Origin: Elusimicrobiota bacterium
Lineage (GTDB): Bacteria > Elusimicrobiota > Elusimicrobia > UBA1565 > UBA9628
Assembly: GCA_016218575.1 (NCBI GenBank)
Contig: JACRDN010000012.1
Location: forward strand, 1-64,000
Direction: 5' to 3'
Length of the DNA stretch: 64,000 nt
Shown here: positions 1 through 64,000 of the stretch, in pieces
Layout: the number at the start of each line of letters is the position of its first letter
Position numbering within the stretch: the first letter of the stretch is position 1
Program-made: the position numbers and the translations under genes
The notes under the pieces: generated by a model
Databases searched by the model: none
Seen by the model: the letters and a program-made list of their open reading frames with translations, nothing else
What the model was told of the DNA's origin: nothing

Positions 1-162
1 AATATGACCAACTGGCAGGCCCAGATTCGAGTTGATTTCGAGGCGCGAGGAGGGAGCAATGCCGCAGCGCATTGTGACCGACGAGCAACGAAGAAATCGG
101 CCGAAGATGGGCCTGCCCGGAGGGCCGGGGCACTTTTGGGCATATTATTCCATTGCGAGCCA
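1..162. repeat. Palindromic intergenic element, copy A (left arm cut by window edge)
   Basis: The window opens inside an arm beginning AATATGACCAACTGGC. A partial inverted arm ends at 160, two bases before the lexA stop codon. The same arms and a related core occur at 4222-4395. Between the arms is a 6-bp hairpin around 59-76 (CAATGC, loop CGCAGC, GCATTG) and a short GC hairpin near 113-124. No protein is encoded here that I can support. It may be a non-autonomous mobile element or a bidirectional 3'-end element. Confidence 0.7.
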
Positions 163-768
163 TTAGGCGCGGAACCTCGGCCGACCGTCATAGCGGCGCA
201 CCAGTCCCAGCACCTTGCCGATCACTTGGAAGCTCGTGGTGATGGGAGCGTAATGCGGATTGGCCGACTCCAAGTGATACGCCCGCCCCGAGCGCCTGAG
301 ACGCTTGACCACGCCCTCCTCCCCGACCAGGGCTACCACGATGTCCCCGTCCTCCGCCGTGGGTTGGCGCCGCACTTGGACCAGGTCCCCCTCCATGATC
401 CCAGCCTCGACCATGGAGTCTCCTTTGACGCGCAGGAGGAAATCCGTTCCCAAAGTGAAGCTGCGGAAGTTAAAGTGGCCCTCGACGTGGTCCTGGGCGA
501 TCATGCCCGGGCCCGCCCCCACCCGCCCCAGTATCGGGATCTCGACGCCAGAAGCGCCTTCCGTCACCGAGATCGCCCGGGCCATTCTGGCGGCTTGGCG
601 CTTCAGGGCTCCCTTGGCTTTCAAGGCCGAGATATGGTCCTGGACAGTGCCCACGGCCAGACCGAAATGCCTGCCTATCTCCCTGAAGGTCGGGTGCGGC
701 TCTCCCTGAGCCGCCCGGACCAGGATGAAGTCGTATATCTCCTTCTGCTTCTTGGTAAGATTTTCCAT
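163..768 (-). CDS. lexA: LexA repressor
   Basis: SOS-response repressor that is expected to self-cleave on activated RecA filaments. The 201-residue product matches the family's usual length. Residues 1-65 are a winged-helix DNA-binding domain with the recognition helix around 26-50. Residues 75-201 are the S24 peptidase domain, with the Ala85-Gly86 cleavage bond (GRVGAGPG), Ser118 in GDSM and Lys155 in VVKRL. I chose the ATG at 768 because the protein then begins MENLTKKQKE as LexA proteins do; the open frame extends upstream to 1464 but that part is antisense to the malic enzyme gene. A perfect 9-bp inverted repeat lies 9-32 bases upstream of the start and is the likely autoregulatory operator. 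The stop codon sits two bases from the palindromic element. Confidence 0.95.
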   Translation of the reverse strand: MENLTKKQKEIYDFILVRAAQGEPHPTFREIGRHFGLAVGTVQDHISALKAKGALKRQAARMARAISVTEGASGVEIPILGRVGAGPGMIAQDHVEGHFNFRSFTLGTDFLLRVKGDSMVEAGIMEGDLVQVRRQPTAEDGDIVVALVGEEGVVKRLRRSGRAYHLESANPHYAPITTSFQVIGKVLGLVRRYDGRPRFRA

Positions 769-776
769 GGGCCCAG

Positions 777-800
777 CATACCATATATCCGTATGGTATG
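777..800. promoter_or_regulatory. Putative LexA operator
   Basis: A perfect inverted repeat, CATACCATA - 6 bases - TATGGTATG, lies between divergent lexA (start 768) and malic enzyme (start 835). The half-site is neither the E. coli CTGT-ACAG nor the Bacillus GAAC-GTTC box. The position next to lexA makes autoregulation likely. The site could also affect the malic enzyme gene. Confidence 0.7.
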
Positions 801-834
801 TAAGGGTTGGAATGTTGCGTGATAAAATAACACC

Positions 835-2517
835 ATGGCAAAGAAAAACATAACCCGCCGCGCTCGAAAGCCTTGCTCCTCTCCCGCCGCGCCCCGAGAG
901 AAAATGGGCATCGACATGCTCCACGATCCCCTTTTGAACAAAGGAACCGCCTTCTCCCGGGAAGAAAGGCTGAATCTGGGGATACTCGGGCTCCTCCCTC
1001 CGCGGGTTTCCACTCCGGAGCAGCAGGCCAGCCGCGTCCTGCAGAACCTGCGCCGCAGGGCCGCTCCAATCGAGAAATACATCGACATGCTGTCCCTGCT
1101 CGACCGCAACACCTCCCTCTTTTACCAGGTCGTCTGCGCCCACATCGAGGAAATATTGCCCATCATCTACACGCCCACGGTCGGGGAAGGCTGCCAGCGC
1201 TACGCGCACATTTTCCGCCGCTCCCGCGGGATTTTCATCACCCGCCACGAGAAAGGGATGATACGCCAGGTCCTCGAAAACTGGCCGCACAAGGACGTGC
1301 GCGTCATCGTGGTGACCGACGGCGAGCGCATTCTGGGACTGGGCGACCTCGGAGCCAACGGCATGGGCATCCCGGTGGGCAAGCTCTCCCTCTATACGGC
1401 CTGCGGAGGCGTTCCTCCGGAGCAGACTTTGCCGGTCATGCTCGACGTCGGCACCAACAACCAAGCCCTCCTCGACGACGGTCTCTACCTGGGAACCTGC
1501 GAGCGCCGCCTGGAGGGCCGTGACTACGATGAGTTGGTAGCGGAGTTCATGGCCGCCGCGGCAGCGGTATTCCCCAAGGCCCTAATCCAGTTCGAGGATT
1601 TCGCCAACCACAACGCCTTTCGGCTCCTGGCCGCATACCGCGACAAGGCCTGCTGCTTCAACGATGACATACAAGGAACGGCGGCCGTGGCCCTGGCCGG
1701 CCTCTACTCGGCGGCCTCTATCACAGGGGTTCCGGTTTCCCGCCGGACTTTGCTGTTCCACGGGGCCGGTGAGGCGGCCATCGGCATAGCCGACCTGGTC
1801 GTAAGAGCCATGACGGCCGAGGGCCTCTCCCTAGAGGAGGCGCGCGGGCGCTGCCGGTTCATGGACAGCCGCGGCCTGGTGGAAAGCGGCCGTGCGGACC
1901 TGCAGGAGCACAAGAGGCCTTACGCCCATGCCGGCAAGCCCTTACGCGGGCTTCTCGAAGCGGTGCGGGAGCTCAAGCCCAGCGCTCTCATCGGCGTCTC
2001 GGGCAAGAAAGCGCAATTCACCCGGGAAATTGTCGAGGAGATGGCTTCGCTAAACGACAGGCCCCTGATCTTTGCCCTCTCCAACCCGACCAGCAATTCC
2101 GAATGCACTGCCGAGCAGGCCTATGCCTGGAGCAGGGGAAGCGCTGTGTTTGCCAGCGGCAGCCCCTTTGACCCCGTTTCCTTCCAGGGACGGACCTTCG
2201 TTCCCGGACAGGCCAACAACGTCTACATATTCCCGGGAGTGGGCATGGGAGCCATCGCCTGCGGGGCGCGCCGAATCACAGACGAGATGTTCCTGGAGGC
2301 CGCCCGGACCTTGGCCTCCTGCGCCGGTCCCGAGGACATAAAGGCCGGCTGCCTCTTCCCGCCGATCTCCCGGATCAAGGAGGTCTCCAACCGCATCGCC
2401 GCGGCCGTGGCCCAGGTCGCCTACGCCCGTGGACTGGCCAAGGAGCCCAGGCCCGCGGATATACTCGCGCAGATCCAGGCCCGGCAGTACCGCCCCCAGT
2501 ATTCAAGCTATTTTTAA
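835..2517 (+). CDS. maeA: NAD(P)-dependent malic enzyme
   Basis: Oxidatively decarboxylates malate to pyruvate in the cytosol. The 560-residue length fits the large SfcA/MaeA class. Visible family features are the N-terminal block FSREERLNLGILGLLPP, the Tyr-containing IIYTPTVGEGCQ, the metal-binding FEDFANHNAF, FNDDIQGTAAVALAGL, and the dinucleotide-binding FHGAGEAAIGIADL around residue 305-320. A 25-residue basic/Pro leader precedes the conserved part, so the ATG at 904 (MGIDML) is an alternative start. The gene diverges from lexA and shares its intergenic region. Coenzyme preference cannot be read safely from the sequence. With the pyruvate phosphate dikinase at 56 kb, the strain could interconvert malate, pyruvate and PEP. 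Confidence 0.93.
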   Translation: MAKKNITRRARKPCSSPAAPREKMGIDMLHDPLLNKGTAFSREERLNLGILGLLPPRVSTPEQQASRVLQNLRRRAAPIEKYIDMLSLLDRNTSLFYQVVCAHIEEILPIIYTPTVGEGCQRYAHIFRRSRGIFITRHEKGMIRQVLENWPHKDVRVIVVTDGERILGLGDLGANGMGIPVGKLSLYTACGGVPPEQTLPVMLDVGTNNQALLDDGLYLGTCERRLEGRDYDELVAEFMAAAAAVFPKALIQFEDFANHNAFRLLAAYRDKACCFNDDIQGTAAVALAGLYSAASITGVPVSRRTLLFHGAGEAAIGIADLVVRAMTAEGLSLEEARGRCRFMDSRGLVESGRADLQEHKRPYAHAGKPLRGLLEAVRELKPSALIGVSGKKAQFTREIVEEMASLNDRPLIFALSNPTSNSECTAEQAYAWSRGSAVFASGSPFDPVSFQGRTFVPGQANNVYIFPGVGMGAIACGARRITDEMFLEAARTLASCAGPEDIKAGCLFPPISRIKEVSNRIAAAVAQVAYARGLAKEPRPADILAQIQARQYRPQYSSYF

Positions 2518-2539
2518 CGCCATAGGCTCGAGCCTCGAA

Positions 2540-3112
2540 ATGAGCGTCTTCTGGAGCGCTTTTGGCCTCATCCTGATCGCCGAGATCGCGGATAAAAGCC
2601 GAGTGGCTGGCCTGTTCTTGGCCACCTCGTTTCGCGCTCCTTGGTCTGTTTTTCTGGGCATGAGCCTGGCCTACGCCCTGCTCGAGGCCGTCGCCGTCGC
2701 GGCCGGAGGGGCCATGCCGTTTTTCGTCGCGCCGGACCGCCTCCGGCATGGGGCGGGCACCCTGTTCATTCTTCTGGGCGCGGCCGGAATCCTTTTTGGC
2801 GAGAAGGCCGAAGGGCACGCCAGAAATCAGCTCAATAAATTCCGGCGCTGGGGGCCGTTCGCGGTTTCCTTCATGGCCGTCTCCCTGGCTGAAATCGCGG
2901 ACAGGACGCAAATCGCCGCCGCGACCCTCACAGCCGAGACAGGCAAGCCCGCCCCGGTTTACCTAGGGGCGCTCGCGGCCCTGGTGCTCCTCAACGCCTT
3001 GACCGTATGGGCCGGGGCCTCCATCGCCTCCCGGATAAGCCCGCGGCTCATCCGGATTTTTTCCGGGACCTGCTTCATCCTGGCCGGAGTCTGGATGCTG
3101 GCCGCGGACTGA
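2540..3112 (+). CDS. GDT1/UPF0016 family cation (Mn2+/Ca2+) exporter
   Basis: Predicted inner-membrane protein of 190 residues with six hydrophobic segments in two homologous halves. Each half carries the family signature E-x-x-D-(K/R)-(S/T): EIADKS near residue 13 and EIADRT near residue 122. This is the TMEM165/GDT1 (UPF0016) family, whose bacterial members export manganese. The ATG at 2540 is preferred because the first helix starts at once. The frame opens at 2429 inside the malic enzyme gene. It follows malic enzyme by 22 bases on the same strand and may be co-transcribed with it. Confidence 0.85.
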   Translation: MSVFWSAFGLILIAEIADKSRVAGLFLATSFRAPWSVFLGMSLAYALLEAVAVAAGGAMPFFVAPDRLRHGAGTLFILLGAAGILFGEKAEGHARNQLNKFRRWGPFAVSFMAVSLAEIADRTQIAAATLTAETGKPAPVYLGALAALVLLNALTVWAGASIASRISPRLIRIFSGTCFILAGVWMLAAD

Positions 3113-3163
3113 CACTGACCCCTTGCGGCGGACCCGCCCTCCTGCTATTCTTCTGACGTCGCC

Positions 3164-4222
3164 ATGGACAACATCAGCTTGACCGGAGCCCTGCACGAGG
3201 TGATGCTCAACAGGGGCTCGGATCTCCACCTCGTGGAGGGGGCGCCTCCGATCGCGCGCGTGGCCGGGGAGCTCAAAACACTCCCCTACCCGCCCCTGAG
3301 CGAGACCAGGATAGAGGAGCTCATCGCCCCCATCTTGAGCGACGAGAGAAAGGAGGCCTTCCAGCGGGAGCGGCGTCTCCACTTCTCGCACACCATCCTG
3401 GGACTCGGACGCTTTCGCGTAAGCCTCCATCGCTCCATGGGAAAAATCGGCGCCACCCTGCGTATCCTATCGACCAAGATATTCCCCCTCTCTAACCTGG
3501 GCCTTCCCCCTATATTGGGACAGCTCGCCGCCCGCCCTTCCGGAATCATCTTCGTGACGGGAACCACGGGCAGCGGCAAGAGCACGACCTTGGCCGCGAT
3601 GCTAGAGCATATCAACCAAGAGGCAAACCCCGGCAAGATCGTCACCGTCGAGGACCCCATCGAGATGATATTCAGACCCTGCCGCTCGATTTTCGTGCAG
3701 AAGGAGGTCGGATCCGACACACCCTCCTTCGAGGCGGGAATCCTCGATTCCCTGCGCCAGGACCCGGACGTCATCTGCATCGGAGAACTGCGCGACTCCC
3801 AATCCATTTACGCAGCGCTTCTGGCCGCCGAAACCGGCCATCTGGTGCTGACCACCCTTCACGCCCGCGACGCCTCGACCGTCGCCCAAAGGATCATCAC
3901 CGCGGTCTCCTCCCAAGACCAGGACATCGTGCGCGAGCAGTTGGCCGCAAGCTTGGAAGCCGTGGTCTCCATGGAGCTTCTGCCCCGCAAGGACAAGAAG
4001 GGGCTGGTACCCGCCGTGGAGGTCCTGGTGGCCACGCCCGCCATCCGCCAGATGATCCGCGAGAACAACCTGGGTGCCATCAACGACGCCATCCATTCAG
4101 GCTCGCGCAACGGCATGATCTCAAAGGACAGCTGCCTTAAGAAGCTCTACGGAGAGGACCAGATCTCCAAGGAAACCGCCTTGTCCCGCATGCGAAACCC
4201 CGAGCTTTTGGCGCGCAGTTAG
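3164..4222 (+). CDS. pilT: PilT-like twitching motility/type IV pilus retraction ATPase
   Basis: Hexameric secretion-type ATPase of 352 residues, the usual PilT length. It has an N-terminal PAS-like domain (1-100), Walker A GTTGSGKST at 133-141, the Asp box with VEDPIE, Walker B-region ICIGELRD, and the His box TGHLVLTTLHARD. No other pilus gene is in the window, so it may act with pilus genes elsewhere. The stop codon overlaps the first base of palindromic element copy B. Confidence 0.9.
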   Translation: MDNISLTGALHEVMLNRGSDLHLVEGAPPIARVAGELKTLPYPPLSETRIEELIAPILSDERKEAFQRERRLHFSHTILGLGRFRVSLHRSMGKIGATLRILSTKIFPLSNLGLPPILGQLAARPSGIIFVTGTTGSGKSTTLAAMLEHINQEANPGKIVTVEDPIEMIFRPCRSIFVQKEVGSDTPSFEAGILDSLRQDPDVICIGELRDSQSIYAALLAAETGHLVLTTLHARDASTVAQRIITAVSSQDQDIVREQLAASLEAVVSMELLPRKDKKGLVPAVEVLVATPAIRQMIRENNLGAINDAIHSGSRNGMISKDSCLKKLYGEDQISKETALSRMRNPELLARS

Positions 4223-4395
4223 GGCTCGCAATGGAATAATATGACCAACTGGCCCGCCCGGAGGGCGGGGGCACTTTTGGGCTGCGACTTCGTTTCTCGT
4301 CACTCACATACCGCTGCGGGCATGCTCGCTCCTCGATCCTCGTCTCGCTCCAAAATTGCCCCCGCCAGTTGGTCATATTATTCCATTGCGAGCCC
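4222..4395. repeat. Palindromic intergenic element, copy B, with perfect 32-bp inverted arms
   Basis: The arm at 4222-4253 (GGGCTCGCAATGGAATAATA..., ending ACTGGC) is the exact reverse complement of 4364-4395. The element fills the gap between two convergent genes, from the last base of the pilT stop to the base before the kinase stop. The 110-bp centre contains a GC hairpin at about 4252-4269 and, on the minus strand, a hairpin with the same CGCAGC loop as copy A but altered, still pairing stem bases. The centre lies in opposite orientation to that of copy A. Confidence 0.85.
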
Positions 4396-5100
4396 TTAGG
4401 CCCTGCCCACGGCTTGCTCGGCGGCCATCGCGATGATGACCCTCGCCAGGCCCGCCGGCGGCGTGGCGCCGGCATTGAACACGGCGTGGTAAAGCAGGGG
4501 GTCATTTATATCCCTGGCGAAGTAGGTTTTGACAAGCCTGCTCCGCGAGGCCTCGAGAGACTCCATTTTCCTCTCGGCCTCGGCCTTCTCCAACCCGTAG
4601 CGCCGCATGAGCGCGGAGAGCCTCAGCTCCATCGGCGCGGCGAGCCGAACATGCGTCCCGCCCGGGATGTCCCTCGTCACGCAGGCGCCCGCCCGGCCCA
4701 CGATGACTACATTTCCCCCCGCGACCAAGCCTCGGATGGTTTTAAAGATCTTCCGGAATACCGCGAGCTGGGAAGAAAGCCCGGCCAGGGACTGCGCCAG
4801 ATAGTCCTCCACCCACCCTCGGAAACGCTCGTCGATCAAAGACTCCGCGATCACCGAAAGTTTCGGGTCTGAGGCCACTGCCTCGCAGAGTTCGTTATCG
4901 AATATGTGCCAGCCGTGAAACATCGGGCGGGCGTCCTTTTCCATCTCGGCCAACAGCGCCTCGGCCAGGGAACGCCCGCCCGCCCCGGACTGCCGCGAGA
5001 TGGTGATAAACGCCCGTCGCGGCCGTCCCGGCTCGCCTCGCCCCTTGAGAGCCGCGGCCTCGGCCTCGAGATACGACCCCAGTTTTCCCATGTCTAGCAT
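4396..5100 (-). CDS. Cytidylate kinase-like family protein
   Basis: A 234-residue P-loop protein of the Cytidylate_kin2 type, related to but distinct from Cmk. Residues about 30-45 carry ITISRQSGAGGRSLAE, the typical ISRQxGAGG nucleotide-binding start of this family. NVVIVGRAG and an Arg-rich lid-like region (LRLSALMRRYGLEKAEAERK) follow. The true substrate of this family is not established. The start at 5100 is the first ATG after the upstream UspA gene's stop at 5109, so the two genes are 8 bases apart and probably co-transcribed. The gene ends exactly at palindromic element copy B. Confidence 0.8.
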   Translation of the reverse strand: MLDMGKLGSYLEAEAAALKGRGEPGRPRRAFITISRQSGAGGRSLAEALLAEMEKDARPMFHGWHIFDNELCEAVASDPKLSVIAESLIDERFRGWVEDYLAQSLAGLSSQLAVFRKIFKTIRGLVAGGNVVIVGRAGACVTRDIPGGTHVRLAAPMELRLSALMRRYGLEKAEAERKMESLEASRSRLVKTYFARDINDPLLYHAVFNAGATPPAGLARVIIAMAAEQAVGRA

Positions 5101-5108
5101 AAAACCCT

Positions 5109-6011
5109 CTATTTCTTGAGCTTGCCGGCGCGCGCCGCCCCCTTTCTTGCGGGGATCATGCCCGAGGGAATCGCCAGCACGGGCTTGGTGGAATGGCGCA
5201 AGACCCTCTCGGCCGTGGTGCCCAGGAGGGTGCCGCTCAAGAAGCCCTTGCGGTGGGCCACCAGGACGATCAAGTCCGCGTCCTCGGCGGCCGCCACGAT
5301 TTCCTCGGCAGGCTTGCCGAAGGAGAGGCGAAGCCTCGGGCGGCAAGTCTTCCTGATATTCTCGGGCAGGTCCGCGATCGCGTCGGCCATCAGGCCCTTG
5401 GGGCCCTGAATGGCCGCGGAATCCCGGTAAACCGGGAAATCGATGACATGGAGAACCGTCAGGCCCGCGCCCAGAGCCTCGGCCACCCTGCCGGCGGCCT
5501 CCAGGCCGCCGATGGAGTACGGCTCGAAATTCACCGGAGCCATGACCTCCCGGATTTTACGCGCCTTGCCCCGCACTATCATCACTGGAATGGTCGCGTG
5601 GCGCATGACGGTTTCCGCGATCGAGCCCTGAATCGCGTGCTCAAGCCAGGTCCGGCCGTGGGTGCCCATGACCACCAGGTCGTACTTCAGATCCCTTCCC
5701 CAAGAAAGAATGGTCGGCTCGATGGCTCCGGGAACGACCCGCACATCCGCCTCCTGGCCGAGCCTCGAGCGCAGCTCGCGCAGGGCGGTTTGGCTGGCGC
5801 TGGCGGTCGCCTTGGGCTCGGGAATGGAGGCCGGGGAGTAAACTCCCAAGGCGGAATAGAGCCAGGGCTGGACATAAAGACCATCGACCTTCGCGCCGAA
5901 CTTGCGCGCCAGAGCGACGGCCTGCTGCCAGGCCGCCATGGACACGTCCGACAAATCCAGCGGAACCAGAATTCTTTTAGGCGGAAAGCGCAGCGCGTGG
6001 TTGGTTTTCAT
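5109..6011 (-). CDS. Tandem universal stress protein (two UspA domains)
   Basis: Cytosolic stress protein of 300 residues with two UspA folds, about 12-150 and 155-290. Domain 1 carries the ATP-binding signature G-x2-G-x9-G-S (MGTHGRT...QGSIAETV). Domain 2 has a degenerate form (HRKG...LGTTAERV), suggesting that only the first half binds ATP well. It starts with MKTNHALRFPPKRILVPLDLS. It is the first gene of a probable two-gene operon with the kinase-like gene. The function is probably stress survival; nothing in the sequence names the stress. Confidence 0.9.
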   Translation of the reverse strand: MKTNHALRFPPKRILVPLDLSDVSMAAWQQAVALARKFGAKVDGLYVQPWLYSALGVYSPASIPEPKATASASQTALRELRSRLGQEADVRVVPGAIEPTILSWGRDLKYDLVVMGTHGRTWLEHAIQGSIAETVMRHATIPVMIVRGKARKIREVMAPVNFEPYSIGGLEAAGRVAEALGAGLTVLHVIDFPVYRDSAAIQGPKGLMADAIADLPENIRKTCRPRLRLSFGKPAEEIVAAAEDADLIVLVAHRKGFLSGTLLGTTAERVLRHSTKPVLAIPSGMIPARKGAARAGKLKK

Positions 6012-6124
6012 ATATATGCCTCCAATAAGTTCCCCGCAACGAAAAGGCCGGCTGAAGCAACGAACTGAGCGAGCATTAAAGCTTTAGTGGCGCTAAATTT
6101 CAAGGAGAAGGAAGTAGGCCGACA

Positions 6125-6448
6125 TCAACGCAAGCCCACGACCAGCAGGAATAAGAACGCCCGCATGCCCACCGCCGCGGAAAACCTCAAGACTCCCGCA
6201 TAAAGGTAGCCGCGGCCGCGCTCGAAGGCCAGGCCGAAGACGAACACCCCCGCCGCGATCGCGGCGGGCTGGCGAAGAACCTCGGCCGCCAGGCTCCGGC
6301 TCCACAGGCCGCTCATGGTCACGGCCGCGCAGCCCATGAGCAGGAGGAAGCCCTCGAGTTCCTCCTCAACCCAGCGCACCGAAAAAGGCAGGACGAGGAC
6401 AAGCCCCATGACCAGGCCCAGCCCGCCCAAAACCAGTATCTCGCTCAT
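6125..6448 (-). pseudogene. N-terminal fragment resembling DUF1646 membrane protein
   Basis: An open frame of 107 residues beginning MSEILVLGGLGLVMGLVLVL and continuing with VEEELEGFLLLMGCAAVTMSGLW. From memory this resembles the start of DUF1646 putative cation/carboxylate transporters, which are about 350 residues long. Three hydrophobic segments are visible, and the frame stops at 6125 with only 113 bases left before the next gene, so most of the protein is missing. It could be a short membrane protein in its own right. It lies just upstream of, and diverges from, the tRNA remnant that bounds island 1. Confidence 0.45.
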
Positions 6449-6496
6449 CACCACTTGACCCATACTACATATTTCGACGCACATCACAAAACTTCC

Positions 6497-6526
6497 TTGA
6501 ATTTTTCTCAACGGAAGTGGTATTAT
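6497..6526 (+). promoter_or_regulatory. Promoter of the truncated tRNA copy
   Basis: TTGAAT (6497-6502), 18 bases, TATTAT (6521-6526), ending five bases before the tRNA-like sequence starts at 6532. If this is the original chromosomal tRNA promoter, it was separated from the intact gene by island 1. Confidence 0.5.
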
Positions 6527-6530
6527 CTAT

Positions 6531-6572
6531 CTGCGGGGTAGAGCAGCCCGGTAGCTCGCAAGGCTCATAACC
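6531..6572 (+). repeat. Left att repeat: 5' half of tRNA-Met
   Basis: Matches 30217-30258 at 41 of 42 positions. It covers the acceptor 5' strand, D arm and anticodon loop CTCATAA of the intact tRNA-Met gene. From 6573 the sequence diverges and the anticodon stem no longer pairs, so this copy cannot make a tRNA. It is read as the left attachment-site scar of island 1. Confidence 0.85.
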
Positions 6573-6631
6573 GCGAGAACCGAAGTTGACGGTTCGACTC
6601 GCAGAAGCGCTGGTAAATCCAGCGCTTTTTT
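6573..6631 (+). terminator. Hairpin followed by a Rho-independent terminator after the tRNA remnant
   Basis: A stem GCGAG/AACCG with CGGTT/CTCGC spans 6573-6602. It is followed by AAGCGCTGG - TAAAT - CCAGCGCTT (6605-6627) and a run of T. The second hairpin is a textbook intrinsic terminator for transcription entering from the left promoter. Confidence 0.75.
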
Positions 6632-6767
6632 ATTTCACCCTGCGCAGCCGGCCGCTCTAAAGTTCGCAGGGAAAGCGAACTTGTGAAGTGGTAGGAACTG
6701 CGCGTCGCAAAGAACCGGGTCCGACCCTTCCAGTTTAACAGGACTTCCGTCTTTCGTCAACTTCAGC

Positions 6768-7370
6768 CTACTCATGCAGCGATAGCAACCCGTGCTTGCG
6801 CCACTCCCGAAGCTCCATGCTCACGGCTTCCACGGTGAAGGCCTCAGGATCGAACGGCCGGCCGATCCATTCGACCATGTCCTCGTGCTCCGGATGCTTC
6901 GGGTCCTTGATGGCCGCCAGGAAATTCTCGTAGCCGGGGATGCTGCCGACATCTTCCGGCGGGCAAGCGCGAGCCCCGTCAAGGCAGACAGGGTGAGCGG
7001 CCTTGCCCTCAACGGGCCGCACATCCTCGACCGCGATCAGATGCTCCCAGCCGTCGCCGAAGTCGTATTCGTAGACGAGCTTCGAGCCCTTGCCCTTGGC
7101 GAGCTGGGCTAGCGTGTAGCGCCGCTCGTCCTTCGTCTCTTCCGGCCCCACGACCTCGTCGTCCGGAATCCCGTAATAGGTCTTGCCGACGATGAACTGG
7201 TGGAGATGCGAATTCGTCCAGCCCATCGCGACCTGTAGGACCTCATGGAGCTTCTTCATATTGATGTCGCTCGGCACGGCCAGCCTCCGCCAGATCGGCG
7301 GCTCGATGCCGTCCAGTGTCACCTTGAGTTGATACGTTTGAGCCGTTGATTTAGTTCCAGCCATGTTCAC
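6768..7370 (-). CDS. Plasmid pRiA4b ORF-3-like protein
   Basis: A 200-residue cytosolic protein. Residues 12-150 match the PRiA4_ORF3 fold: YQLKVTLDGIEPPIWRRLAV, LHEVLQVAMGWTNSHLHQF, and YEYDFGDGWEHLI. Members are common on plasmids and mobile islands, and their biochemical role is unknown. Translation probably starts at the GTG at 7370, which overlaps the upstream stop by four bases (GTGA); the ATG at 7364 is an alternative. It is the last gene of the long defence operon. Confidence 0.85.
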   Translation of the reverse strand: MNMAGTKSTAQTYQLKVTLDGIEPPIWRRLAVPSDINMKKLHEVLQVAMGWTNSHLHQFIVGKTYYGIPDDEVVGPEETKDERRYTLAQLAKGKGSKLVYEYDFGDGWEHLIAVEDVRPVEGKAAHPVCLDGARACPPEDVGSIPGYENFLAAIKDPKHPEHEDMVEWIGRPFDPEAFTVEAVSMELREWRKHGLLSLHE

Positions 7371-7591
7371 TCTCCCACGACGAAATCTCGGTAGGTCTCC
7401 GATGTGCGCTTGTCTCGCTTGATGCCTTCCGGCTTTGCGTCAAAGCACGTGTGGATGAGACAGCAGCATTCCGTCCACTTCTTTTGGTGCGCCACGTTAG
7501 GGAAAAGTGGACAGCGTCTGGTATCGTGATGTAGCCAGCGGAGGCACCTTTCACACCAGACTCGTACCGGCTCTTTCTTCGTTGTCTTCAT
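7367..7591 (-). CDS. Small Cys-rich protein of unknown function
   Basis: A 74-residue protein, MKTTKKEPVRVWCERCLRWL onward, with a CxxC pair, a His-His/Cys group (HHDTRRC), a CCC cluster and a further HTC. A zinc-binding fold is likely, but I do not recognise the family. The ATG at 7591 is 4 bases after the preceding gene's stop, and the 3' end overlaps the next gene by 4 bases. It therefore belongs to the operon. It may assist the neighbouring STAND protein, but that is only inferred from position. Confidence 0.6.
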   Translation of the reverse strand: MKTTKKEPVRVWCERCLRWLHHDTRRCPLFPNVAHQKKWTECCCLIHTCFDAKPEGIKRDKRTSETYRDFVVGE

Positions 7592-7595
7592 GAGA

Positions 7596-8351
7596 TCAAG
7601 TGTTCCCCTGCTCCTTCTTGGAAGTTGCCTTCTTCGGCGAAGGAAGAGCGCGGGAAAGCTGTTCAAAGTGGCGGGATAGAACTCGCCCATTCTTCTGTAG
7701 GTAATTTAGGCTTTCAGCGAGGCGTTTAAGCTCCGCACGACGGCGCTCAATCAAGTGCTCCGAGTCTTCGACAATCTTCTTCGCACTCTTGATATCGTCG
7801 GTAGGATCAAGAGCCATCGCCTCCTTGTTCTTGAGCCACTTATTCTCCTTTCGTGCTGCCGAGGTCGTTGCCATGGCCAGGCACCACCGGATCAGCGATC
7901 GGGATGCCGAGTCGATATTTGTCGCAATCTTCAACCACGTGCCGACGTCGCCGTCTGCCTCCGGAGTCCGATCAAAGTACCAGTTCAGGTTTTTGTCGCT
8001 TAGAATCTCTAACATCCTCACGATCGGAGCGAACGACTGCAAGGGCCGGCCCGGCAAAGCTGCGCGATGCTTCCAGATCTTGAGAATAACGTCGACGCAC
8101 TCGCGCTCGGCCAATGCCCTTTCAGCGCCGCTCGAACCTTTCGCCCGGGCGATAAGTTCCGCCAGATAATGCGACATCCAGCGCCCGAGTGTATCTACGC
8201 CTTGCTCGAACTTAAGCTCGGCTACCAACTCCTGACCGAAGGCGACGACATCCGCTGGTCGTGTGCAGGGAGCCGTCGCTTCTGAGGATGTAGAGCCTGG
8301 TGTAGAATTGATGCCTGTAGTACTCGGTGCTTTTCTCTTCTTTAGTCCCAT
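7596..8351 (-). CDS. Unknown protein, companion of the Avs-like gene
   Basis: A 251-residue soluble protein with a Ser/Thr/Pro-rich first 35 residues, a helical middle (LGRWMSHYLAELIARA; FAPIVRMLEILSDKNLNWYFD) and a Lys/Glu-rich, probably coiled C-terminus (180-250). No catalytic motif is evident. It overlaps the 3' end of the giant STAND gene by 140 bases when started at the ATG at 8351, which has GAGG upstream. An internal ATG near 8180 (MSHYLAEL) would remove the overlap. Such tight coupling suggests a partner or regulator of the STAND protein. I cannot assign a family. Confidence 0.6.
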   Translation of the reverse strand: MGLKKRKAPSTTGINSTPGSTSSEATAPCTRPADVVAFGQELVAELKFEQGVDTLGRWMSHYLAELIARAKGSSGAERALAERECVDVILKIWKHRAALPGRPLQSFAPIVRMLEILSDKNLNWYFDRTPEADGDVGTWLKIATNIDSASRSLIRWCLAMATTSAARKENKWLKNKEAMALDPTDDIKSAKKIVEDSEHLIERRRAELKRLAESLNYLQKNGRVLSRHFEQLSRALPSPKKATSKKEQGNT

Positions 8352-11300
8352 CGTCTCGTTTTACCTCTACCTCGATGATCAGATCGCGTTGCAACCTCGC
8401 CAAAACCGCGAGCAGGAATTTCAGATCCACGCTCATGTGGGTGCCGTCGTTCCCGCCCTCCTTATCACCATCGTCCCTGCGGCAGCCCCAGACCGTCGTT
8501 CGCATTACGGATCGGTTGCCGTACTGCCAAATACGCTGTTCGTCGTCACTCCTAAGGCGCCAAAGTCTACGTACCAGCCGTCCGGGACGGGGCACTGGCC
8601 AGCGAATGTCGCCTGACCTGCCATCGAACTTATCTAGCCCGGATTCGGTGCCGTCTGGACTCGCGATCCAACCCTTCAGTTCAAATTGGCCGGCGGAAAT
8701 CTGAAGGCTGTCACGCTCGGGAGGCACACGATAGTCGTGAAAGCAGTCGATATTTTGCAGAGCACGAAGGAGGGACAAGGAACTCTTCTGAGAAACCAAC
8801 GCCGTTGATATTCGGACATCCTCGCTTCTATACCCTTCCGTGCGATTCCACCGTCCCCAAGCGACGATCTCCTGCGGCACGGGTTTGTTGATACCAAGTG
8901 CTTGGTCGAAATCAACCGGCAGGATCGACCAGCGCCAGTCCTTGCTATTCTGCTCCCGCGGGTCTTTCTGCCACCGGGCGCGCTCCAGTGGTTCAAAATC
9001 GCGTCTGTCGGCGACCCATCTTCCATCCGGCCGCGTTAATAGGTGGCCTTCAAGCCATGCTGACCAGCGATCACCACGCCAGCTATCTTCCGTCGTAATC
9101 GCTCGTTTGGCGAGAAGCTCTCCCGCTGCACAAAACGAGGCGTGGTAGCTCAAATAGAATGTCAGGCGGTCCGCGCTTGGGTAACTTCCGTGATCGGGCT
9201 CGGTGCTGAATGACTTGAATTGGCCGAGGCGTGCTCGAGGATCCTCTTTCCAGGCCCCTCGATATTTCTCGCCCCACTTATCGACAATCCACTTGCCCAC
9301 CAAGTTGGCGACTTGCGCCGTGCTTTGGTTGAAGGTTTCTGCTAGCGGCCCAAGCCAATATCGATCAAAGTCGTAACCAAAGTGAAAGCCCCGGGCCTTC
9401 CAAACGTCCGTCCTCCACCCGACTTTCTGGCCAGGTTTTGGGGCGCGTCGTGGGAATGGACTCTCATTCACCTCTCGGAGCTGTGCCAGAGTCCCCGCAG
9501 GGCATGCCGAAGAATGTTTGTTCGCGATGGCCACAGCCGCGATAGCGGCAAAGTGCCGCATCAGGACATGCGGCTCATCGTGAAGGGCAAGCCGCAAGAA
9601 GACAGAGAAATAGTTCCGGAGAAATGATGGGTTCTCCTCAGCGACCCGGGCCATGGCGATGAGCAGATAGAGTCGGCCGTGCCGATAGTAGAGCGGAAAG
9701 CGGCGGTCGGTGAATGCCGGTAGCTCTTCGGCCCTCATCAGCTCGATCAACGCGGCAACAATCTCGCGTTGACCGACCGCGCACAGTCGCCTAACGGCAT
9801 GGACAGCGATCCAACGCTCTTCAGGTTTAGGGCTGCAGAGTATCGAAAAGAGGAAACCCGCGACGGCATGTGCTGACTTCTTTGGTGGGACCAGATTTGC
9901 TCGCCAATCCCCGTCGCCATCCTCTTCCCGTAGGATGGGATCTAATCGGTCGAGAGAGTACGTAAGCACTCGCAGCGATTCGGACGGTCTTAAGCTCACT
10001 CTGGCAACTTCGCCGGCGAGATGGAACCAGGATGCCGCTGCGACACTGTCAACATGGTCCGCCAACGCCCCCGTCAGACGGGATAACAAGTCTCTCTCGG
10101 ACAGCCCGCTCAGCCGGGCACAGCGGCCAAGATCGCGGCTTGAGACCCAGCGGCCCCGAGCCAGCCCAAGCGGATGTTGTTGGACGATTACTTTGATTTC
10201 CTCGCTCACGGCTCGTCGAACGGCTTCGCTGCTCTTCCAGGCTCCCACGGCTCCTTCCAGCATGTCGAGGGCCTGCCAAAATTCCAGTGCCGAGGCGCCA
10301 AGTGCGTGGACGTGACTTGCCCAGGACTTGGGCTTGATCCTCTGGCGAATTTGCAGATAAAGGGCCTCCCATTCCCAAGGGGCCGGCTGGGAACGCATCC
10401 TGGCGACAGCACGAGTGATTCCGGCCGGCGAATTGAGATCGAGCCCCTGGAGTAGACGTCGCCAGTTCGGCTTTTGCTCGCGACGCCCTGACTTCGGTAA
10501 GCTAAAGCTAACGGAGCTGCCACTCGAGCCCTTTCTTGAAGCCGCTGATTCAAACGCATGACGGGCCCTTAGCCGCCCGATATTCAAATCAAACTTCGTG
10601 GTTGCGGAGAGGAGCCCTGCCAGCGAGGTCTCCCTGCCCTCACTGAATTCAAGATCGGCGACTAATAGGTCGAGAATCTGCTGACGCTGTCGTTTCTCGA
10701 GGTTGCCGTCGAAGAAGAGCGCTGAGCTGTCACGCATTCCCCAATACCCGGGGAAGATGTGGAGGGCCGCCCCGATTGGCGGACTTAATTGTTTCCTTTC
10801 CAGCAAGGTGCATATGACGGGCGGCAATATCGACCCAAGCCAGGCTTGCCGGCGGTCGTGCCACCGGCTGGTGATGGCGAACCCTGAGGAGGAACAGAGC
10901 GCTGCAACAGCTTCTGACACGTCGTGCCAAGGAAACTTGTGGTCGTTGTGTGCCTCGAAAACTTCTGCGAGGCGAGCAAGCCTGTACGCTTCACGTGAAT
11001 GGGGCTTCCGATCCTGCGATGCAGCCCCTGCGACGGTAAGCAGGCAGAACAATCGGTCGTGCATTTCGTCGCCGATTCGCCCGAGGCGCTCTAGCGCGAG
11101 TTGGAAATAGCCGGCTGCTTCCGGCTGGCTGGCGGAGAGAACCGCACGGGCAAGGCTCGCAAGGCCTTCTGATGTCTGTCGAGCGTCCGCATGTTCCCCA
11201 AGGATGATGTCTTTCGCTCGAGCAGCAAGACTTAGGGCAGCTCTTGGAATGCTTGGATTCTGGGACGCAACGCGCGCGAGTGCCGTCCATGTTGGAGTGT

Positions 11301-14300
11301 GCACCCTGCTTTGCTGATCGAGCCACTTTGTCAAGACCTTGAGATTTACTTCAGTGGCCAGCCCTGCCCACCGGAGCGAATCGAGCCAAAGCAAAGGGAC
11401 ATCATTGATGACTCCAGTACGCTCACGGTCGTCTGGCGACCACGAAGTGTCGGAGAGCGACTCCCTCTCGGCGGCAGAGAGGAGCCCCGCAGCGTCGCGC
11501 TTTCTGAGCCTTCCGGCGACGGCCAAAGCACGTACTTTGTACCAGGGGATGAGGGCGCTATACGACCTCTTGAATTTCTTCGCCTCCTCATTGAATTCAG
11601 AGCCCTTTTTGGTCAGCTCGCCGGTGAGCGATGATGGCGTGATCTGGTCAAGCCCGAGTTCGGTGCCACTCAGAACAGACGCCAATGCCGCATTTCGCAA
11701 AACCGCGTCACGACGATCCCTTTCCCAGTGGTCGAACGGTCTCGCATGGGCTGGTCGGTGGGCCTCGAGAACTTCCTTTATGTGTGTTGCCCTGACTTTT
11801 CTCCGAAAGGCGAATTCTGACGCTGCGGCAATCGCGCAAGCGATTGCGCCGGAGTCCCGCTCCTCGGCGAGCTCATTCGGTTTTGTTCGTCGCAGGAGCT
11901 TGATGGTCGCGACCACGTCGGCGGAGCTGGGCAGCGCATGTACGCGACTCAGCTCTAAAGTGATGCCAAGCCGCAAGTGGAGGTCTCTGCCGGCATTGGC
12001 CAGCCATGCCTGCACGGCAGCAAGTCCTCCTGCGTCCAGAATGCGCTTTGAAACGAGCCGCCCTATCTCGAACGACAGCGATCTTGGCGTCCAGCCGGAG
12101 ATAAAACTTGCCGCCTTGCGAGGGCCCTCGATCAACAATACTGCGAGGGTCAGATCGGCTATGTGCTCTTTGCCGATATCCTGCCGGCTCTCCGAGGGCG
12201 TATTCGCCCAGTCTCGCAGCGACTGAAATGCAAGCTGCAAGAAATTCCCAGCTTCCGATCGCTGGTGTGGATCGGAAGCCAGCATGATCGCGCATTGCGC
12301 GTACCCACGATCGCCGAGTTCCCAGGCGCGCTTCCGAAAGATAAAGTCAAAAACAGTGTCTGAACCAGCGAGCCTCGCTACAAGGTCCGCATTGTCGGTC
12401 AAAAACCGCGCTTGGCGGTCATCCGAGGCGGTTTCCTCGCCGGCCCGTATCATCAGCTTCGCAGCATCTTCCAGTCGATTCTTGGAGATTGCCGCCTTGA
12501 GGGCATATCGGACCCGTCGAAGAATGACTTCCCGCTGTTCTACGGCATCGTCCCCACCAAAGGGTGGGCCGGTTAGGGCTAGGTCAACCAGTTTTGAGTA
12601 TTTGCCCGCGCCAAGCAGCAGCTGCGGTAGGGCAGCAGCAATATACCCGTCTGTGGCCGCCTTCGGCTCAAGGATCTCAACGATCTTGGAAAACGTACGT
12701 GGCGAAGCCGGAAACCGTTGCCTGAACCAGGTCTCTACAGGCTCGTCACGAAATTGAAGAGCCCCTTCATAGACCCAAAGTGGGCGGCCGCCCGCAAAAT
12801 CCGATGCGAAGCTGCGAACCGCCGCAGATGGAACCCCCGCAGCTAGGGCAAGCGTTCTTACCGGGACTAACGGGGGTAAAATCGACAGTGCTGTGCAAAG
12901 CGCCTGAAGATCCTTCGACGGGCCTTGTTCGCGCTCAACTCGGGTGAGCGCGCTCTCGAGTTGCTCCTTTATCAGAGTTTCCACCGTTCGCACCCGGGGG
13001 CCGAGACTGGCAAGAAGATCGGGCAGCGTATTGGAGTTGGCCAACGCGTTTGCCTGCACCCGAGGGTTGCTGTCCGTCAGACGGTGAAAACGTTTTACGT
13101 CGTCATCCGTGGCCTTCAGGTACTTCCCACGGAGATGGACGGCGGTTTCCGCTTCGGTGAATGGCGACAGGTCAACACGGATCGCAGATGCGGGCAACTT
13201 CAGAAGATCCAAGCGCTCCGTCCGCGCAAGGGCAACCAATCGGCAGCCCTCTGGTGGTGCCTCATGGAGGATATCCTGGACAAAGGCCGCCTCTCGCCGC
13301 TCATCGGCCGCAATTGCGGAATTGTCTGCGGCATCGAGGACGACGAGCACGATGGCTTTTGGCGACCGCGCCTTGACCACAAGGGCAGCTTGAGCCAGCC
13401 GCCGGCGAAACGCCCGAACAAATGCGTCTCTTGCCGTGCCCTTTGCTGGCAATAAGACATCGCACAGCCCACGCGCAGAGAGAGTGTTCGCTATGTGCAC
13501 CAAACCTCGCGAGTGAAGATGCCGTGGATCGCGGGGGGATCGATACGCTCCTGCCGCAAAGCCGTCGAAGATAACCGATTCCGAGCCTGGAGGAAGCCCC
13601 TTTAGAAGGCGTTGGGCCAGGATCGACTTACCAACCCCGCCCGCCGCGTGAATGACAACCGGATTGTCGGCGCGCAGGACGGCGTGAACGATTTCGCTCT
13701 CCTGCGAGCGAGGTATCTCTGATGCGACCTTCTCCATTCGCGGGGGCGACGGCAACAGGTCATCTTCCACGAAGCCGAGGCGATGAAGTACGGTCGCGCG
13801 AACAATGACATTGTCGGCCTTGGCCTCTGAAAGGGTTTTCGAATGAACGAGGTCCTTCATTCTGAGACAGGCGTCCACATCGACATGGCCGAGAAGGCCG
13901 CCAGCTTCAGACTCTAGGCTGGCGTACTGCTGCCTTCGACTTGCCTCCTGTCCTTGAAGGACGAGTAGTGGAAGAAACGCTTTGAACTCGACAGGCTTCA
14001 ATCCAGACGCGGCTCTAATCTTCTCAAGCGTTGGATTGGATCGACCCTTAAGGGCGTCCCAAATAGAGCTTGCGATAGGCCGGTTCGTTACAAAATGGAA
14101 GCGGACTCTCTGCGCCAAGATGGATGCGCTGTGTTTCTGCCGTAACGCGGCGAACCGCTCGCCAAAGCCTTTCAAAGTGTCTTTCAGACCGCTTACATTC
14201 CATGCCGTGTTGGCCGCAGTCGTAGAGTATTTGAGCTGGCAATAGGCAACCCGCTCGGCCTTTTTTAGCGATTGGGATCCAAAATACTCTGTCGTGTCGA

Positions 14301-14472
14301 TGACGAGAAGGCCGGCCGTTGTCTTGGCTTCCTTATCCGAAACACCTTCGACGGCAACCGCGACGAGTTTCGACGTGGGGTCAAGCAAACGAAGCGCTCT
14401 GCGTGCAGTCCATAGAATATGGAAGTCGTCACCATCGTTTCGGTAACGAACTAGATCCAGGTAGTTTGACAT
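8212..14472 (-). CDS. Avs-like antiphage protein: Cap4-type nuclease + STAND NTPase + long helical-repeat C-terminus
   Basis: A giant 2086-residue cytosolic protein. The first 220 residues look like a Cap4/DUF4297-type PD-(D/E)xK nuclease: Glu42 in VAVEGVSD, Asp59 in VIDTTEYFG and Gln79-x-Lys81 in YCQLKYS. A STAND/NACHT-type ATPase follows, with Walker A AAGGVGKS at 276-283 and Walker B VLVVLDAADN near 380. The last 1400 residues are rich in helical repeats (for example SLAARAKDIILGE and LASLARAVLSASQPEAAGYF). This architecture is that of Avs (antiviral STAND) proteins, which sense phage proteins with the C-terminal repeats and then degrade DNA. The exact Avs type cannot be set without profile searches. 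It lies 15 bases after the metallopeptidase gene in one operon with a type I R-M system. Confidence 0.8.
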   Translation of the reverse strand: MSNYLDLVRYRNDGDDFHILWTARRALRLLDPTSKLVAVAVEGVSDKEAKTTAGLLVIDTTEYFGSQSLKKAERVAYCQLKYSTTAANTAWNVSGLKDTLKGFGERFAALRQKHSASILAQRVRFHFVTNRPIASSIWDALKGRSNPTLEKIRAASGLKPVEFKAFLPLLVLQGQEASRRQQYASLESEAGGLLGHVDVDACLRMKDLVHSKTLSEAKADNVIVRATVLHRLGFVEDDLLPSPPRMEKVASEIPRSQESEIVHAVLRADNPVVIHAAGGVGKSILAQRLLKGLPPGSESVIFDGFAAGAYRSPRDPRHLHSRGLVHIANTLSARGLCDVLLPAKGTARDAFVRAFRRRLAQAALVVKARSPKAIVLVVLDAADNSAIAADERREAAFVQDILHEAPPEGCRLVALARTERLDLLKLPASAIRVDLSPFTEAETAVHLRGKYLKATDDDVKRFHRLTDSNPRVQANALANSNTLPDLLASLGPRVRTVETLIKEQLESALTRVEREQGPSKDLQALCTALSILPPLVPVRTLALAAGVPSAAVRSFASDFAGGRPLWVYEGALQFRDEPVETWFRQRFPASPRTFSKIVEILEPKAATDGYIAAALPQLLLGAGKYSKLVDLALTGPPFGGDDAVEQREVILRRVRYALKAAISKNRLEDAAKLMIRAGEETASDDRQARFLTDNADLVARLAGSDTVFDFIFRKRAWELGDRGYAQCAIMLASDPHQRSEAGNFLQLAFQSLRDWANTPSESRQDIGKEHIADLTLAVLLIEGPRKAASFISGWTPRSLSFEIGRLVSKRILDAGGLAAVQAWLANAGRDLHLRLGITLELSRVHALPSSADVVATIKLLRRTKPNELAEERDSGAIACAIAAASEFAFRRKVRATHIKEVLEAHRPAHARPFDHWERDRRDAVLRNAALASVLSGTELGLDQITPSSLTGELTKKGSEFNEEAKKFKRSYSALIPWYKVRALAVAGRLRKRDAAGLLSAAERESLSDTSWSPDDRERTGVINDVPLLWLDSLRWAGLATEVNLKVLTKWLDQQSRVHTPTWTALARVASQNPSIPRAALSLAARAKDIILGEHADARQTSEGLASLARAVLSASQPEAAGYFQLALERLGRIGDEMHDRLFCLLTVAGAASQDRKPHSREAYRLARLAEVFEAHNDHKFPWHDVSEAVAALCSSSGFAITSRWHDRRQAWLGSILPPVICTLLERKQLSPPIGAALHIFPGYWGMRDSSALFFDGNLEKRQRQQILDLLVADLEFSEGRETSLAGLLSATTKFDLNIGRLRARHAFESAASRKGSSGSSVSFSLPKSGRREQKPNWRRLLQGLDLNSPAGITRAVARMRSQPAPWEWEALYLQIRQRIKPKSWASHVHALGASALEFWQALDMLEGAVGAWKSSEAVRRAVSEEIKVIVQQHPLGLARGRWVSSRDLGRCARLSGLSERDLLSRLTGALADHVDSVAAASWFHLAGEVARVSLRPSESLRVLTYSLDRLDPILREEDGDGDWRANLVPPKKSAHAVAGFLFSILCSPKPEERWIAVHAVRRLCAVGQREIVAALIELMRAEELPAFTDRRFPLYYRHGRLYLLIAMARVAEENPSFLRNYFSVFLRLALHDEPHVLMRHFAAIAAVAIANKHSSACPAGTLAQLREVNESPFPRRAPKPGQKVGWRTDVWKARGFHFGYDFDRYWLGPLAETFNQSTAQVANLVGKWIVDKWGEKYRGAWKEDPRARLGQFKSFSTEPDHGSYPSADRLTFYLSYHASFCAAGELLAKRAITTEDSWRGDRWSAWLEGHLLTRPDGRWVADRRDFEPLERARWQKDPREQNSKDWRWSILPVDFDQALGINKPVPQEIVAWGRWNRTEGYRSEDVRISTALVSQKSSLSLLRALQNIDCFHDYRVPPERDSLQISAGQFELKGWIASPDGTESGLDKFDGRSGDIRWPVPRPGRLVRRLWRLRSDDEQRIWQYGNRSVMRTTVWGCRRDDGDKEGGNDGTHMSVDLKFLLAVLARLQRDLIIEVEVKRDDGTKEEKSTEYYRHQFYTRLYILRSDGSLHTTSGCRRLRSGVGSRA

Positions 14473-14487
14473 GGGTCAGTCGCCTGG

Positions 14488-15216
14488 CTAAAAGATCGCG
14501 ACCCCCGGCCCTTCGCGGCGCAGCCATTGACGACGCCTCTCAAAGTCAGGCAGGACAGATTTCAATATGCGCCAGAACCGGGCCGAGTGATCATGCGTTT
14601 TCAGGTGGCAAAGCTCGTGGACAATGACGTACTCCAAGACCGGAATGGGCATCATTGAAAGCCGCCAGTTGAGGCGGATGTCTCCGGACTTCGAGCAGCT
14701 CGCCCAGCGCATCGCTTGATCCCCAATTCGGAGCTTCCCCGGCTTCACTGCCAACGCTCTGGCATGCTTGCGCACAACCGCAGATGCCTTTCGCTCGGTG
14801 AGTGCTGAATACCAGCTGCGAACCGCGCTCGACATGGCCGCCCTGAGCGCGTCGCCTTCCTGGCCATCCACGACGACCTTGAGCCGGCGATCCTCAACCT
14901 GGCAGTAGGGAACCTCAAGGCCTTGCCGCCGCTCCAGTTTCAACCTGAGGTTGCGTCCTAGGACAGAGAAGCTCTCTCCGTTCTTCAGCTCCTTTCCGGG
15001 GTGCCTCCGCTTTAATTCGCGGAAGTAACACTGGCGTTCGACAATCCAGGATGATCGGCGGGACACAAATTGCCGGACTTGAGCGCGCGTCATAAACTTC
15101 GGCGCGCGGACCTCGGCCACGCCATTGCGGTGCACTTTGAGAGCCATCGTCTTGCTGCGCTGGGTAACGAGAACCTTGAACTCGATCCTCTGGCGACGAT
15201 AAAGGATAAATGGCAT
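14488..15216 (-). CDS. YgjP/M48-like zinc metallopeptidase
   Basis: A 242-residue protein of the YgjP (DUF45) family, with the zinc motif VIVHELCHLKTHDHSARFW near residue 195-215 and the preceding MRWASCSKSGDIRLNWRL block. These proteins are often encoded beside type I restriction genes, but their substrate is unknown. A role in processing HsdR or another operon product is a reasonable guess. The ATG at 15216 is 2 bases after the hsdR stop, so it is preferred to 15234, which lies inside hsdR. No signal peptide is seen. Confidence 0.88.
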   Translation of the reverse strand: MPFILYRRQRIEFKVLVTQRSKTMALKVHRNGVAEVRAPKFMTRAQVRQFVSRRSSWIVERQCYFRELKRRHPGKELKNGESFSVLGRNLRLKLERRQGLEVPYCQVEDRRLKVVVDGQEGDALRAAMSSAVRSWYSALTERKASAVVRKHARALAVKPGKLRIGDQAMRWASCSKSGDIRLNWRLSMMPIPVLEYVIVHELCHLKTHDHSARFWRILKSVLPDFERRRQWLRREGPGVAIF

Positions 15217-15218
15217 GG

Positions 15219-18250
<3,032 letters not shown>

Positions 18251-18254
<4 letters not shown>

Positions 18255-19138
18255 ACAAAGGGGCACCTTTCCAGCGCGGGCTTCTTTGCGAGCGCAAATC
18301 GAAAGTCCTCATGCAGCCGCTTGGCTTCCTCCGCAAGAATTCCAAACTCGGCCTTGAGCTTCTCGATCCCCGTGGAGTCCTTTGCGATCTTGTCGATAGC
18401 GGCAATGATCTGGGCTCCTTGCTCTGAAGATCCGCATTTTACAACCTGGGTCTGTGTCCGAGAGGTCTTCACCTCGTTGTTGCTTCCGCCAGGCACGCAG
18501 AGGCCCTCCTCACCGATGCCGAGTCGACGATTGAGAACCAAGACTGCGATATGCGGATAGTTGGCCCAGGCCCCTGGTTCTGGAGCACCTCCCGCATAGG
18601 CGAGCTGGAGGCCGGCGAGTTCCTGCAGCTTGGGAATGACCGACTCCGCATTTTCACGGGCCTTCCCGGCCATCGATCGATAGCGCTCTTCAAACCTTTT
18701 CCAACGCTGAAGGAGGTCGGGGTAATGCACCTTCAGCGCATCGTCGAAGTATCTCTGGAACCCTTCGGTCTCATGCCAGTAATCGTCCTGAAAGATTCCC
18801 ATCCGGTCGGTCTTGGCAGGCGTCTTGATCCGAACGCGAAATTCGGTGCGGACATAGGTATCCTGGGCAATGTGCTCTTTGTTGCGGTTGATGACTTCCG
18901 TGCCAACCTCGATCGGGGACATTTTCATCTGACACACGGGGAGGTAGAACTCCTTGAGGTAGGCGTAGATTGGCGCAAGAACTTCCTTCTGAATCTCATG
19001 CGCGTGCTCCTCCCGCAAGCGCATCTTTCGTCTGAAATGCTCCTTGCCGATATCCGTGAAGAAGCCGACGCCCCAACCCAGGACGCCGGTGGCAGCTACC
19101 ATCCAGTGGTCTTTGATGAACTCCAAAGGTGCGGTCAT
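18251..19138 (-). CDS. Membrane-anchored protein of unknown function inside the hsd operon
   Basis: A 295-residue protein with one hydrophobic segment near the N-terminus (WMVAATGVLGWGVGFF, residues 12-27), followed by charged helices (RKMRLREEHAHEIQKEV) and a mainly helical cytosolic body. No enzyme motif is visible. It lies between hsdS (4 bases) and hsdR (4-base overlap), so its expression is tied to theirs. A membrane anchor in a restriction operon is unusual. It might place restriction at the envelope or act as an independent membrane effector. Confidence 0.7.
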
Positions 19139-19142
19139 CGGC

Positions 19143-20375
19143 CTACACCCGAACCTTGCCGGTCAAAAGCACTTGCATCAATCCCTCTTTCAAGACTTCC
19201 ATTCGCTCACAGGCTGCTTCGGACTGCAATATCGCACGGTCGACGGCTAGCAGTCGCTGCCCGATTGCTCTCTGCTCGCCCAGTTCTGGCAAAGGGATTG
19301 GGCACATCGCCACATCGCCCGCATTTACCGCCGGGTAATTGGAGCCCGTCATCCTTTCTACTAGGAAGTTTACGAAGCGATCGCTACGGATGAACTGATA
19401 AAGGAAGTCTCCATCGACCATCAGCTTTGGATTCAGTACCGCAAAGCCCGTGGAGGCGATGAGATTCTCAGGCGCATCATCAATTTTGGTGAACGCCATT
19501 AGGTAAGGGCGTACTGTTGAGACAAGGATATCTCCGGACCTCACAACTCGACGAGCGCGAGAGGGAGCCGCCTTGAAGACGACCTCCCGCATCTCGGAAA
19601 TGGTCCCTCGGTTATCGACGGAGGAGATGTCGATGTACCGAAACCTTGAATCGGGTGGCGTTGCCTCCCCGAGGGCCTCCACGTTGATACTGGTGCAGTC
19701 TCCAATTGAAGACATCTTCCAGCCATATTGACGCGGCATGCGAACGAAGACTTCTTGGATGAGCCCTTGCTTTAGCTTGCGCGTCGCCTGCGCCGCCGCA
19801 GCGGCTTTTTCAATAGAAGCTTCGATCGCAGACAGAATCTCGGCGATCTTTTTCTGCTCTTGCTTGGGAGGCAGCGGGAGGGCGAATGCCTCTAGATCGC
19901 TTCGCAGGACCCCATTAATTGAGGTGCCTTGGTGAGTCGCCTTCAATTGCGGCACGAGCATGTTCAGTGCCCAAAAAAGATATTCCGGGTGCACGCGATT
20001 CGTGTCAGGGATTAGTCCCGTGATGTCCTGGCTAATGGCTAGGTCGAAAGGAGCGATGGCCAACTTCCCAACACCCGTCCTGGTCACAATAAGGATAGAG
20101 CCCTTCGGGAGGACATTCGTTGTGCTGCTACGAACTGCCTCTTGGGTAATGTGTCGACGCGCGGCTATGACCTTCTGCTTTGAAAAATCAGCCCCGGTAA
20201 TCCAAGGGATATCTCCGCGCCAGTACGCCTCAGCCTTTGTGTCTGGTGTGCCGCCATTGACAAGTTCCCTTGCGAGCGACCCTACAGAGGACGCTTCCCA
20301 ATCCACGGGAATTTCTCCTGCGGGTGTTTTCTTGAATCGCTGTTGCGCGCCAACTATTGTGACTTGATCGGCCAT
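19143..20375 (-). CDS. hsdS: Type I restriction specificity subunit S
   Basis: Target-recognition subunit, 410 residues. It has two target-recognition domains, each followed by a long conserved helix. TRD1 spans about 20-155 (DIPWITGADFSKQ; GKLAIAPFDLAISQDITGLI), with the first spacer helix LPPKQEQKKIAEILSAIEAS near 175-195. TRD2 spans about 215-360, with the final helix LPELGEQRAIGQRLLAVDRA. The recognised DNA site cannot be predicted by eye. It lies 3 bases after the HTH gene. Confidence 0.93.
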   Translation of the reverse strand: MADQVTIVGAQQRFKKTPAGEIPVDWEASSVGSLARELVNGGTPDTKAEAYWRGDIPWITGADFSKQKVIAARRHITQEAVRSSTTNVLPKGSILIVTRTGVGKLAIAPFDLAISQDITGLIPDTNRVHPEYLFWALNMLVPQLKATHQGTSINGVLRSDLEAFALPLPPKQEQKKIAEILSAIEASIEKAAAAAQATRKLKQGLIQEVFVRMPRQYGWKMSSIGDCTSINVEALGEATPPDSRFRYIDISSVDNRGTISEMREVVFKAAPSRARRVVRSGDILVSTVRPYLMAFTKIDDAPENLIASTGFAVLNPKLMVDGDFLYQFIRSDRFVNFLVERMTGSNYPAVNAGDVAMCPIPLPELGEQRAIGQRLLAVDRAILQSEAACERMEVLKEGLMQVLLTGKVRV

Positions 20376-20378
20376 GGC

Positions 20379-21464
20379 TTATCGCGAAGGCAAACTCTCC
20401 CGTTCTTTCACTTTGAGATCGAAGATTGCGCCCAGGAACCTCAGCAGCATTTGCTGGTACAACTCCGATGGAAGTCCCGTGGACGGAACATCTCCGAGGT
20501 AATACCCCGCGCGCGCGAACTCGCGCGCCACGGTTTCCACGCTGGCCTGAACGTCCATAAGCTTCGAGCCCCGCATGTAGTCGGAAAGCGAGGGTGCTGC
20601 TATCTCGTCGACCGTCTTCCAAATAGAGGAGAACCCCCCGAATATAGCCGTCCAGTTCAGCCAATCCGGTTCCGAGGCGTGCTGATACTCGGCTGATGCC
20701 AGGAAGCTCCACCACCGTGGCTTTGAAAGCCAATACTCGACCTTTTTCCCATAAGGCTTCTTCACGATGAGGCCGGACCTGGATACGTCGATCAGGGCCT
20801 GATGGACGCTCAGCCAGAATAGGCCGACCGAGTCAGCGATTTCTCTCGGATGCCCTTCATTGTGCGTAAGCAGATACAAGAGAACTTCGGACTTTGCCCC
20901 GATTCCGAACAAGGAGCGCATGAGGAACCGGAGGTTGGAGCCAGAGTTCGCCGTGACCTCTTGGGCTTTCTTCTGAGTCTTGATGCGTGGCCTGTTGAAG
21001 TCGAAGGCCCTGAAGCTTGGATCGATATTGTCGCCTTCCGCGCGGGGGTGGAACTCTCCGGATGGCATTTTGAAGAGAGGTTCAAGCAGGCCGCCCATCG
21101 GAGGCTTCCGGCCGTGACAGTACCTGACGAGGTTTTTCCATTTCCTGCTCTGCCCGTGGTCCGCGACATACTGCAAGGAGCCGCCGACAACGCGAATCAC
21201 GTTGGCATCCTGGGTCGAAAGGAGTCTACGCAGCCTGGCGTTATCGAGCCACTCGCCGTTGACCTGCAGCCACGCGAGGATCTCGTCGAACAAGCGCGGC
21301 TCAAAGCGCGCTAGGTCCAGCGAGAAGATCAGCAAGGCCTCGGGGTCGATGATCCATTTGTCTTCCGCCCCCGAGACTCCCAGGATGCCGAGCGTGTTCC
21401 ACTGACGCCAAAGGAGCGTCAGCATACGGTCAAGCAGCGCTTCTCTAAAGTCTTTGAGCGACAT
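20379..21464 (-). CDS. HTH-domain partner of the nucleotidyltransferase
   Basis: A 361-residue protein. The middle (about 195-250) has a winged-helix/ArsR-like pattern: SEVLLYLLTHNEGHPREIAD, then FWLSVHQALIDVSRSGLIVK and a wing YGKKVEYWLS. The first 150 residues are helical without a known signature. It overlaps the nucleotidyltransferase gene by 20 bases. Two-gene HTH + nucleotidyltransferase pairs of this sort resemble AbiE-like toxin-antitoxin modules. Here the HTH protein would be the regulator or antitoxin, but the order is reversed compared with abiEi-abiEii. The assignment is tentative. Confidence 0.7.
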   Translation of the reverse strand: MSLKDFREALLDRMLTLLWRQWNTLGILGVSGAEDKWIIDPEALLIFSLDLARFEPRLFDEILAWLQVNGEWLDNARLRRLLSTQDANVIRVVGGSLQYVADHGQSRKWKNLVRYCHGRKPPMGGLLEPLFKMPSGEFHPRAEGDNIDPSFRAFDFNRPRIKTQKKAQEVTANSGSNLRFLMRSLFGIGAKSEVLLYLLTHNEGHPREIADSVGLFWLSVHQALIDVSRSGLIVKKPYGKKVEYWLSKPRWWSFLASAEYQHASEPDWLNWTAIFGGFSSIWKTVDEIAAPSLSDYMRGSKLMDVQASVETVAREFARAGYYLGDVPSTGLPSELYQQMLLRFLGAIFDLKVKERESLPSR

Positions 21465-22044
21465 CGGAGTGCCCCATTTCCTTTAGAATCCGTTTCACTT
21501 CGCCGCGATAGGGCTCTGACACGTCGTGGGTCATGCTCCAGCGCGCGGCCTGTTCGAGCTCCTGGGCCGACGGATTGAGTTCCAAGAGGTCCTGATAGTG
21601 CTTGCCGGCCTGGTCCACCGCGGCATAGAGCTTGAAGTGAATCTGGTCGTAGCGACTGATAAAACGCACCGTCAGATGCTCGCCATAACTTCGGACCTCC
21701 GCTCGGTCGAGAACGCCTTCGGGCAGACCGAAATCCAAAGCGGAGGTCGGGCCGGGATTCAGCCAGCCATCCTTGAGGTGCAGGTCGCGCCCGACCTTCG
21801 CGGCTGCTTCGATAAGGTGCGACGGGAGCGGCTGAGCCGTATGCATGGCAAGACCATCGTTCGGCGTCTCCGAAAGCAGCGCCACGACATCGACGTCCTT
21901 GGTGGGCCTCGTGACCAAGCGCAGCGCGTGCAGCGCCGAACCGCCGCAGACCAGCAGGTCAACCGGCGACTTCTTCATCGCCGCAAGCTGCTCGCCGAGC
22001 GCGGACAATACCTGGTCGATCTCTTCCTTGCTGTGAAATGCCAT
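21445..22044 (-). CDS. DUF6036-like nucleotidyltransferase
   Basis: A 199-residue protein with the nucleotidyltransferase core GGSALHALRLVTRPTKDVDVV at about 33-53: GGSA turn, then an Asp-x-Asp metal motif in KDVDVV. This matches DUF6036/AbiEii-type nucleotidyltransferases that may modify RNA or protein. It lies 3 bases after hsdM and overlaps the HTH gene. Its position between hsdM and hsdS suggests an addiction or regulation module embedded in the R-M operon. Confidence 0.8.
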   Translation of the reverse strand: MAFHSKEEIDQVLSALGEQLAAMKKSPVDLLVCGGSALHALRLVTRPTKDVDVVALLSETPNDGLAMHTAQPLPSHLIEAAAKVGRDLHLKDGWLNPGPTSALDFGLPEGVLDRAEVRSYGEHLTVRFISRYDQIHFKLYAAVDQAGKHYQDLLELNPSAQELEQAARWSMTHDVSEPYRGEVKRILKEMGHSDVAQRL

Positions 22045-22047
22045 GCC

Positions 22048-23532
<1,485 letters not shown>

Positions 23533-23559
23533 TTAGAGGGCTCCCATTCCGATGAGATT

Positions 23560-23588
23560 ATTATAGCTGCTATATCGATTCCTGTCAA
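23560..23588 (-). promoter_or_regulatory. Consensus sigma-70 promoter of the defence operon
   Basis: On the minus strand TTGACA (23583-23588), a 17-base spacer and TATAAT (23560-23565), all perfect matches to consensus, 28 bases ahead of the hsdM start codon. No operator-like repeat is obvious, so the operon may be strongly and constitutively expressed. Confidence 0.85.
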
Positions 23589-23602
23589 GTCATGCTTTAT
23601 AG

Positions 23603-24604
23603 TTAAACAATCGTATTAATATCTGATTTACCATAGTATAAGCCAGTGTTGGCAAGTAATCGGTCCATTGGCGAATATCTCCGGTGCGCGTCGTACACGT
23701 CCCGGTTGGCGAGATGGACGTATTGCCGGACCATCTCCAGCGTTGAGTGGCCCAGGATTTGTTGGAGGCTGAACGGATCGCCACCATTGATGATGTACTG
23801 CGTCGCGCAGGTGTGGCGCAGCGTGTGCGGCGAGACGCGCACGCCTTGGATGCCGGCGCGCTCGCCGTAGCGCTTGATCATGATCTGGACATGCCGGCTC
23901 GTCAGCTCCCCGCCGTGCCGGCTGATGAACAGCAAGTCCGACGGGACGACGATCCGCCGCCGCGCGACCAGATACGCTTCGAGCGCCTGGCGCGTGACCT
24001 TGGCGAAAGGAACGCGGCGCTCCTTTCGACCCTTTCCCATGACCAGGACGGTGCCGCCCGGCACGTCTACGTTGGGCAGCCTCAGCTTTAGCGCCTCCGA
24101 GAGCCGCAGCCCCGAGTCCAGCATGAGCAGCATGAGGACCTTGTTTCGCAACCCAAGGAACGATTTGGGGTCGGCCTGCGCAAGCAGCGTTCGGACATGC
24201 TCGGACTGGAGCGGTTGGATCAAGTGCCGCTCGCGCTTCGGGCGCTCGACCAGCTCCATCGGATTGGAGCGGATCAATCCCTCGCGCAGCAGGAACTTGA
24301 AGAAGCAGCGCAGACCGCCGTAGGTCCGGTGCACGGTCTCGGACGACAACTCGCGCGCCTTGAGTTGGCTCAGATGCGCGCGGATGTGTCCCGCCGTGAT
24401 CCCCTCCATGCTCGCGATCCCGTAGCGCTGGACCAGGAAGCGCTCAAGGCCGCCGAGGATTTGGTGATACCAGGCCAGAGTGCCCGACGACAGATTGCGC
24501 GAGTCGCAGCGCAACCGGAACTCTTCATACGCCTGCTGAAACGTCGTCGCCTTGCGCGACTCCGAAAGACGATCTTGGTTTAGAGTGTTCGTTATCTCGT
24601 TCAA
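23603..24604 (-). CDS. Tyrosine recombinase/integrase (copy 1)
   Basis: A 333-residue phage-integrase-family recombinase. It has an N-terminal SAM-like core-binding domain (25-115) and a catalytic domain with Arg167, Lys191, His260-x-x-Arg263, His286 and the nucleophile Tyr295 (LGHSTLEMVRQYVHLANRDV). All six catalytic residues are present. Translation probably starts at the TTG at 24604, preceded by GGGAGGAAA. It is clearly related to the second recombinase at 29077-30042 and to the remnant at 35655-35855. It lies just upstream of the defence operon's promoter on the same strand, and may mark an older element nested in island 1. Confidence 0.93.
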   Translation of the reverse strand: MNEITNTLNQDRLSESRKATTFQQAYEEFRLRCDSRNLSSGTLAWYHQILGGLERFLVQRYGIASMEGITAGHIRAHLSQLKARELSSETVHRTYGGLRCFFKFLLREGLIRSNPMELVERPKRERHLIQPLQSEHVRTLLAQADPKSFLGLRNKVLMLLMLDSGLRLSEALKLRLPNVDVPGGTVLVMGKGRKERRVPFAKVTRQALEAYLVARRRIVVPSDLLFISRHGGELTSRHVQIMIKRYGERAGIQGVRVSPHTLRHTCATQYIINGGDPFSLQQILGHSTLEMVRQYVHLANRDVYDAHRRYSPMDRLLANTGLYYGKSDINTIV

Positions 24605-24616
24605 TTTCCTCCCATG

Positions 24617-24645
24617 CAGACCGAGTTTCCCCCGGTCTTCTTTTT
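24617..24645 (+). terminator. Possible intrinsic terminator
   Basis: AGACCG ... CGGTCT followed by TCTTTTT on the plus strand, located between the integrase start and the coupling-protein gene. No plus-strand gene feeds it, so it may only insulate the integrase leader. Confidence 0.35.
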
Positions 24646-24705
24646 AGGGGAGTCGCATGCTCCCCGATTCGACTCATCCGGCACCCAGGTGCGTCAACGG
24701 CGCTT

Positions 24706-26454
24706 CTAGCGCAGCCGTCCGTCGTTGTCGAAGCGTCCCGGTCCCTTCATCTCGCTCTCAAGTTCAAGCCCTACGCCTTTCTGAACTGGACCGCCTTCAA
24801 GCAGCGGCATTTCAAGCGGCTCAAGCAAACGCGCCACACCTGCCGTCCTCGCCAGGCACTCAAGACGCCCGGCCGAGTAGATGAGCGCCGTGCCCGGCAC
24901 CAGGCTCTTGAGCAGGTTGGGATGAACCTTGAACTCCTCGACCTCCCGTCGGGATATCTGCCCCGTGCGCATGGTCCCAAGCGCGCCACGCTGGACCTGC
25001 TCGGTGTCCTTGAACGTCGTGTAGGTCCCGAGCGTGGCGGACCAGAACTCCGCGTCCTCAGGGGCGGGAGTTCTGAAGCAGACCTTGCAGCCCGAGGTGT
25101 TGGCGAAGACCGCCGAGTGGAAGGCTTCGGCCGACATTCCCTCGATCCTCTTGAGCTGGCCCAGGTCTTGATGTGAGAGGACCGTCCAGAAGCGCGCCGA
25201 GCCCACCGTGGCAATGAAAGATGAGAACACCGGCGTGGCGAACTCCGCGAACTCGTCCAGGATCACCGAGGCAGGCTCGGGCTTCGGGTACATCTTCTGC
25301 CGAGAAGCCGCCACCGAGAGCAGGCCCGAGATGAGCATGCGGCCAAGCGGATTGGCGAGGACCTGAAGGTGCCCTATGGGGACCGCGAAGTAAGCAAGCT
25401 GCCCGCGCTCGAAGACATCCTCCAGGCGGATTTCCGGGGAGTAGTCGTTGAGCAGCCGTCCCAACTCTCCGGTCGTCCATGGCCGAATGGCCGAGGTCAG
25501 CGCCGAGGTGTCGGTCCCTTTCTTGAAGTCCTCGGCCGCGGCGTCTACTTTGCGCGTGTCCTTGCAGAGGTCGAATGCCTTCTTGCGGGCCTTCTCCGAG
25601 CTGAAGTAGGCGAGGCAGTCCTTGAGGGTGAACTCAAGGCCCGTGGCACAGAAGACCTCGACCATGTTGAGCATCCGGGCGTAGTCGAGCGAGCGGTAAT
25701 AGTCCTGGCCCTCGCCCGAGGACGTGGGTTCTCGGCCGATAGCGCGCGCGAGCTGGTTGGCGACCGCCGTCGTGTCCTGGCCGGGCAGCCGCCGGATCGG
25801 GTTGAAGGTCATCGAGCGCGCATCCTGCGGATTGAAGTAGCGCACGTCCGCCGCGCGCCCAGCCAGGTTCGCCAGTTTTAGGAACTGGTCGAAGTCCGAG
25901 CTGTCGCCCTTGGCCTCCATGAAGAAGACCGGCATGCCGCGCTTCATGTCCTGGCCTGAAAGGCCGAAGAGAAGCTGCGACTTGCCCGAGCGGGTCGGCC
26001 CCACGATCTGCATGTGGCTTTCGCGCTCCTTATCGGTCACGAAGACCTTGGTCCAGCCGTTGGCCGTGCCGAGGAACGTCCCGTGTGCGGACGGCTCGCC
26101 CTCAAGAATCCGGCCGAGCGGCTTGTCAGTGCTGCCCGCCTGGCGCGGCGCGTCCCATTGGCGCTTGCGCGCGCCAGGGCCAGGCTTGCGCAGGGCCAGG
26201 CCCAGGCCGACGAACAGGCCAAGCGCCGCGGAGGCTCCTTGGGCGGTGCGCCGCAGGTCCCCGACCGGGATGCGCCGGAGTATCCCGAGGTCCTTTCGGA
26301 GTTTCAAGAGGACCGGCAGGCCTATCAACGGCAGGGACAGGGCGACGGCCAGAGCGAGCGCCAAGCCCGCGAGCTTACGGCGCTCGAAATGCACCAGCAC
26401 CGAGGTTGCAATGACCCCGATGACGCAGACCAACATCGCGATTTTGGCTTCCAT
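24706..26454 (-). CDS. VirD4/TraG-like type IV coupling ATPase
   Basis: A 582-residue membrane-bound DNA-translocating ATPase. The N-terminus has transmembrane segments at about 5-22 and 29-50, and a further hydrophobic stretch at 72-90. Walker A GPTRSGKS is at 152-159, Walker B SVILDEFAEFA near 380, and a conserved Gln box follows (LSHQDLGQLK). This is the TraD/TraG/VirD4 class that delivers DNA to a conjugation channel. No channel or relaxase genes are near, so it would have to use those of a helper element. Its start overlaps the upstream stop (TAATG). Confidence 0.85.
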   Translation of the reverse strand: MEAKIAMLVCVIGVIATSVLVHFERRKLAGLALALAVALSLPLIGLPVLLKLRKDLGILRRIPVGDLRRTAQGASAALGLFVGLGLALRKPGPGARKRQWDAPRQAGSTDKPLGRILEGEPSAHGTFLGTANGWTKVFVTDKERESHMQIVGPTRSGKSQLLFGLSGQDMKRGMPVFFMEAKGDSSDFDQFLKLANLAGRAADVRYFNPQDARSMTFNPIRRLPGQDTTAVANQLARAIGREPTSSGEGQDYYRSLDYARMLNMVEVFCATGLEFTLKDCLAYFSSEKARKKAFDLCKDTRKVDAAAEDFKKGTDTSALTSAIRPWTTGELGRLLNDYSPEIRLEDVFERGQLAYFAVPIGHLQVLANPLGRMLISGLLSVAASRQKMYPKPEPASVILDEFAEFATPVFSSFIATVGSARFWTVLSHQDLGQLKRIEGMSAEAFHSAVFANTSGCKVCFRTPAPEDAEFWSATLGTYTTFKDTEQVQRGALGTMRTGQISRREVEEFKVHPNLLKSLVPGTALIYSAGRLECLARTAGVARLLEPLEMPLLEGGPVQKGVGLELESEMKGPGRFDNDGRLR

Positions 26455-27329
26455 TAGGCGGCACCTCCCACGGTTTCAAGGTCGGACGGCAAGGCTTTCG
26501 GCGCGCTCAGAATGGACGCCGCCGAGGCCGGCACGAGTCTCAGGCTGCGGCCTTCGCAGTTGGCGAAGGTACAGCGCCCGGCGCTGGCCCTGAACTCCGC
26601 CAGGTCGCAGACGTAGATGAACGGCATGCTCAGGCGCGCGGCCTGCCGGCGAACAAAGTCCGGCCCGCTCGGCCAGTTTGTCAGGTAGAGGACCACGGCC
26701 CGGCCAGGCAGCGAGGCCCGATAGGAGCCCCAGATATCGGGGTAGAGCTGGGTCGCTTTCTTGTTCAACTCGACCTCGACCGCCTTGGGCTCGGCCGGGT
26801 CCGAGATCCACAAGTCCGGGATTCGGGACCGGCTCGTGGTGTGGCTCCAGCCGCCACGACTGTTCCAGTCCGTGCGCTCCCGGATCGTCCGGACCGTGAG
26901 CCCATGCAGCCGGGACAGCACCAAACCCACGGCGTTGACCAGGATCTCATGCTCGATCAGATGGCCCGAGACCGACCGCTTGAAGCCCGGGAGCCGCGCC
27001 AATTTCGCCGCCTTGAGCGCCCGATGACCCCGGCTTGTCAGCGTGAAGACCATCGGGAAGTCCCGATAGAAATGAGCCTCCACATGGCCCGACTTCTTGA
27101 GGTCTTGAAGCCTCTTGTACCCCGACAGCCGGTACAGATTCTCGCCGTATTCGTTGAAGAGCAGCCTCGCCCGTTCGGTTTCTCCGAGACCTTTATGGAA
27201 CACCAAGCCGTCTATTTGTCCCAGCCCGAGCACTCCCCACAGTTCCAACTCCCGCAACAACTCCCCATCCCTTTCCTGCAACTCCGCCCCGCCTTTCTTG
27301 CCTTTCCCTTTCGATTTTCTGTTGATCAA
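26454..27329 (-). CDS. Replication-relaxation family protein
   Basis: About 291 residues with a winged-helix N-terminus (LLRELELWGVLGLGQIDGLVF; RLQDLKKSGHVEAHF) and the HxxxV-type core HLIEHEILVNAVGLVLSRL. A PD-(D/E)xK-like stretch follows (IPDLWISDPAEPKAVEVELN), as in the Replic_Relax family of plasmids and integrative elements. I place the start at a TTG (27329) with GGAGGT six bases upstream. The open frame runs to 27554 but the extra part covers strong hairpins and low-complexity Lys/Gly codons. Its role may be in nicking or initiating transfer or replication, working with the coupling ATPase directly downstream. Confidence 0.75.
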   Translation of the reverse strand: MINRKSKGKGKKGGAELQERDGELLRELELWGVLGLGQIDGLVFHKGLGETERARLLFNEYGENLYRLSGYKRLQDLKKSGHVEAHFYRDFPMVFTLTSRGHRALKAAKLARLPGFKRSVSGHLIEHEILVNAVGLVLSRLHGLTVRTIRERTDWNSRGGWSHTTSRSRIPDLWISDPAEPKAVEVELNKKATQLYPDIWGSYRASLPGRAVVLYLTNWPSGPDFVRRQAARLSMPFIYVCDLAEFRASAGRCTFANCEGRSLRLVPASAASILSAPKALPSDLETVGGAA

Positions 27330-27423
27330 TCTCTGACCTCCCCCGTTTTTTTGTCCCTTCCCTTGTCCTCCTCCCTTTCCTATCTGCACCTCCCTGACCG
27401 CCGCAGTCTTTTTTGCCCGCCGC

Positions 27424-27467
27424 TTCCCAACCCCAGCACCACATCGTTGTGGGGGTGGGGTTGGGAA
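27424..27467. other. Long hairpin upstream of the replication-relaxation gene
   Basis: A perfect 11-bp stem TTCCCAACCCC (27424-27434) / GGGGTTGGGAA (27457-27467) encloses a further CACCACA/TGTGG pairing. It lies in the 300-bp segment 27330-27629, which I believe holds no gene. It could be a DNA hairpin of a transfer or replication origin, or an RNA leader element. Confidence 0.6.
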
Positions 27468-27537
27468 GAAAAGTCCTCGCAGAGGACGACAGGCGGGCGA
27501 GAAAAAGCCTCGCGGCGGCCGTCGTTTTCTCGTTGAG

Positions 27538-27575
27538 GCCTTCGAATGCACCACTGTTCTGTGGCGCTCGAAGGC
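27538..27575. other. Second long hairpin in the same leader
   Basis: GCCTTCGA (27538-27545) pairs with TCGAAGGC (27568-27575). An inner GCACCAC (27548-27554) pairs with GTGGCGC (27561-27567) with one mismatch around a six-base loop. On the minus strand GCCTC...GAGGC followed by TTTTT (27502-27540) could form a terminator-like alternative. With the hairpin at 27424 it makes a structured region of about 150 bases. Confidence 0.6.
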
Positions 27576-27629
27576 TTAAGACCCTCCCTAGGAGTAACGA
27601 ACGAGGGGGCCGGTTTTAGACAGGTAGTT

Positions 27630-28421
27630 TTAGGCGGAGAAGCCCCGGCTTTCAAAATGCCGGAGAATGCGGGCGACGCGACGGGCGGTTCTACGCTGAG
27701 GTTGGCCGAGTTCTCGCGCGGCTTCGGACACGTTACCCCCGGCGGCAGCGAGTTCGGAGAGCAAGGAATCCACGTCCTTAGGAGACATTTTGAGCTTCGC
27801 CGGCAACTCGGCGAAGGCCTCTTTCAGGAAGAACTGGCGCAGGTGGGCGTGGGGAGTCTCGGTGTGTGTTCGGTAGATAAAAGGTCGCCGGATACCATCG
27901 GTAAGTTGCTCCGGGTCGAGGCCTTCCTCGGCGTGTTCGACCTCGTCGAGCGTGGCGAATAGCTCTTCCTCGTACTCCTGACGCCGCAAGTCATCGGTCT
28001 CTTGGTTCTTGAGAATTTTCCGGAAATACGCGGCCTCATGACGGCGGAGCCGGAGCATGAATTCGCGGTCTCGGACGTGGACATTGCCCCGCTTGGAGAC
28101 GCTGACCGGCGTCGTGGCGGGCACCTCATCCAGCGCCCGCCAAAGGACGTCGAGCAGGTGGCGCGGGTCTGTGAAGACGTCCCCTACTTTCAGCGGCCGC
28201 GACGGCCGGCGTCGGCGCGTCGTGCGTCGGGCTTTTCGGTAGAGCTTGTCGTGGATCAGGCTGGCCTGATCGACCGTGAGGTGAAAGTCCACCCAGTCGT
28301 CCAGGCGCGAGGGGGCGGGCTTGGCGGGAGGCTCGAGCGCCTCGGCGAGGAGCTCGTCGCCCAACGATAGTACCTCTATCGCGTGGGCTTCAAAATAAAA
28401 TGGCGGCGCTTTGGGTTCCAC
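27630..28421 (-). CDS. Unknown mobile-element protein with C-terminal HTH
   Basis: A 263-residue acidic/basic soluble protein starting with GTG at 28421. It has a basic patch (KARRTTRRRRPSRPLK, about 62-77) and a C-terminal helix-turn-helix-like region (DVDSLLSELAAAGGNVSEAA, then GQPQRRTARRVARIL). This suggests DNA binding and possibly regulation of transfer genes. I do not recognise the family. It is preceded by a structured leader with an intrinsic terminator 30 bases ahead of its start. Regulation by attenuation is therefore plausible. Confidence 0.6.
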   Translation of the reverse strand: MEPKAPPFYFEAHAIEVLSLGDELLAEALEPPAKPAPSRLDDWVDFHLTVDQASLIHDKLYRKARRTTRRRRPSRPLKVGDVFTDPRHLLDVLWRALDEVPATTPVSVSKRGNVHVRDREFMLRLRRHEAAYFRKILKNQETDDLRRQEYEEELFATLDEVEHAEEGLDPEQLTDGIRRPFIYRTHTETPHAHLRQFFLKEAFAELPAKLKMSPKDVDSLLSELAAAGGNVSEAARELGQPQRRTARRVARILRHFESRGFSA

Positions 28422-28449
28422 GATTTTCTTTGACCGGCCCGGACTTCGG

Positions 28450-28596
28450 GCAATAAAAAGCGAGAAACGAGCTGGTCGTTTCCCGTGGTCTCATCCCGTT
28501 ACGGCGGGATCGTGGATACCCTGGGGCCTATTCCCCAGGCTACACAGGCGGTGTCGGGCAAGCTTCGCCCGACGGTAATAGGGTAACGGCATTATA
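28450..28596 (-). ncRNA. Candidate structured small RNA or attenuator leader
   Basis: On the minus strand a TATAAT box (28591-28596) is followed by four perfect stem-loops: GTCGGGC/GCCCGAC (28553-28573), CCTGGGG/CCCCAGG (28520-28539), ATCCCG/CGGGAT (28493-28510) and GAAACGA/TCGTTTC (28464-28482). The last runs into CGCTTTTTATT, an intrinsic terminator. CCGTTAC near the 5' end could also pair with GTAACGG in the third loop. No protein frame fits. It may be an independent RNA of about 135 nt or a cis leader of the gene starting at 28421. I see no clear -35 box. Confidence 0.6.
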
Positions 28597-28642
28597 CCTT
28601 TTCTCCAGGGCCATCCGGCCCCAAAAACCTAGGCCATTGGGC

Positions 28643-29080
28643 TCAGATGAGCAGCCGAACCAGCTCCCGCGCGCCGACCTCAAGCAGCCCCAGGACTCGC
28701 GGCCCCAGGTGGGCGGCTCGCCAAGCGGCCAGGGAACCCCACACCAGGGCGAGCTGTGCGGCCAGCGCCGCGAGGAAGTTGACGGCGAACGGCGCTCGGC
28801 CAGCCACCGGCCTGACCAGCCACTCGGCTGCCGCATAGGTCCAGTCGTCCAGCGCCAGGAACAGGCGTAGCGCGCCCAGCGCAATCCAGAGTTGCAGCCG
28901 GGTCAACAAGCCGAAGGTCAGCAGGCAGCCGAGGACCAGCTCGCGGGCGATAGCGCCCAGGCTGGGCGGTTGATAGCCGCTTCGTTTCGCCGCCGCGACC
29001 GCGATGGCGAGCCAGACGATCAGCCGGGCCATCGGCCGCCAGTCCCATTCGTGCAGCCACCAATGGAGCCGGGCCTTCAT
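28643..29080 (-). CDS. Small membrane protein of unknown function
   Basis: A 145-residue protein rich in Leu, Ala and Trp. It has three or four hydrophobic helices (MARLIVWLAIAVAAA; LVLGCLLTFGLLTRLQLWIAL; FAVNFLAALAAQLALVWGSL). There is no known motif. Its ATG overlaps the integrase stop by four bases (ATGA), so it is translated after the integrase. Its role may be in transfer or entry exclusion, but nothing in the sequence proves this. Confidence 0.6.
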   Translation of the reverse strand: MKARLHWWLHEWDWRPMARLIVWLAIAVAAAKRSGYQPPSLGAIARELVLGCLLTFGLLTRLQLWIALGALRLFLALDDWTYAAAEWLVRPVAGRAPFAVNFLAALAAQLALVWGSLAAWRAAHLGPRVLGLLEVGARELVRLLI

Positions 29081-30042
29081 CGGAACCTCACCGAGCGCCG
29101 GCCGCTTGCGAGCGGCCCGAGCTTGTCTATCGGCGAGTAGCGCTGGTGCTGGAGCGCCACGTCGCGGTTGGCAAGGCGCACGTAGATTTTGACCATCTCC
29201 AGGGTCGAGTGGCCGAGCATCGCTTGGAGGCTGAAGGCGTCCCCGCCGTTTAGGATGTACTGTGTGGCGAAGGTATGGCGCAGCGTGTGCGGCGAGACGC
29301 GGACGCCCTCAATGCCCGCCGCCTTGCCGTAACGCTTGAGCCTGATCTGGAAGTGGCGCGGGCAAATCTGGCCGCCGAACTGGTCCAGGAAGAAGACATC
29401 CTGGCCGGCCACGTCGCCACGCCATTGAGAGTAATCCCAAAGCGCCTTCTTTACCGCGCCGCCGAACGGCACGGCGCGCTCCTTGTCGCCCTTGCCCAAG
29501 ACCGTGAGCCGGTTGGCCTGCCAGTCAAGCCGGTCCCGGCGAAGGCCCAGGACCTCGCCCAGCCGCAGGCCGGTATCGAGCATGAGCAGCATCATGGTCC
29601 AGTTGCGCAAGCCGCAGAAGGTCTTGGTCTTCGGCTGCGTGAGCAGGAGCCGCACTTGGTCCATGTTGAGCGGCCGGATGAGCTTCTTCTCTACCTTCGG
29701 CTTCTCAACCAGGCTGAAGGGTGTCGCCGGGATCAACCGCTCCTGCGAGAGGTAGCGGAAGAAGCAGCGCAGCCCTCCATACGTTCGATTGATCGTGATG
29801 GAGGAATGGCCGCTCTGACGCAGATGATCGAAGAACGCCCGCAGGAGGTTGGGCGTCGTCTCGCGCGGGGTGGACGCGCCGACGCCCTCCAGGAAGCGCA
29901 GGAAGCCCCCTAGGATAGTCTTGTACCAGGCCAGGGTATGGTCCGAGACATTCTTCGAGCGGCAGCGCAGGAAGAACAACTCTCGCGCCGAGGGCCAGTC
30001 TTGTGCGGCAACGTCGCTTTGATCTTTCCAGAGTCTTTGCAT
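29077..30042 (-). CDS. Tyrosine recombinase/integrase (copy 2, beside the tRNA)
   Basis: A 321-residue integrase with an intact catalytic set: Arg160, Lys184, His252-x-x-Arg255, His278 and Tyr287 (LGHSTLEMVKIYVRLANRDV). The N-terminal core-binding domain spans about 14-105. It resembles copy 1 along its whole length. It reads away from the tRNA-Met gene, 175 bases from that gene's 5' end, which fits an integrase acting at the tRNA attachment site of island 1. The 42-nt att repeat includes the anticodon loop. Confidence 0.95.
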   Translation of the reverse strand: MQRLWKDQSDVAAQDWPSARELFFLRCRSKNVSDHTLAWYKTILGGFLRFLEGVGASTPRETTPNLLRAFFDHLRQSGHSSITINRTYGGLRCFFRYLSQERLIPATPFSLVEKPKVEKKLIRPLNMDQVRLLLTQPKTKTFCGLRNWTMMLLMLDTGLRLGEVLGLRRDRLDWQANRLTVLGKGDKERAVPFGGAVKKALWDYSQWRGDVAGQDVFFLDQFGGQICPRHFQIRLKRYGKAAGIEGVRVSPHTLRHTFATQYILNGGDAFSLQAMLGHSTLEMVKIYVRLANRDVALQHQRYSPIDKLGPLASGRRSVRFR

Positions 30043-30183
30043 GTTCGCCTCCGAGTTCTGGGCTTAGCAAGGCGCTTCGCAGCCGCCGTGCCTACCCGAA
30101 TTCCCGGACTAACCTTGCGAACTTGCAGTGATCCTCGAACTTCCGCCCTCTCGCGAGTTCTCGTCGAGAAAGCAGACTTTCGT

Positions 30184-30212
30184 TTGCTTTACCTCCTCAC
30201 GTGTGTTATACT
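30184..30212 (+). promoter_or_regulatory. Promoter of the intact tRNA-Met gene
   Basis: TTGCTT (30184-30189), 17 bases, TATACT (30207-30212), six bases before the tRNA. It lies on the island side of the att repeat, so it was probably supplied by the integrated element. Confidence 0.6.
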
Positions 30213-30216
30213 TTCC

Positions 30217-30258
30217 CTGCGGGGTAGAGCAGCCTGGTAGCTCGCAAGGCTCATAACC
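30217..30258 (+). repeat. Right att repeat of island 1
   Basis: Direct repeat partner of 6531-6572, with one difference (T at 30235, C at 6549). It forms the first half of the intact tRNA-Met gene. Confidence 0.85.
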
Positions 30259-30291
30259 TTGAGGTCGCTGGTTCAAATCCAGCCCCCGCAA
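30218..30291 (+). tRNA. tRNA-Met(CAU), initiator type
   Basis: A complete cloverleaf: acceptor TGCGGGG/CCCCGCA plus discriminator A291, D stem GAGC/GCTC, anticodon stem CAAGG/CCTTG around CTCATAA, variable loop AGGTC, T stem GCTGG/CCAGC with loop TTCAAAT. Overall it closely matches bacterial initiator tRNA, and the D stem has the A11-U24 pair. Two features differ from E. coli: position 1 is U and can pair with A72, and the 29-41 pair is A-U, leaving two rather than three G-C pairs at the anticodon-stem base. CCA is not encoded. It is used as the attachment site by island 1 and probably island 2. Confidence 0.93.
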
Positions 30292-31937
30292 CGGTCTCTG
30301 CGGAAAGAATCGCCGGTTCCCATGGAATCGGCGATTCTCTTTTCTAGGAATGGGAGGGGATAGAAGTTAAAGCGAGCCTCTCCTGGGTCGGGAGCAATCT
30401 CGATTTCCTGGACAAATCCTTTGACAAAATCCTTCTGTTCCGCCCTTGTCCCCGCTCCAAAGAGCCTTGGAAAGTCGTCAAAGTACTGAACCAACTCATC
30501 CGCGATCTTGTCCGGGTCTAGACTTAGGGCTTCTAAAGAACCAGAAATCGCGCTTAAATGGCCTCCTAGACGCTCTTTCTCAGCCTCTAGCCTCTTGAGC
30601 TCATCGACCAGGAATTGACTGGCAGAGCCCATTTTTATGGCCCCGACAAGGTTCCTTATCTCCCCATCCTTGGCTTCCACGGCTTTGCGTACTTCTTCCG
30701 CTCGATCTTTGGCGCTGGGATTTAAGGACTCCTCCAGGAGTTCTCGCAGCCGGGTTCGGATTAAATTCGTGTCCTTTAACTCGGAAACCCCTCGTTGAAT
30801 TTCAGCAAGAACAAAGTCATCAAGGACCTTGGCCTTGATCGAGAAAGCTGCGCAGAAATATTTCCCCTTATTGTGATACCCTCCGCATTGATAATAGGGA
30901 GCTTTTTCTCCATCATGGTATTTCATTTGGCCATAATAGCGGTGGCCGCATCGGGCGCATTTAATAAGGCCTCCCAAGAGATAGGGCGAATCATAATGCC
31001 TCCCATCCCGAGGCTTTCTCCTGCGAAATCGAGCTTGGATTCGATTAAACAAGACAGGGTCTATTATCGCCGGATGCGAGTTTTCCTTAATTATCCATTC
31101 CGATGAAGCCCTAATCCTCTTTGCCGCTCCAGGAGAGCGATTATGGTAATTGTGCCGATTATAGACGAGAGTCCCCTTATAGGCCTGATTTTTTAAAAGA
31201 CTCAGGATCGAATTCTTGGCCCAAAGGCCGCCATGAGGCGCTGGAATGCTCCGCGAATTTAAGTCATCAACAATAGCGCCTAGGCCATTGCCTCGATCAT
31301 ACGCCTGGAAGATAGAGCGGACAACCTCGACCTCATCGGCCGAGCCTGGGGTCCATACAACATGCTGGGATTTCTCCGCCTTGCGCTCCCCATTGTTCAA
31401 GACTCGAATAGGTTGCTGCTGCGAATTCACTAAAAGCCGAGCATATCCATAAGGAGGCCGCCCCCCACAGGAGCGGCCCAGGCTCGCGTGGCTTTTGCAG
31501 CCCCGAATAGTGGTTTCTGACAGCTTTTGACTGTATTCATGGGCTTGCGCGTGTTTTATAAGCTTGGAGACGGAATCCCCAAGAGACCCATCATTCTTAA
31601 ACTCATCCTTAACGTATACAACCCATACCCCGGCCCGTTTAAGCGCTTGCTCCCAATAAATCTTATCCTCAGCTGGAAGCCTACCGAGGCGGCTCACATC
31701 GTAGACCAGGAGATGCGAGATCCCATGACCCCCTGCCTGGGCAAGACGAATCATTTCCTGGAACCTTGAATCGCGCTCTATGGTCAGGCCCGAAGCATAC
31801 CCCTTCTCAGGAATAAATTCCCTGACAATGCCCCACCCCTTCTGATCCGCGTAGTCGCGGCAGGCCTTCTTCTGATCCTCAATAGAAAGCTCTTGCTTAT
31901 CGGTCGAACGCCGATAGAATGCCCAGGCCCTTGTCAT
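30273..31937 (-). CDS. Large serine recombinase/integrase
   Basis: A 554-residue site-specific recombinase. The catalytic N-terminal resolvase domain (1-150) has nucleophile Ser11 in YRRSTDKQ and the Arg pair in YDVSRLGR. A recombinase domain (about 165-275) and a zinc-ribbon domain with CARCGHRYYG and YYQCGGY...C (about 330-370) follow. Then comes a coiled-coil stretch (about 400-470) and a C-terminal tail. The last six codons and the stop lie within the 3' half of the tRNA-Met gene, so the gene's end was probably created by integration there. This is expected for the integrase of island 2. Confidence 0.93.
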   Translation of the reverse strand: MTRAWAFYRRSTDKQELSIEDQKKACRDYADQKGWGIVREFIPEKGYASGLTIERDSRFQEMIRLAQAGGHGISHLLVYDVSRLGRLPAEDKIYWEQALKRAGVWVVYVKDEFKNDGSLGDSVSKLIKHAQAHEYSQKLSETTIRGCKSHASLGRSCGGRPPYGYARLLVNSQQQPIRVLNNGERKAEKSQHVVWTPGSADEVEVVRSIFQAYDRGNGLGAIVDDLNSRSIPAPHGGLWAKNSILSLLKNQAYKGTLVYNRHNYHNRSPGAAKRIRASSEWIIKENSHPAIIDPVLFNRIQARFRRRKPRDGRHYDSPYLLGGLIKCARCGHRYYGQMKYHDGEKAPYYQCGGYHNKGKYFCAAFSIKAKVLDDFVLAEIQRGVSELKDTNLIRTRLRELLEESLNPSAKDRAEEVRKAVEAKDGEIRNLVGAIKMGSASQFLVDELKRLEAEKERLGGHLSAISGSLEALSLDPDKIADELVQYFDDFPRLFGAGTRAEQKDFVKGFVQEIEIAPDPGEARFNFYPLPFLEKRIADSMGTGDSFRRDRCGGWI

Positions 31938-32188
31938 GTCAATAGATCGCCTTATTATTTATCTTTATTGGTGGCTAGTAAACAGGATTTTTGCCCAGCC
32001 AGGCGCTTATAACGCCTCAAAGCCCAGACGCAAAGGATGCAGATAACCCCATCAATAGGGATAGCACCAGCTTGTATCCTATGGCGAACCATACCAAGGC
32101 GCAATTTCGGCTTTTCCTCTGGGGAAACCGCCATAATAGCCAGATTTCTTCCCTATATTTTCCCGATTTTTCTTCTTTTTTCTACATG

Positions 32189-33259
32189 TTATTTTACTGC
32201 CTCCCACATATTTTTCCGCCCTTCCTTTCCCGAATGTTGGATTTTGCCAGCCTTCTCCAATGCTGGAAGGCGATTCGCGATAGTCTTATGATTAATCCCT
32301 GTTTCCTGGGCTATGTCCTCACCAGAAAGAGGCTCACTCCGCCTTAAAACAGCCAGGATTTTGCTTTCTGTATTGATATTTTTTTGGAAGTCTGGATCAT
32401 TAGCTGTATCCGCTCCAGTAAACACCGTGGCATTTTCTTTGAAATAAATGTTAATCCCAAGATCCTCACAAAGGGGTCCGAAATTATTCTTTTTATGCCG
32501 AATAAGAACCTTGGCAAGCCCTTTGGAGCTATGAATTTTCTCAACATGCAATACAGATCGGGCGAGGTTATACTTATAGGCACTACCAAAGGGAGTTTTA
32601 TTTCCATAGGCTTGCCCATCCTGCAACTTGGACTGATGATCTATCAAGAGAACTGTAACCCCAAGCTCCCTGAGTTTATTTAAGGATTTAATTATGACCT
32701 CGGCCGATTCTGGATTGACCCCATATGCGGGGCCGAAAGAATCCACCACGACCAAGGATATGTTTTGTTCTTCAATATATTTTCTTACCTTCCCAAGGAA
32801 TTGTGGCAAAGGCTTAAAAGACTCCGCATAATACAAAGGCTGGGGAGGCTCCTCCATCCCGAGCCCCCTGGCTATGGAGTAAGCGCGCCGCAGTTGTTCT
32901 TCGATATTTAACTCCCAATCTAAACAGAGGACAGAACCTGGCGGCAAGGTCATTCCCCCAAACCCTTTGCCGCTAGCCATCCCCAAAGCGATAGCTTGAG
33001 CGATATAACTCTTCCCGTGACTACCGTCCCCATACAAGATTGCAGGATACCCTTCAACCAAGCGGCCATTTAACAGACCCACTTCACGCCTTTCAGGCTC
33101 TTCCAGAGAACTCAAAGACACCGGCTCGAACTCCCCATTTGCCCGGCTATAAATAGGAGGGATATTGGGGGACTCGCTTGCATTCAATGCCTTTCCGTGC
33201 GCTGCCCCATTCTCCCTTTGAATTTTGCTTCCACTTATTCCAAGAACTTTCTTATTCAT
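32189..33259 (-). CDS. RepA-like AAA ATPase with C-terminal winged helix
   Basis: A 356-residue RecA-fold ATPase. It has Walker A GDGSHGKS around residue 75-82, Walker B SLVVVDSFG near 165-175 and a sensor-like VTVLLIDHQSK. The C-terminal region ILAVLRRSEPLSGEDIAQET starts a winged helix. This fits the AAA_25/RSF1010 RepA helicase group used for replication by plasmids and phage-like elements. The ATG at 33259 has a strong AGAGGAGAAATT ribosome site, so it is preferred to 33286. It could replicate the excised island. Confidence 0.8.
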   Translation of the reverse strand: MNKKVLGISGSKIQRENGAAHGKALNASESPNIPPIYSRANGEFEPVSLSSLEEPERREVGLLNGRLVEGYPAILYGDGSHGKSYIAQAIALGMASGKGFGGMTLPPGSVLCLDWELNIEEQLRRAYSIARGLGMEEPPQPLYYAESFKPLPQFLGKVRKYIEEQNISLVVVDSFGPAYGVNPESAEVIIKSLNKLRELGVTVLLIDHQSKLQDGQAYGNKTPFGSAYKYNLARSVLHVEKIHSSKGLAKVLIRHKKNNFGPLCEDLGINIYFKENATVFTGADTANDPDFQKNINTESKILAVLRRSEPLSGEDIAQETGINHKTIANRLPALEKAGKIQHSGKEGRKNMWEAVK

Positions 33260-33352
33260 AATTTCTCCTCTGGCATAACCAGGCAATCATTTTATAGGCT
33301 GCCTCAAGAGACGCCCATAGCCCCTTTGTGAGGCCGAACAAAAGGATAGCCA

Positions 33353-34186
33353 GTGGAATCCACCTTAACAGAGAAGTTTCTCAAGTGGAAACAAGTTGAA
33401 ACTCATGGACTTAACAGCCCATATGCTGACGCCTGGAAAAAGCTTTGGATAAATAACCGTCTACAAAATCAAAAATCCATAAAAGAAACCCCGCAGGATC
33501 GGACTTTTGCGCGTCAACTTCTGGAGGGTAGTTTCGTCTTCCGAGGCGACGTCCCCTATATCATGTTTGGGGCTATCAGGCCTGGGAAGATAAAACCTTT
33601 TATCCGACTTCTATTTCGAAGGGCGGGTATTGACCCCAAAATACTACACCAAGATAAAACACGAGGAGTTACCGTTAAAAATTTACGCCGCCATCTACGA
33701 TTCCTAGAAGCCCATCTAATGGATGGAACATCTATTGCGGCGCTAGGTAAGCAGTGGGCAGACGAACGCAGCGGAAACGAGCCGAGACAGCCCCAAACAT
33801 ACGAGGCAAAGCTTCACAAGATTATACATTCATTAGTGAACGACCTTTGGTTTTTCCTATACAAAATGGGAAGGAATCAGACAGAGATTCGACCTGAAAT
33901 TGATTCAGACTTTTCCAAAATTAAAGGAGACATCAAAATATTTATAAAGGGAATGCTCAAACTCAGCAAGAAAGAATATAAGCATGACTACTTTCCAGGT
34001 CAAGAAAAACCAAAGTCTTTTGAAGACGCCTGTATCAATATTTTTGAACGTCATTGGCAGTTTTGGGACAACTTATATATAGCCAAAAGATTTTCTGATG
34101 AGAAGAAAGCAATCCCGCCAGAAATAGCCGCTGCTTTATTTCGCCAAATTTACACCCCTGCATATTTAAAGAAAAAGTCTAAATAA
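33353..34186 (+). CDS. Unknown orphan protein of island 2
   Basis: A 277-residue basic, Lys/Phe-rich soluble protein starting at GTG 33353, divergent from the RepA-like gene. It has no signal peptide and no motif I recognise. The codons are markedly AT-rich, consistent with recent transfer. Its middle part is predicted helical (VKNLRRHLRFLEAHLMD). Confidence 0.55.
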   Translation: MESTLTEKFLKWKQVETHGLNSPYADAWKKLWINNRLQNQKSIKETPQDRTFARQLLEGSFVFRGDVPYIMFGAIRPGKIKPFIRLLFRRAGIDPKILHQDKTRGVTVKNLRRHLRFLEAHLMDGTSIAALGKQWADERSGNEPRQPQTYEAKLHKIIHSLVNDLWFFLYKMGRNQTEIRPEIDSDFSKIKGDIKIFIKGMLKLSKKEYKHDYFPGQEKPKSFEDACINIFERHWQFWDNLYIAKRFSDEKKAIPPEIAAALFRQIYTPAYLKKKSK

Positions 34187-34219
34187 AACTTCAGAGCAAG
34201 CTATTCCCACGAAGAAGAC

Positions 34220-34477
34220 TTATGGCATCCTCTTCCATCCAAATTGTTCGAGACAGCGATCCAATTCTACCCAATCAATTTTCCTTGAACTAGGAATGCC
34301 CGCTGCCTTTGCCTTATGAGCCATTTGCAGCAAACACATTTGTCGGTCCCCTGGCAGCTGCATCATGCTCTTAGTTTGATGCGAGTAGTATCTATATTCA
34401 CCAGGGATGGTAACGCAGCCGCATAGCAACACTGGAGGAAGAATTATGTATCTCGCAAATTTCCATACATGTTTCAT
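34220..34477 (-). CDS. Small lipoprotein
   Basis: An 85-residue protein with a short hydrophobic signal (YIILPPVLLCGC) whose Cys21 could be the lipidated residue, followed by a small polar domain with three further cysteines. Its start overlaps the stop of the HsdR_N-like gene by four bases, so the two are co-translated. The function is unknown. Confidence 0.6.
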   Translation of the reverse strand: MKHVWKFARYIILPPVLLCGCVTIPGEYRYYSHQTKSMMQLPGDRQMCLLQMAHKAKAAGIPSSRKIDWVELDRCLEQFGWKRMP

Positions 34478-35220
34478 GCGATTCCCTGTGGCTGACCATC
34501 TGAAGAAACATTTTCAATCGTTTTTTGTCGCCGCACGAGCCTTCGCCGTTTGATTTTAAGTGGCCCAATCAGGGCCAGAGCCTCGGGAGAAAGCATTTTA
34601 TGAATGGCGCTGCCCAAATCCTCATAATCAATCAATAGACCCGTTTCCCTTCGTATTTCTCGCCGGATATGCGCCAGGGCTGTTTCCTGAAACACAGCCC
34701 TCCCAATAGTCGCCGGGCTTAAAGCGATATTCTTTTGCCAAAAATCATCAAGCTTTCCGTCTTTTATGGAATCCTTATGAAGAAGGGATAGATGTTCAGC
34801 AGAAACATCGAAAGTCTCTCCCTTTGACAAATCGCAAGAAAAGACTTTTTCATACTCAATTCCCTCCTCAAAGGTTAGATGGTACAGAGTCCAAACAAGC
34901 CCATTGGTTAACACGACCCATCGGAAATTATTCCGCGAAGCATAAGCCTGCGCCTGCTCTATGTGGCGATCCCGCAGGATTTCGCTCGCTGCCTTCACCT
35001 CAACCAAGAGCTTTACAACCCCATCAATTTTAAGCGCAATATCCACGTACTTATTTTTCAACTGGGCCTCACGGCTGATATCGGTCATTACGTCGTAGCC
35101 TAAAACCTCTTCAAAGACTTTAATAAGCCTCTGAACGGTGTCTGCTTCGTTGAGATTATCGGACTGCGCCTGAATAAGGTACGGAAGCAGTTTTTTTAAG
35201 GGTTTACGGATATCAGTCAT
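34474..35220 (-). CDS. Orphan type I restriction R-subunit N-terminal domain protein (nuclease fold)
   Basis: A 248-residue protein whose first 150 residues match the HSDR_N domain: a PD-(D/E)xK core with Asp in KYVDIALKIDGVVKLLVEVKAAS (Asp-x16-Glu-x-Lys) and an upstream Glu in EADTVQRL. No helicase domain follows, so it is a stand-alone nuclease-like protein rather than a truncated HsdR. The C-terminus is basic (KIKRRRLVRRQK). It is paired with a small lipoprotein gene by a four-base overlap. A role in defence is plausible but untested. Confidence 0.8.
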   Translation of the reverse strand: MTDIRKPLKKLLPYLIQAQSDNLNEADTVQRLIKVFEEVLGYDVMTDISREAQLKNKYVDIALKIDGVVKLLVEVKAASEILRDRHIEQAQAYASRNNFRWVVLTNGLVWTLYHLTFEEGIEYEKVFSCDLSKGETFDVSAEHLSLLHKDSIKDGKLDDFWQKNIALSPATIGRAVFQETALAHIRREIRRETGLLIDYEDLGSAIHKMLSPEALALIGPLKIKRRRLVRRQKTIENVSSDGQPQGIA

Positions 35221-35280
35221 CTATTTTCTCCTGGACTATTATTTTTACTTCTTGGCTAGGCGGGAAAAGCTCTTTTAGAT

Positions 35281-35453
35281 GGGCGGATAACAATCAGCGG
35301 CATCCGCCCCAGCCATTGGAATAACCAGGAATCGAATGCCGCCTTTCCCACGCCGAAGCGTGGTACATCAGCGGCTTCAATCCGGTTTCCAATGTGCCCC
35401 TCAGCTATCTGAGTGAGCTTACCGCGCTCTTACGCGCGGTCCCGGGTGAAGCC
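35281..35453. ncRNA. Strongly folded non-coding segment (structured RNA candidate)
   Basis: No coding frame is supported here. Stems seen: GGGCGGAT/ATCCGCCC (35281-35309); CATTGGAA (35314-35321) with TTCCAATG (35387-35394); inside it GCCGC/GCGGC (35338-35375) enclosing CCACGC-CGAA-GCGTGG (35348-35363); CTCAG-CTAT-CTGAG (35400-35413); ACCGCGC-TCTTAC-GCGCGGT (35421-35440). GGCTTCA (35373-35379) can also pair with TGAAGCC (35447-35453), giving a pseudoknot. The order of elements on the minus strand recalls right-end guide RNAs of IS200/IS605 TnpB elements, but no tnpB is present. The strand is undetermined. Confidence 0.6.
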
Positions 35454-35654
35454 AAAAATTACTCTAAATTAATAGGTTCTAGATAAACCTCCTAATTTGT
35501 ATTTAATTAATTATAGCGGAATTCCCAGACAAAAACGGCACAATATTTATAAAGATATAAAAACTCCAAGGCAGTTTTATGTTTTATGGGGAGCGCGGTT
35601 ATTTATCGCGATTTAGTGGATTTGGCTGGCTTTGGCCCAAATTGGCCCCAAGCC

Positions 35655-35855
35655 CTAACGTTCGCGACTCAATACATCCTAAACGGCAGCGACGCGTTTA
35701 GCCTTCAGCAGATCCTCGGGCACTCGACGTTGGACATGGTGAAGATCTACGTCAGGCTGGCCAATCGCGACGTGGTCAAGCTGCACCGCCAATTCAGCCC
35801 GATGGATCGGATGGAAATCGTCCCTGGTGGCAGCAGGCGCGCTGTTGTAAGATGA
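35655..35855 (+). pseudogene. C-terminal remnant of a tyrosine integrase
   Basis: Codes for TFATQYILNGSDAFSLQQIL and on through GHSTLDMVKIYVRLANRDV, the last 65 residues of an integrase like the two in island 1. It keeps the second His and the nucleophile Tyr but lacks everything up to and including the HxxR pair. The upstream 60 bases of the frame are unrelated. It is a broken copy marking an earlier integration or deletion. Its base composition is more GC-rich than its surroundings. Confidence 0.85.
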
Positions 35856-35876
35856 GGGTAGAGTCGTCAGCTTCAA

Positions 35877-36533
35877 CTATAGCGTCGCTGGCGGCAAAAG
35901 GTAATCCTTCTTAGCGGCTGCATTCGTGATCTGCGTATAGAATAGCTCCATCAGGGAGAGGATGTCGGCATGCAGTTGCTTGTACTCCTGGACATCTACA
36001 GTCAGATGCTGACCATGTGCAATTCGATTCCGATCTCCGACAAGCTTCTCATCAATAAGCTTGGCCTTCAACTCATACGGCTTATGATCTAAATCCAAAG
36101 CCAGCAGGAACTCGCTCAAAACGGAATAGGTCAGGTTTGACTCAGCACTCGGGATCAATTTGGGCGGGAATTCAGCCTGAGATTTCTCGGACAAGCGAAG
36201 CTCTCGAATCAGCTCGATTCGAAATTTTATCTTGTTCGAATTCGCCACCGATGACAGTTTCCCTCGGAACGCGCTGGCCATCGCGACAAAATTGTCCTTT
36301 AGCCGGCCCGTTTCTAAACGTTGATTATCCAAGAATTCAACATAGGCTGCAGCGCATGCGCGTATATGACCCTCCCAATGAGCGTAGAGCAATGCCACAC
36401 CACTCCTTAGATGGAGTTGTCGTGCTAGACCGGTGGCCCCGTCAATGGATAGAAGAATGCCGGACAGCTCTCTTCGACGCCAGGCCAGTTCTCCGGCGAG
36501 CTTCTCCTGAAGCTCCTCGACTGTTCTACTCAT
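35877..36533 (-). CDS. MAE_28990/MAE_18760-like HEPN nuclease
   Basis: A 218-residue helical protein with the family's ALLYAHWEGHIRACAAAYVEF block (about 47-67) and the HEPN ribonuclease motif R-N-x3-H in GDRNRIAHG near residue 170. HEPN proteins of this family are commonly encoded with DUF262 proteins in defence islands and are thought to cleave RNA. It lies 6 bases after the DUF262 gene and is probably its effector partner. Confidence 0.85.
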   Translation of the reverse strand: MSRTVEELQEKLAGELAWRRRELSGILLSIDGATGLARQLHLRSGVALLYAHWEGHIRACAAAYVEFLDNQRLETGRLKDNFVAMASAFRGKLSSVANSNKIKFRIELIRELRLSEKSQAEFPPKLIPSAESNLTYSVLSEFLLALDLDHKPYELKAKLIDEKLVGDRNRIAHGQHLTVDVQEYKQLHADILSLMELFYTQITNAAAKKDYLLPPATL

Positions 36534-36539
36534 AAGCCG

Positions 36540-37661
36540 CTATGGCTTAAGGAGCGCCTCGCCGAGCGGTACCAACTTAGGAGCCCTCGATGTGCCTCTG
36601 ACACCGGCCCCCGAGGATTTTCGGAATTCTTCGTTTCGCCAGATATCCTTGATTTTCGCCAACATCTTCGCCTTGTTGGCATCGGTGAATCCAGCCTCAG
36701 TCCAATCGCCAATTGTCTTTCCCACACCCAGCGCGACGACCTCGAAAGCAGAGACCAGGAATCCTCCCTGAAACACCTTCTTTTCCGGATTATATCTTCG
36801 GAAAGCATCATCGCCGGCCGACTGCTCGATGAGGAGAAACGTTTTCTCAAAGGCATCTTTTGTCGCTGTTCGGTCAAAGCTCGCATCTTGTGCGAGTTGG
36901 ATCATTTTCTTTGTTAGGAATTCTCCAACGTCTTCCATTGATGCGAGTTCCTCTGCCGTCGACCGTGCGTAGGCTAGGAATCGGAGCGCCAACTCCACAT
37001 CGTAGCGCTGCTCGACTTGCCGATCAGAAAGTCCGAGGCAATTCTGAAAAGGCTTGTAGGATGCGATCTCATTCAGCCATTCAAAAAAGGGCCGATCCAC
37101 CATGATAAGTATGCAGTTGCGAACCTCTTGGTGAGACAGCGATGATCCCAAAGTATTTAGTCGGCTGAAGAGCTCGTATTTCGCCTGTTGGTCGCTCTCC
37201 TTCTTTATGATTTTGACGTCCAGCTTTTCCCGCTTAAACGCCAGCCGCTGAGGCTGGCTGAAGGAAGTTTCAGGCGTGGAGCCTTTCCACATCTTGTCTC
37301 GGAGGCCAGGCAAGTAGTCTGTAGCCAGCAACTTGCTTGGTGGCCGCGGCTCGTCTTTCTCGGAACGCAATGCGCCGACGAATTCAAAAATCGTAGAAAG
37401 CCTTTGAAGTCCGTCAACGACCTCCCAAACCCCATCCTCACGTTGCGAAACGAAGATCGAAGGGATCGGAATTCCAAGCATGACTGACTCAATCAACTTC
37501 GTCTTCTGAAGCGGAGTCCAGCGGAAGAATCGCTGGAATTCGGGATGAATATCGAGTTCTTTGTCCTCGTACATCCGGACAAATTCGCCGATAGACATGG
37601 AGTAGCCATCGGTTTGAATCTCCTTGCGCTTTCTCTCGATTTCGTCCTGAAGTGTAGCCAT
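36540..37661 (-). CDS. DUF262 (GmrS-type) protein without HNH domain
   Basis: A 373-residue protein with the DUF262/ParB-like NTPase fold: LDIHPEFQRFFRWTPLQKTKLIESVMLGIPIPSIF, then the nucleotide site EVVDGLQRLSTI near residue 85-100. Unlike GmrSD proteins it ends without an HNH nuclease, so it probably depends on the HEPN protein downstream. Start: the ATG at 37661 follows AAAGGAGA. It forms a two-gene unit with the HEPN gene. Confidence 0.88.
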   Translation of the reverse strand: MATLQDEIERKRKEIQTDGYSMSIGEFVRMYEDKELDIHPEFQRFFRWTPLQKTKLIESVMLGIPIPSIFVSQREDGVWEVVDGLQRLSTIFEFVGALRSEKDEPRPPSKLLATDYLPGLRDKMWKGSTPETSFSQPQRLAFKREKLDVKIIKKESDQQAKYELFSRLNTLGSSLSHQEVRNCILIMVDRPFFEWLNEIASYKPFQNCLGLSDRQVEQRYDVELALRFLAYARSTAEELASMEDVGEFLTKKMIQLAQDASFDRTATKDAFEKTFLLIEQSAGDDAFRRYNPEKKVFQGGFLVSAFEVVALGVGKTIGDWTEAGFTDANKAKMLAKIKDIWRNEEFRKSSGAGVRGTSRAPKLVPLGEALLKP

Positions 37662-37795
37662 CTGCCATCTCCTTTGCATTCCTAGTGACGCCGGACCGCA
37701 GAATTGCCGAAGGACTTAAAGCAGCGGGTTGAAGAGCTGGTCGAAAGCGGGAATCTGGTCAGCAAGTCTAGTCATGCTTTTATTTGGCACTTCCC

Positions 37796-38902
37796 CTACT
37801 TCCCGCTCTTCGTCCGGTTGTCCATCATGCAGAGCATCTGGCAGTTCCTTTCTGTGGTCTTGCCGCCCTTCCTCCACGGGATAATATGATCCGCCTCCAT
37901 TTCATTGATATCGAAGGCCTTCTTGCATGTAGGGCATTTACCCTTTTGCTTTGCATAAATTTTCTGTTTCACCTTCTCATCGAACGCGCGCAGGCTTAAG
38001 GTTTTTTCATTGCCCGTCAAAAGATATTCGTAGATGCCCCTCTTATTATCCACCTCATCATCATCGATAAGCTCTATGATGCGCTTCTCCAGCGCCACCG
38101 CGCCCAGTCTGTCCTCTTTATGTTTATTGCAGAACTCGCCCCACGGCAAGCCTTTCATCAGTTTTGTTCGCCCGCTATCTTGATTCGGGAACACGCGATT
38201 AACCCAATCAAAGACCGCCTGCCAATACTGCCACAGCTCCTGTGCGTCTTTTTCCATTTGGTGTTTGCTCATGTAGTCGTCAATGTTCCCGCCGGAGATC
38301 CAATCGAGTGCAGTTTCTAGGACCTCTTGCCGAATCGGCGAACCACTGACGAGCTTATCCCGTCCATCTCGAACTGCTGGAGCACCTGTTTTGGAAAACC
38401 ATCGCTTCGCATCCGCAAGCCAAGGGCCGGTGTAAATGGCATTGCGCGCCTCCTGGTTGCTCAGTCTTTCACCTGCGGTGTTGATGATTTTAAACCAGTC
38501 AAGCTTATCGCTATCCGTTCCCTCGCACACATACACAAAAAGCTCGTAGTCCAGAATCTCCTGTTTCTTATTTTTAGTGAGGTTGCCAAAATTCATTGGC
38601 GAGCCATCAACCTCCACCGAGAAGTCGCCATGCACGTACTGGCAGATGCTGACAGTGCGCTGTTGCCCGTCCAATAATTCAAAGCCATTACCCGCCTTCA
38701 CCCAGTACATCGAGTTGAGCGGAAACCCTTTACGAACGGTGTGAATGACTTCGTTGCGTTGCTTATCCTTGTAGATGAATTCGCGCTGATAAGCGGGGCG
38801 AATGTTTAGGCGACCGCTGTATCCACGCACCCCCTCTTCCGCCTTATCCTCATAGCCCGCGACAAGTTCAGATACCTTGATATTTTTGGGGGTAATTTCC
38901 AT
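37796..38902 (-). CDS. DUF262-HNH nuclease (GmrSD-like)
   Basis: A 368-residue protein. The N-terminal DUF262 domain has IRPAYQREFIYKDKQRNEVI and the FELLDGQQRTVSI nucleotide-binding motif near residue 90-103. The C-terminal HNH endonuclease has CPTCKKAFDINEMEADHIIP and a closing N...LC of a zinc-stabilised betabeta-alpha fold. This resembles GmrSD-type type IV enzymes that cut modified DNA, but here it is 5 bases downstream of a DNA methyltransferase. It may therefore be the nuclease of a novel R-M pair, or sense the methylated state. The ATG at 38902 is preferred to 38965. Confidence 0.87.
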   Translation of the reverse strand: MEITPKNIKVSELVAGYEDKAEEGVRGYSGRLNIRPAYQREFIYKDKQRNEVIHTVRKGFPLNSMYWVKAGNGFELLDGQQRTVSICQYVHGDFSVEVDGSPMNFGNLTKNKKQEILDYELFVYVCEGTDSDKLDWFKIINTAGERLSNQEARNAIYTGPWLADAKRWFSKTGAPAVRDGRDKLVSGSPIRQEVLETALDWISGGNIDDYMSKHQMEKDAQELWQYWQAVFDWVNRVFPNQDSGRTKLMKGLPWGEFCNKHKEDRLGAVALEKRIIELIDDDEVDNKRGIYEYLLTGNEKTLSLRAFDEKVKQKIYAKQKGKCPTCKKAFDINEMEADHIIPWRKGGKTTERNCQMLCMMDNRTKSGK

Positions 38903-38907
38903 GGACC

Positions 38908-40065
38908 CTAATCCTTGCGCGTGCGAGCGACAATACGTCTGATGATTATCCTTGAATACGGGCACCGCGATTTCCCGTCCTTCGTTATCGCAATGTCCGT
39001 TCGGCCACGATAATTTTTCTTCACACCAATTTCTTTGCCTAAATTTCCGAATGGTATACCGATGAGCTCAAACTGTTCGGGATTGAATTTATCTAGAAAC
39101 GCATCAGGAACACCCATTAATCCATCATAGTCGCAGGGGATTTCCGCAGTCTGGCCGACTTCAATGGCATCGTAGTTGTCATACTTTGGATATTGGGCGG
39201 GCGAGTATTTTTTATAGAGCGGCAATTGTTCATGGCGCTTTGGGTTATCCATGTTGGTGAGCCAAATCGCCGGAACATTTATCAGCTTCACGCCATCTAC
39301 AACCTTTTCGTACTTCCCCATATAGTCGGCGAGAAACCACATGCCACCGGAAAATGGCCGAACGCCCGGCCAAAGTTTATTCTCTTTTATGAAGTTAAAA
39401 ATCTCTTTGTAATGAAGTGCGTTTTTATTACCGATAACCAAAAACTGCTTATCATGAGCTATCAATTGCGCCAGGTATTCGCGGAACAGTGAGAACGGGG
39501 GATTGGTGATGACGATATCCGCCTGCTTCAATAGTTCGACGCACTCGCGGCTGCGAAAGTCACCCGCGTCATAGATATCATTACCTTTGAGGGGCCGTGA
39601 TGTGTTTGCGTTGCGCTTCAAGAGATACTCAACATCAGCGAGGTCAGTCGCGCCGCGCCGTTTATGGTCTGGCACCTCTTTGATTTCTATCGCGTAGGGT
39701 TCTTTACCGTCAGGCTTGAGCCCTTCGATATCGAGAAGCGGCAACTGCCCGCCAGCGATGGGAGACTTCACATAGCTCGTGGCGATGAGCTTTTTGAGGC
39801 CGAGCATATTGAAGTTGAGTGCGAAATACCTAAAGAAGTTGCTCTCAAATGGGTCGTCGCAGTTGCAAAGAATCGTCTTGCCGCGAAGCTGCGCTTTGTA
39901 GTACTTCAGCTCATTTTCGATATCGCTAAGCTGCGTGTAAAACTCATCCTGCTTGGCCTTCTTTGCATTCGAAAGTCCCACATTCCCTATTCGGGAGGGG
40001 ACAGGAGCTTGCTCAGGCTTACTTATTCGTTTCCGAGCTTTCGTGGGCTTGCTTGCGCGTTTCAT
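38908..40065 (-). CDS. EcoRI-type adenine-specific DNA methyltransferase
   Basis: A 385-residue protein matching the EcoRI_methylase family: KAKQDEFYTQLSDIENEL near the N-terminus, the catalytic motif IVITNPPFSLFREYLAQLI near residue 185, and CDDPFESNFFRYFALNF near 70. It would transfer a methyl group from SAM to adenine N6. Codons are AT-rich compared with the core. It is followed at once by the DUF262-HNH gene and preceded by a frameshifted XRE regulator gene, a usual companion of R-M modules. Confidence 0.9.
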   Translation of the reverse strand: MKRASKPTKARKRISKPEQAPVPSRIGNVGLSNAKKAKQDEFYTQLSDIENELKYYKAQLRGKTILCNCDDPFESNFFRYFALNFNMLGLKKLIATSYVKSPIAGGQLPLLDIEGLKPDGKEPYAIEIKEVPDHKRRGATDLADVEYLLKRNANTSRPLKGNDIYDAGDFRSRECVELLKQADIVITNPPFSLFREYLAQLIAHDKQFLVIGNKNALHYKEIFNFIKENKLWPGVRPFSGGMWFLADYMGKYEKVVDGVKLINVPAIWLTNMDNPKRHEQLPLYKKYSPAQYPKYDNYDAIEVGQTAEIPCDYDGLMGVPDAFLDKFNPEQFELIGIPFGNLGKEIGVKKNYRGRTDIAITKDGKSRCPYSRIIIRRIVARTRKD

Positions 40066-40211
40066 GGTATGTCTTCAGCGATTTCAGGATTCATTGCAAA
40101 AGAAAAAAGAGACGAAGACAGCTAGGAATTTTAGGATTTTATTGATGCCTTGTCACGAGAAGGAGACAATTCCGACGGAGGGCAGCAACGACCAGAGAGA
40201 ACCGAGTAGAA

Positions 40212-40431
40212 TTAAGACTGGAAACACTGCAAGGGGCGCTTATACAGCGCCGCAAATGCTTGAAGCTCCGAGAAAGTCCACCCGCCGCTCACCAGCTTCA
40301 CACTTCGAGACGAAAGCCTGTGGCTTCTCCAAGTCCTTAGCGATTTGGGCCTGGGTAAGCCCGGCGTCAAGCCGAGCCTTCCGCAGCTTTCGCAAAAACT
40401 CCTGGTACTGCTTCGTGTGGACGTTAGACAT
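40212..40431 (-). pseudogene. Frameshifted XRE-family transcription regulator
   Basis: The first frame gives KLRKARLDAGLTQAQIAKDL and VSKCEAGERRVDF, a normal XRE helix-turn-helix, then ends early. In the next frame the expected end ELQAFAALYKRPLQCF follows at once. Removing one G from CTCGGAGCTT near 40275 would restore a protein of about 72 residues with ...DFLELQAFAALY. It is either a real mutation or a sequencing/assembly error. In function it would control the methyltransferase-nuclease operon downstream. Confidence 0.8.
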
Positions 40432-40510
40432 GGAATTCCTTCTTGGCGGAGGAAGTCCTTATCAGCTACCTTAAGGGCAAAATTAACATATTCCGCAGAG
40501 GTAATATCGG

Positions 40511-40521
40511 GCCCCCGCAAC
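40511..40521 (+). repeat. Possible far att site of island 2
   Basis: GCCCCCGCAAC is identical to the tRNA-Met 3' end at 30282-30292, with scattered identity for eight more bases. It lies in a 265-bp gap between the frameshifted regulator and core genes. Confidence 0.45.
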
Positions 40522-40696
40522 CGTTTTCGTAATTGCTCGACGAGAGAACTGAGACCCGGACCGCATGGTCTGGGTCTTTGTTTGCCCAAAATCTCTGGGC
40601 ACAAAACCTGGAGGTCGCAAATTATCGACGCAACTTCTAGGGGAATGCCTTACTGTCGGACGATCCCAAGAAGTGTCCGCTCGTGCCCGAGTTATT

Positions 40697-41398
40697 CTAT
40701 TCTGGAACGATGTCGCAGTAATTGAACCGCTGGGCACGCAGAACCTTCTTGCCCGCTCTGCACGCGATCGCCTTCTTGAAGATAGGCCCGACGTACACGA
40801 ACGAGTGATACTCGCCGTATTCCCCGCAAGGGTCGGCGCTCTCGGGCAGGTCACCAAGCAGGCCGCAGTCTATTTCCCGGCCTGCGAACGAAGCGTCGAT
40901 CGCCCGCGTATCGACGCAGGAGAGGATCGCCTTGAACCCCAGGCCGATGAAAGTCCTCGCCAGCTCCTCGGTATCGCGCATCCAGAGCGGGTAAACTCCG
41001 GTCATCCCTATTCGCGCAAGGTGCTCATCCCGATACTGTCTCAGATCTTCGAGAAACAAGTCTCCGAAGGCGACCTTCGTGATCCCCTGAGCTTTGAATC
41101 GGCCGAGGACCTCCCGCAGGCGCGCCTCGTAGATCTCATTGGGACAATCCTGAGGGATCATGATCGTGTGCAGCGGAATTCCCAAAGACTCGGCCTGCCG
41201 CTCCAGAAGCTCCCGCCGCACTCCATGCATGCTGACCCGGTCGAATCCCACAGTCAGCGTCGTCATGAGCGCCGCGATCTCGTATTTTTGGGACGCACGC
41301 AAGTGATACGCTGCCATGGCGCTGTCCTTGCCCCCGCTCCAGGACAAGACGACCTGCTCTTTGGCTGGCCTCTTACGCGACATTCTTTCCGGGGTCAT
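40697..41398 (-). CDS. COG2102-type PP-loop ATPase (diphthine-ammonia ligase-like)
   Basis: A 233-residue N-type ATP pyrophosphatase. It has the PP-loop SWSGGKDSAMAAYHL near residue 19-33 and conserved MHGVRRELLERQAESLGIP, FGDLFLEDLRQYRDEHL and DPCGEYGEYHSFVY blocks. Relatives in eukaryotes and archaea finish diphthamide; bacteria lack diphthamide, so the role must differ. Comparative work has linked bacterial members to cobalamin, which agrees with the upstream riboswitch. The ATG at 41398 overlaps the DUF6580 stop (ATGA), making it the last gene of the riboswitch operon. Confidence 0.88.
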   Translation of the reverse strand: MTPERMSRKRPAKEQVVLSWSGGKDSAMAAYHLRASQKYEIAALMTTLTVGFDRVSMHGVRRELLERQAESLGIPLHTIMIPQDCPNEIYEARLREVLGRFKAQGITKVAFGDLFLEDLRQYRDEHLARIGMTGVYPLWMRDTEELARTFIGLGFKAILSCVDTRAIDASFAGREIDCGLLGDLPESADPCGEYGEYHSFVYVGPIFKKAIACRAGKKVLRAQRFNYCDIVPE

Positions 41399-41898
41399 GC
41401 GGTCGCCAAAATCAGTCGGTCCGCCAAATCAGCGGCGCCAAAAAGGACGGCGGAGTAGAGGATCGTACTCGCCAAAGTATTCCCGAAGAAAGGGAGAGCG
41501 GCGACATAGCACATGATCAGTCCTTGGGGCGTGCGTGGATACATGCCTCCGCACGCCCATACCCCGAAATTCGTAATGAGATAGAACATGACGGCGCTGA
41601 GAAAGGCCAACTGGGCAACCTGCGCGCTGCGCCTGTTTCCTTTCATCCGCCGACCGAGAATCGTGGTCAGGGCAAAACTCAGATAGACTGCAGGCATCTC
41701 TTTGTAAAATCCAATGACGGCGTCGGAGAGGAACAGCGCCGCCAACGGAACGAGAAAAGCCATGAGGCCTTCCTCGAAGCAGGCTCCCCCGAACAAAGCC
41801 AGCGAGCCGATCACGGTGAAGTTCGGAGGATGCGGAACCAGCCTCGACAGAGCGGCGAGAAAAACGATCCCGAGATAAGCCCTTGCTGAGAGTTTCAT
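41395..41898 (-). CDS. DUF6580 family membrane protein
   Basis: A 167-residue inner-membrane protein with about five helices, beginning MKLSARAYLGIVFLAALSRL. It shows the family pattern RLVPHPPNFTVIGSLALFGGACF. Members resemble the substrate-binding (S) components of ECF vitamin transporters, and under a cobalamin riboswitch a corrinoid uptake role is a fair inference. The start at 41898 has AAGGAGA six bases upstream. It is 4-base-overlapped with the PP-loop gene and 3 bases from the CWC gene's end. Confidence 0.82.
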   Translation of the reverse strand: MKLSARAYLGIVFLAALSRLVPHPPNFTVIGSLALFGGACFEEGLMAFLVPLAALFLSDAVIGFYKEMPAVYLSFALTTILGRRMKGNRRSAQVAQLAFLSAVMFYLITNFGVWACGGMYPRTPQGLIMCYVAALPFFGNTLASTILYSAVLFGAADLADRLILATA

Positions 41899-42107
41899 GG
41901 TGTCTCCTTGATGGCGTTTATTTTTTCCAGGCGTTCGACTTCCATTGCGGCGCACTTCGGACATACGCAGTCTGCTCCGGTGAAAGACAGGATGTGAGGA
42001 AGGTCCTCGCACCAACAGCCCGCCTTGCCTGCCGTTGGCCCGCAGATCAGACCAACTCCGCAGTGGCTGCACTTTTTGATGCGAGCCGGTCCTGATGGGA
42101 GTTCCAT
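41895..42107 (-). CDS. Small Cys-rich CWC-type protein
   Basis: A 70-residue protein, MELPSGPARIKKCSHCGVGL onward. Eight cysteines are arranged as CSHC, C, CWC, CVCPKC, matching the cysteine-rich CWC family. It likely binds zinc or another metal. It overlaps the DUF6580 gene by four bases and belongs to the riboswitch operon. The ATG at 42107 lacks a clear ribosome site of its own and lies 2 bases after the small frame upstream, so translational coupling is possible. Confidence 0.75.
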   Translation of the reverse strand: MELPSGPARIKKCSHCGVGLICGPTAGKAGCWCEDLPHILSFTGADCVCPKCAAMEVERLEKINAIKETP

Positions 42108-42109
42108 AA

Positions 42110-42199
42110 TTAAACTGGGTGAACGTCGACCGGCAAGGCAAGCGTCGAAACAACGGCGGCGGATAGACCGGAGAGGACGATACAAGTTGAGCCAACCAA
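42110..42199 (-). CDS. Possible 29-residue hydrophobic peptide, first gene after the riboswitch
   Basis: A TTG start at 42199 follows an AAGGAGG sequence by four bases. The frame gives a short peptide with a hydrophobic middle (TCIVLSGLSAAVVSTLAL), long enough for one membrane pass. It ends 2 bases before the CWC gene, which has no good ribosome site. It may be a real small membrane protein or a leader whose translation opens the CWC start. The evidence is the ribosome site and spacing only. Confidence 0.35.
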   Translation of the reverse strand: MVGSTCIVLSGLSAAVVSTLALPVDVHPV

Positions 42200-42229
42200 G
42201 CGGCCTCCTTAAAAACTCGAAGGATACCC

Positions 42230-42415
42230 CGCGCGCATGTCTACTGACTTACGGATCGTCGCTTTCCCGCACCTTCCCATCCTCAACATCAAGGACAGTG
42301 GCCATCAGCGGTTGGCTCCCCGTTTACAGTGGCGGTACCGTGCCGGATTCTCACCGGCTTCCAACGTAGCACACGCAGGACGACGCCGTCACGGCGTCAG
42401 CGTTACAGTATCATA
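42230..42415 (-). promoter_or_regulatory. Cobalamin (B12) riboswitch
   Basis: On the minus strand the leader contains GCCGGTGAGAATCCGGCACG, the CCGCCACTGT segment, and the B12 box AAGTCAGTAGACATGC (42235-42250). These are in canonical order, with a GACGCCG/CGGCGTC hairpin at the 5' side (42382-42398). It precedes the CWC-DUF6580-PP-loop operon and should repress it when adenosylcobalamin is plentiful. Confidence 0.9.
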
Positions 42416-42490
42416 ACGTCCCCGTGACAATCAAGATCATGGGGCGGGGAGCTCGGCCGTGGCAGTTTTGTTGCAAATTACATCTATTGG

Positions 42491-43606
42491 ATGAGAGACT
42501 CGGCGCCGCGCCAAGGCATAGACTTCAACCAGGCCCCCTTCCTGGTCATCTGGGAGACCACCCGCTCCTGCGCTCTGGCCTGCCAGCATTGCCGGGCGGA
42601 GGCGGTCCTGGGTCGGGACGCCCGCGAGCTCGACACGGCCGAGGGCAAGGGCCTGCTTGACCAGGTCGCCGAGATGGGGACCCCCATCGTGATCTTCTCC
42701 GGCGGAGATCCCCTGAACCGCCCGGACTTGGAGGAGCTGATCCGACACGGGCGCAAGCAGGGGCTGCGCCTGGGGACCATTCCCGCGGCGACAGACAACA
42801 TCACAAGAGAGAGGATCCGCGGCCTCAAGGAGGCGGGGCTCGACCAGATCGCCTTCAGCGTGGACGGGCCGACGGCGAGGCTGCATGACTCCTTCCGTGG
42901 GATCGCCGGCGCCTTCGACCGGACCATGGAAGCCATAGCCATGGTCCACGAAGAGGGGCTCTCCCTTCAGATCAACACCTGCTTCGCGGCCTGGAATTTT
43001 CCCTATCTCGAAGACATGGTGGCCTTGACGAAGGCCGCCAAGGTGGCTTTCTGGGAGGTCTTCTTCCTGATACCGATGGGCCGGGGCCAAGCCCTGGGAG
43101 GGCTTTCTGCAGAACAATTCGAGCTCGTCTTCGACCGCCTCTATCGCTTGAACTACGAGGACTCCTTCATCGTCAAGCTCACCGAGGCCCAGCATTACCG
43201 CCGCTTCGTCATACAGAAGGAGCTGGCAGCGCCCCGCTGCGAAGGGAGCGCGGCGGAGCGTATCCGCCGCATCGTGGCGCGCCCGCGCGGGATCAACGGG
43301 AGCCTGGGGATGTCTCCTCAGGCCGTGAACGCGGGCAAGGGGATCGTATTCATCGATCACATGGGAAACATCTGCCCCTCTGGCTTTCTCCCCATACCCG
43401 CCGGGAACCTGCGTCGGCAAAAGCTCTCCGAGGTCTATCGCGGCTCCCCCCTATTCCTTGAATTGCGCGACCCGGGCCGGCTCATGGGCAAATGCGGGAC
43501 TTGCGAGTTCGCCTCCATGTGCGGCGGCTCCCGGGCCCGGGCTTACGCGATGACGAGCGACTACATGGCCTCCGATCCCGGATGCGCCTACGCCGGGGGC
43601 GGCTGA
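42491..43606 (+). CDS. Radical SAM/SPASM enzyme (TIGR04053/AhbD-like)
   Basis: A 371-residue iron-sulfur enzyme. The radical SAM cluster motif C-x3-C-x2-C is in TRSCALACQHCRAEA at about 28-37, and the GGDP motif is in FSGGDPLNR. The SPASM C-terminal domain has cysteines in NICPSGFLP, CGTCEFASMCGG and the final DPGC, for auxiliary clusters. It resembles heme d1/AhbD-type and peptide-modifying SPASM proteins, with TIGR04053 the best guess. No precursor peptide gene is visible next to it. It diverges from the riboswitch operon. Substrate unknown. Confidence 0.85.
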   Translation: MRDSAPRQGIDFNQAPFLVIWETTRSCALACQHCRAEAVLGRDARELDTAEGKGLLDQVAEMGTPIVIFSGGDPLNRPDLEELIRHGRKQGLRLGTIPAATDNITRERIRGLKEAGLDQIAFSVDGPTARLHDSFRGIAGAFDRTMEAIAMVHEEGLSLQINTCFAAWNFPYLEDMVALTKAAKVAFWEVFFLIPMGRGQALGGLSAEQFELVFDRLYRLNYEDSFIVKLTEAQHYRRFVIQKELAAPRCEGSAAERIRRIVARPRGINGSLGMSPQAVNAGKGIVFIDHMGNICPSGFLPIPAGNLRRQKLSEVYRGSPLFLELRDPGRLMGKCGTCEFASMCGGSRARAYAMTSDYMASDPGCAYAGGG

Positions 43607-43717
43607 GACCCGCGCGCCTCGGCTCGCTTCAAAATCGACCGGCCACAACGCGCATTATGGCGCGCTCGGAGCACCAGCTCCGGATTAAATGCTACGATAT
43701 AGCCAAGAGGAACCAAC

Positions 43718-44158
43718 ATGGCAGGACATTTCAAGAAGCGCAGGGGGCCCCAGGGGCCCAATAAAAACCAGGAAAAGGTGCTCCGCGCCCGGAACGCCGA
43801 AAATCCCGCCCGGCTGGTGGGTCTCCTGGGCTCGAAGTTTCCCTCGGTCAAGCAGATGCGCATCCACCTGACGTTCATGGACGCCCGGCAGCACATCCTG
43901 GAGGAGAGGGACCTCTCCCTGGCCCCTTCGGACGCCGCGATCTTCACCGTGCCCTGCCCAGGGCGCTGCGGCCACGGCACTTTCAACTTCGCGCTCAAGG
44001 CGGCCGAGACCATAGCGGCCCAGTTCCCCCTTTCCGAGAGCGGCGCCAAATGCCCGGAGGCCCTGTACGCCTCCTCGGTCGAGACCTGCGGCTGCGAGAT
44101 CAAGTGCCGCATGGAAATCGAGTACTTTCCCGTGGCCGGACCCGTCCCTAACGCCTAG
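43718..44158 (+). CDS. Unknown conserved-looking soluble protein
   Basis: A 146-residue basic protein with a Lys/Gln/Asn-rich start and a compact domain holding cysteines in FTVPCPGRCGHGTFNF (about 77-92), AKCPEAL and ETCGCEIKCRMEIEY. The paired Cys/His pattern suggests metal binding or disulphides. No signal peptide is seen. It lies 9 bases before the RNA helicase gene and may share its transcript, hinting at an RNA-related role. I do not recognise a family. Confidence 0.6.
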   Translation: MAGHFKKRRGPQGPNKNQEKVLRARNAENPARLVGLLGSKFPSVKQMRIHLTFMDARQHILEERDLSLAPSDAAIFTVPCPGRCGHGTFNFALKAAETIAAQFPLSESGAKCPEALYASSVETCGCEIKCRMEIEYFPVAGPVPNA

Positions 44159-44167
44159 CCATCCAAA

Positions 44168-45376
44168 ATGCCATTTTCCCAATTAGGGCTTCATCAGGAT
44201 CTGGTCAAGGGCGTCAAGGCGATGGGGTTCACCGATCCCACCCCCATCCAGGGCCAATCCATCCCCCTGGCATTGCAGGGACTCGATCTCCTGGGCTGCG
44301 CCCAGACCGGGAGCGGGAAAACCGCGGCCTACGTCCTCCCGATCCTCAACCGAATGCTGGAGACCCCCCGCCCAGGGGTGAGGGCCCTGGTCATCGTCCC
44401 CACCCGGGAGCTCGCGGCCCAAGTCGAGACGACTTTCCGCGACTGCGGACGCTTCACCCCCTTTAAGGTCGCCGTGGTCATCGGAGGAGTGGGCTACCAC
44501 GGCCAAAGGCAGGCCCTGGCCCAGGGCGCCCAGATCATCATCGCGACCCCAGGCAGGCTTTTGGACCATCTCCAGCAGGGGACGGTGCGCATGGACCGCA
44601 TCGAGAATTTGGTCTTGGACGAGGCGGACCGCATGCTCGACATGGGTTTTCTTCCCGCCATCAGGAACATCCTGGGCCGCCTGCCGCGCGAGCGCCAGAC
44701 CATGATGTTCTCCGCGACCTTGGTGCCCGAGATCGAGCGCATCGCCTCCTTCGCCCTGCGCCAGCCCCGCCGCATCGAGATTTCCCGCCCCACCTCCGTG
44801 GCCGAGGGCATCAGCCAAGTGGTCTATCCCGTGACCCAGCAGCAGAAAACCGAGCTTCTCGTCGCGATCCTTCAGGCGACCCAGATCCGCTCGGGAGTGG
44901 TGTTCTGCCGGACCAAACACGGGGCCGATCGCCTGGCCAGAAGACTCAAGGACAAGGGATTTTCGATCGGGGTTCTTCACGCCAACCGCACCCAAGGCCA
45001 GAGGACCAACGCCATGGAGGACTTCCGCGGGGGCCGCACCCAGATTTTGGTCGCCACCGACATCGCGGCGCGCGGCATCGACGTGCGCGAGATCAGCCAC
45101 GTGGTCAATTACGACCTGCCGCGCCACCCCGAGGATTACGTGCACCGCGTGGGGCGCACGGCGCGGGCTTACGGGGTGGGTGATGCCATCACCTTGATGT
45201 CCCCGGACGAGCAGCCCTTCCTGAGCGCGATCGAGCGCTTCGTAGGAATCGTTTTCCCGAGGGCCATGCTGCCGAATTTCGCCTACTCCGTCCCCCCTCT
45301 CCTTAAAGCCCCGAAGCCGCGCTCCTTCCGGGACCTCAACTGGAGCCGCTTCCGCCAACTGCGCCGCCGGCGGTAA
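44168..45376 (+). CDS. rhlE: DEAD-box RNA helicase, RhlE-like
   Basis: A 402-residue ATP-dependent RNA helicase with the full motif set: Q motif GFTDPTPIQGQSIP, Walker A AQTGSGKTAA near 45-54, PTRELA, DEAD box LVLDEADRMLDMGF near 150, FSAT, and C-terminal VATDIAARGIDV and HRVGRTARA. The C-terminal tail is short and basic (SRFRQLRRRR), as in small RhlE proteins. It probably acts in ribosome assembly or RNA decay. It is followed by a strong terminator. Confidence 0.95.
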   Translation: MPFSQLGLHQDLVKGVKAMGFTDPTPIQGQSIPLALQGLDLLGCAQTGSGKTAAYVLPILNRMLETPRPGVRALVIVPTRELAAQVETTFRDCGRFTPFKVAVVIGGVGYHGQRQALAQGAQIIIATPGRLLDHLQQGTVRMDRIENLVLDEADRMLDMGFLPAIRNILGRLPRERQTMMFSATLVPEIERIASFALRQPRRIEISRPTSVAEGISQVVYPVTQQQKTELLVAILQATQIRSGVVFCRTKHGADRLARRLKDKGFSIGVLHANRTQGQRTNAMEDFRGGRTQILVATDIAARGIDVREISHVVNYDLPRHPEDYVHRVGRTARAYGVGDAITLMSPDEQPFLSAIERFVGIVFPRAMLPNFAYSVPPLLKAPKPRSFRDLNWSRFRQLRRRR

Positions 45377-45377
45377 A

Positions 45378-45406
45378 AAAGGCCGGCGGTTGAACCGCCG
45401 GCCTTT
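45378..45406. terminator. Bidirectional intrinsic terminator
   Basis: AAAGGCCGGCGG - TTGAA - CCGCCGGCCTTT, a 12-bp perfect stem between the convergent helicase and secreted-protein genes, with A/T runs on both sides. Confidence 0.9.
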
Positions 45407-45427
45407 GAAGATTGATTCCTTGTAATC

Positions 45428-47476
45428 CTAACTCTGGAACAACGGTCGTGTCCGGACCATCTCTCCTGTGTCGGCGTCGACATATACGTCCCATTTCATA
45501 GCCTTGCCCACGCGGAACTTCCAGACCAGGATGAATTTTCCCGCCTGCTCCGGGGATTCGATGATGACCTTCTTTCCTTCGCCGATGTCGGCCAGGGAGA
45601 CGGTGTAGCTCCCGAGCCTGCGGCCTATGAAGCCATAGTGCAGCACCTGGCCGACCAAGCCATGGCGCGCCTCCGCCTCGGAGAGGCCCGGCCTTTCCGG
45701 GATTTCACCAGTCACGAAAAGATGCCGTTTGCCGGAGGAGTTCAGGACCCTGTCGGGAAACTCGATGTTGACCACGATCTCGCTTCCTTCGACCGGTATG
45801 CCTTGGTGGCTCTGGCGGGCAAATTCAACCCGGGCCATGACGATGTCGAAGGGCTCTCCCCTGGTTCGAGAAGCGATATGGGTTATCGCCACCTTCCTTA
45901 CTCTGGGAAGGGGGTCGCGCGGGCGCAGGCCGAGAGGCTTCCTGTGGCCACCAACATAATCCTTGGCCATTTCGGCCGCGCCCCGCTTCATGGCCGCCTC
46001 GTTTTGGCCATCGGCCGGGTCTTGAGCGGGAATTCCAATCCCCTCATAGCCCTGCAAGCCCGCGCCAAGAGGGACGGCCGCAAGTCCCTTGCGCGTGTCG
46101 GGAACGCGGACGTCGGTTCTAAGCACGTACACCTTGACCCGACCGGCCGCGTAGAGGCCGCCCCAGCGGGGATCGAGGCGCAGGAACACTTCCGCCTTGT
46201 ATTTTCCCTCGGTGTCCCCCTCTCCCACCCAGACCTCGATCCTTCCGCGAGCGCGCCGGGTTTCAACGCCTTTCACGCCCAAATCATTGAGGTGGGAACG
46301 CAAATCCTCCAAATTCGCGTCGCTGACCTCCTCCACCCTTGCGAACACTGTCCCATCCGGATCCAAAGGGCCTCCGAAAAGCTTCTCAAGCTTACGCCGC
46401 ATATCCCCGCTCGCCTGAATCAGGGCCGCCACATCTCTTCCTTTAGGATTGGCGGAGAACCATATCTCTGTCATGGTCGAAAATTGCCACATGAACATCG
46501 CCGCCTCGGGCGGCATCTCGAGGAGTTCGCCTCTCCCGAGCTTCAGGAATCGGCCGAATTGCCCTGTCAACGCGTCTATCCTCTTCTGGGCAATAGGCCT
46601 TTTCCGGTATATTTCCGTTTCAAGCCCCCGCCCGATCACGAGGAAGCTCTTTTCCAGGCCGGACTCTCCAGGCTCCCGTTCGAGAACGCCGTCCAACGCC
46701 GCGACCAGCATACCGGAACTATGGCTAGCCTGCTCGGCCCCGTCCACTATGCGATTCATGGAGAAATAATCCCCGATCCTCGAGACTTCCTCTCTGAAGG
46801 CCTCTGTCTCGAGCTTGCGCAGCTCCCGCCAATTGGAGGGCGGCATGTCCAAAAGATAGGTCATGCGGTTATTGAGCTCTCCCAACTCCTCGGCCGTGAA
46901 AGCCGGGCTCTGATCCTCGGTTTTTTCGAAAACCGCGTGCACGGCCACCATCGCGGCCTTCATCTCTCCATCGGGCAAATCGGAGCCGTCGGAAGCGCTC
47001 CCGCCGTTGCCGCCGCGGCCATTGCCGCTGTCGTTGCCGCCGCGCCCGCCCTCGCTGCCGCCAGCGCCGCCTTGGCCCGAGAAGCCGCCCGAGCCCGGGG
47101 CCAGGCCGGAGCCATCCGGCCCTTTTTTGGCGGAGTCATAAATCACCGAGGCCGAGCCGCCCTGGGCTCCTACGGTTAACTCCTGGCCCAAGACCTCCAA
47201 GGCATGGTAGCCATCCACGGCCGCGGCGCGGGAGCCTACGCCCATTTGTCGGGAAAAAACTTGGCGCGCCCGGTCAGGAGAGGCAAATATCTTCACCTGG
47301 GTCATCGCTCCCCGCGTCTCGGGAGCAAAAAATCGAACGGGAACGCCTCCGCCGGTGACGAGCGAGGCAGGCATGCGCGGCATCTGCTTGGCGGCGGACG
47401 CGCGCAAGACCGGATTGGCGCCGAACGCGTTTTGGGCGACCAAAGCGAGGCTCAACGTCATGGACAAATTCTTCAT
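45428..47476 (-). CDS. Large secreted protein with Gly-rich linker, unknown function
   Basis: A 682-residue protein with a signal peptide (MKNLSMTLSLALVAQNAFGA, cut probably after Ala20). A Gly/Ser/Asp-rich, disordered linker spans about 115-170 (for example GGRGGNDSGNGRGGNGG). A helical middle (175-370) and a beta-rich C-terminal half follow. The last 60 residues (KKVIIESPEQAGKFILVWKF, then WDVYVDADTGEMVRTRPLF) resemble PepSY/FTP-type propeptide repeats of secreted proteases, but no protease domain is present. It is probably periplasmic or extracellular. It might be an inhibitor or a processed surface protein. Confidence 0.7.
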   Translation of the reverse strand: MKNLSMTLSLALVAQNAFGANPVLRASAAKQMPRMPASLVTGGGVPVRFFAPETRGAMTQVKIFASPDRARQVFSRQMGVGSRAAAVDGYHALEVLGQELTVGAQGGSASVIYDSAKKGPDGSGLAPGSGGFSGQGGAGGSEGGRGGNDSGNGRGGNGGSASDGSDLPDGEMKAAMVAVHAVFEKTEDQSPAFTAEELGELNNRMTYLLDMPPSNWRELRKLETEAFREEVSRIGDYFSMNRIVDGAEQASHSSGMLVAALDGVLEREPGESGLEKSFLVIGRGLETEIYRKRPIAQKRIDALTGQFGRFLKLGRGELLEMPPEAAMFMWQFSTMTEIWFSANPKGRDVAALIQASGDMRRKLEKLFGGPLDPDGTVFARVEEVSDANLEDLRSHLNDLGVKGVETRRARGRIEVWVGEGDTEGKYKAEVFLRLDPRWGGLYAAGRVKVYVLRTDVRVPDTRKGLAAVPLGAGLQGYEGIGIPAQDPADGQNEAAMKRGAAEMAKDYVGGHRKPLGLRPRDPLPRVRKVAITHIASRTRGEPFDIVMARVEFARQSHQGIPVEGSEIVVNIEFPDRVLNSSGKRHLFVTGEIPERPGLSEAEARHGLVGQVLHYGFIGRRLGSYTVSLADIGEGKKVIIESPEQAGKFILVWKFRVGKAMKWDVYVDADTGEMVRTRPLFQS

Positions 47477-47678
47477 TTATCTCTCCTTGGAACAGACTCT
47501 AAAGCCGACTCATTCTAGGAAATGACTCTTTCGGCCGATTGGAGCCAAGGACCCAAGCGGGCGTGCGCATTGGGCCCAGAATGGATTGGGCCGAAAGGCC
47601 CAGCTCGGGGCCGCCGAAATTTTATCTAATGGCTTTCTCGATATGACCGCGACCAGTCGCAGCAGCGGCAGAGAACAA

Positions 47679-48320
47679 ATGAACGCTCTTCCCCGCTTGA
47701 TTTTAGCCGCGGCCGGGCTCGCGCTTGCGGGCCGCGCCCAAGGCGCGGCCGACCGCCTCCTCCCCTTGCCGATTCTGGAGCGGCTCAAGTGGAAGCTCGT
47801 CATGCCTCTGCCGGAGCCGTGGGTCTACGCCATGGCCAAGAACGCAAGCCAATTCTACCTGGCCGGGGAGTCCGGCCTCCACGTTATAAAGGAAGGAAGG
47901 CACGACCTCATCCCCTGGCCGGGGGATCTGCCCTGCTATGAAATTGGATTCATAGACGGAGTCCTGCATGCGGCGAATTCCGGCCATATATGGGTTCTCA
48001 ATGGAGGCTGGGAACTGGCCACTGATCTTCCGAGGCCCAGAAACGCAAGGGCCCCGCGCCTTGCAAAATGGTCGGGAAGGCATTACGCCGCGACCGGCCG
48101 CGGCGTATTTATTCGCGGCAATGACAAGAGCTGGGCTCCCCTTCACCCCTATCCCGAGCCGCGGGGACTCGTCCAAGTCCTCGAGGCCAACTTCATCGGA
48201 GATTTGGACGGGGGCCTGGCGGTCGCCACCAACGCCGGAGTATTTTCCCTGGAGCTCTACGATTGGCTGGCCTCGCGCTGGCCGGCGTGGCGCGAAACGC
48301 TCGAGGACAGCCTGCTGTAG
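47679..48320 (+). CDS. Secreted protein, possible beta-propeller fragment
   Basis: A 213-residue exported protein. The signal peptide is MNALPRLILAAAGLALAGRA with cleavage near QGA; the ATG at 47679 is chosen for this reason although the frame opens at 47586. The body has repeated strands of the form ASQFYLAGESGLHVIKEG, SGHIWVLNGGWELA and RHYAATGRGVFIRG, spaced about 45 residues apart, like blades of a two-component-regulator or YVTN-type propeller. A complete propeller would be longer. Function unknown. Confidence 0.65.
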   Translation: MNALPRLILAAAGLALAGRAQGAADRLLPLPILERLKWKLVMPLPEPWVYAMAKNASQFYLAGESGLHVIKEGRHDLIPWPGDLPCYEIGFIDGVLHAANSGHIWVLNGGWELATDLPRPRNARAPRLAKWSGRHYAATGRGVFIRGNDKSWAPLHPYPEPRGLVQVLEANFIGDLDGGLAVATNAGVFSLELYDWLASRWPAWRETLEDSLL

Positions 48321-48321
48321 C

Positions 48322-50241
48322 TTATTTCGCCGGAAGGACGCTCTTGAAGAACAGCACGGCCAGGGGCGGCAAGGTGACTTCAAGCAAGCAGGGCCGGCCG
48401 TGGGCCGGCTCCGCTCTCGCCTCGACGGCGCCGAGGTTGCCCAGGCCGCTGCCCCCGTAGCAGGCGGCATCGCTGTTTAAGATTTCCTTCCACGAGCCCG
48501 CGCGCGCCGCCCCCACCTTGAAGCCGAAGCGCGGAACGGGAGTGAAGTTGAAAACGACCAGAACCGCCTCGCCCGACCTGGACTTGCGCAAGAAGCTCAA
48601 GGTGCTTTGGTCGCCGTCGAGGCAGTCCACCCACTCGAACCCAGCGGGCTCGCAATCGAGCTCGTGAAGAGCCGGCTCGCCGGCGTAGGCGCGGTTGAGG
48701 TCCCGCAGCCACTTCTGGATTCCGGAATGCTTGTCGTATTCCGCCAGGCGCCATTCCAAGCTCTCGTCGTGGTTCCACTCGCGCCATGGGGCGAGCTCGG
48801 TTCCCATGAAGACCAGCTTCTTGCCGGAGTGGGCGTACATGTTGCCGAGAAGGAGCCTTAGGTTGGCGAACTTCTGCCAGTCGTCTCCCGGCATCTGGCT
48901 CAACAGCGACCCCTTGCCGTGGACCGCCTCGTCGTGTGACAGGGGCAGGACGAAATTCTCGTGAAAGGCGTAAATCATCCGGAAAGTGGCGCGGTCATGA
49001 TGGAATTTGCGGTGCACGGGCTCCTTCCTCATGTACTCCAAGGTGTCGTGCATCCAACCCATGTCCCATTTGAGCCCGAAGCCGAGCCCCCCGGCATAAG
49101 TCGGCCGCGAGACCAGGGGCCAAGCGGTGGACTCCTCTGCGAAGGTCTGCGCGCCCGGATAGCTCTTGTATATCTCCTCGTTGAGCTGCCTTAGAAAAGA
49201 GATGGCCTCCAGGTTTTCGCGTCCCCCGTAGAGATTCGGGATCCATTCGCCTTCCTTCCTTGAATAGTCCAGGTACAGCATGGAGGCCACCGCGTCCACC
49301 CTGAGCCCGTCGGCGTGGTAGCGGTCGAGCCAAAACAAGGCGTTGCTGACGAGGAAGGAGCGAATCTCGTTGCGGCCGTAATTGAAAATGCAGCTCTTCC
49401 AGTCGGGGTGAAAGCCTTGGCGGGGATCGGCGTGCTCGTAAAGATGGGTGCCGTCGAAGAGAGCCAGGCCGTGGCCGTCATTGGGAAAATGGGAAGGGAC
49501 CCAGTCCAGGATCACGGCCAGGCCGTGCTGGTGCAAAGTGTCGATGAGGAACATGAAATCCTGGGGGCTGCCGTAGCGGGCGGTGGGCGCGAAGTAGCCC
49601 AAGGTCTGGTAGCCCCAGGAGCCGTAGAAAGGGTGCTCCATAAGGGGGAGGAATTCAACATGGGTAAACCCCATTTCGCGCGCGTATTCCGCCAAGGGAA
49701 GCGCTAGTTCCCTATAGGTCAGGAATCGGGTTTCCCCGGGGGCCCGCCGCCAAGAGCCCAGATGGACCTCGTAAATGGATATCGGGGCCTCGAGGCTGTT
49801 GCGCCTGGCTCTTTGGCCCATCCAGGCCCGGTCCCCCCAGCCGTATTCCAAGTCCCAGGCCACGGAAGCGGACTTAGGCGCGACCTCATGGAAGAAGGCG
49901 AAGGGATCAGACTTCTCCAACCTCTGGTTCTCGTTCTGGGCGACGATGCAGTATTTATACAAGGCCCCGCGCCCGATGTTCGGCACGAACCCCTCCCAAA
50001 TTCCAGAGCTGCCCCGGCACTTGAGGGGATTTTTCGCGCGGTTCCAGCCGTTGAAATCCCCGATGACGGAGACTTTCTTGGCGTTGGGAGCCCAGACGGA
50101 AAACAGGAGCCCCGGCTTTCCGTCAAGAACGAAGAGGTGAGCGCCCATCTTCTCATAAAGGCGGGAATGCCTGCCTTCGTTGAACCAATGAAGGTCATCG
50201 TCCGTGAGCAGGAATGGCTTCTGGCCGACCATATCGTTCAT
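48322..50241 (-). CDS. glgB: 1,4-alpha-glucan branching enzyme
   Basis: A GH13 glycogen-branching enzyme of 639 residues. It has an N-terminal CBM48 domain (FSVWAPNAKKVSVIGDFNGWN, about 40-60), and catalytic (beta/alpha)8 motifs VILDWVPSHF, DGLRVDAVASML with the nucleophile Asp, and FAEESTAWP with the acid Glu. A further FVLPLSHDE and a C-terminal all-beta domain follow. Its ATG at 50241 overlaps the malQ stop by four bases, so the two are one operon for glycogen or maltodextrin metabolism. Confidence 0.95.
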   Translation of the reverse strand: MNDMVGQKPFLLTDDDLHWFNEGRHSRLYEKMGAHLFVLDGKPGLLFSVWAPNAKKVSVIGDFNGWNRAKNPLKCRGSSGIWEGFVPNIGRGALYKYCIVAQNENQRLEKSDPFAFFHEVAPKSASVAWDLEYGWGDRAWMGQRARRNSLEAPISIYEVHLGSWRRAPGETRFLTYRELALPLAEYAREMGFTHVEFLPLMEHPFYGSWGYQTLGYFAPTARYGSPQDFMFLIDTLHQHGLAVILDWVPSHFPNDGHGLALFDGTHLYEHADPRQGFHPDWKSCIFNYGRNEIRSFLVSNALFWLDRYHADGLRVDAVASMLYLDYSRKEGEWIPNLYGGRENLEAISFLRQLNEEIYKSYPGAQTFAEESTAWPLVSRPTYAGGLGFGLKWDMGWMHDTLEYMRKEPVHRKFHHDRATFRMIYAFHENFVLPLSHDEAVHGKGSLLSQMPGDDWQKFANLRLLLGNMYAHSGKKLVFMGTELAPWREWNHDESLEWRLAEYDKHSGIQKWLRDLNRAYAGEPALHELDCEPAGFEWVDCLDGDQSTLSFLRKSRSGEAVLVVFNFTPVPRFGFKVGAARAGSWKEILNSDAACYGGSGLGNLGAVEARAEPAHGRPCLLEVTLPPLAVLFFKSVLPAK

Positions 50242-51803
50242 GCCTCTTGCGCCTGCCTCGCCACTCTCTCGCTGGCCTCGGCCAAGGCCCTGAGCCTGCC
50301 TGCCGCGGCTTGACCCAACTGCCCGGGCAGAAGGCGCCATTCCCAGTTGCCCTCGGCCACTCCCGGATAATTCATGCGCGCCTCGCCGCCCAGGCCCAAA
50401 ACATCCTGGACCGGAACGATGGCCGTGTTGGCGGTGGACTTAAAAACCGCCGCGATCATGTCCCAGTGAATCTCCCTGCCGTCGCCGCCGAGGTAGCGCA
50501 GAGCCTCGGCGCGCTCCTTGCGGGCCTGCTCGGGCGAGCGGGAGCCGGGCCCTGAGCCGTCGTCGTTGAACCAGCCGACCACGGTGTCGTTGTCATGAGT
50601 CCCGGTGTAGGCCACGCAGCGTTCTGGATAGCGGGGCGGCAGGAAATTCTCGGCCTGCTCGTCGGCGCCGAAAGCGAACTGGAGGACGCGCATCCCGGGC
50701 AGGCCGAAGCGGTCCCGCAGCGCCGAAACCTCGGTAGTGAGACAACCCAAGTCCTCGGCGATGAGCTCCAGTTCCGGCAGCTGCGGGAGAGCCTTTTCGA
50801 AAAACGCGGCCTGCGGGCCCGGGACCCAGCGCCCTTCCTTGGCGGTCTTGGCCGAGGCCGGGATTTCCCAGTATCTTTGGAAGCCGATAAAATGGTCCAA
50901 GCGCACCGCGTCGAAGCGCCGGGCCGCGATCTTGAGCCGCGCGATCCACCAGTCGTAGCCGCGCCGGGCAAGCTCGTCCCAGCGGTACAAGGGGTTGCCC
51001 CACAGCTGGCCGGTCTGGCTGAAGTAGTCGGGAGGAACACCGGCCATAAGGCTGGGGCGACCGTCGGCCCCCAGGTGGAACACCTCCTGGCAGGCCCAGA
51101 CGTCGGCGCTTTCATGGGCCGCGTAGATGGGAACGTCCCCGATCAAGCGCACGCCCCGGGAAGCGGCATAACAGCGCAGAGCCTGCCATTGCCGGTCAAA
51201 AAGAAACTGCAGGAATTGATGGTAGGTCGCGCTCTCGAAGAGGTTCCTCAACGCGTCTTGGCCCCAGTTCCGGAACTCGCGCTTGCGGAACATCGGCTCC
51301 CAATCCACCCAGGGAGCCCCGCCGTGCTTCTCCTTGAGGGCGCAGAACAGGGAATATTCATCCACCCAGTCGTGGTTCTTGTTGTAAAAAGCCCTGAAGG
51401 CGTCCCAGTGCTCGGAGGTCGCCCGGCTCATGAAGCGCGAGAATGCCTGGCGCAGGCGCGGCTCCTTGTAATGGGCCGCGGCCCGGTAGTCCGCGCGGCC
51501 GGGAGGAAACGCCGGCGCGCCCACGATGTCGGCTTCATCGAGAAAGCCCTCCCGGGCCATGAGCTCCAAGCTGATCAGCCACGGGTTACCGGCGAAAGAC
51601 GAGGGAGAGCTGTAGGGAGAATTGCCGGGGCCGGTCGGGCCCACCGGCAGCATCTGCCACAAGCTTTGCCCGGACTCGGCCAGGAAATCCGCGAATTGAT
51701 AGGCGCACGGGCCCAAATCGCCTGCTCCGTGGGGGCCCGGTAGCGACGTGGGATGCAGGAGAAGGCCGCTGCTCCTGCGGCTTAGAAGGCGATTGATCGC
51801 CAT
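50238..51803 (-). CDS. malQ: 4-alpha-glucanotransferase (amylomaltase)
   Basis: A GH77 enzyme of 521 residues that transfers alpha-1,4-glucan segments. It has SSGLLLHPTSLPGPHGAGDL near the start, QMLPVGPTGPGNSPYSSPSS, the nucleophile region RFDAVRLDHFIGFQRYW, IAEDLGCLT with the acid Glu, and YTGTHDNDT. The ATG at 51803 gives the usual start (MAINRLLSRRSSG). It is only 24 bases from the divergent GT-C gene. It is upstream of and coupled to glgB. Confidence 0.95.
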   Translation of the reverse strand: MAINRLLSRRSSGLLLHPTSLPGPHGAGDLGPCAYQFADFLAESGQSLWQMLPVGPTGPGNSPYSSPSSFAGNPWLISLELMAREGFLDEADIVGAPAFPPGRADYRAAAHYKEPRLRQAFSRFMSRATSEHWDAFRAFYNKNHDWVDEYSLFCALKEKHGGAPWVDWEPMFRKREFRNWGQDALRNLFESATYHQFLQFLFDRQWQALRCYAASRGVRLIGDVPIYAAHESADVWACQEVFHLGADGRPSLMAGVPPDYFSQTGQLWGNPLYRWDELARRGYDWWIARLKIAARRFDAVRLDHFIGFQRYWEIPASAKTAKEGRWVPGPQAAFFEKALPQLPELELIAEDLGCLTTEVSALRDRFGLPGMRVLQFAFGADEQAENFLPPRYPERCVAYTGTHDNDTVVGWFNDDGSGPGSRSPEQARKERAEALRYLGGDGREIHWDMIAAVFKSTANTAIVPVQDVLGLGGEARMNYPGVAEGNWEWRLLPGQLGQAAAGRLRALAEASERVARQAQEA

Positions 51804-51805
51804 AA

Positions 51806-51825
51806 AAGTATATTTTAACATACTT
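51806..51825. promoter_or_regulatory. Inverted repeat between divergent malQ and GT-C genes
   Basis: AAGTAT - ATTTTAAC - ATACTT fills nearly the whole 24-base gap between two start codons. An AT-rich island in GC-rich DNA, it may hold overlapping -10 elements or a regulator site. One or both genes may be leaderless. Confidence 0.45.
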
Positions 51826-51827
51826 GA

Positions 51828-53312
51828 ATGCTTCCCAAGGAGAGAAGTCCGGGCTGGGAATGCCTCGGCCTCTTCGCCGTCGTCGCCGTTGCCTTCGCCT
51901 TCCTGGTTCAAGCCCCCTTCGTCTACGACGACCTGCGCTATGTCCTGGGCAATCCCTTGGTGACGGGCCCCTGGCCGGGCTGGAAGACCCTGCTGCTGCG
52001 CCCGGACCCGAGCCTGGCCTACGAGCCTCTGATAGCCCTTGAACACCGCATCCTCTACTCTTGGGCCGGGGCCCAGCCCTGGATTTACCGCGGCTCGAGC
52101 CTCGTCCTCCACGCCGCCAACGCCTGCCTTCTCCTGGCCCTCCTGCGCCGTTGGCCCGGCGACAAGAGCCTGGCTTTTTGGGGCGCCCTCCTCTTCGCCC
52201 TGTATCCGGCCCACGTCGAGGTCCTGGCCCTGTCCACCTTCAAGACCCATCTGGAGGTCGCTTTGGCGGCACTCCTTGTCCTCAACATACTCGAGGACGA
52301 GAAGGCCTTGTCCGCCGCGGTGCTCGCGGCCTGCTGGGCCCTTTTCGCCTTCGCGCTCTTGTGCAAGGAAACCGCGCTCCTCATCCCCCTCCTGGCGGCC
52401 GCGGCCGGCGGAAAGTCAAAAAAACCGGTGCCCGACGCCAGGCTCTGGGCGGGTTGGGGCGTGATCGCCTCGGCCTATGTCGCCCTGCGCCTGGGCCCGG
52501 CCCCGCGGCCGCTGGAGCCCCTGATGGGAGGAAGCCTCGGGCGCCACGCGCTGACCTCGGGGAAAATAGGCCTCTGGCTGGCGTCCCAGTTCCCCCTCCC
52601 CTGGAACCCCGGGCTTGAACACTCGCTGGCCCCGGTCGGGCCTTGGCCCTCCCTGGAGGCGCTGCTTATCCCGGCCGGCCTAGGCGCCTGCGCCATGATG
52701 GCCGCAGCGCTCTTGCGCAAAGACCACCTCTTGGGAAAAGCTGCGGCCTTGATGAGCCTCTCCTTACTGCCTTTCCTCAACATTATTCCACTCTTCAACT
52801 TCAGCCTGGTCGCTGACCGTTATCTATACCTGGCAAGCGCGGGCTTTTTCCTCCTGCTCGTTCGCTTCTGTTCCTTAATAAAAGCCGACCGGCGAACCTA
52901 TGCTCCGATAGCATTGGGGGCCTTGGCTTTCCTTTATGCGGCCATGGATTGGCGCCGCTCTTCCCTGTTCCTGGACCCCCTCGAACTCTGGAAGCAAACC
53001 GCCCTGGCGGCCCCCCGAAACCCCAGGGCTAGAGCGGCTCTGGGGGCCGAATGCCTCAAGCGCGGGCTTTATCCGGAAGCCGAGGCCGAGCTGAAGGAGG
53101 CCCTGGCCTTGGCCCCCGCCTACTTAGAGCCCTACATGGACTTGGGAGTCCTCTACAGCCAAACAGGACGCATCCAGGAAGCCCTGCGGATCGCCCAGGC
53201 TCGGCTGGCCCTGCGGCCCGACGCCGCGGCTTGGCACAATCTCGGGGTTTTCCAAATGAAGGCGGGAAAGACCAAGGAAGGCTTGCTCTCCCTGGAGAAG
53301 GGACGGGAATAG
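51828..53312 (+). CDS. GT-C-fold membrane protein with C-terminal TPR repeats
   Basis: A 494-residue protein with about nine to ten transmembrane helices (residues 10-370) and a tail of roughly three tetratricopeptide repeats (about 395-490; NPRARAALGAECLKRGLYPE, LEPYMDLGVLYSQTGRIQEA, AAWHNLGVFQMKAGKTKEGL). The loop motif VYDDLRYVLGNPLV after the first helix contains the acidic pair typical of GT-C glycosyltransferases. LVADRYLYLASAGF is shared with TMTC/O-mannosyltransferase-like proteins. It may glycosylate exported proteins. The specific donor and target are unknown. Confidence 0.75.
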   Translation: MLPKERSPGWECLGLFAVVAVAFAFLVQAPFVYDDLRYVLGNPLVTGPWPGWKTLLLRPDPSLAYEPLIALEHRILYSWAGAQPWIYRGSSLVLHAANACLLLALLRRWPGDKSLAFWGALLFALYPAHVEVLALSTFKTHLEVALAALLVLNILEDEKALSAAVLAACWALFAFALLCKETALLIPLLAAAAGGKSKKPVPDARLWAGWGVIASAYVALRLGPAPRPLEPLMGGSLGRHALTSGKIGLWLASQFPLPWNPGLEHSLAPVGPWPSLEALLIPAGLGACAMMAAALLRKDHLLGKAAALMSLSLLPFLNIIPLFNFSLVADRYLYLASAGFFLLLVRFCSLIKADRRTYAPIALGALAFLYAAMDWRRSSLFLDPLELWKQTALAAPRNPRARAALGAECLKRGLYPEAEAELKEALALAPAYLEPYMDLGVLYSQTGRIQEALRIAQARLALRPDAAAWHNLGVFQMKAGKTKEGLLSLEKGRE

Positions 53313-53327
53313 TATAATGATGGTCTT

Positions 53328-54509
53328 ATGCCCTTGGAAGGCGCGCTGCAAGTCCTCCTGCCCGAGGCCGGCCGATCACGCATGGTGGCCGGCCTTCCGG
53401 CAGCCCTGCGCACGGCCCATCAGGCCGCGCGGGAGCTTTCTTGCGCGCGCATCATTTTCTGCGATCCAGACGCGGACTTCAATGGCTTATGGCGCAGGCA
53501 GCTTGAGAGGCTGTCTTTGCCCCTGGCCTGCGCCAACGGGGAGCCGGCGGCCCGTCTTCTCGCGGCCGAAAAGCCATTGCTCGTTGTTTCGTCCGGGGGA
53601 TTTCCCCGAGAGCTCGCCCTTAAGAAATTCCTGAAGGAAGCCGGGACAGGGGAAGAGGGGCGGGCTTGGCTTTCGGATGGGGAAATCGTCGCCGTCTACC
53701 TCCCCCGGGCCGGCGCCATGATGTCCGGTGTGGCGACCGCCGGCGCGGTCGCCAGAAGAGCCTTGAGCGCCGCCCTGGCCTCCCGCCGCGTCGACCGCGG
53801 CTGGCAGCCGGCCCGGGATCGGGACTCGGTGCTCGAGGCGGAGAATTCCCTCTATGGCGCCTTGGCAAGCCCCACCGACGGCTATTTGGCGCGCTGGGAC
53901 AGGCGCCTTTCCATCGCCCTCTCCAAGCGCCTCCTCAAGACGTCCGTCACCCCGAACCAAATCACCACGGCCGGCTTCCTCCTCGGTCTTATGGGCGCCG
54001 CGGGCCTGGCCACCGGCCTCTACGCCTGGCAGACGGCCGGCGCCTTTCTCCTCTGGATCAGCTGCATCTTGGACGGCTGCGACGGCGAGATCGCCCGGCT
54101 CAAGCTCTTGGCAAGCCCCTGGGGCGGAGCTTACGACCTCGCCGCGGACCACCTCTGCCATCTGGCCACCTTCGCGGCCATTCCATGGGGACTGCACCGG
54201 GCCGATCCGTCTTTCGGGTTCCTGGCGCCGGGAGCGCTCCTCGTCTCCGGGCTTATTCTCTGCATGGCCAGCGTCTGGTGGCTGATCCTGCGCCTGCCTG
54301 AAAACCGCCGCCGACCCCTCCCCGAGGCGATCGAGCGTCTGGCCAGCCGAGACTACGTTTACGTGGTCCTGCTTCTGGCCGTGATGGGGCGCCTGGAATG
54401 GTTCCTGTGGACGGCGGGCGCGGGCTCCCACCTTTTTTGGCTGGCGCTTTGGGGTTTGGCTCTCGCCGCTCCGGCGGCTCAGGGCAAGGGAAGCAGCGAA
54501 ATCTCGTAG
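53328..54509 (+). CDS. CDP-alcohol phosphatidyltransferase with N-terminal extra domain
   Basis: A 393-residue protein. Residues about 185-390 are membrane-embedded and carry the complete CDP-OH-P motif D-x2-D-G-x2-A-R-x8-G-x3-D-x3-D (DGCDGEIAR, then GGAYDLAAD) around 245-270. Residues 1-175 form a soluble domain of uncertain type, with a possible mononucleotide-binding character (CARIIFCDPDADF). The layout recalls archaeal and bacterial enzymes where an inositol-phosphate cytidylyltransferase is fused to a di-myo-inositol-phosphate synthase. The N-terminal GG-Lys signature of those is missing. The product is a phospholipid or phosphodiester. It overlaps convergent rnhA by 31 bases. Confidence 0.75.
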   Translation: MPLEGALQVLLPEAGRSRMVAGLPAALRTAHQAARELSCARIIFCDPDADFNGLWRRQLERLSLPLACANGEPAARLLAAEKPLLVVSSGGFPRELALKKFLKEAGTGEEGRAWLSDGEIVAVYLPRAGAMMSGVATAGAVARRALSAALASRRVDRGWQPARDRDSVLEAENSLYGALASPTDGYLARWDRRLSIALSKRLLKTSVTPNQITTAGFLLGLMGAAGLATGLYAWQTAGAFLLWISCILDGCDGEIARLKLLASPWGGAYDLAADHLCHLATFAAIPWGLHRADPSFGFLAPGALLVSGLILCMASVWWLILRLPENRRRPLPEAIERLASRDYVYVVLLLAVMGRLEWFLWTAGAGSHLFWLALWGLALAAPAAQGKGSSEIS

Positions 54510-55000
54510 CCCGAAACATGGCCCTTGTAGAGGGTGAGGGGCGCCCCCTGCGCGAAGGAAACGGCCAAGGCGTCGCAGCGCTCGTTGCCCGGAACCCCGC
54601 TGTGGCCGCGCACGTATTCCCAAGCGATGGGCCCGCGGTAGGCGGCCACCCGGGCGTCGAGCTCCTGCCAAAGATCGCGGTTGAGCACGCCCTCCCCGGA
54701 GGCCGTGCGCCAGCCGCGGCGCTTCCACGACGCGATCCACGAGGTGATGCCGAGGATCACGTATTTCGAGTCGGCGTAGACCGTCATGGGGAAAGTCTCT
54801 TCCTTCAACGCCCTGAAGGCCGCTATGGCGGCCGCCAGCTCCATCCGGTTGTTGGTGGTCTGGGCCGAGCGGCCCCCGAGCTCGCGCACCTGGCCTCTGG
54901 GATGCAAGACGACCGCGGCCCAGCCTCCGGGGCCGGGGTTTCCCAGGCAGGCGCCGTCAGTGAAAACCGCGATGTGATCCGGCAAGCCTCGCTCCTTCAT
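54479..55000 (-). CDS. rnhA: Ribonuclease HI
   Basis: Degrades RNA in RNA-DNA hybrids. At 173 residues it is slightly longer than the family average of 155. All catalytic residues are visible: Asp15 (FTDGACLGNPGPGGWA), Glu in NNRMELAAAI, Asp in VYADSKYV, and the GHSGVPGNERCDALA loop with His and the last Asp. The C-terminal 20 residues (GHVSGYEISLLPLP region) go beyond the usual end and overlap the convergent neighbour. Confidence 0.95.
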   Translation of the reverse strand: MKERGLPDHIAVFTDGACLGNPGPGGWAAVVLHPRGQVRELGGRSAQTTNNRMELAAAIAAFRALKEETFPMTVYADSKYVILGITSWIASWKRRGWRTASGEGVLNRDLWQELDARVAAYRGPIAWEYVRGHSGVPGNERCDALAVSFAQGAPLTLYKGHVSGYEISLLPLP

Positions 55001-55029
55001 TAACCGGCAAAAATGTTATCTTTTATTTC

Positions 55030-55941
55030 ATGCCGGCACTAGATCCCTTATGGATCGGCTTTGCCCTGGTGATCTTGGGCATGATGGCCGTGGACCTCGG
55101 CCTCTTCCAGCGCAGGGCCCACGTGATTTCGATGCGGGAAGCCGGGCTGTGGTGCCTGATTTGGGCCGCCCTGGCGGGGGCGTTCGCTGTCTGCGTTCAT
55201 TACCGCCTTGGCCATGAAAAAGCCCTCCAATTCGTCGCCGGCTACCTCCTGGAGCAGTCGCTCAGCGTGGACAACATGTTCGTCTTCGTCATGATCTTCA
55301 GCTATTTCTCCATTTCCCCCATGTACCAGTCGCGCATTCTCCACTGGGGCATCCTAGGAGCGATCGCCATGCGCTTCTTCTTCATTTTCGTGGGAGTCTC
55401 CCTCATCCGGACCTTCCACTGGATGATCTATGTCTTCGGGATTCTCCTCGTCTTCACAGGGCTCAAGATGGCGTTCCAGGCCGAGGACCAGCACGATCCC
55501 GGCGCCAACCCGGCGTTAAAAGCCCTTAAGAAATTCATGCCCCTCTCCGGAGAAATCAAAGACCAAGCCTTCTTCACGCGTCTGGGCGGCCGGCTGCACG
55601 CCACGCCTCTTTTCGCCGCCTTGCTCATGGTCGAATTCTCGGACATCATCTTCGCCCTCGACTCCATCCCGGCCGTCATCGCCATCACCCCGGACCCATT
55701 CATCGTCTACACCTCCAACATCTTCGCGGTGATGGGCCTGCGCGCCATCTACTTCCTGCTGGCGGGCATGGTCGGAATGTTCCGTTATCTTAAAGCCGGC
55801 ATCTCCGCGATCCTCGTCTTCGTGGGCGTGAAGATGATGCTCTCCTCCGTCATCGCCATCTCCATCGGTTTCTCCCTTGCCTTCATCGCCGCCGTCCTCT
55901 CCCTCTGCGTGGCAGCCTCCCTGTTCCTGCCAAGCAAATAG
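55030..55941 (+). CDS. TerC/Alx family membrane protein
   Basis: A 303-residue inner-membrane protein with nine hydrophobic segments. It shows the TerC family's acidic motifs in the membrane: EQSLSVDNMFVFVMIF (about 77-92) and VEFSDIIFALDSIPAVIAIT (about 205-225). Relatives export manganese (Alx, MeeF) or are linked to tellurite resistance. This window has a second likely manganese exporter of the GDT1 family at 2540. An intrinsic terminator overlaps the stop codon. Confidence 0.9.
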   Translation: MPALDPLWIGFALVILGMMAVDLGLFQRRAHVISMREAGLWCLIWAALAGAFAVCVHYRLGHEKALQFVAGYLLEQSLSVDNMFVFVMIFSYFSISPMYQSRILHWGILGAIAMRFFFIFVGVSLIRTFHWMIYVFGILLVFTGLKMAFQAEDQHDPGANPALKALKKFMPLSGEIKDQAFFTRLGGRLHATPLFAALLMVEFSDIIFALDSIPAVIAITPDPFIVYTSNIFAVMGLRAIYFLLAGMVGMFRYLKAGISAILVFVGVKMMLSSVIAISIGFSLAFIAAVLSLCVAASLFLPSK

Positions 55942-55957
55942 GTCTTTAGGCCTATTT
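55936..55957 (+). terminator. Intrinsic terminator of the terC-like gene
   Basis: AAATAGG - TCTTTAGG - CCTATTT overlapping the TAG stop codon. It ends in a short T run, so its strength is uncertain. Confidence 0.55.
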
Positions 55958-55979
55958 ACTCTCTAGGACTCTTTTTAGT

Positions 55980-55985
55980 TATAAT
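55980..55985 (+). promoter_or_regulatory. -10 box of the pyruvate phosphate dikinase gene
   Basis: A perfect TATAAT lies 16 bases before the ATG at 56002. A weak TTTACT 19 bases upstream could be the -35 element. The transcript would have a leader of only about 10 bases. Confidence 0.45.
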
Positions 55986-56001
55986 CAGCCGCGGGCGAGA
56001 C

Positions 56002-58749
56002 ATGAAGACCATCTACTGCTTCTGCGATGCCAAGGACGTTCGTTCCTTAAAAGGGCTCAAGCCCGAGGAGCTGCGGGCTCTCCTGGGCGGGAAAGGGGCC
56101 GGGCTCCTCGAGATGTCCCGCCTCGGGCTCGTCGTTCCACCCGGATTTACCGTCACGACGCAGGTCTGCCGCGCCTATTACCAGCGCCGCGAGGCGCGCA
56201 AGATGACGCGGTTTTCCATGCGCCATCCCGCGCGCTCGGCCCAGGCGCTTCCGCGGCAGGTCTTGAAGGACTTCATCGCCGCCATGGCCGCGCTCGAAAA
56301 GGCGGCGGGACGGAAATTCGGCGACGAGGCAAACCCCCTCCTCGTTTCGGTGCGCTCCGGAGCCAAATTTTCCATGCCCGGGATGATGGACACCATACTA
56401 GACCTGGGCTTGAACGACCGGACCATCCAAGGCCTCGAGGCTCAGACCCGCAACCCGCGTTTTGCCTGGGACTGCTATCGGCGATTCATCGCGATGTTCG
56501 GCAACGTGGTCAAGGGCATCGACAAGGATCATTTCGAGACGGCGCTGCGCTCCATCAAGACCAGGGGCCGCGTCAAGGAGGACTCGGAACTTTCCACCCA
56601 GAGCCTCAAGAAACTGGTCGACATCTCCAAGGAGATATACATCGAGCAGGCGGGATTCCCTTTCCCGCAGAATCCCTGGGACCAGCTGCGCATGGCGGTT
56701 ACCGCTGTCTTTGAGTCCTGGAATAATCCCCGCGCCATCGCCTACCGCAAGCAGAGCCGCATCCCCGATTCCCTGGGCACGGCCTGCACCGTGCAGGCCA
56801 TGGTGTTCGGCAACATGGGCGGCGACTGCGCCACGGGGGTGGGATTCACGCGCGACCCCGGCACCGGGGAAAGACGCTTCTACGGAGAATATCTCGTCAA
56901 CGCCCAGGGAGAGGACGTCGTGGCCGGCGCGCGCACCCCCAAGCCCCTGGCGCAGATGAAGAGCGAGCTGCCGCGGGTCCATTGCCGGCTAGAGTCCATC
57001 GCCAAGAAGCTCGAGCGCCACTACAAGGACATCCAGGACATGGAGTTCACCGTTGAGAAAGGCCGGCTCTACATGCTGCAAACCAGAACGGGGAAACGCT
57101 CGGCCCTAGCCGCGCTCCGAATCGCCGTCGACATGGTGGAGGAAGGCCTTATCTCCGAGGAGGCCGCGGTCGAGCGCCTCTCCTGCGGCCAGCTCGACGA
57201 GCTCTTGCGGCCCGTCTTCGACTCCCAGGCCCGGGCCAAACACCGGATCTTGGCCAAGGGGCTGGCGGCCGGGCCGGGCGCGGCCTCGGGGCGCATCGCT
57301 TTCTCGGCCGCCGAGGCCGAGGCCTCGGCGCGCTCTGGCCCGGTGATCCTGGTCCGGCCGGAAACCAACCCCGATGACATCCACGGCATGATCGCGGCCC
57401 AAGGCATTCTCACCATGACCGGCGGGCTCACCAGCCACGCGGCCGTCGTGGGGCGCGGCCTCGGCAAGGTCTGCGTGGTGGGCTGCGAGACCCTGCGGAT
57501 TCACGAGGCGGAAAAATCCCTGCGCATGAACGGCTCCGTGCTGCGCTCGGGCGATTTCATCTCTCTTGACGGCTTCACGGGAGACGTGATCGAAGGGCAA
57601 GTCGAGACCCAGCCCTCCCAAATCCTCCGCATCCTCCTGGGCGAGCTCGCGGAGGACGGCTCCGAGCTCTTCAAAGCCTTCAAGCGCTTCATGGGCTGGG
57701 TGGACAAGGCCAGAGACCTCGCGGTCTGGGCCAACGGCGACACCCCGCAGGACGCCAAGACAGCCCTGGCCCTGGGTGCCGCCGGAATCGGGCTCTGCCG
57801 CACCGAGCACATGTTTTTCAAGGAAGACCGCATCGCCAAGATGTTCGCAATGATCGTGGCCGAGACCGACGAGGAGCGCTACGAGGCCTTGGAAGCCCTC
57901 TTCCCGCTCCAGAAGCAGGACTTTCTCGCCATATTCCGCCAGATGAAGGGCCTGCCGGTCACCATCCGCACCTTGGACCCTCCCCTGCACGAGTTCCTGC
58001 CGCGCACCCTCGAGGAGGCGGAAAAGCTTTGCCGCAAGCTCGGCTTCAACGTTAAAAAGATATGGGCCAAGACCTTGGAGCTCAAGGAATCCAACCCCAT
58101 GCTGGGCCACCGCGGCTGCCGCCTGGGCATCACCTATCCCGAGATCACCGAGATGCAGGCCCGTGCCATACTCTCAGCGGCCTGCGAGGCCGCCAAGGAG
58201 GGCGTCGCTGTCTCTCCGGAGATCATGATCCCCTTGGTCGGCCACGCGGCCGAGCTTAGGCACCAGAGGGAGAGGGTGGAGGCCGCAGCTCAAGAGGCGC
58301 TCTCGCGCTATAAGATGAAGATTCCCTATCGGATAGGCACCATGATCGAGGTCCCGCGGGCCGCGGTCACCGCCCACGAGATCGCGCGCGAGGCCGATTT
58401 TTTTTCTTTCGGGACCAACGACATGACCCAGATGACCTTGGGCTTTTCCCGAGACGACTACGGCCGCTACATGCGCAAGTACCAGGAGCTCAAGGTTCTC
58501 CCAGAGGATCCCTTCCAGAGCCTGGACCAGGCCGGGGTCGGGGAGCTCGTGCGCTGGGCCATCGAGAAGGGGCGGCGGGAAAAGCCGAACCTCAAGATCG
58601 GTATCTGCGGCGAGCATGGGGGAGACCCGGCCTCCATCGCTTTCTTCGACGAGGTCGGAGTGGACTACGTCTCATGCTCCCCGTACCGAGTGCCGGTGGC
58701 GCGCCTGGCCGCGGCCCAGGCCGCGCTCAGGCGCAGGCGGAGAAAATAG
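56002..58749 (+). CDS. ppdK: Pyruvate, phosphate dikinase
   Basis: Interconverts pyruvate, ATP and phosphate with PEP, AMP and pyrophosphate. 915 residues, with all domains: an N-terminal ATP-grasp domain (LLGGKGAGLLEMSRLGLVVP; VSVRSGAKFSMPGMMDT), a central phosphohistidine domain with His479 in GGLTSHAAVVGRGLG, and a C-terminal PEP/pyruvate TIM barrel ending with the catalytic Cys869 in GICGEHGGDP. With the malic enzyme it could make PEP from malate, or run reversibly in a pyrophosphate-based glycolysis. Found in many anaerobes. It lies 29 bases upstream of the amidase gene on the same strand. Confidence 0.97.
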   Translation: MKTIYCFCDAKDVRSLKGLKPEELRALLGGKGAGLLEMSRLGLVVPPGFTVTTQVCRAYYQRREARKMTRFSMRHPARSAQALPRQVLKDFIAAMAALEKAAGRKFGDEANPLLVSVRSGAKFSMPGMMDTILDLGLNDRTIQGLEAQTRNPRFAWDCYRRFIAMFGNVVKGIDKDHFETALRSIKTRGRVKEDSELSTQSLKKLVDISKEIYIEQAGFPFPQNPWDQLRMAVTAVFESWNNPRAIAYRKQSRIPDSLGTACTVQAMVFGNMGGDCATGVGFTRDPGTGERRFYGEYLVNAQGEDVVAGARTPKPLAQMKSELPRVHCRLESIAKKLERHYKDIQDMEFTVEKGRLYMLQTRTGKRSALAALRIAVDMVEEGLISEEAAVERLSCGQLDELLRPVFDSQARAKHRILAKGLAAGPGAASGRIAFSAAEAEASARSGPVILVRPETNPDDIHGMIAAQGILTMTGGLTSHAAVVGRGLGKVCVVGCETLRIHEAEKSLRMNGSVLRSGDFISLDGFTGDVIEGQVETQPSQILRILLGELAEDGSELFKAFKRFMGWVDKARDLAVWANGDTPQDAKTALALGAAGIGLCRTEHMFFKEDRIAKMFAMIVAETDEERYEALEALFPLQKQDFLAIFRQMKGLPVTIRTLDPPLHEFLPRTLEEAEKLCRKLGFNVKKIWAKTLELKESNPMLGHRGCRLGITYPEITEMQARAILSAACEAAKEGVAVSPEIMIPLVGHAAELRHQRERVEAAAQEALSRYKMKIPYRIGTMIEVPRAAVTAHEIAREADFFSFGTNDMTQMTLGFSRDDYGRYMRKYQELKVLPEDPFQSLDQAGVGELVRWAIEKGRREKPNLKIGICGEHGGDPASIAFFDEVGVDYVSCSPYRVPVARLAAAQAALRRRRRK

Positions 58750-58778
58750 TCAACCAGAAACAGACGCACGGAGGCCTC

Positions 58779-59498
58779 ATGCGCAGGTTCTTCTGGCTGT
58801 TGTCGTGCCTGATTTCCTGCTCGCACCAGGCGCAGGCCCTGGCTGCGGCCTCCTCCCCTCCCCCCCGCCCCCAGATCCATCAGCGCTCCGAGTTGGGCCT
58901 CTCCGATGTCATCCCGGACGTGGAGGAGGACGTTCCCAAAGTCCGCATCATCGTGCACCACACCGACATCGTGATCTCGTCGCAAACCAAGAAGCTCGAC
59001 GCCGGACAGAGCTGGGAGGCCGCCAAGGCCCATTACCATCAGGTGCGCGACGGGCACATCTACGGGGAGCATTGGAGCGACATCGGCTACCATTACCTCG
59101 TGGACTGGGAGGGAAGGATATTGGTGGGCCGGCCCCTGCACCTACTGGGGGCGCACACCTTCTCCTACAACGCGGGCAGCGTCGGCATCGCCCTCATGGG
59201 AGACATCGAAAACCAGCACGCCACGCCCAAGCAGCTGGAAAGCCTGCAGGACCTCATCTCCTGGATCCTCTACTCCCACAAGCAGATCGCCCCCTCCCAG
59301 GTCTACGGACACCAGGACTTCAACAGCACCCACTGCCCCGGGCACTACCTCGATGATCCCAAGGACGCGGACTCGCCCTTCAAGCGGATGAAGAAGAGGC
59401 TGATGGCGAGTCTCCTCCTCACTCCCAAATTATCGGAGAAACGCCTGGAAACACTCCCCTTGAGCGCGCCCTGGCTTATCAACGGTGGACGGTGGTGA
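58779..59498 (+). CDS. Exported N-acetylmuramoyl-L-alanine amidase/PGRP-like protein
   Basis: A 239-residue peptidoglycan amidase of the amidase_2/PGRP family. It has a signal peptide (MRRFFWLLSCLISCSHQAQA) and zinc ligands in IIVHHTDI (first His pair), GYHYLVDWEGRILVGRP, and VYGHQDFNSTHCPGHYL with the last His/Cys. The start at 58779 has GGAGG seven bases upstream; the frame extends into ppdK but that part is ignored. It would cleave the bond between muramic acid and the stem peptide in the periplasm. The C-terminal 40 residues are unassigned. Confidence 0.9.
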   Translation: MRRFFWLLSCLISCSHQAQALAAASSPPPRPQIHQRSELGLSDVIPDVEEDVPKVRIIVHHTDIVISSQTKKLDAGQSWEAAKAHYHQVRDGHIYGEHWSDIGYHYLVDWEGRILVGRPLHLLGAHTFSYNAGSVGIALMGDIENQHATPKQLESLQDLISWILYSHKQIAPSQVYGHQDFNSTHCPGHYLDDPKDADSPFKRMKKRLMASLLLTPKLSEKRLETLPLSAPWLINGGRW

Positions 59499-59524
59499 GG
59501 CCCGGGCGCTCCCCGGGCCGAGCC

Positions 59525-60973
59525 CTAGGGAACTAATATGCCTGCTATGGTGGCGGTCATGAAGGTCGCGATGGCCCCCACGATCATGGCCTTAAAGCCG
59601 AGCTTGGCCAAGTCATGCCGCCGGGTCGGAGCGATGGCGGAGATGCCTCCGATCTGTATCGCGATGGAGGAGAAGTTGGCAAAGCCCGACAGGGCGTAGC
59701 TGGCGATGATGACCGAGCGGTAGGAGATGGGAGAGCCCTTCTGGAGGATATCGGCCAGCTGGAGGTAGGCCACGAATTCGTTGACCACGGTCTTGACCCC
59801 CAGCAGCTGTCCCACGGTCCAGCAGTCCGCGGCGGGAACCCCCATCACCCAGGCCAGGGGCCAGCCCACCAGGCCGAACAGCCACTCCAAGGAGACGTGC
59901 GGGGCCCCGAGGAGGGCGGCGGTTTTCTGCAGGAGAACGTTGGCCAAGGCGATGAGGGCGATGAAGGCCAGGAGCATGGCCGCCACGTTGAAGGCGAGTT
60001 GCAGCCCCTCCGAGGCCCCCCGGGCCGCGGCGTCTATGAGGTTGGCATCTAGTTTTTCCTTGCCCATGCTGACGTAGCCGCCGGTGACGGGCTTCTCGGT
60101 CTCCGGAATCGCTATCTTGGCGCAGGCCAAAGCCGCCGGGGCCGACATCACGGACTGGGCGATCAAATGCCCGGCGATGTCCGGGAAATATTTGTAGAGC
60201 ATCCCGACGTAGGCCGCCAGCACCCCGCCCGCCGTGTTGGCGAACCCGCCCACCATGATGGCCAAGAGCTCCGACTGGGTCATGTCCCGGATGTAAGGCT
60301 TGACCACCAGGGGAGCCTCGGTCTGGCCCACGAAGATGTTGGCGGCGGTGGAGAGGGTTTCCGCCCCCGAACACTTCATGGTCTTCTGCATGGCGACGGC
60401 AAAGAAGTTGACCACCCACTGCATGACTCCCAGATGGTAGCCCACCGTCATAAGGGCGGAGAAGAATATGATGGTCGGGAGCACGTTGAAGGTGAAGTTC
60501 ACCATGCCGTTGTCCACCTGGCCGGTGACGAATGAGCGGAAGAGAAACTTCGTGCCCTCCTGGGAGAAGCCGAGCAAGGCCAAGGTCCCGTCGTTGAGCT
60601 TCGAGAAGAACCACAGGCCGGGAGCGGTCTTTAAGACCAGGATGCCGAAAGCAAACTGCAGGCCCATGCCCCAGGCCACCAAGCGCCAGTTGATCTTGGA
60701 GCGGTCGCTCGACATGAGATAACAAAGGCCTATCAAGACGAACAAGCCCAGGACCGAGACGCAGCGATTAAGGAGGCTCGTGTTGCCGCTTTCGGCCTTC
60801 AGGCTCATGACCCTGGAAGCTATCGGAGCGGATGCCTCCTGGACGGCGGGCTTGGCCGTCGACGCCGCAGGGCCCGAGGCGAAGGCCGCCACGCCGAGGT
60901 ATCCCGCCAAGGCGCAGACGATGTAGAAAATCCAAAGCCGTCCGAAGGAGGCGGGGGTCATGGTTCGTTTCAT
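59525..60973 (-). CDS. Concentrative nucleoside transporter (NupC/CNT family)
   Basis: A 482-residue inner-membrane transporter taking up nucleosides with Na+ or H+. It shows CNT features: FVTGQVDNGMVNFTFNVLPTIIFFSAL, NIFVGQTEAPLVVKPYI, the GGFANTAGGVLAAYV block, and C-terminal YALSGFANFSSIAIQIGGIS. The N-terminus adds about 50 residues with a first helix and a Ser/Ala/Pro-rich loop before the conserved part, as in CNTs with extra helices. Start: the ATG at 60973, close behind a TATAAT. It diverges from the DedA gene. Confidence 0.93.
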   Translation of the reverse strand: MKRTMTPASFGRLWIFYIVCALAGYLGVAAFASGPAASTAKPAVQEASAPIASRVMSLKAESGNTSLLNRCVSVLGLFVLIGLCYLMSSDRSKINWRLVAWGMGLQFAFGILVLKTAPGLWFFSKLNDGTLALLGFSQEGTKFLFRSFVTGQVDNGMVNFTFNVLPTIIFFSALMTVGYHLGVMQWVVNFFAVAMQKTMKCSGAETLSTAANIFVGQTEAPLVVKPYIRDMTQSELLAIMVGGFANTAGGVLAAYVGMLYKYFPDIAGHLIAQSVMSAPAALACAKIAIPETEKPVTGGYVSMGKEKLDANLIDAAARGASEGLQLAFNVAAMLLAFIALIALANVLLQKTAALLGAPHVSLEWLFGLVGWPLAWVMGVPAADCWTVGQLLGVKTVVNEFVAYLQLADILQKGSPISYRSVIIASYALSGFANFSSIAIQIGGISAIAPTRRHDLAKLGFKAMIVGAIATFMTATIAGILVP

Positions 60974-61037
60974 GTCGAGGATTATATAAAACAATTCCGG
61001 AACGCGGGGCGGGGAATTTGCTACTTTGTAGTCTCGC

Positions 61038-61661
61038 GTGATCGAATCCGTCAAAAGCATCCTCCACTTCGTCTACGACGTCCAAGGCCTGATCCAATGG
61101 GGAGGGCTGACCCTCATCTGCGCCGTGGTATTCGTTGAGACCGGGCTGTTCGTTGGGTTTTTCCTCCCTGGAGACTCGCTCCTGGTGACGGCGGGGGTCT
61201 TCTCCCGCATGGGGCTCATCCCGCTTGCCTGGCTCCTGCCCTCCGTGGCGGCCTGCGCGATTTTAGGCGACCAACTGGGCTACGCCATCGGCCGCAAGAC
61301 CGGCCAGGCGCTATTTAAGCGGGAGGATGGCCTGTTCTTCAAGAAAAAACACCTCGTCCGCACCCATGACTTCTACGAAAAATATGGCGCCAAAACCATA
61401 GTTTTGGCGCGCTTTGTCCCCATCGTGCGGACTTTCGCCCCGGTGGTGGCGGGGATCGCGAGCATGAACTACGCGCGCTTCGTCGCCTACAATATCTCGG
61501 GAGGCCTTCTCTGGGTGCTGAGCACCGTGCTTGGCGGCTACGGCCTGGCGTCCTTGGTTCCCGACATCGAGAAGAAGATACACGCCGTCATACTGGTCGT
61601 GATCTTTCTCTCCGTGCTGCCGGGCCTAATCGAGTTCTGGCGGGCGCGGCGGCGAGCCTAG
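61038..61661 (+). CDS. DedA family membrane protein
   Basis: A 207-residue inner-membrane protein with four to five helices. Signature stretches are FVETGLFVGFFLPGDSLL (about 34-51), DQLGYAIGRKTG, and ARFVPIVRTFAPVVAG with the conserved Arg. Relatives in E. coli (YqjA, YghB) and others flip or recycle polyprenyl-phosphate or phospholipid carriers and support the proton motive force. It starts with GTG at 61038, overlapping the upstream leader of the divergent transporter gene by none. Confidence 0.92.
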   Translation: MIESVKSILHFVYDVQGLIQWGGLTLICAVVFVETGLFVGFFLPGDSLLVTAGVFSRMGLIPLAWLLPSVAACAILGDQLGYAIGRKTGQALFKREDGLFFKKKHLVRTHDFYEKYGAKTIVLARFVPIVRTFAPVVAGIASMNYARFVAYNISGGLLWVLSTVLGGYGLASLVPDIEKKIHAVILVVIFLSVLPGLIEFWRARRRA

Positions 61662-62539
61662 ATATCCTCGAGGTGCGGCTTGCCACCCGGAGGGGCGAGC
61701 CAGCGCAGGCTCGTCCTTTTTCCATCGCGGCTAAAATAAACGGCCACCTCCTGGCCGTCGCGCGACGGATCATCCATGCGGAGGATGATTCTAGCGTTGG
61801 GTCTTGCGTCTTCCTTGATTAAGCCTTGATCCGAGGCCAGCCGGAGGGTCAGGAATTTCAGGAGCTTGAGGCGGTTACGCTCGTTGAGCTTTCCTGAGAA
61901 TAGGCCGCCCTCTTGCTTTGCGGCGATGTCCAGGGCGGAGCTCAGCCGAGCCTTCGCATCCATGTCCATATAAACCCCTAGCTCATCCATTTGCTTGGGC
62001 ATCCGCTTGTCGTATTCCTGCACCAGCCAGGCCACCTGACCCAGCGTGATCGCATGAGTAAGACCTGTCTTCTCGCGCAGTGCTTTCTTGGGCAGGCGGT
62101 ATTTGCTGATCGCAGTAACACGGAGATACACATCCGGCATCCCCTTTCTCGCAAAAACCGTGAACCCCTCCATGATACTATCACGACCGATGCGCATGAC
62201 CCCGGCTGTTGGGTTCTCCACGCTCACCATGGTGATGCGCAGCTCATCCTGGGTGTCTTGAATATCGGCCAGGTAGCCTGGCGCCGCGAAATAACCGTCC
62301 CCATAAAGGCAGAAATAGGTCATTCCCTCATTGTTGACCCAATAATGCCATCGTTTACTGCCAAAATCCGAGACGACAGGAACTCCAGCATTGCTGAAGG
62401 CCTCGGGGTCGTTGCAGGACTCGATGCTCATGGCCTTGGCTTTATCTACCGCCGCCTTGGCGCCGCCGACGTTCAAGTCCTGCGCGTGCGCAGACCATGG
62501 AAGAGCCGCCGCCATCGCCGTCAGGATGATCTTCTTCAT
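61658..62539 (-). CDS. Secreted protein of unknown function with possible phase-variable promoter
   Basis: A 293-residue exported protein: signal peptide MKKIILTAMAAALPWSAHAQ, then a domain (about 45-130) with two cysteines (SIESCNDPEAF; TYFCLYGDGYF), and a helical C-terminal half. No family is recognised. AAAGGAGG lies ten bases before the ATG. Upstream, TTGACA and a weak -10 are separated by a spacer containing ten consecutive G, so expression could switch by slippage. It ends overlapping the DedA stop by 4 bases. Confidence 0.65.
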   Translation of the reverse strand: MKKIILTAMAAALPWSAHAQDLNVGGAKAAVDKAKAMSIESCNDPEAFSNAGVPVVSDFGSKRWHYWVNNEGMTYFCLYGDGYFAAPGYLADIQDTQDELRITMVSVENPTAGVMRIGRDSIMEGFTVFARKGMPDVYLRVTAISKYRLPKKALREKTGLTHAITLGQVAWLVQEYDKRMPKQMDELGVYMDMDAKARLSSALDIAAKQEGGLFSGKLNERNRLKLLKFLTLRLASDQGLIKEDARPNARIILRMDDPSRDGQEVAVYFSRDGKRTSLRWLAPPGGKPHLEDI

Positions 62540-62585
62540 TCTTCTCTTGCCTCCTTTCCTAAATAAGGAATTGCGAAAGCAATGA

Positions 62586-62615
62586 AGTATTGCCCCCCCC
62601 CCGGAATTTTGTCAA
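62586..62615 (-). promoter_or_regulatory. Promoter with 10-bp homopolymer spacer
   Basis: Minus-strand TTGACA (62610-62615), an 18-base spacer holding C10 on the plus strand (62593-62602), and a weak -10, AATACT (62586-62591). It drives the secreted protein gene starting at 62539. Changes in tract length would alter the -35/-10 spacing. Confidence 0.5.
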
Positions 62616-62616
62616 G

Positions 62617-62640
62617 GGCCCAGCCGCTCGCGGCGGGGCC
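62617..62640 (-). terminator. GC hairpin after the helicase gene
   Basis: GGCCC...GGGCC with inner GCCGC/GCGGC pairing between the helicase stop (62647) and the next promoter. It lacks a U run, so termination is uncertain. Confidence 0.4.
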
Positions 62641-62646
62641 GCCGCC

Positions 62647-64000
62647 TCAATGCGGCCATTCGTAAGACGACCGATGGGCGTCGAGGGAGTCGGCGTAGTC
62701 TATGAACTTGGCGTAGAAGGGGTGCTGGCCGATGGTGGCGCTGTCGCCGATGACGATCAGGAGGCGCCGGGCCCGGGTCATGGCCACGTTCATGCGCCGG
62801 GTGTCGGAGAGAAACCCGACCTCGCCGTCCGCGTTGGAGCGCACGAGAGAAACGATGGTCGCCTCTTTTTCCCGGCCCTGGAACCCATCCACCGAGCCGA
62901 TCTCAAGATGCGGTATTTTGACCAAGGACTTGAGAATCTTGGCCTGGGCCACGTAAGGCGTCAAAATGGCGAGCTGGCGGGGTTCGATGCCGGCCGAGAG
63001 GAGCTCCTCCATGAGCCGGACGGCGAGCTTGGCCTCGCCCATATTCTCCCGGCTTTCCAGGAGCTCGTTCCAGGATTCCTCGAAGCCCGCGCCCGCCGTG
63101 TCCACGTAGGTGAGCGGAGCCCCGGTGAGCTCGGTCGCCGCGACGCCGGGAAGCTCGGACGCGGTGTGGGCGCGCACGGACTCGTCGGCGATCAGCTTGC
63201 CCTCGTAGAACTGGCTTGAGGAAAATCCCATGATGGACTCGTGCATGCGGTACTGGACGCGCAAGAGGGTTTGCAGGGACTCGGGCAGGATTTCCTTCAA
63301 GCGGTCGAATAAAGTGGTGGCCAGCCCTTCCTCGGCGGCCTTGCGGGAATAGATGGTGGGCGGCAATTGAAGGGAGTCCCCAGCGAAAACCGCCCGCTCG
63401 GCCATCAAGATGGGCACCCAGGACAAGGGCTCGGTCGCCTGGGAGGCCTCGTCCAGGGCCACCAAGTCGAAATTGCCCTTGACGAGCTTGCGCGAGATCC
63501 CGGCGTGGGTCGCCAGCACCACCTGGGCCTGGGCGATGAGGCGCCGCGAAATCTCGAACTCGAGGTCGCGGGCCGCGCGCCAGAGCTTCATGACCTCCCG
63601 CTCCCTGTCCTGCCTCTCATCGTAGCCGAGCTGGCCCCGGCCGAAGCGCGACTTTTTCTTGATGAGTCGCTCCCGCCAGGCGTCAAGCTCTCGCACTTCA
63701 TCGTAGGCCGGGTCCTCCTCGACCAAGGCGGCTAAATTGTTGTGGCGCAGGGATTCCAAGGTGCGCGCGGGATGCCCCAAGCGCACCACGCGCAGGTTCG
63801 TCTCGGCGAGCTTCTCCAGCATGTTGTCCACCGCGATGTTGGAGGGGGCTGTGGCCAGAACCCTCTCTCCTCTCGCCGCGGCCTGGCGGATGATCTCGAC
63901 TAAGACCGTGGTCTTTCCGGTGCCGGGAGGGCCATGGATGAGGGCCACGTCCTCGGCGCCCACGCAGGATTTGACGGCCTCCCTTTGGAATTTGTTCAAG
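62647..64000 (-). CDS. SF1 helicase, Upf1/Dna2/IGHMBP2-like (N-terminus beyond window)
   Basis: At least 450 residues of an ATP-dependent helicase; the beginning lies past the window end. Visible motifs are Q-like NKFQREAVKSCV, Walker A HGPPGTGKTT, ATAPSNIAVDNM (motif Ia), LVALDEASQAT (Walker B), VFAGDSLQLPPTI (motif III), LRVQYRMHESIMGFSS (motif IV), VDGFQGREKEATIVSLVRSN (motif V) and VAMTRARRLLIVIGD (motif VI). The set is complete for Upf1-like SF1B helicases. Bacterial members are thought to act on DNA or RNA in repair. The partner genes are not visible. Confidence 0.92.
   Translation of the reverse strand, partial: LNKFQREAVKSCVGAEDVALIHGPPGTGKTTVLVEIIRQAAARGERVLATAPSNIAVDNMLEKLAETNLRVVRLGHPARTLESLRHNNLAALVEEDPAYDEVRELDAWRERLIKKKSRFGRGQLGYDERQDREREVMKLWRAARDLEFEISRRLIAQAQVVLATHAGISRKLVKGNFDLVALDEASQATEPLSWVPILMAERAVFAGDSLQLPPTIYSRKAAEEGLATTLFDRLKEILPESLQTLLRVQYRMHESIMGFSSSQFYEGKLIADESVRAHTASELPGVAATELTGAPLTYVDTAGAGFEESWNELLESRENMGEAKLAVRLMEELLSAGIEPRQLAILTPYVAQAKILKSLVKIPHLEIGSVDGFQGREKEATIVSLVRSNADGEVGFLSDTRRMNVAMTRARRLLIVIGDSATIGQHPFYAKFIDYADSLDAHRSSYEWPH

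Follow-up and report, generated by a model that had tools for sequence, protein, structure and literature searches.

Does the gene for a very large Avs-type nuclease in the genome of an Elusimicrobiota bacterium encode a receptor that stands on its own, or does it form a unit with the small gene that overlaps its 3′ end, and what might the small protein then do? We examined these questions in a window of 64,000 nucleotides, meaning the whole stretch of DNA that was analyzed (contig JACRDN010000012.1, positions 1 to 64,000). The four genes of the run under study (avs3a, avs3b and two further small genes) all lie on its minus strand, and together with their upstream neighbor are laid out as follows:

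14488..15234, minus strand: YgjP-like metallopeptidase gene, 15 nt upstream of avs3a (Pfam PF01863, 1e-54)
8212..14472, minus strand: avs3a, AVAST type 3 nuclease/STAND NTPase, 2086 aa (ORF finder; PADLOC, NCBIfam and PDB matches)
13768..14451, minus strand: N-terminal PD-(D/E)xK (Cap4/DUF4297-type) nuclease part of Avs3a, residues about 8-235 (predicted domain limits)
13033..13710, minus strand: STAND/NACHT-like NTPase part of Avs3a, residues about 255-480 (predicted domain limits)
8212..8351, minus strand: avs3a/avs3b overlap of 140 nt, with avs3b in the +1 phase and the avs3a stop within avs3b codon 47
7596..8351, minus strand: avs3b, small partner predicted to be all-helical, 251 aa (PADLOC PDLC02168, NCBIfam NF041817; low-confidence AlphaFold2 models)
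7367..7591, minus strand: orphan gene for a Cys-rich protein of 74 aa, directly 3′ of avs3b (coding-like codon use in its own frame)
6768..7370, minus strand: pRiA4b ORF-3-like gene, 200 aa, which ends the gene run (Pfam PF07929, 5.3e-71)

Identity of the two proteins

The large protein had been described in an initial annotation, made from the sequence alone, as an Avs-type STAND nuclease combining a Cap4-like nuclease with a STAND ATPase, and its matches to Avs3a and SeAvs3 as well as its conserved motifs bear this out. It is aligned from position 5 to 2089 of the 2090 positions of the PADLOC Avs3a profile (PDLC02167; E=0, 1647 bits) and is recovered by the NCBIfam model NF041816 (E=0, 1717 bits, below the equivalog cut-off of 2800 bits), while in a search of PDB sequences its sole match at E <= 0.1 was SeAvs3 (8dgc_A, 1140 bits). 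An assignment to the Avs4 type was rejected, as Avs3a is both the best and the sole PADLOC match. Pfam yields just NACHT (0.0053) and AAA_16 (0.004) at residues 258-448, both weak and under the cut-off, and the Avs3 family is therefore easily missed by such a search; what nevertheless makes the NTPase reading safe is that Avs3a and SeAvs3 are matched over nearly the full length. The initial annotation had also seen a very long repeat region, for which Pfam gives just a faint trace (HEAT_EZ, E 0.34).

Across 22 aligned Avs3a rows (the window and 21 others), the NTPase residues G279, G281, K282, D380 and D383 are kept throughout (22/22); in the window protein, Walker A reads GGVGKS (278-283) and D380-D383 forms the Walker B region. 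The putative nuclease residues are E42, D59 and K81, each kept in 21/22 rows, and Q79, kept in 22/22; from the family we take these four to be catalytic. The sole row without E42, D59 and K81 comes from a Shewanella baltica plasmid (L019), whose Avs3a has an open frame of 2105 aa with its NTPase motifs retained and is likewise accompanied by Avs3b; perhaps its nuclease is dead, or the effector has changed. Further, the Avs3a N-terminal regions of a metagenome-assembled genome labelled Microbispora (L008) and of Pseudoroseomonas aestuarii (L013) are near-identical, reflecting either a recent transfer or a binning error.

The 251-aa protein had initially been put forward as an unknown, potentially new partner. 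This idea had to be given up, because Avs3b is already named in both PADLOC and NCBIfam, and the pair is annotated as such on a Klebsiella plasmid: the window protein matches the PADLOC model PDLC02168 at 7.5e-40 and the NCBIfam model NF041817 at 7.3e-41 (140 bits, under the 200-bit cut-off). Since both proteins match curated families far below chance level, the avs3a/avs3b pair is more than a chance association; since both fall under the equivalog cut-offs, NCBI’s own pipeline would probably not name it. In the open literature that we searched, with the founding AVAST papers outside its scope, we found SeAvs3 only and no mention of the name “Avs3b”.

No Pfam family was found for Avs3b. Two AlphaFold2 models of it are all-helical, with pLDDT of 62 and 65 and pTM of 0.34 and 0.35, values of low confidence that make the models too poor to use; a Foldseek search with the second had no hit at E <= 0.001. 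Searches of PDB sequences returned nothing convincing for the window Avs3b (best 0.0091, a SNARE-like chain), a best value of 0.048 for the Avs3b profile and none for the Klebsiella Avs3b. No Avs3b was found in phage records, and it occurs in just 1 of 340 genomes of the window’s phylum and 1 of its 147 nearest relatives, each time the window’s own.

The two further small genes noted initially as following without gaps are indeed present and almost contiguous: the 74-aa ORF runs from ATG 7591 to its stop at 7367, beginning 4 nt past avs3b, and the GTG start of the 200-aa ORF overlaps its stop by 4 nt. The ORF finder lists the former as 107 aa (7367..7690, from an upstream ATG at 7690), but the gene most likely starts at ATG 7591. 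Its codon use scores 0.005 in its own frame versus -0.163 or lower in the other five. The 107-aa reading had no match in PADLOC or NCBIfam and solely a sub-threshold PLATZ match in Pfam. Among the 147 relatives the only convincing place for this gene was its own, with all others at 6.9e-4 or weaker, and no homologue was found in the plasmid collection.

The overlap of avs3a and avs3b

The claim that the small gene overlaps the 3′ end of the large one by up to 140 bases holds in its coordinates. ATG 8351 is the only ATG, GTG or TTG ahead of residue 42 in avs3b, and the frame opens 9 nt further upstream; the full 140-nt overlap is thus probably real. For avs3a, and for avs3b in the region past the overlap, codon use favors the annotated frame.

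The same architecture recurs in other loci. Across the 19 mapped open pairs, which are related by descent and do not amount to 19 independent events, Avs3b always stands in the +1 phase with respect to Avs3a (19/19); the pair on a viral contig (L037) shares this phase, as worked out by hand from its coordinates 297 and 6430. The Avs3b frame extends 17-194 nt upstream of the Avs3a stop in the mapped loci, and in an alignment of Avs3b this stop maps to window residues 33-53 in 19/19 pairs, always within the first conserved segment of the protein. As avs3a ends in conserved codons of avs3b, a complete segment requires translation of avs3b to start inside avs3a. The embedded overlap persists even where identity to the window has dropped to 24%. 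It is an old, fixed feature, and translational coupling of avs3b to avs3a would be its natural reading.

Two other explanations of the overlap were considered. A chance overlapping ORF was rejected, given its conservation in 20 loci. A programmed frameshift fusing Avs3a to Avs3b is unsupported: the stop contexts, compared by eye, have no slippery sequence in common, and the constant +1 phase would permit a +1 shift but rules out a simple -1 shift. Common descent, with a stop codon that sits within the codons of Avs3b, accounts better for the constant phase.

Distribution of Avs3b among Avs3a-type loci

The initial annotation had assumed that Avs3/4-type genes usually act alone. We assembled 28 Avs3a-type loci: the window; 11 loci from genome contigs (L003-L013); 13 of the 14 plasmid records with Avs3a at E <= 1e-50, a duplicate strain record (H21) being left out; the viral contig L037; a single genome from a class search of 289 genomes (L031); and a plasmid found through its Avs3b that bears an Avs3a remnant (L027). 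Of three scans of viral contigs, two were without a hit. Among the 28 loci, 20 have an open Avs3b immediately downstream (the window, L003-L006, L008-L010, L012, L015-L023, L027 and L037), which, along with the existing Avs3b models, contradicts that assumption. Absence of the partner beside all close homologues, the outcome that the initial annotation had held to count against its reading, is likewise not what the 28 loci display.

The remaining loci are of several kinds. In Pseudoalteromonas (L007), stop codons interrupt Avs3b, next to an open Avs3a frame of 2101 aa. L011 and L013 have truncated Avs3a frames, of 1639 and 1682 aa, and yielded no Avs3b. The available stretch of L031 ends inside the gene, and its partner status was accordingly excluded from the judged loci. 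In L024, L025, L028 and L029 even a sensitive profile search detected no Avs3b. The first three of these form one branch with support 100/100 in an Avs3a tree of 21 rows, which omits split frames (L005, L020, L029), truncated ones (L011, L013), the remnant (L027) and the partial gene (L031). Avs3b is thus near-constant in the main Avs3a group and absent from one divergent group.

The converse arrangement was seen on a Qipengyuania plasmid (L026, corresponding to record H6 and lying outside the 28; H7 is another record from that organism), where an open Avs3b at 7968-8714 adjoins an integrase without an Avs3a; a faint remnant of an Avs3a C-terminus (E 0.047) is discernible in the overlap region.

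Genomic surroundings

Upstream of avs3a lies a further defense operon, recognized by Pfam and PADLOC:

15219..23532, minus strand: type I restriction-modification operon
15219-18266, minus strand: hsdR
19143-20375, minus strand: hsdS
22048-23532, minus strand: hsdM
18251-19138, 20379-21464 and 21445-22044, minus strand: three ORFs within the operon (ORF finder)

The last three gave no match in PADLOC or NCBIfam, and in Pfam solely the third did, as a DUF6036 nucleotidyltransferase below the cut-off (E 0.0023). Further upstream on the same strand follow two phage-type integrase genes with a TraG/TraD-like gene between them, and then a serine recombinase gene, the 3′ end of which runs into a tRNA-Met gene (30218-30292). 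The hsdM gene, the integrases, the TraG/TraD-like gene and the recombinase (window 22048-31937) are all on one side of the defense genes. This configuration suggests an integrated mobile island; scans of the area for repeats and tRNAs showed no sign of a repeat-borne element. The locus as a whole looks like a horizontally acquired defense island.

Proposed mechanism and alternatives

We propose that the locus is probably a divergent, apparently intact AVAST type 3 (Avs3) anti-phage system in which Avs3b serves as a helper or regulator. Published accounts of SeAvs3 place its nuclease domain in the PD-(D/E)xK family (PMC11291478) and describe the binding of a viral protein as the trigger for tetramerization and DNA cleavage (PMC11291478; PMC10952240); more generally, Avs1-Avs4 are reported to cleave phage and host DNA on sensing terminase, portal or another phage protein (PMC12931631). 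By analogy, Avs3a would be an NLR-like receptor whose long C-terminal part binds a phage protein produced in infection; it would then oligomerize with bound nucleotide, whereupon its N-terminal PD-(D/E)xK nuclease would cut DNA and halt the infection. Avs3b would be a dedicated partner, whose translation is predicted to start inside avs3a and hence to be tied to avs3a expression. As a helical helper it may bind Avs3a and set its folding, stability or activation threshold, and the activated tetramer would not need it as a structural element. Most likely, the pair amounts to a working nuclease, predicted to be triggered by a phage protein and to be co-produced with a helical protein that helps or regulates it.

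That Avs3b would be a helper rather than a core subunit fits better with two observations: no Avs3b-like chain was found anywhere in the PDB, where SeAvs3 was solved as the four chains of 8DGC, although this absence may just mean that nobody has solved one; and there is an Avs3a-like group without Avs3b. Between a helper or regulator, a co-sensor and a strict inhibitor, we favor the first with low confidence.

A somewhat unlikely alternative is that Avs3b is an essential co-sensor or adaptor, which would bind the trigger or extend the Avs3a sensor such that Avs3a alone is blind to some phages. Such a role would be in keeping with the co-translation architecture and with a linkage that is almost universal in the main Avs3a group. 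The overlapping C-terminal tail of Avs3a ends differently in the group devoid of Avs3b. However, the very existence of that divergent group speaks against an essential function, and SeAvs3 is described as being activated by viral proteins that bind its own sensor domain (PMC11291478).

Alternatively, Avs3b could be an inhibitor, as the initial annotation had suggested, acting as an antitoxin-like brake on self-activation of the nuclease, a role that we regard as improbable. A small partner co-translated by overlap with a toxic effector is, from general knowledge, the arrangement expected of a brake, and the avs3a-avs3b linkage across loci conforms to it. Yet four Avs3a-like loci (one of them split) do without Avs3b, the broken Avs3b beside the open 2101-aa Avs3a in Pseudoalteromonas makes a strict need for a brake unlikely there, and the Shewanella protein L019 lacks the nuclease residues while its Avs3b is still kept.

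More speculatively, Avs3b might be a true second subunit, its synthesis bound to that of its receptor, that gates the assembly of the nuclease tetramer, with the embedded stop codon fixing the stoichiometry and the 74-aa gene supplying a third component in this branch. We hold this to be doubtful; if true, the “single-protein” Avs3 receptor would be a regulated complex. Finally, that the locus has decayed or fallen silent in this genome is very improbable, for although its rarity (Avs3b in 1/340 genomes of the phylum), the integrases and recombinase nearby and the decay seen elsewhere (L007, L011, L013, L026, L027) would be compatible with this, neither window frame is interrupted, no motif has been lost and codon use favors the frames as annotated.

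With this locus, the Avs3a-Avs3b pair gains a deep branch. Avs3 proteins are the bacterial counterparts of NLR immune receptors.

Comparison with known systems

The two-gene Avs3a-Avs3b system is already known, and its receptor mechanism is published. The closest annotated point of reference is the pair on the Klebsiella variicola plasmid pKPN692_2, named avs3a/avs3b, whose overlap measures 107 nt against 140 nt in the window. The Klebsiella Avs3a is nearly the same protein as SeAvs3 (PDB 8DGC; 4396 bits over residues 1-2092) and, with 3076 bits, passes the NCBIfam cut-off. The window shares with this Klebsiella/Salmonella SeAvs3 type the gene order, a near full-length Avs3a, the presence of Avs3b and an overlap in the same phase. 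It differs in its sequences, with identities to the Klebsiella pair of 34% for Avs3a (whole alignment) and 37% for Avs3b (over 166 aligned positions), and in what comes next, namely the Cys-rich 74-aa orphan and the pRiA4b ORF-3-like gene. Judged by its scores under the NCBIfam cut-offs, which serve to name the same protein and do not define the system, the window pair is a divergent member of the family and not the same equivalog as the NCBIfam models. The trigger of SeAvs3 is the large terminase subunit; given the scores under the cut-offs and the 34%/37% identity, that of the window pair could be a different one.

The DUF4297-HerA and CBASS Cap4 systems have a related PD-(D/E)xK nuclease domain fold (PMC11291478), but are not the same system as Avs3, from which they differ in their sensor and ATPase machinery.

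The group without Avs3b, found on plasmids of Cupriavidus, Janthinobacterium, Agrobacterium and Rhizobium (L024, L025, L028 and L029), resembles the window in its layout of nuclease, STAND and long C-terminal part, with PADLOC Avs3a scores of 618-660 bits for the two tested (L024, L025). Its Avs3a-like proteins measure 2179-2215 aa where unbroken, that of L029 being split. Unlike the window, these loci have no Avs3b, and the C-terminal tail of the protein differs (L024, L025, L028). Loci with and without Avs3b thus constitute ready-made pairs for probing its role.

What the first reader, a model, noticed from the sequence alone, without database searches (positions are those of the whole stretch)
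35281..35453. Gene-free segment folding into nested stems and a pseudoknot
Six stems of 5-8 bp plus a 7-bp pseudoknot (GGCTTCA/TGAAGCC) in 173 bases, and a repeated ATCAGCGGC (35293-35301, 35367-35375) that can compete for the same partner. The segment is GC-rich inside AT-rich island DNA. The minus-strand order recalls guide RNAs of TnpB-type elements, yet no tnpB is present. It may be an orphan guide-like RNA or a new island RNA.
Basis: partly seen in the sequence, partly recalled or inferred. Interest (0 to 1): 0.7.

Follow-up and report, generated by a model that had tools for sequence, protein, structure and literature searches.

The report
Elusimicrobiota pseudoknotted leader RNA
The gene-free stretch encodes a previously uncatalogued folded RNA, found so far only in bacteria of the phylum Elusimicrobiota, that sits at the start of messages (in some species mostly pilin messages) and probably acts as a two-state gene switch.

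Summary
The structure is real and sits on the minus strand (z -6.2 against shuffles). It is not a TnpB-type guide RNA. Homologs are spread through Elusimicrobiota: 14/44 genomes of the same family by BLASTN, 45/341 of the phylum, and 35/40 genomes of one small-genome family with at least 206 copies, up to 46 per genome. Across 51 copies, 95.8% of pair cells are standard pairs and 50 of 56 pairs show compensatory changes; an 8-bp pseudoknot forms in 99% of cells. Rfam 15 has no match.

Of 103 copies, 85 lie just upstream of a same-strand gene with a Shine-Dalgarno (20 on the divergent side). In one genome 16 of 17 inspected copies precede pilin-like genes. A promoter-RNA-gene unit survives replacement of its upstream neighbourhood. 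The last helix is usually followed by a U-tract. Two exclusive folds of similar estimated energy are predicted.

Best explanation: a new cis-regulatory leader RNA class, an orphan riboswitch-like attenuator. The window holds one copy, before an HsdR_N-like gene. The leader role is well supported; switching and ligand are inferred.

The parts
35510..35515 (-). TATAAT -10-like box upstream of the RNA (no good -35 found)
   Evidence: Sequence; no full promoter by consensus scan. -10-like boxes are more frequent upstream of copies than in control stretches, modestly
35488..35492 (-). GGAGG in the leader, conserved about 38 nt before P1 in nearly all own-family copies, without a start codon behind it; role unknown
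   Evidence: Sequences
35447..35453 (-). P1 5' strand GGCTTCA, pairs with 35373-35379
   Evidence: 7 of 7 P1 pairs covary
35422..35439 (-). P2 hairpin CCGCGC...GCGCGG
   Evidence: 6 of 6 pairs covary, 99.3% paired
35394..35419 (-). P3 hairpin AGCTCACTCAG...CTGAGGGGCAC
   Evidence: Helices 4 and 5
35387..35394 (-). Pseudoknot 5' strand CATTGGAA, pairs with 35314-35321
   Evidence: 8 of 8 pairs covary, 99% of cells paired
35373..35379 (-). P1 3' strand TGAAGCC; with the following GC it can also pair with the P5 5' strand
35348..35363 (-). P4 hairpin CCACGCTTCGGCGTGG
   Evidence: 6 of 6 pairs covary
35333..35343 (-). P5 5' strand GGCGGCATTCG, pairs with 35296-35306
   Evidence: 11 of 11 P5 pairs covary
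35314..35321 (-). Pseudoknot 3' strand TTCCAATG in the apical part of P5
35296..35306 (-). P5 3' strand CGGATGCCGCT, followed by a weak U-rich stretch GATTGTT
35281..35309 (-). Alternative hairpin P6 GGGCGGAT...ATCCGCCC, exclusive with P5
   Evidence: Swap test z 4.6 across 45 copies; Fisher p 3e-8
35285..35462 (-). Whole covariance-model match of the RNA
   Evidence: R1 192.7 bits, R2 169.9 bits; the window copy is a member of both training sets
35228..35232 (-). Shine-Dalgarno AGGAG of the downstream gene
   Evidence: Sequence
34474..35220 (-). Downstream gene, 248 aa, HsdR_N-type domain
   Evidence: PF13588 3.9e-8, PF04313 5e-7
34220..34477 (-). Second gene of the putative operon, 85 aa, lipoprotein-like signal, overlaps the stop of the first gene
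   Evidence: ORF; no Pfam or NCBIfam match; lipoprotein judged from sequence

Best explanation
The segment is the 5' leader of the message for the HsdR_N-like gene on the minus strand and belongs to a new class of cis-regulatory structured RNAs of Elusimicrobiota. The core folds as P1 (enclosing hairpins P2 and P3), P4 and P5; the apical loop of P5 pairs with the P1 internal loop in an 8-bp pseudoknot. In most families P5 is followed by a U-tract, so P5 can act as an intrinsic terminator built into the pseudoknotted domain. In the competing fold the P1 3' strand pairs with the P5 5' strand, the P5 3' strand pairs with a downstream segment (P6), and the 8-bp helix becomes an ordinary nested helix. 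A signal, probably a small molecule, that stabilises the pseudoknotted form would stop or lower expression of the downstream gene; the other fold allows read-through. Shown: structure, strand, homologs, position in front of genes. Inferred: exchange between the folds, direction of control, any ligand. In the window copy the U-tract is weak, so control there may be translational or lost.
For: Covariation across 51 copies and own family; same-strand gene with Shine-Dalgarno downstream in 85/103 copies against 20 on the divergent side (p 2e-20); 16 of 17 inspected copies in G090 precede pilin-like genes; promoter-RNA-glycosyltransferase unit kept while upstream DNA is replaced; U-tract after P5; alternative pairings exceed swapped controls; the two folds are roughly balanced in estimated energy.
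Against: No expression or binding data. 18 of 103 copies have no clear downstream gene, some probably because the simple gene caller missed it. Downstream genes are diverse. Support for the antiterminator-like pairing is modest by columns and relatedness may inflate the swap test. U-tracts are weak in the own family, and the window copy favours the alternative fold by energy.
Confidence: 0.6

Rival explanations
1. A leader RNA, but one that responds to a protein (for example an RNA-binding regulator or ribosome state) instead of a small molecule; the structure is the binding site and P5 the attenuator.
For: Same positional and terminator evidence; diverse targets suit a global regulator; a conserved GGAGG without start codon precedes the core in the own family.
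Against: The large pseudoknotted core conserved across the phylum is more elaborate than most protein-bound leaders (own knowledge).
Confidence: 0.2
2. A stand-alone trans-acting small RNA that ends at the P5 U-tract; the adjacent gene is incidental.
For: Own promoter-like boxes and U-tract; some copies lack a clear same-strand gene.
Against: Strong bias to a same-strand gene immediately downstream, to pilin genes in G090 and G144, and linkage kept through rearrangement; many copies per genome with different pseudoknot strands.
Confidence: 0.12
3. A mobile-element part or recombination site, such as an attC-like site of a gene-cassette array or a dispersed repeat.
For: Copies lie between genes, some are truncated, many are near contig ends, tyrosine-recombinase fragments lie beside two of them.
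Against: RNA-specific G-U pairs on one strand, promoters and U-tracts, vertical linkage to the same gene; the window recombinase is XerC-like and far below the integron-integrase cut-off; no shared flanking repeat seen.
Confidence: 0.05
4. One reading: an orphan omega-RNA/guide-like RNA of a TnpB- or IscB-type element.
For: Similar size, a pseudoknot, nearby mobile genes.
Against: No PF07282 match in the genome, no shared nuclease near copies, no Rfam match covering the element, HEARO included, no variable guide flank.
Confidence: 0.02

Closest known systems
HMP-PP (thiS motif) riboswitch with terminator-embedded aptamer (PMC6478431, title seen)
   Same: A terminator hairpin forms part of the folded sensing domain.
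   Different: Different genes, different and much larger architecture, no sequence match in Rfam; no ligand shown here. Comparison rests on the paper's title and own knowledge.
c-di-GMP-I riboswitch (GEMM, RF01051)
   Same: Many copies per genome in front of diverse surface, motility and signalling genes (PMC7266159).
   Different: Not a match to RF01051; genuine RF01051 copies exist elsewhere in four of 22 genomes.
Attenuator/orphan riboswitch candidates in general
   Same: Structured leader, terminator-like helix, exclusive alternative pairing.
   Different: Restricted to Elusimicrobiota in the searches done; 8-bp pseudoknot joins the terminator loop to the first domain.
TnpB omega-RNA / IscB omega-RNA (HEARO)
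   Same: Compact pseudoknotted RNA of comparable length (own knowledge).
   Different: No nuclease partner, no guide, placement upstream of unrelated genes.

Membership tests
Riboswitch | Conserved structured domain in the 5' leader of genes | tested here: met
Riboswitch | Expression platform with exclusive alternative pairings or terminator | tested here: inconclusive
   U-tract after P5 outside the own family; alternatives supported by swap test but modest by columns
Riboswitch | Direct, selective binding of a ligand that changes expression | not testable with these tools
   Needs probing and reporters
Any of 4227 Rfam 15 families | Match at or above gathering score over the element | tested here: not met
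c-di-GMP-I riboswitch | Match to RF01051 | tested here: not met
   No RF01051 match at the element; own genome has none
TnpB omega-RNA | Linked or genomic TnpB | tested here: not met
   PF07282 absent from the own genome; no shared nuclease near homologs
TnpB omega-RNA | Guide-like variable sequence at the 3' end | tested here: not met
   The 3' flank tends to re-pair with the P5 3' strand and leads into a gene start
Integron attC site | Integron integrase in the genome region | tested here: not met
   The window recombinase scores 71.8 bits against a cut-off of 265 for TIGR02249 and is XerC-like; only the window was tested

The most novel reading that the evidence does not exclude
A new orphan riboswitch class, peculiar to Elusimicrobiota, whose pseudoknot clamps its own terminator hairpin. 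It would sense an unidentified, perhaps second-messenger, ligand and coordinate pilins, outer-membrane proteins, lipoproteins and glycosyltransferases, with some copies captured by restriction-type genes on islands.
Probability: 0.4. Interest if true: 0.85.

Novelty: new variant of a known kind. Interest (0 to 1): 0.72.

Why it matters
If it is a riboswitch it is a new class with its own architecture, in a phylum with few cultured members, and in some genomes it precedes dozens of genes. It offers a handle on what controls part of a very large pilin repertoire (over 100 pilin-like genes in genomes of about 1.5 Mb) and an orphan ligand to look for. It also shows that one island copy can lead to a phylum-wide RNA family missing from Rfam 15.

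Tried and rejected
Phage and plasmid BLASTN gave nothing; viral contigs gave nothing. Pattern hits in Akkermansia and Pseudomonas failed the covariance model and are chance. I first read the gene-RNA-gene layout as an integron-like cassette array and dropped it because of strand-specific G-U pairs, promoters, U-tracts and conserved RNA-gene units. A third long-range pairing, P1 5' strand with a segment near the Shine-Dalgarno, is striking in a few G090 copies but not significant overall (Fisher p 0.14; z 1.7). Literature searches found no description of such an RNA in Elusimicrobia; the 2009 E. minutum genome paper is not in the library. A covariance search of another phylum as specificity control could not be centred.

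Full report
What was checked. The 173-base segment folds far better than dinucleotide shuffles, best on the minus strand (z -6.2; plus strand z -4.7). It has no ORF of 60 aa or more, no Rfam match at gathering or permissive thresholds, and occurs once in its 2.8-Mb genome.

Homologs. BLASTN against 44 genomes of the same family found copies in 14 genomes, 71-96% identical over the matched part. A covariance model from 13 copies (R1) raised this to 18 genomes and found copies in 45 of 341 genomes of the phylum, although only a few candidates per genome were scored. A model from 51 rows (R2) found 35 of 40 sampled genomes of a second family (f7, genomes of about 1.0-2.3 Mb) positive, with 206 matches in all and up to 46 in one genome. 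A public-genome pattern scan names the hosts: Elusimicrobia MAGs, plus two MAGs titled only 'bacterium'. The two other hits, Akkermansia and Pseudomonas, are not matches to the model. No copies were found in phages, plasmids or viral contigs, though the viral scan used a narrow pattern.

Anatomy (minus strand). P1 GGCTTCA/TGAAGCC encloses hairpins P2 and P3; then come hairpin P4 and the long hairpin P5, whose apical part pairs with the P1 internal loop in an 8-bp pseudoknot. On 51 copies 95.8% of cells are standard pairs (shuffled 70.7%, slid at most 42.7%), 50 of 56 pairs have double changes, and the pseudoknot pairs in 99% of cells with all eight pairs covarying. Its sequence differs widely among copies while staying complementary. 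The alignment was fitted to a model, which favours that model's helices, but the pseudoknot was not part of the model. Conserved G-U pairs (for example U-G in 48 of 50 cells) fix the functional strand as the minus strand and point to RNA.

Context. In 85 of 103 distinct copies a Shine-Dalgarno-preceded gene starts within 350 nt downstream on the same strand; on the divergent side the same test finds 20 (Fisher p 2e-20 with equal denominators). In genome G090, 16 of 17 inspected copies precede pilin-like genes, against a background of 113 pilin-like matches (p about 5e-17 if the genome has 1,400 genes, an assumption). Pilin number does not simply track RNA number: G070 and G080 have over 100 pilin-like matches and no detected copy. 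Other downstream genes, judged from their sequences, include a glycosyltransferase, outer-membrane-like and lipoprotein-like proteins, response regulators and a sigma-factor-like protein; an MmeI-type enzyme was confirmed by Pfam. In four species an RNA-glycosyltransferase unit is kept; in one of them (L120) the DNA further upstream is unrelated to the others, yet the unit from the TATAAT box through the gene is intact. That is the clearest sign that the RNA belongs to the downstream gene.

Switching. P5 is followed by U-rich stretches, strongest outside the own family, so P5 resembles an intrinsic terminator embedded in the pseudoknotted domain. Two further pairings are more complementary within copies than between swapped copies: the P1 3' strand with the P5 5' strand (z 5.0) and the P5 3' strand with the sequence just downstream (P6, z 4.6), while two negative pairings are not (z -0.1, 1.1). 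Shared ancestry could inflate these, and the column-wise covariation of the first is modest. Energy estimates put the nested P1+P5 form 8.7 +/- 8.8 kcal/mol above the alternative before the pseudoknot helix, worth about -9 in most copies, is added, so the two forms are roughly balanced on average. For the window copy the alternative form is favoured.

The window copy. It lies downstream of a TATAAT box (35510-35515) and the family's GGAGG (35488-35492), and about 65 nt before the ATG of a 248-aa protein with an HsdR_N-type domain, whose stop overlaps the start of a small lipoprotein-like gene. Its U-tract is poor, so if it regulates, it may do so at translation, or it may be partly decayed.

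Interpretation. Shown: a real, phylum-wide, strand-specific structured RNA with leader position. Inferred: control of the downstream gene by exchange between two folds, and a ligand. GGDEF proteins occur in all 22 genomes tested, and the known c-di-GMP-I riboswitch occurs in four of them but in no f7 genome tested and not in the own genome; this makes a cyclic dinucleotide a reasonable first ligand to test and nothing more. The TnpB guide idea fails on the absence of a nuclease and a guide, and the recombination-site idea on strand, promoter and linkage evidence.

Noticed in passing
window 28480-28550 (-): A strong match to the 2dG-II purine riboswitch (78.9 bits) lies upstream of an ORF (27630-28421, -) without NCBIfam match.
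   Followed up: no
window 42217-42391 (-): A cobalamin riboswitch (87.8 bits), overlapping the 5' end of an ORF on the same strand.
   Followed up: no
window 35586-35855 (+): C-terminal fragment of a XerC-like tyrosine recombinase, 74% alike to the intact gene at 29077-30042 (-); a similar fragment is fused to a truncated RNA copy in L021.
   Followed up: partly
window 35877-40065 (-): Defence-like cluster: HEPN protein, NsnA/GmrSD-like protein, HNH type II restriction enzyme, EcoRI-type methylase.
   Followed up: partly
window 30218-31937: A large serine recombinase gene (-) overlaps the end of a tRNA gene (+), as in tRNA-targeted islands.
   Followed up: no
window 35488-35492 (-) and own-family copies: GGAGG about 38 nt before P1 with no start codon behind it; looks like a Shine-Dalgarno without an ORF.
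   Followed up: partly
G070, G080, G090, G144, G152: About 1.5-Mb genomes with over 100 N-methylation pilin-like matches each.
   Followed up: partly
L010, L019, L021, L024 (upstream of the RNA): Homologous genes resembling ORF6N-domain proteins (named from sequence, not scanned) lie upstream of the RNA in four genomes, in three of them ending just before the GGAGG.
   Followed up: partly
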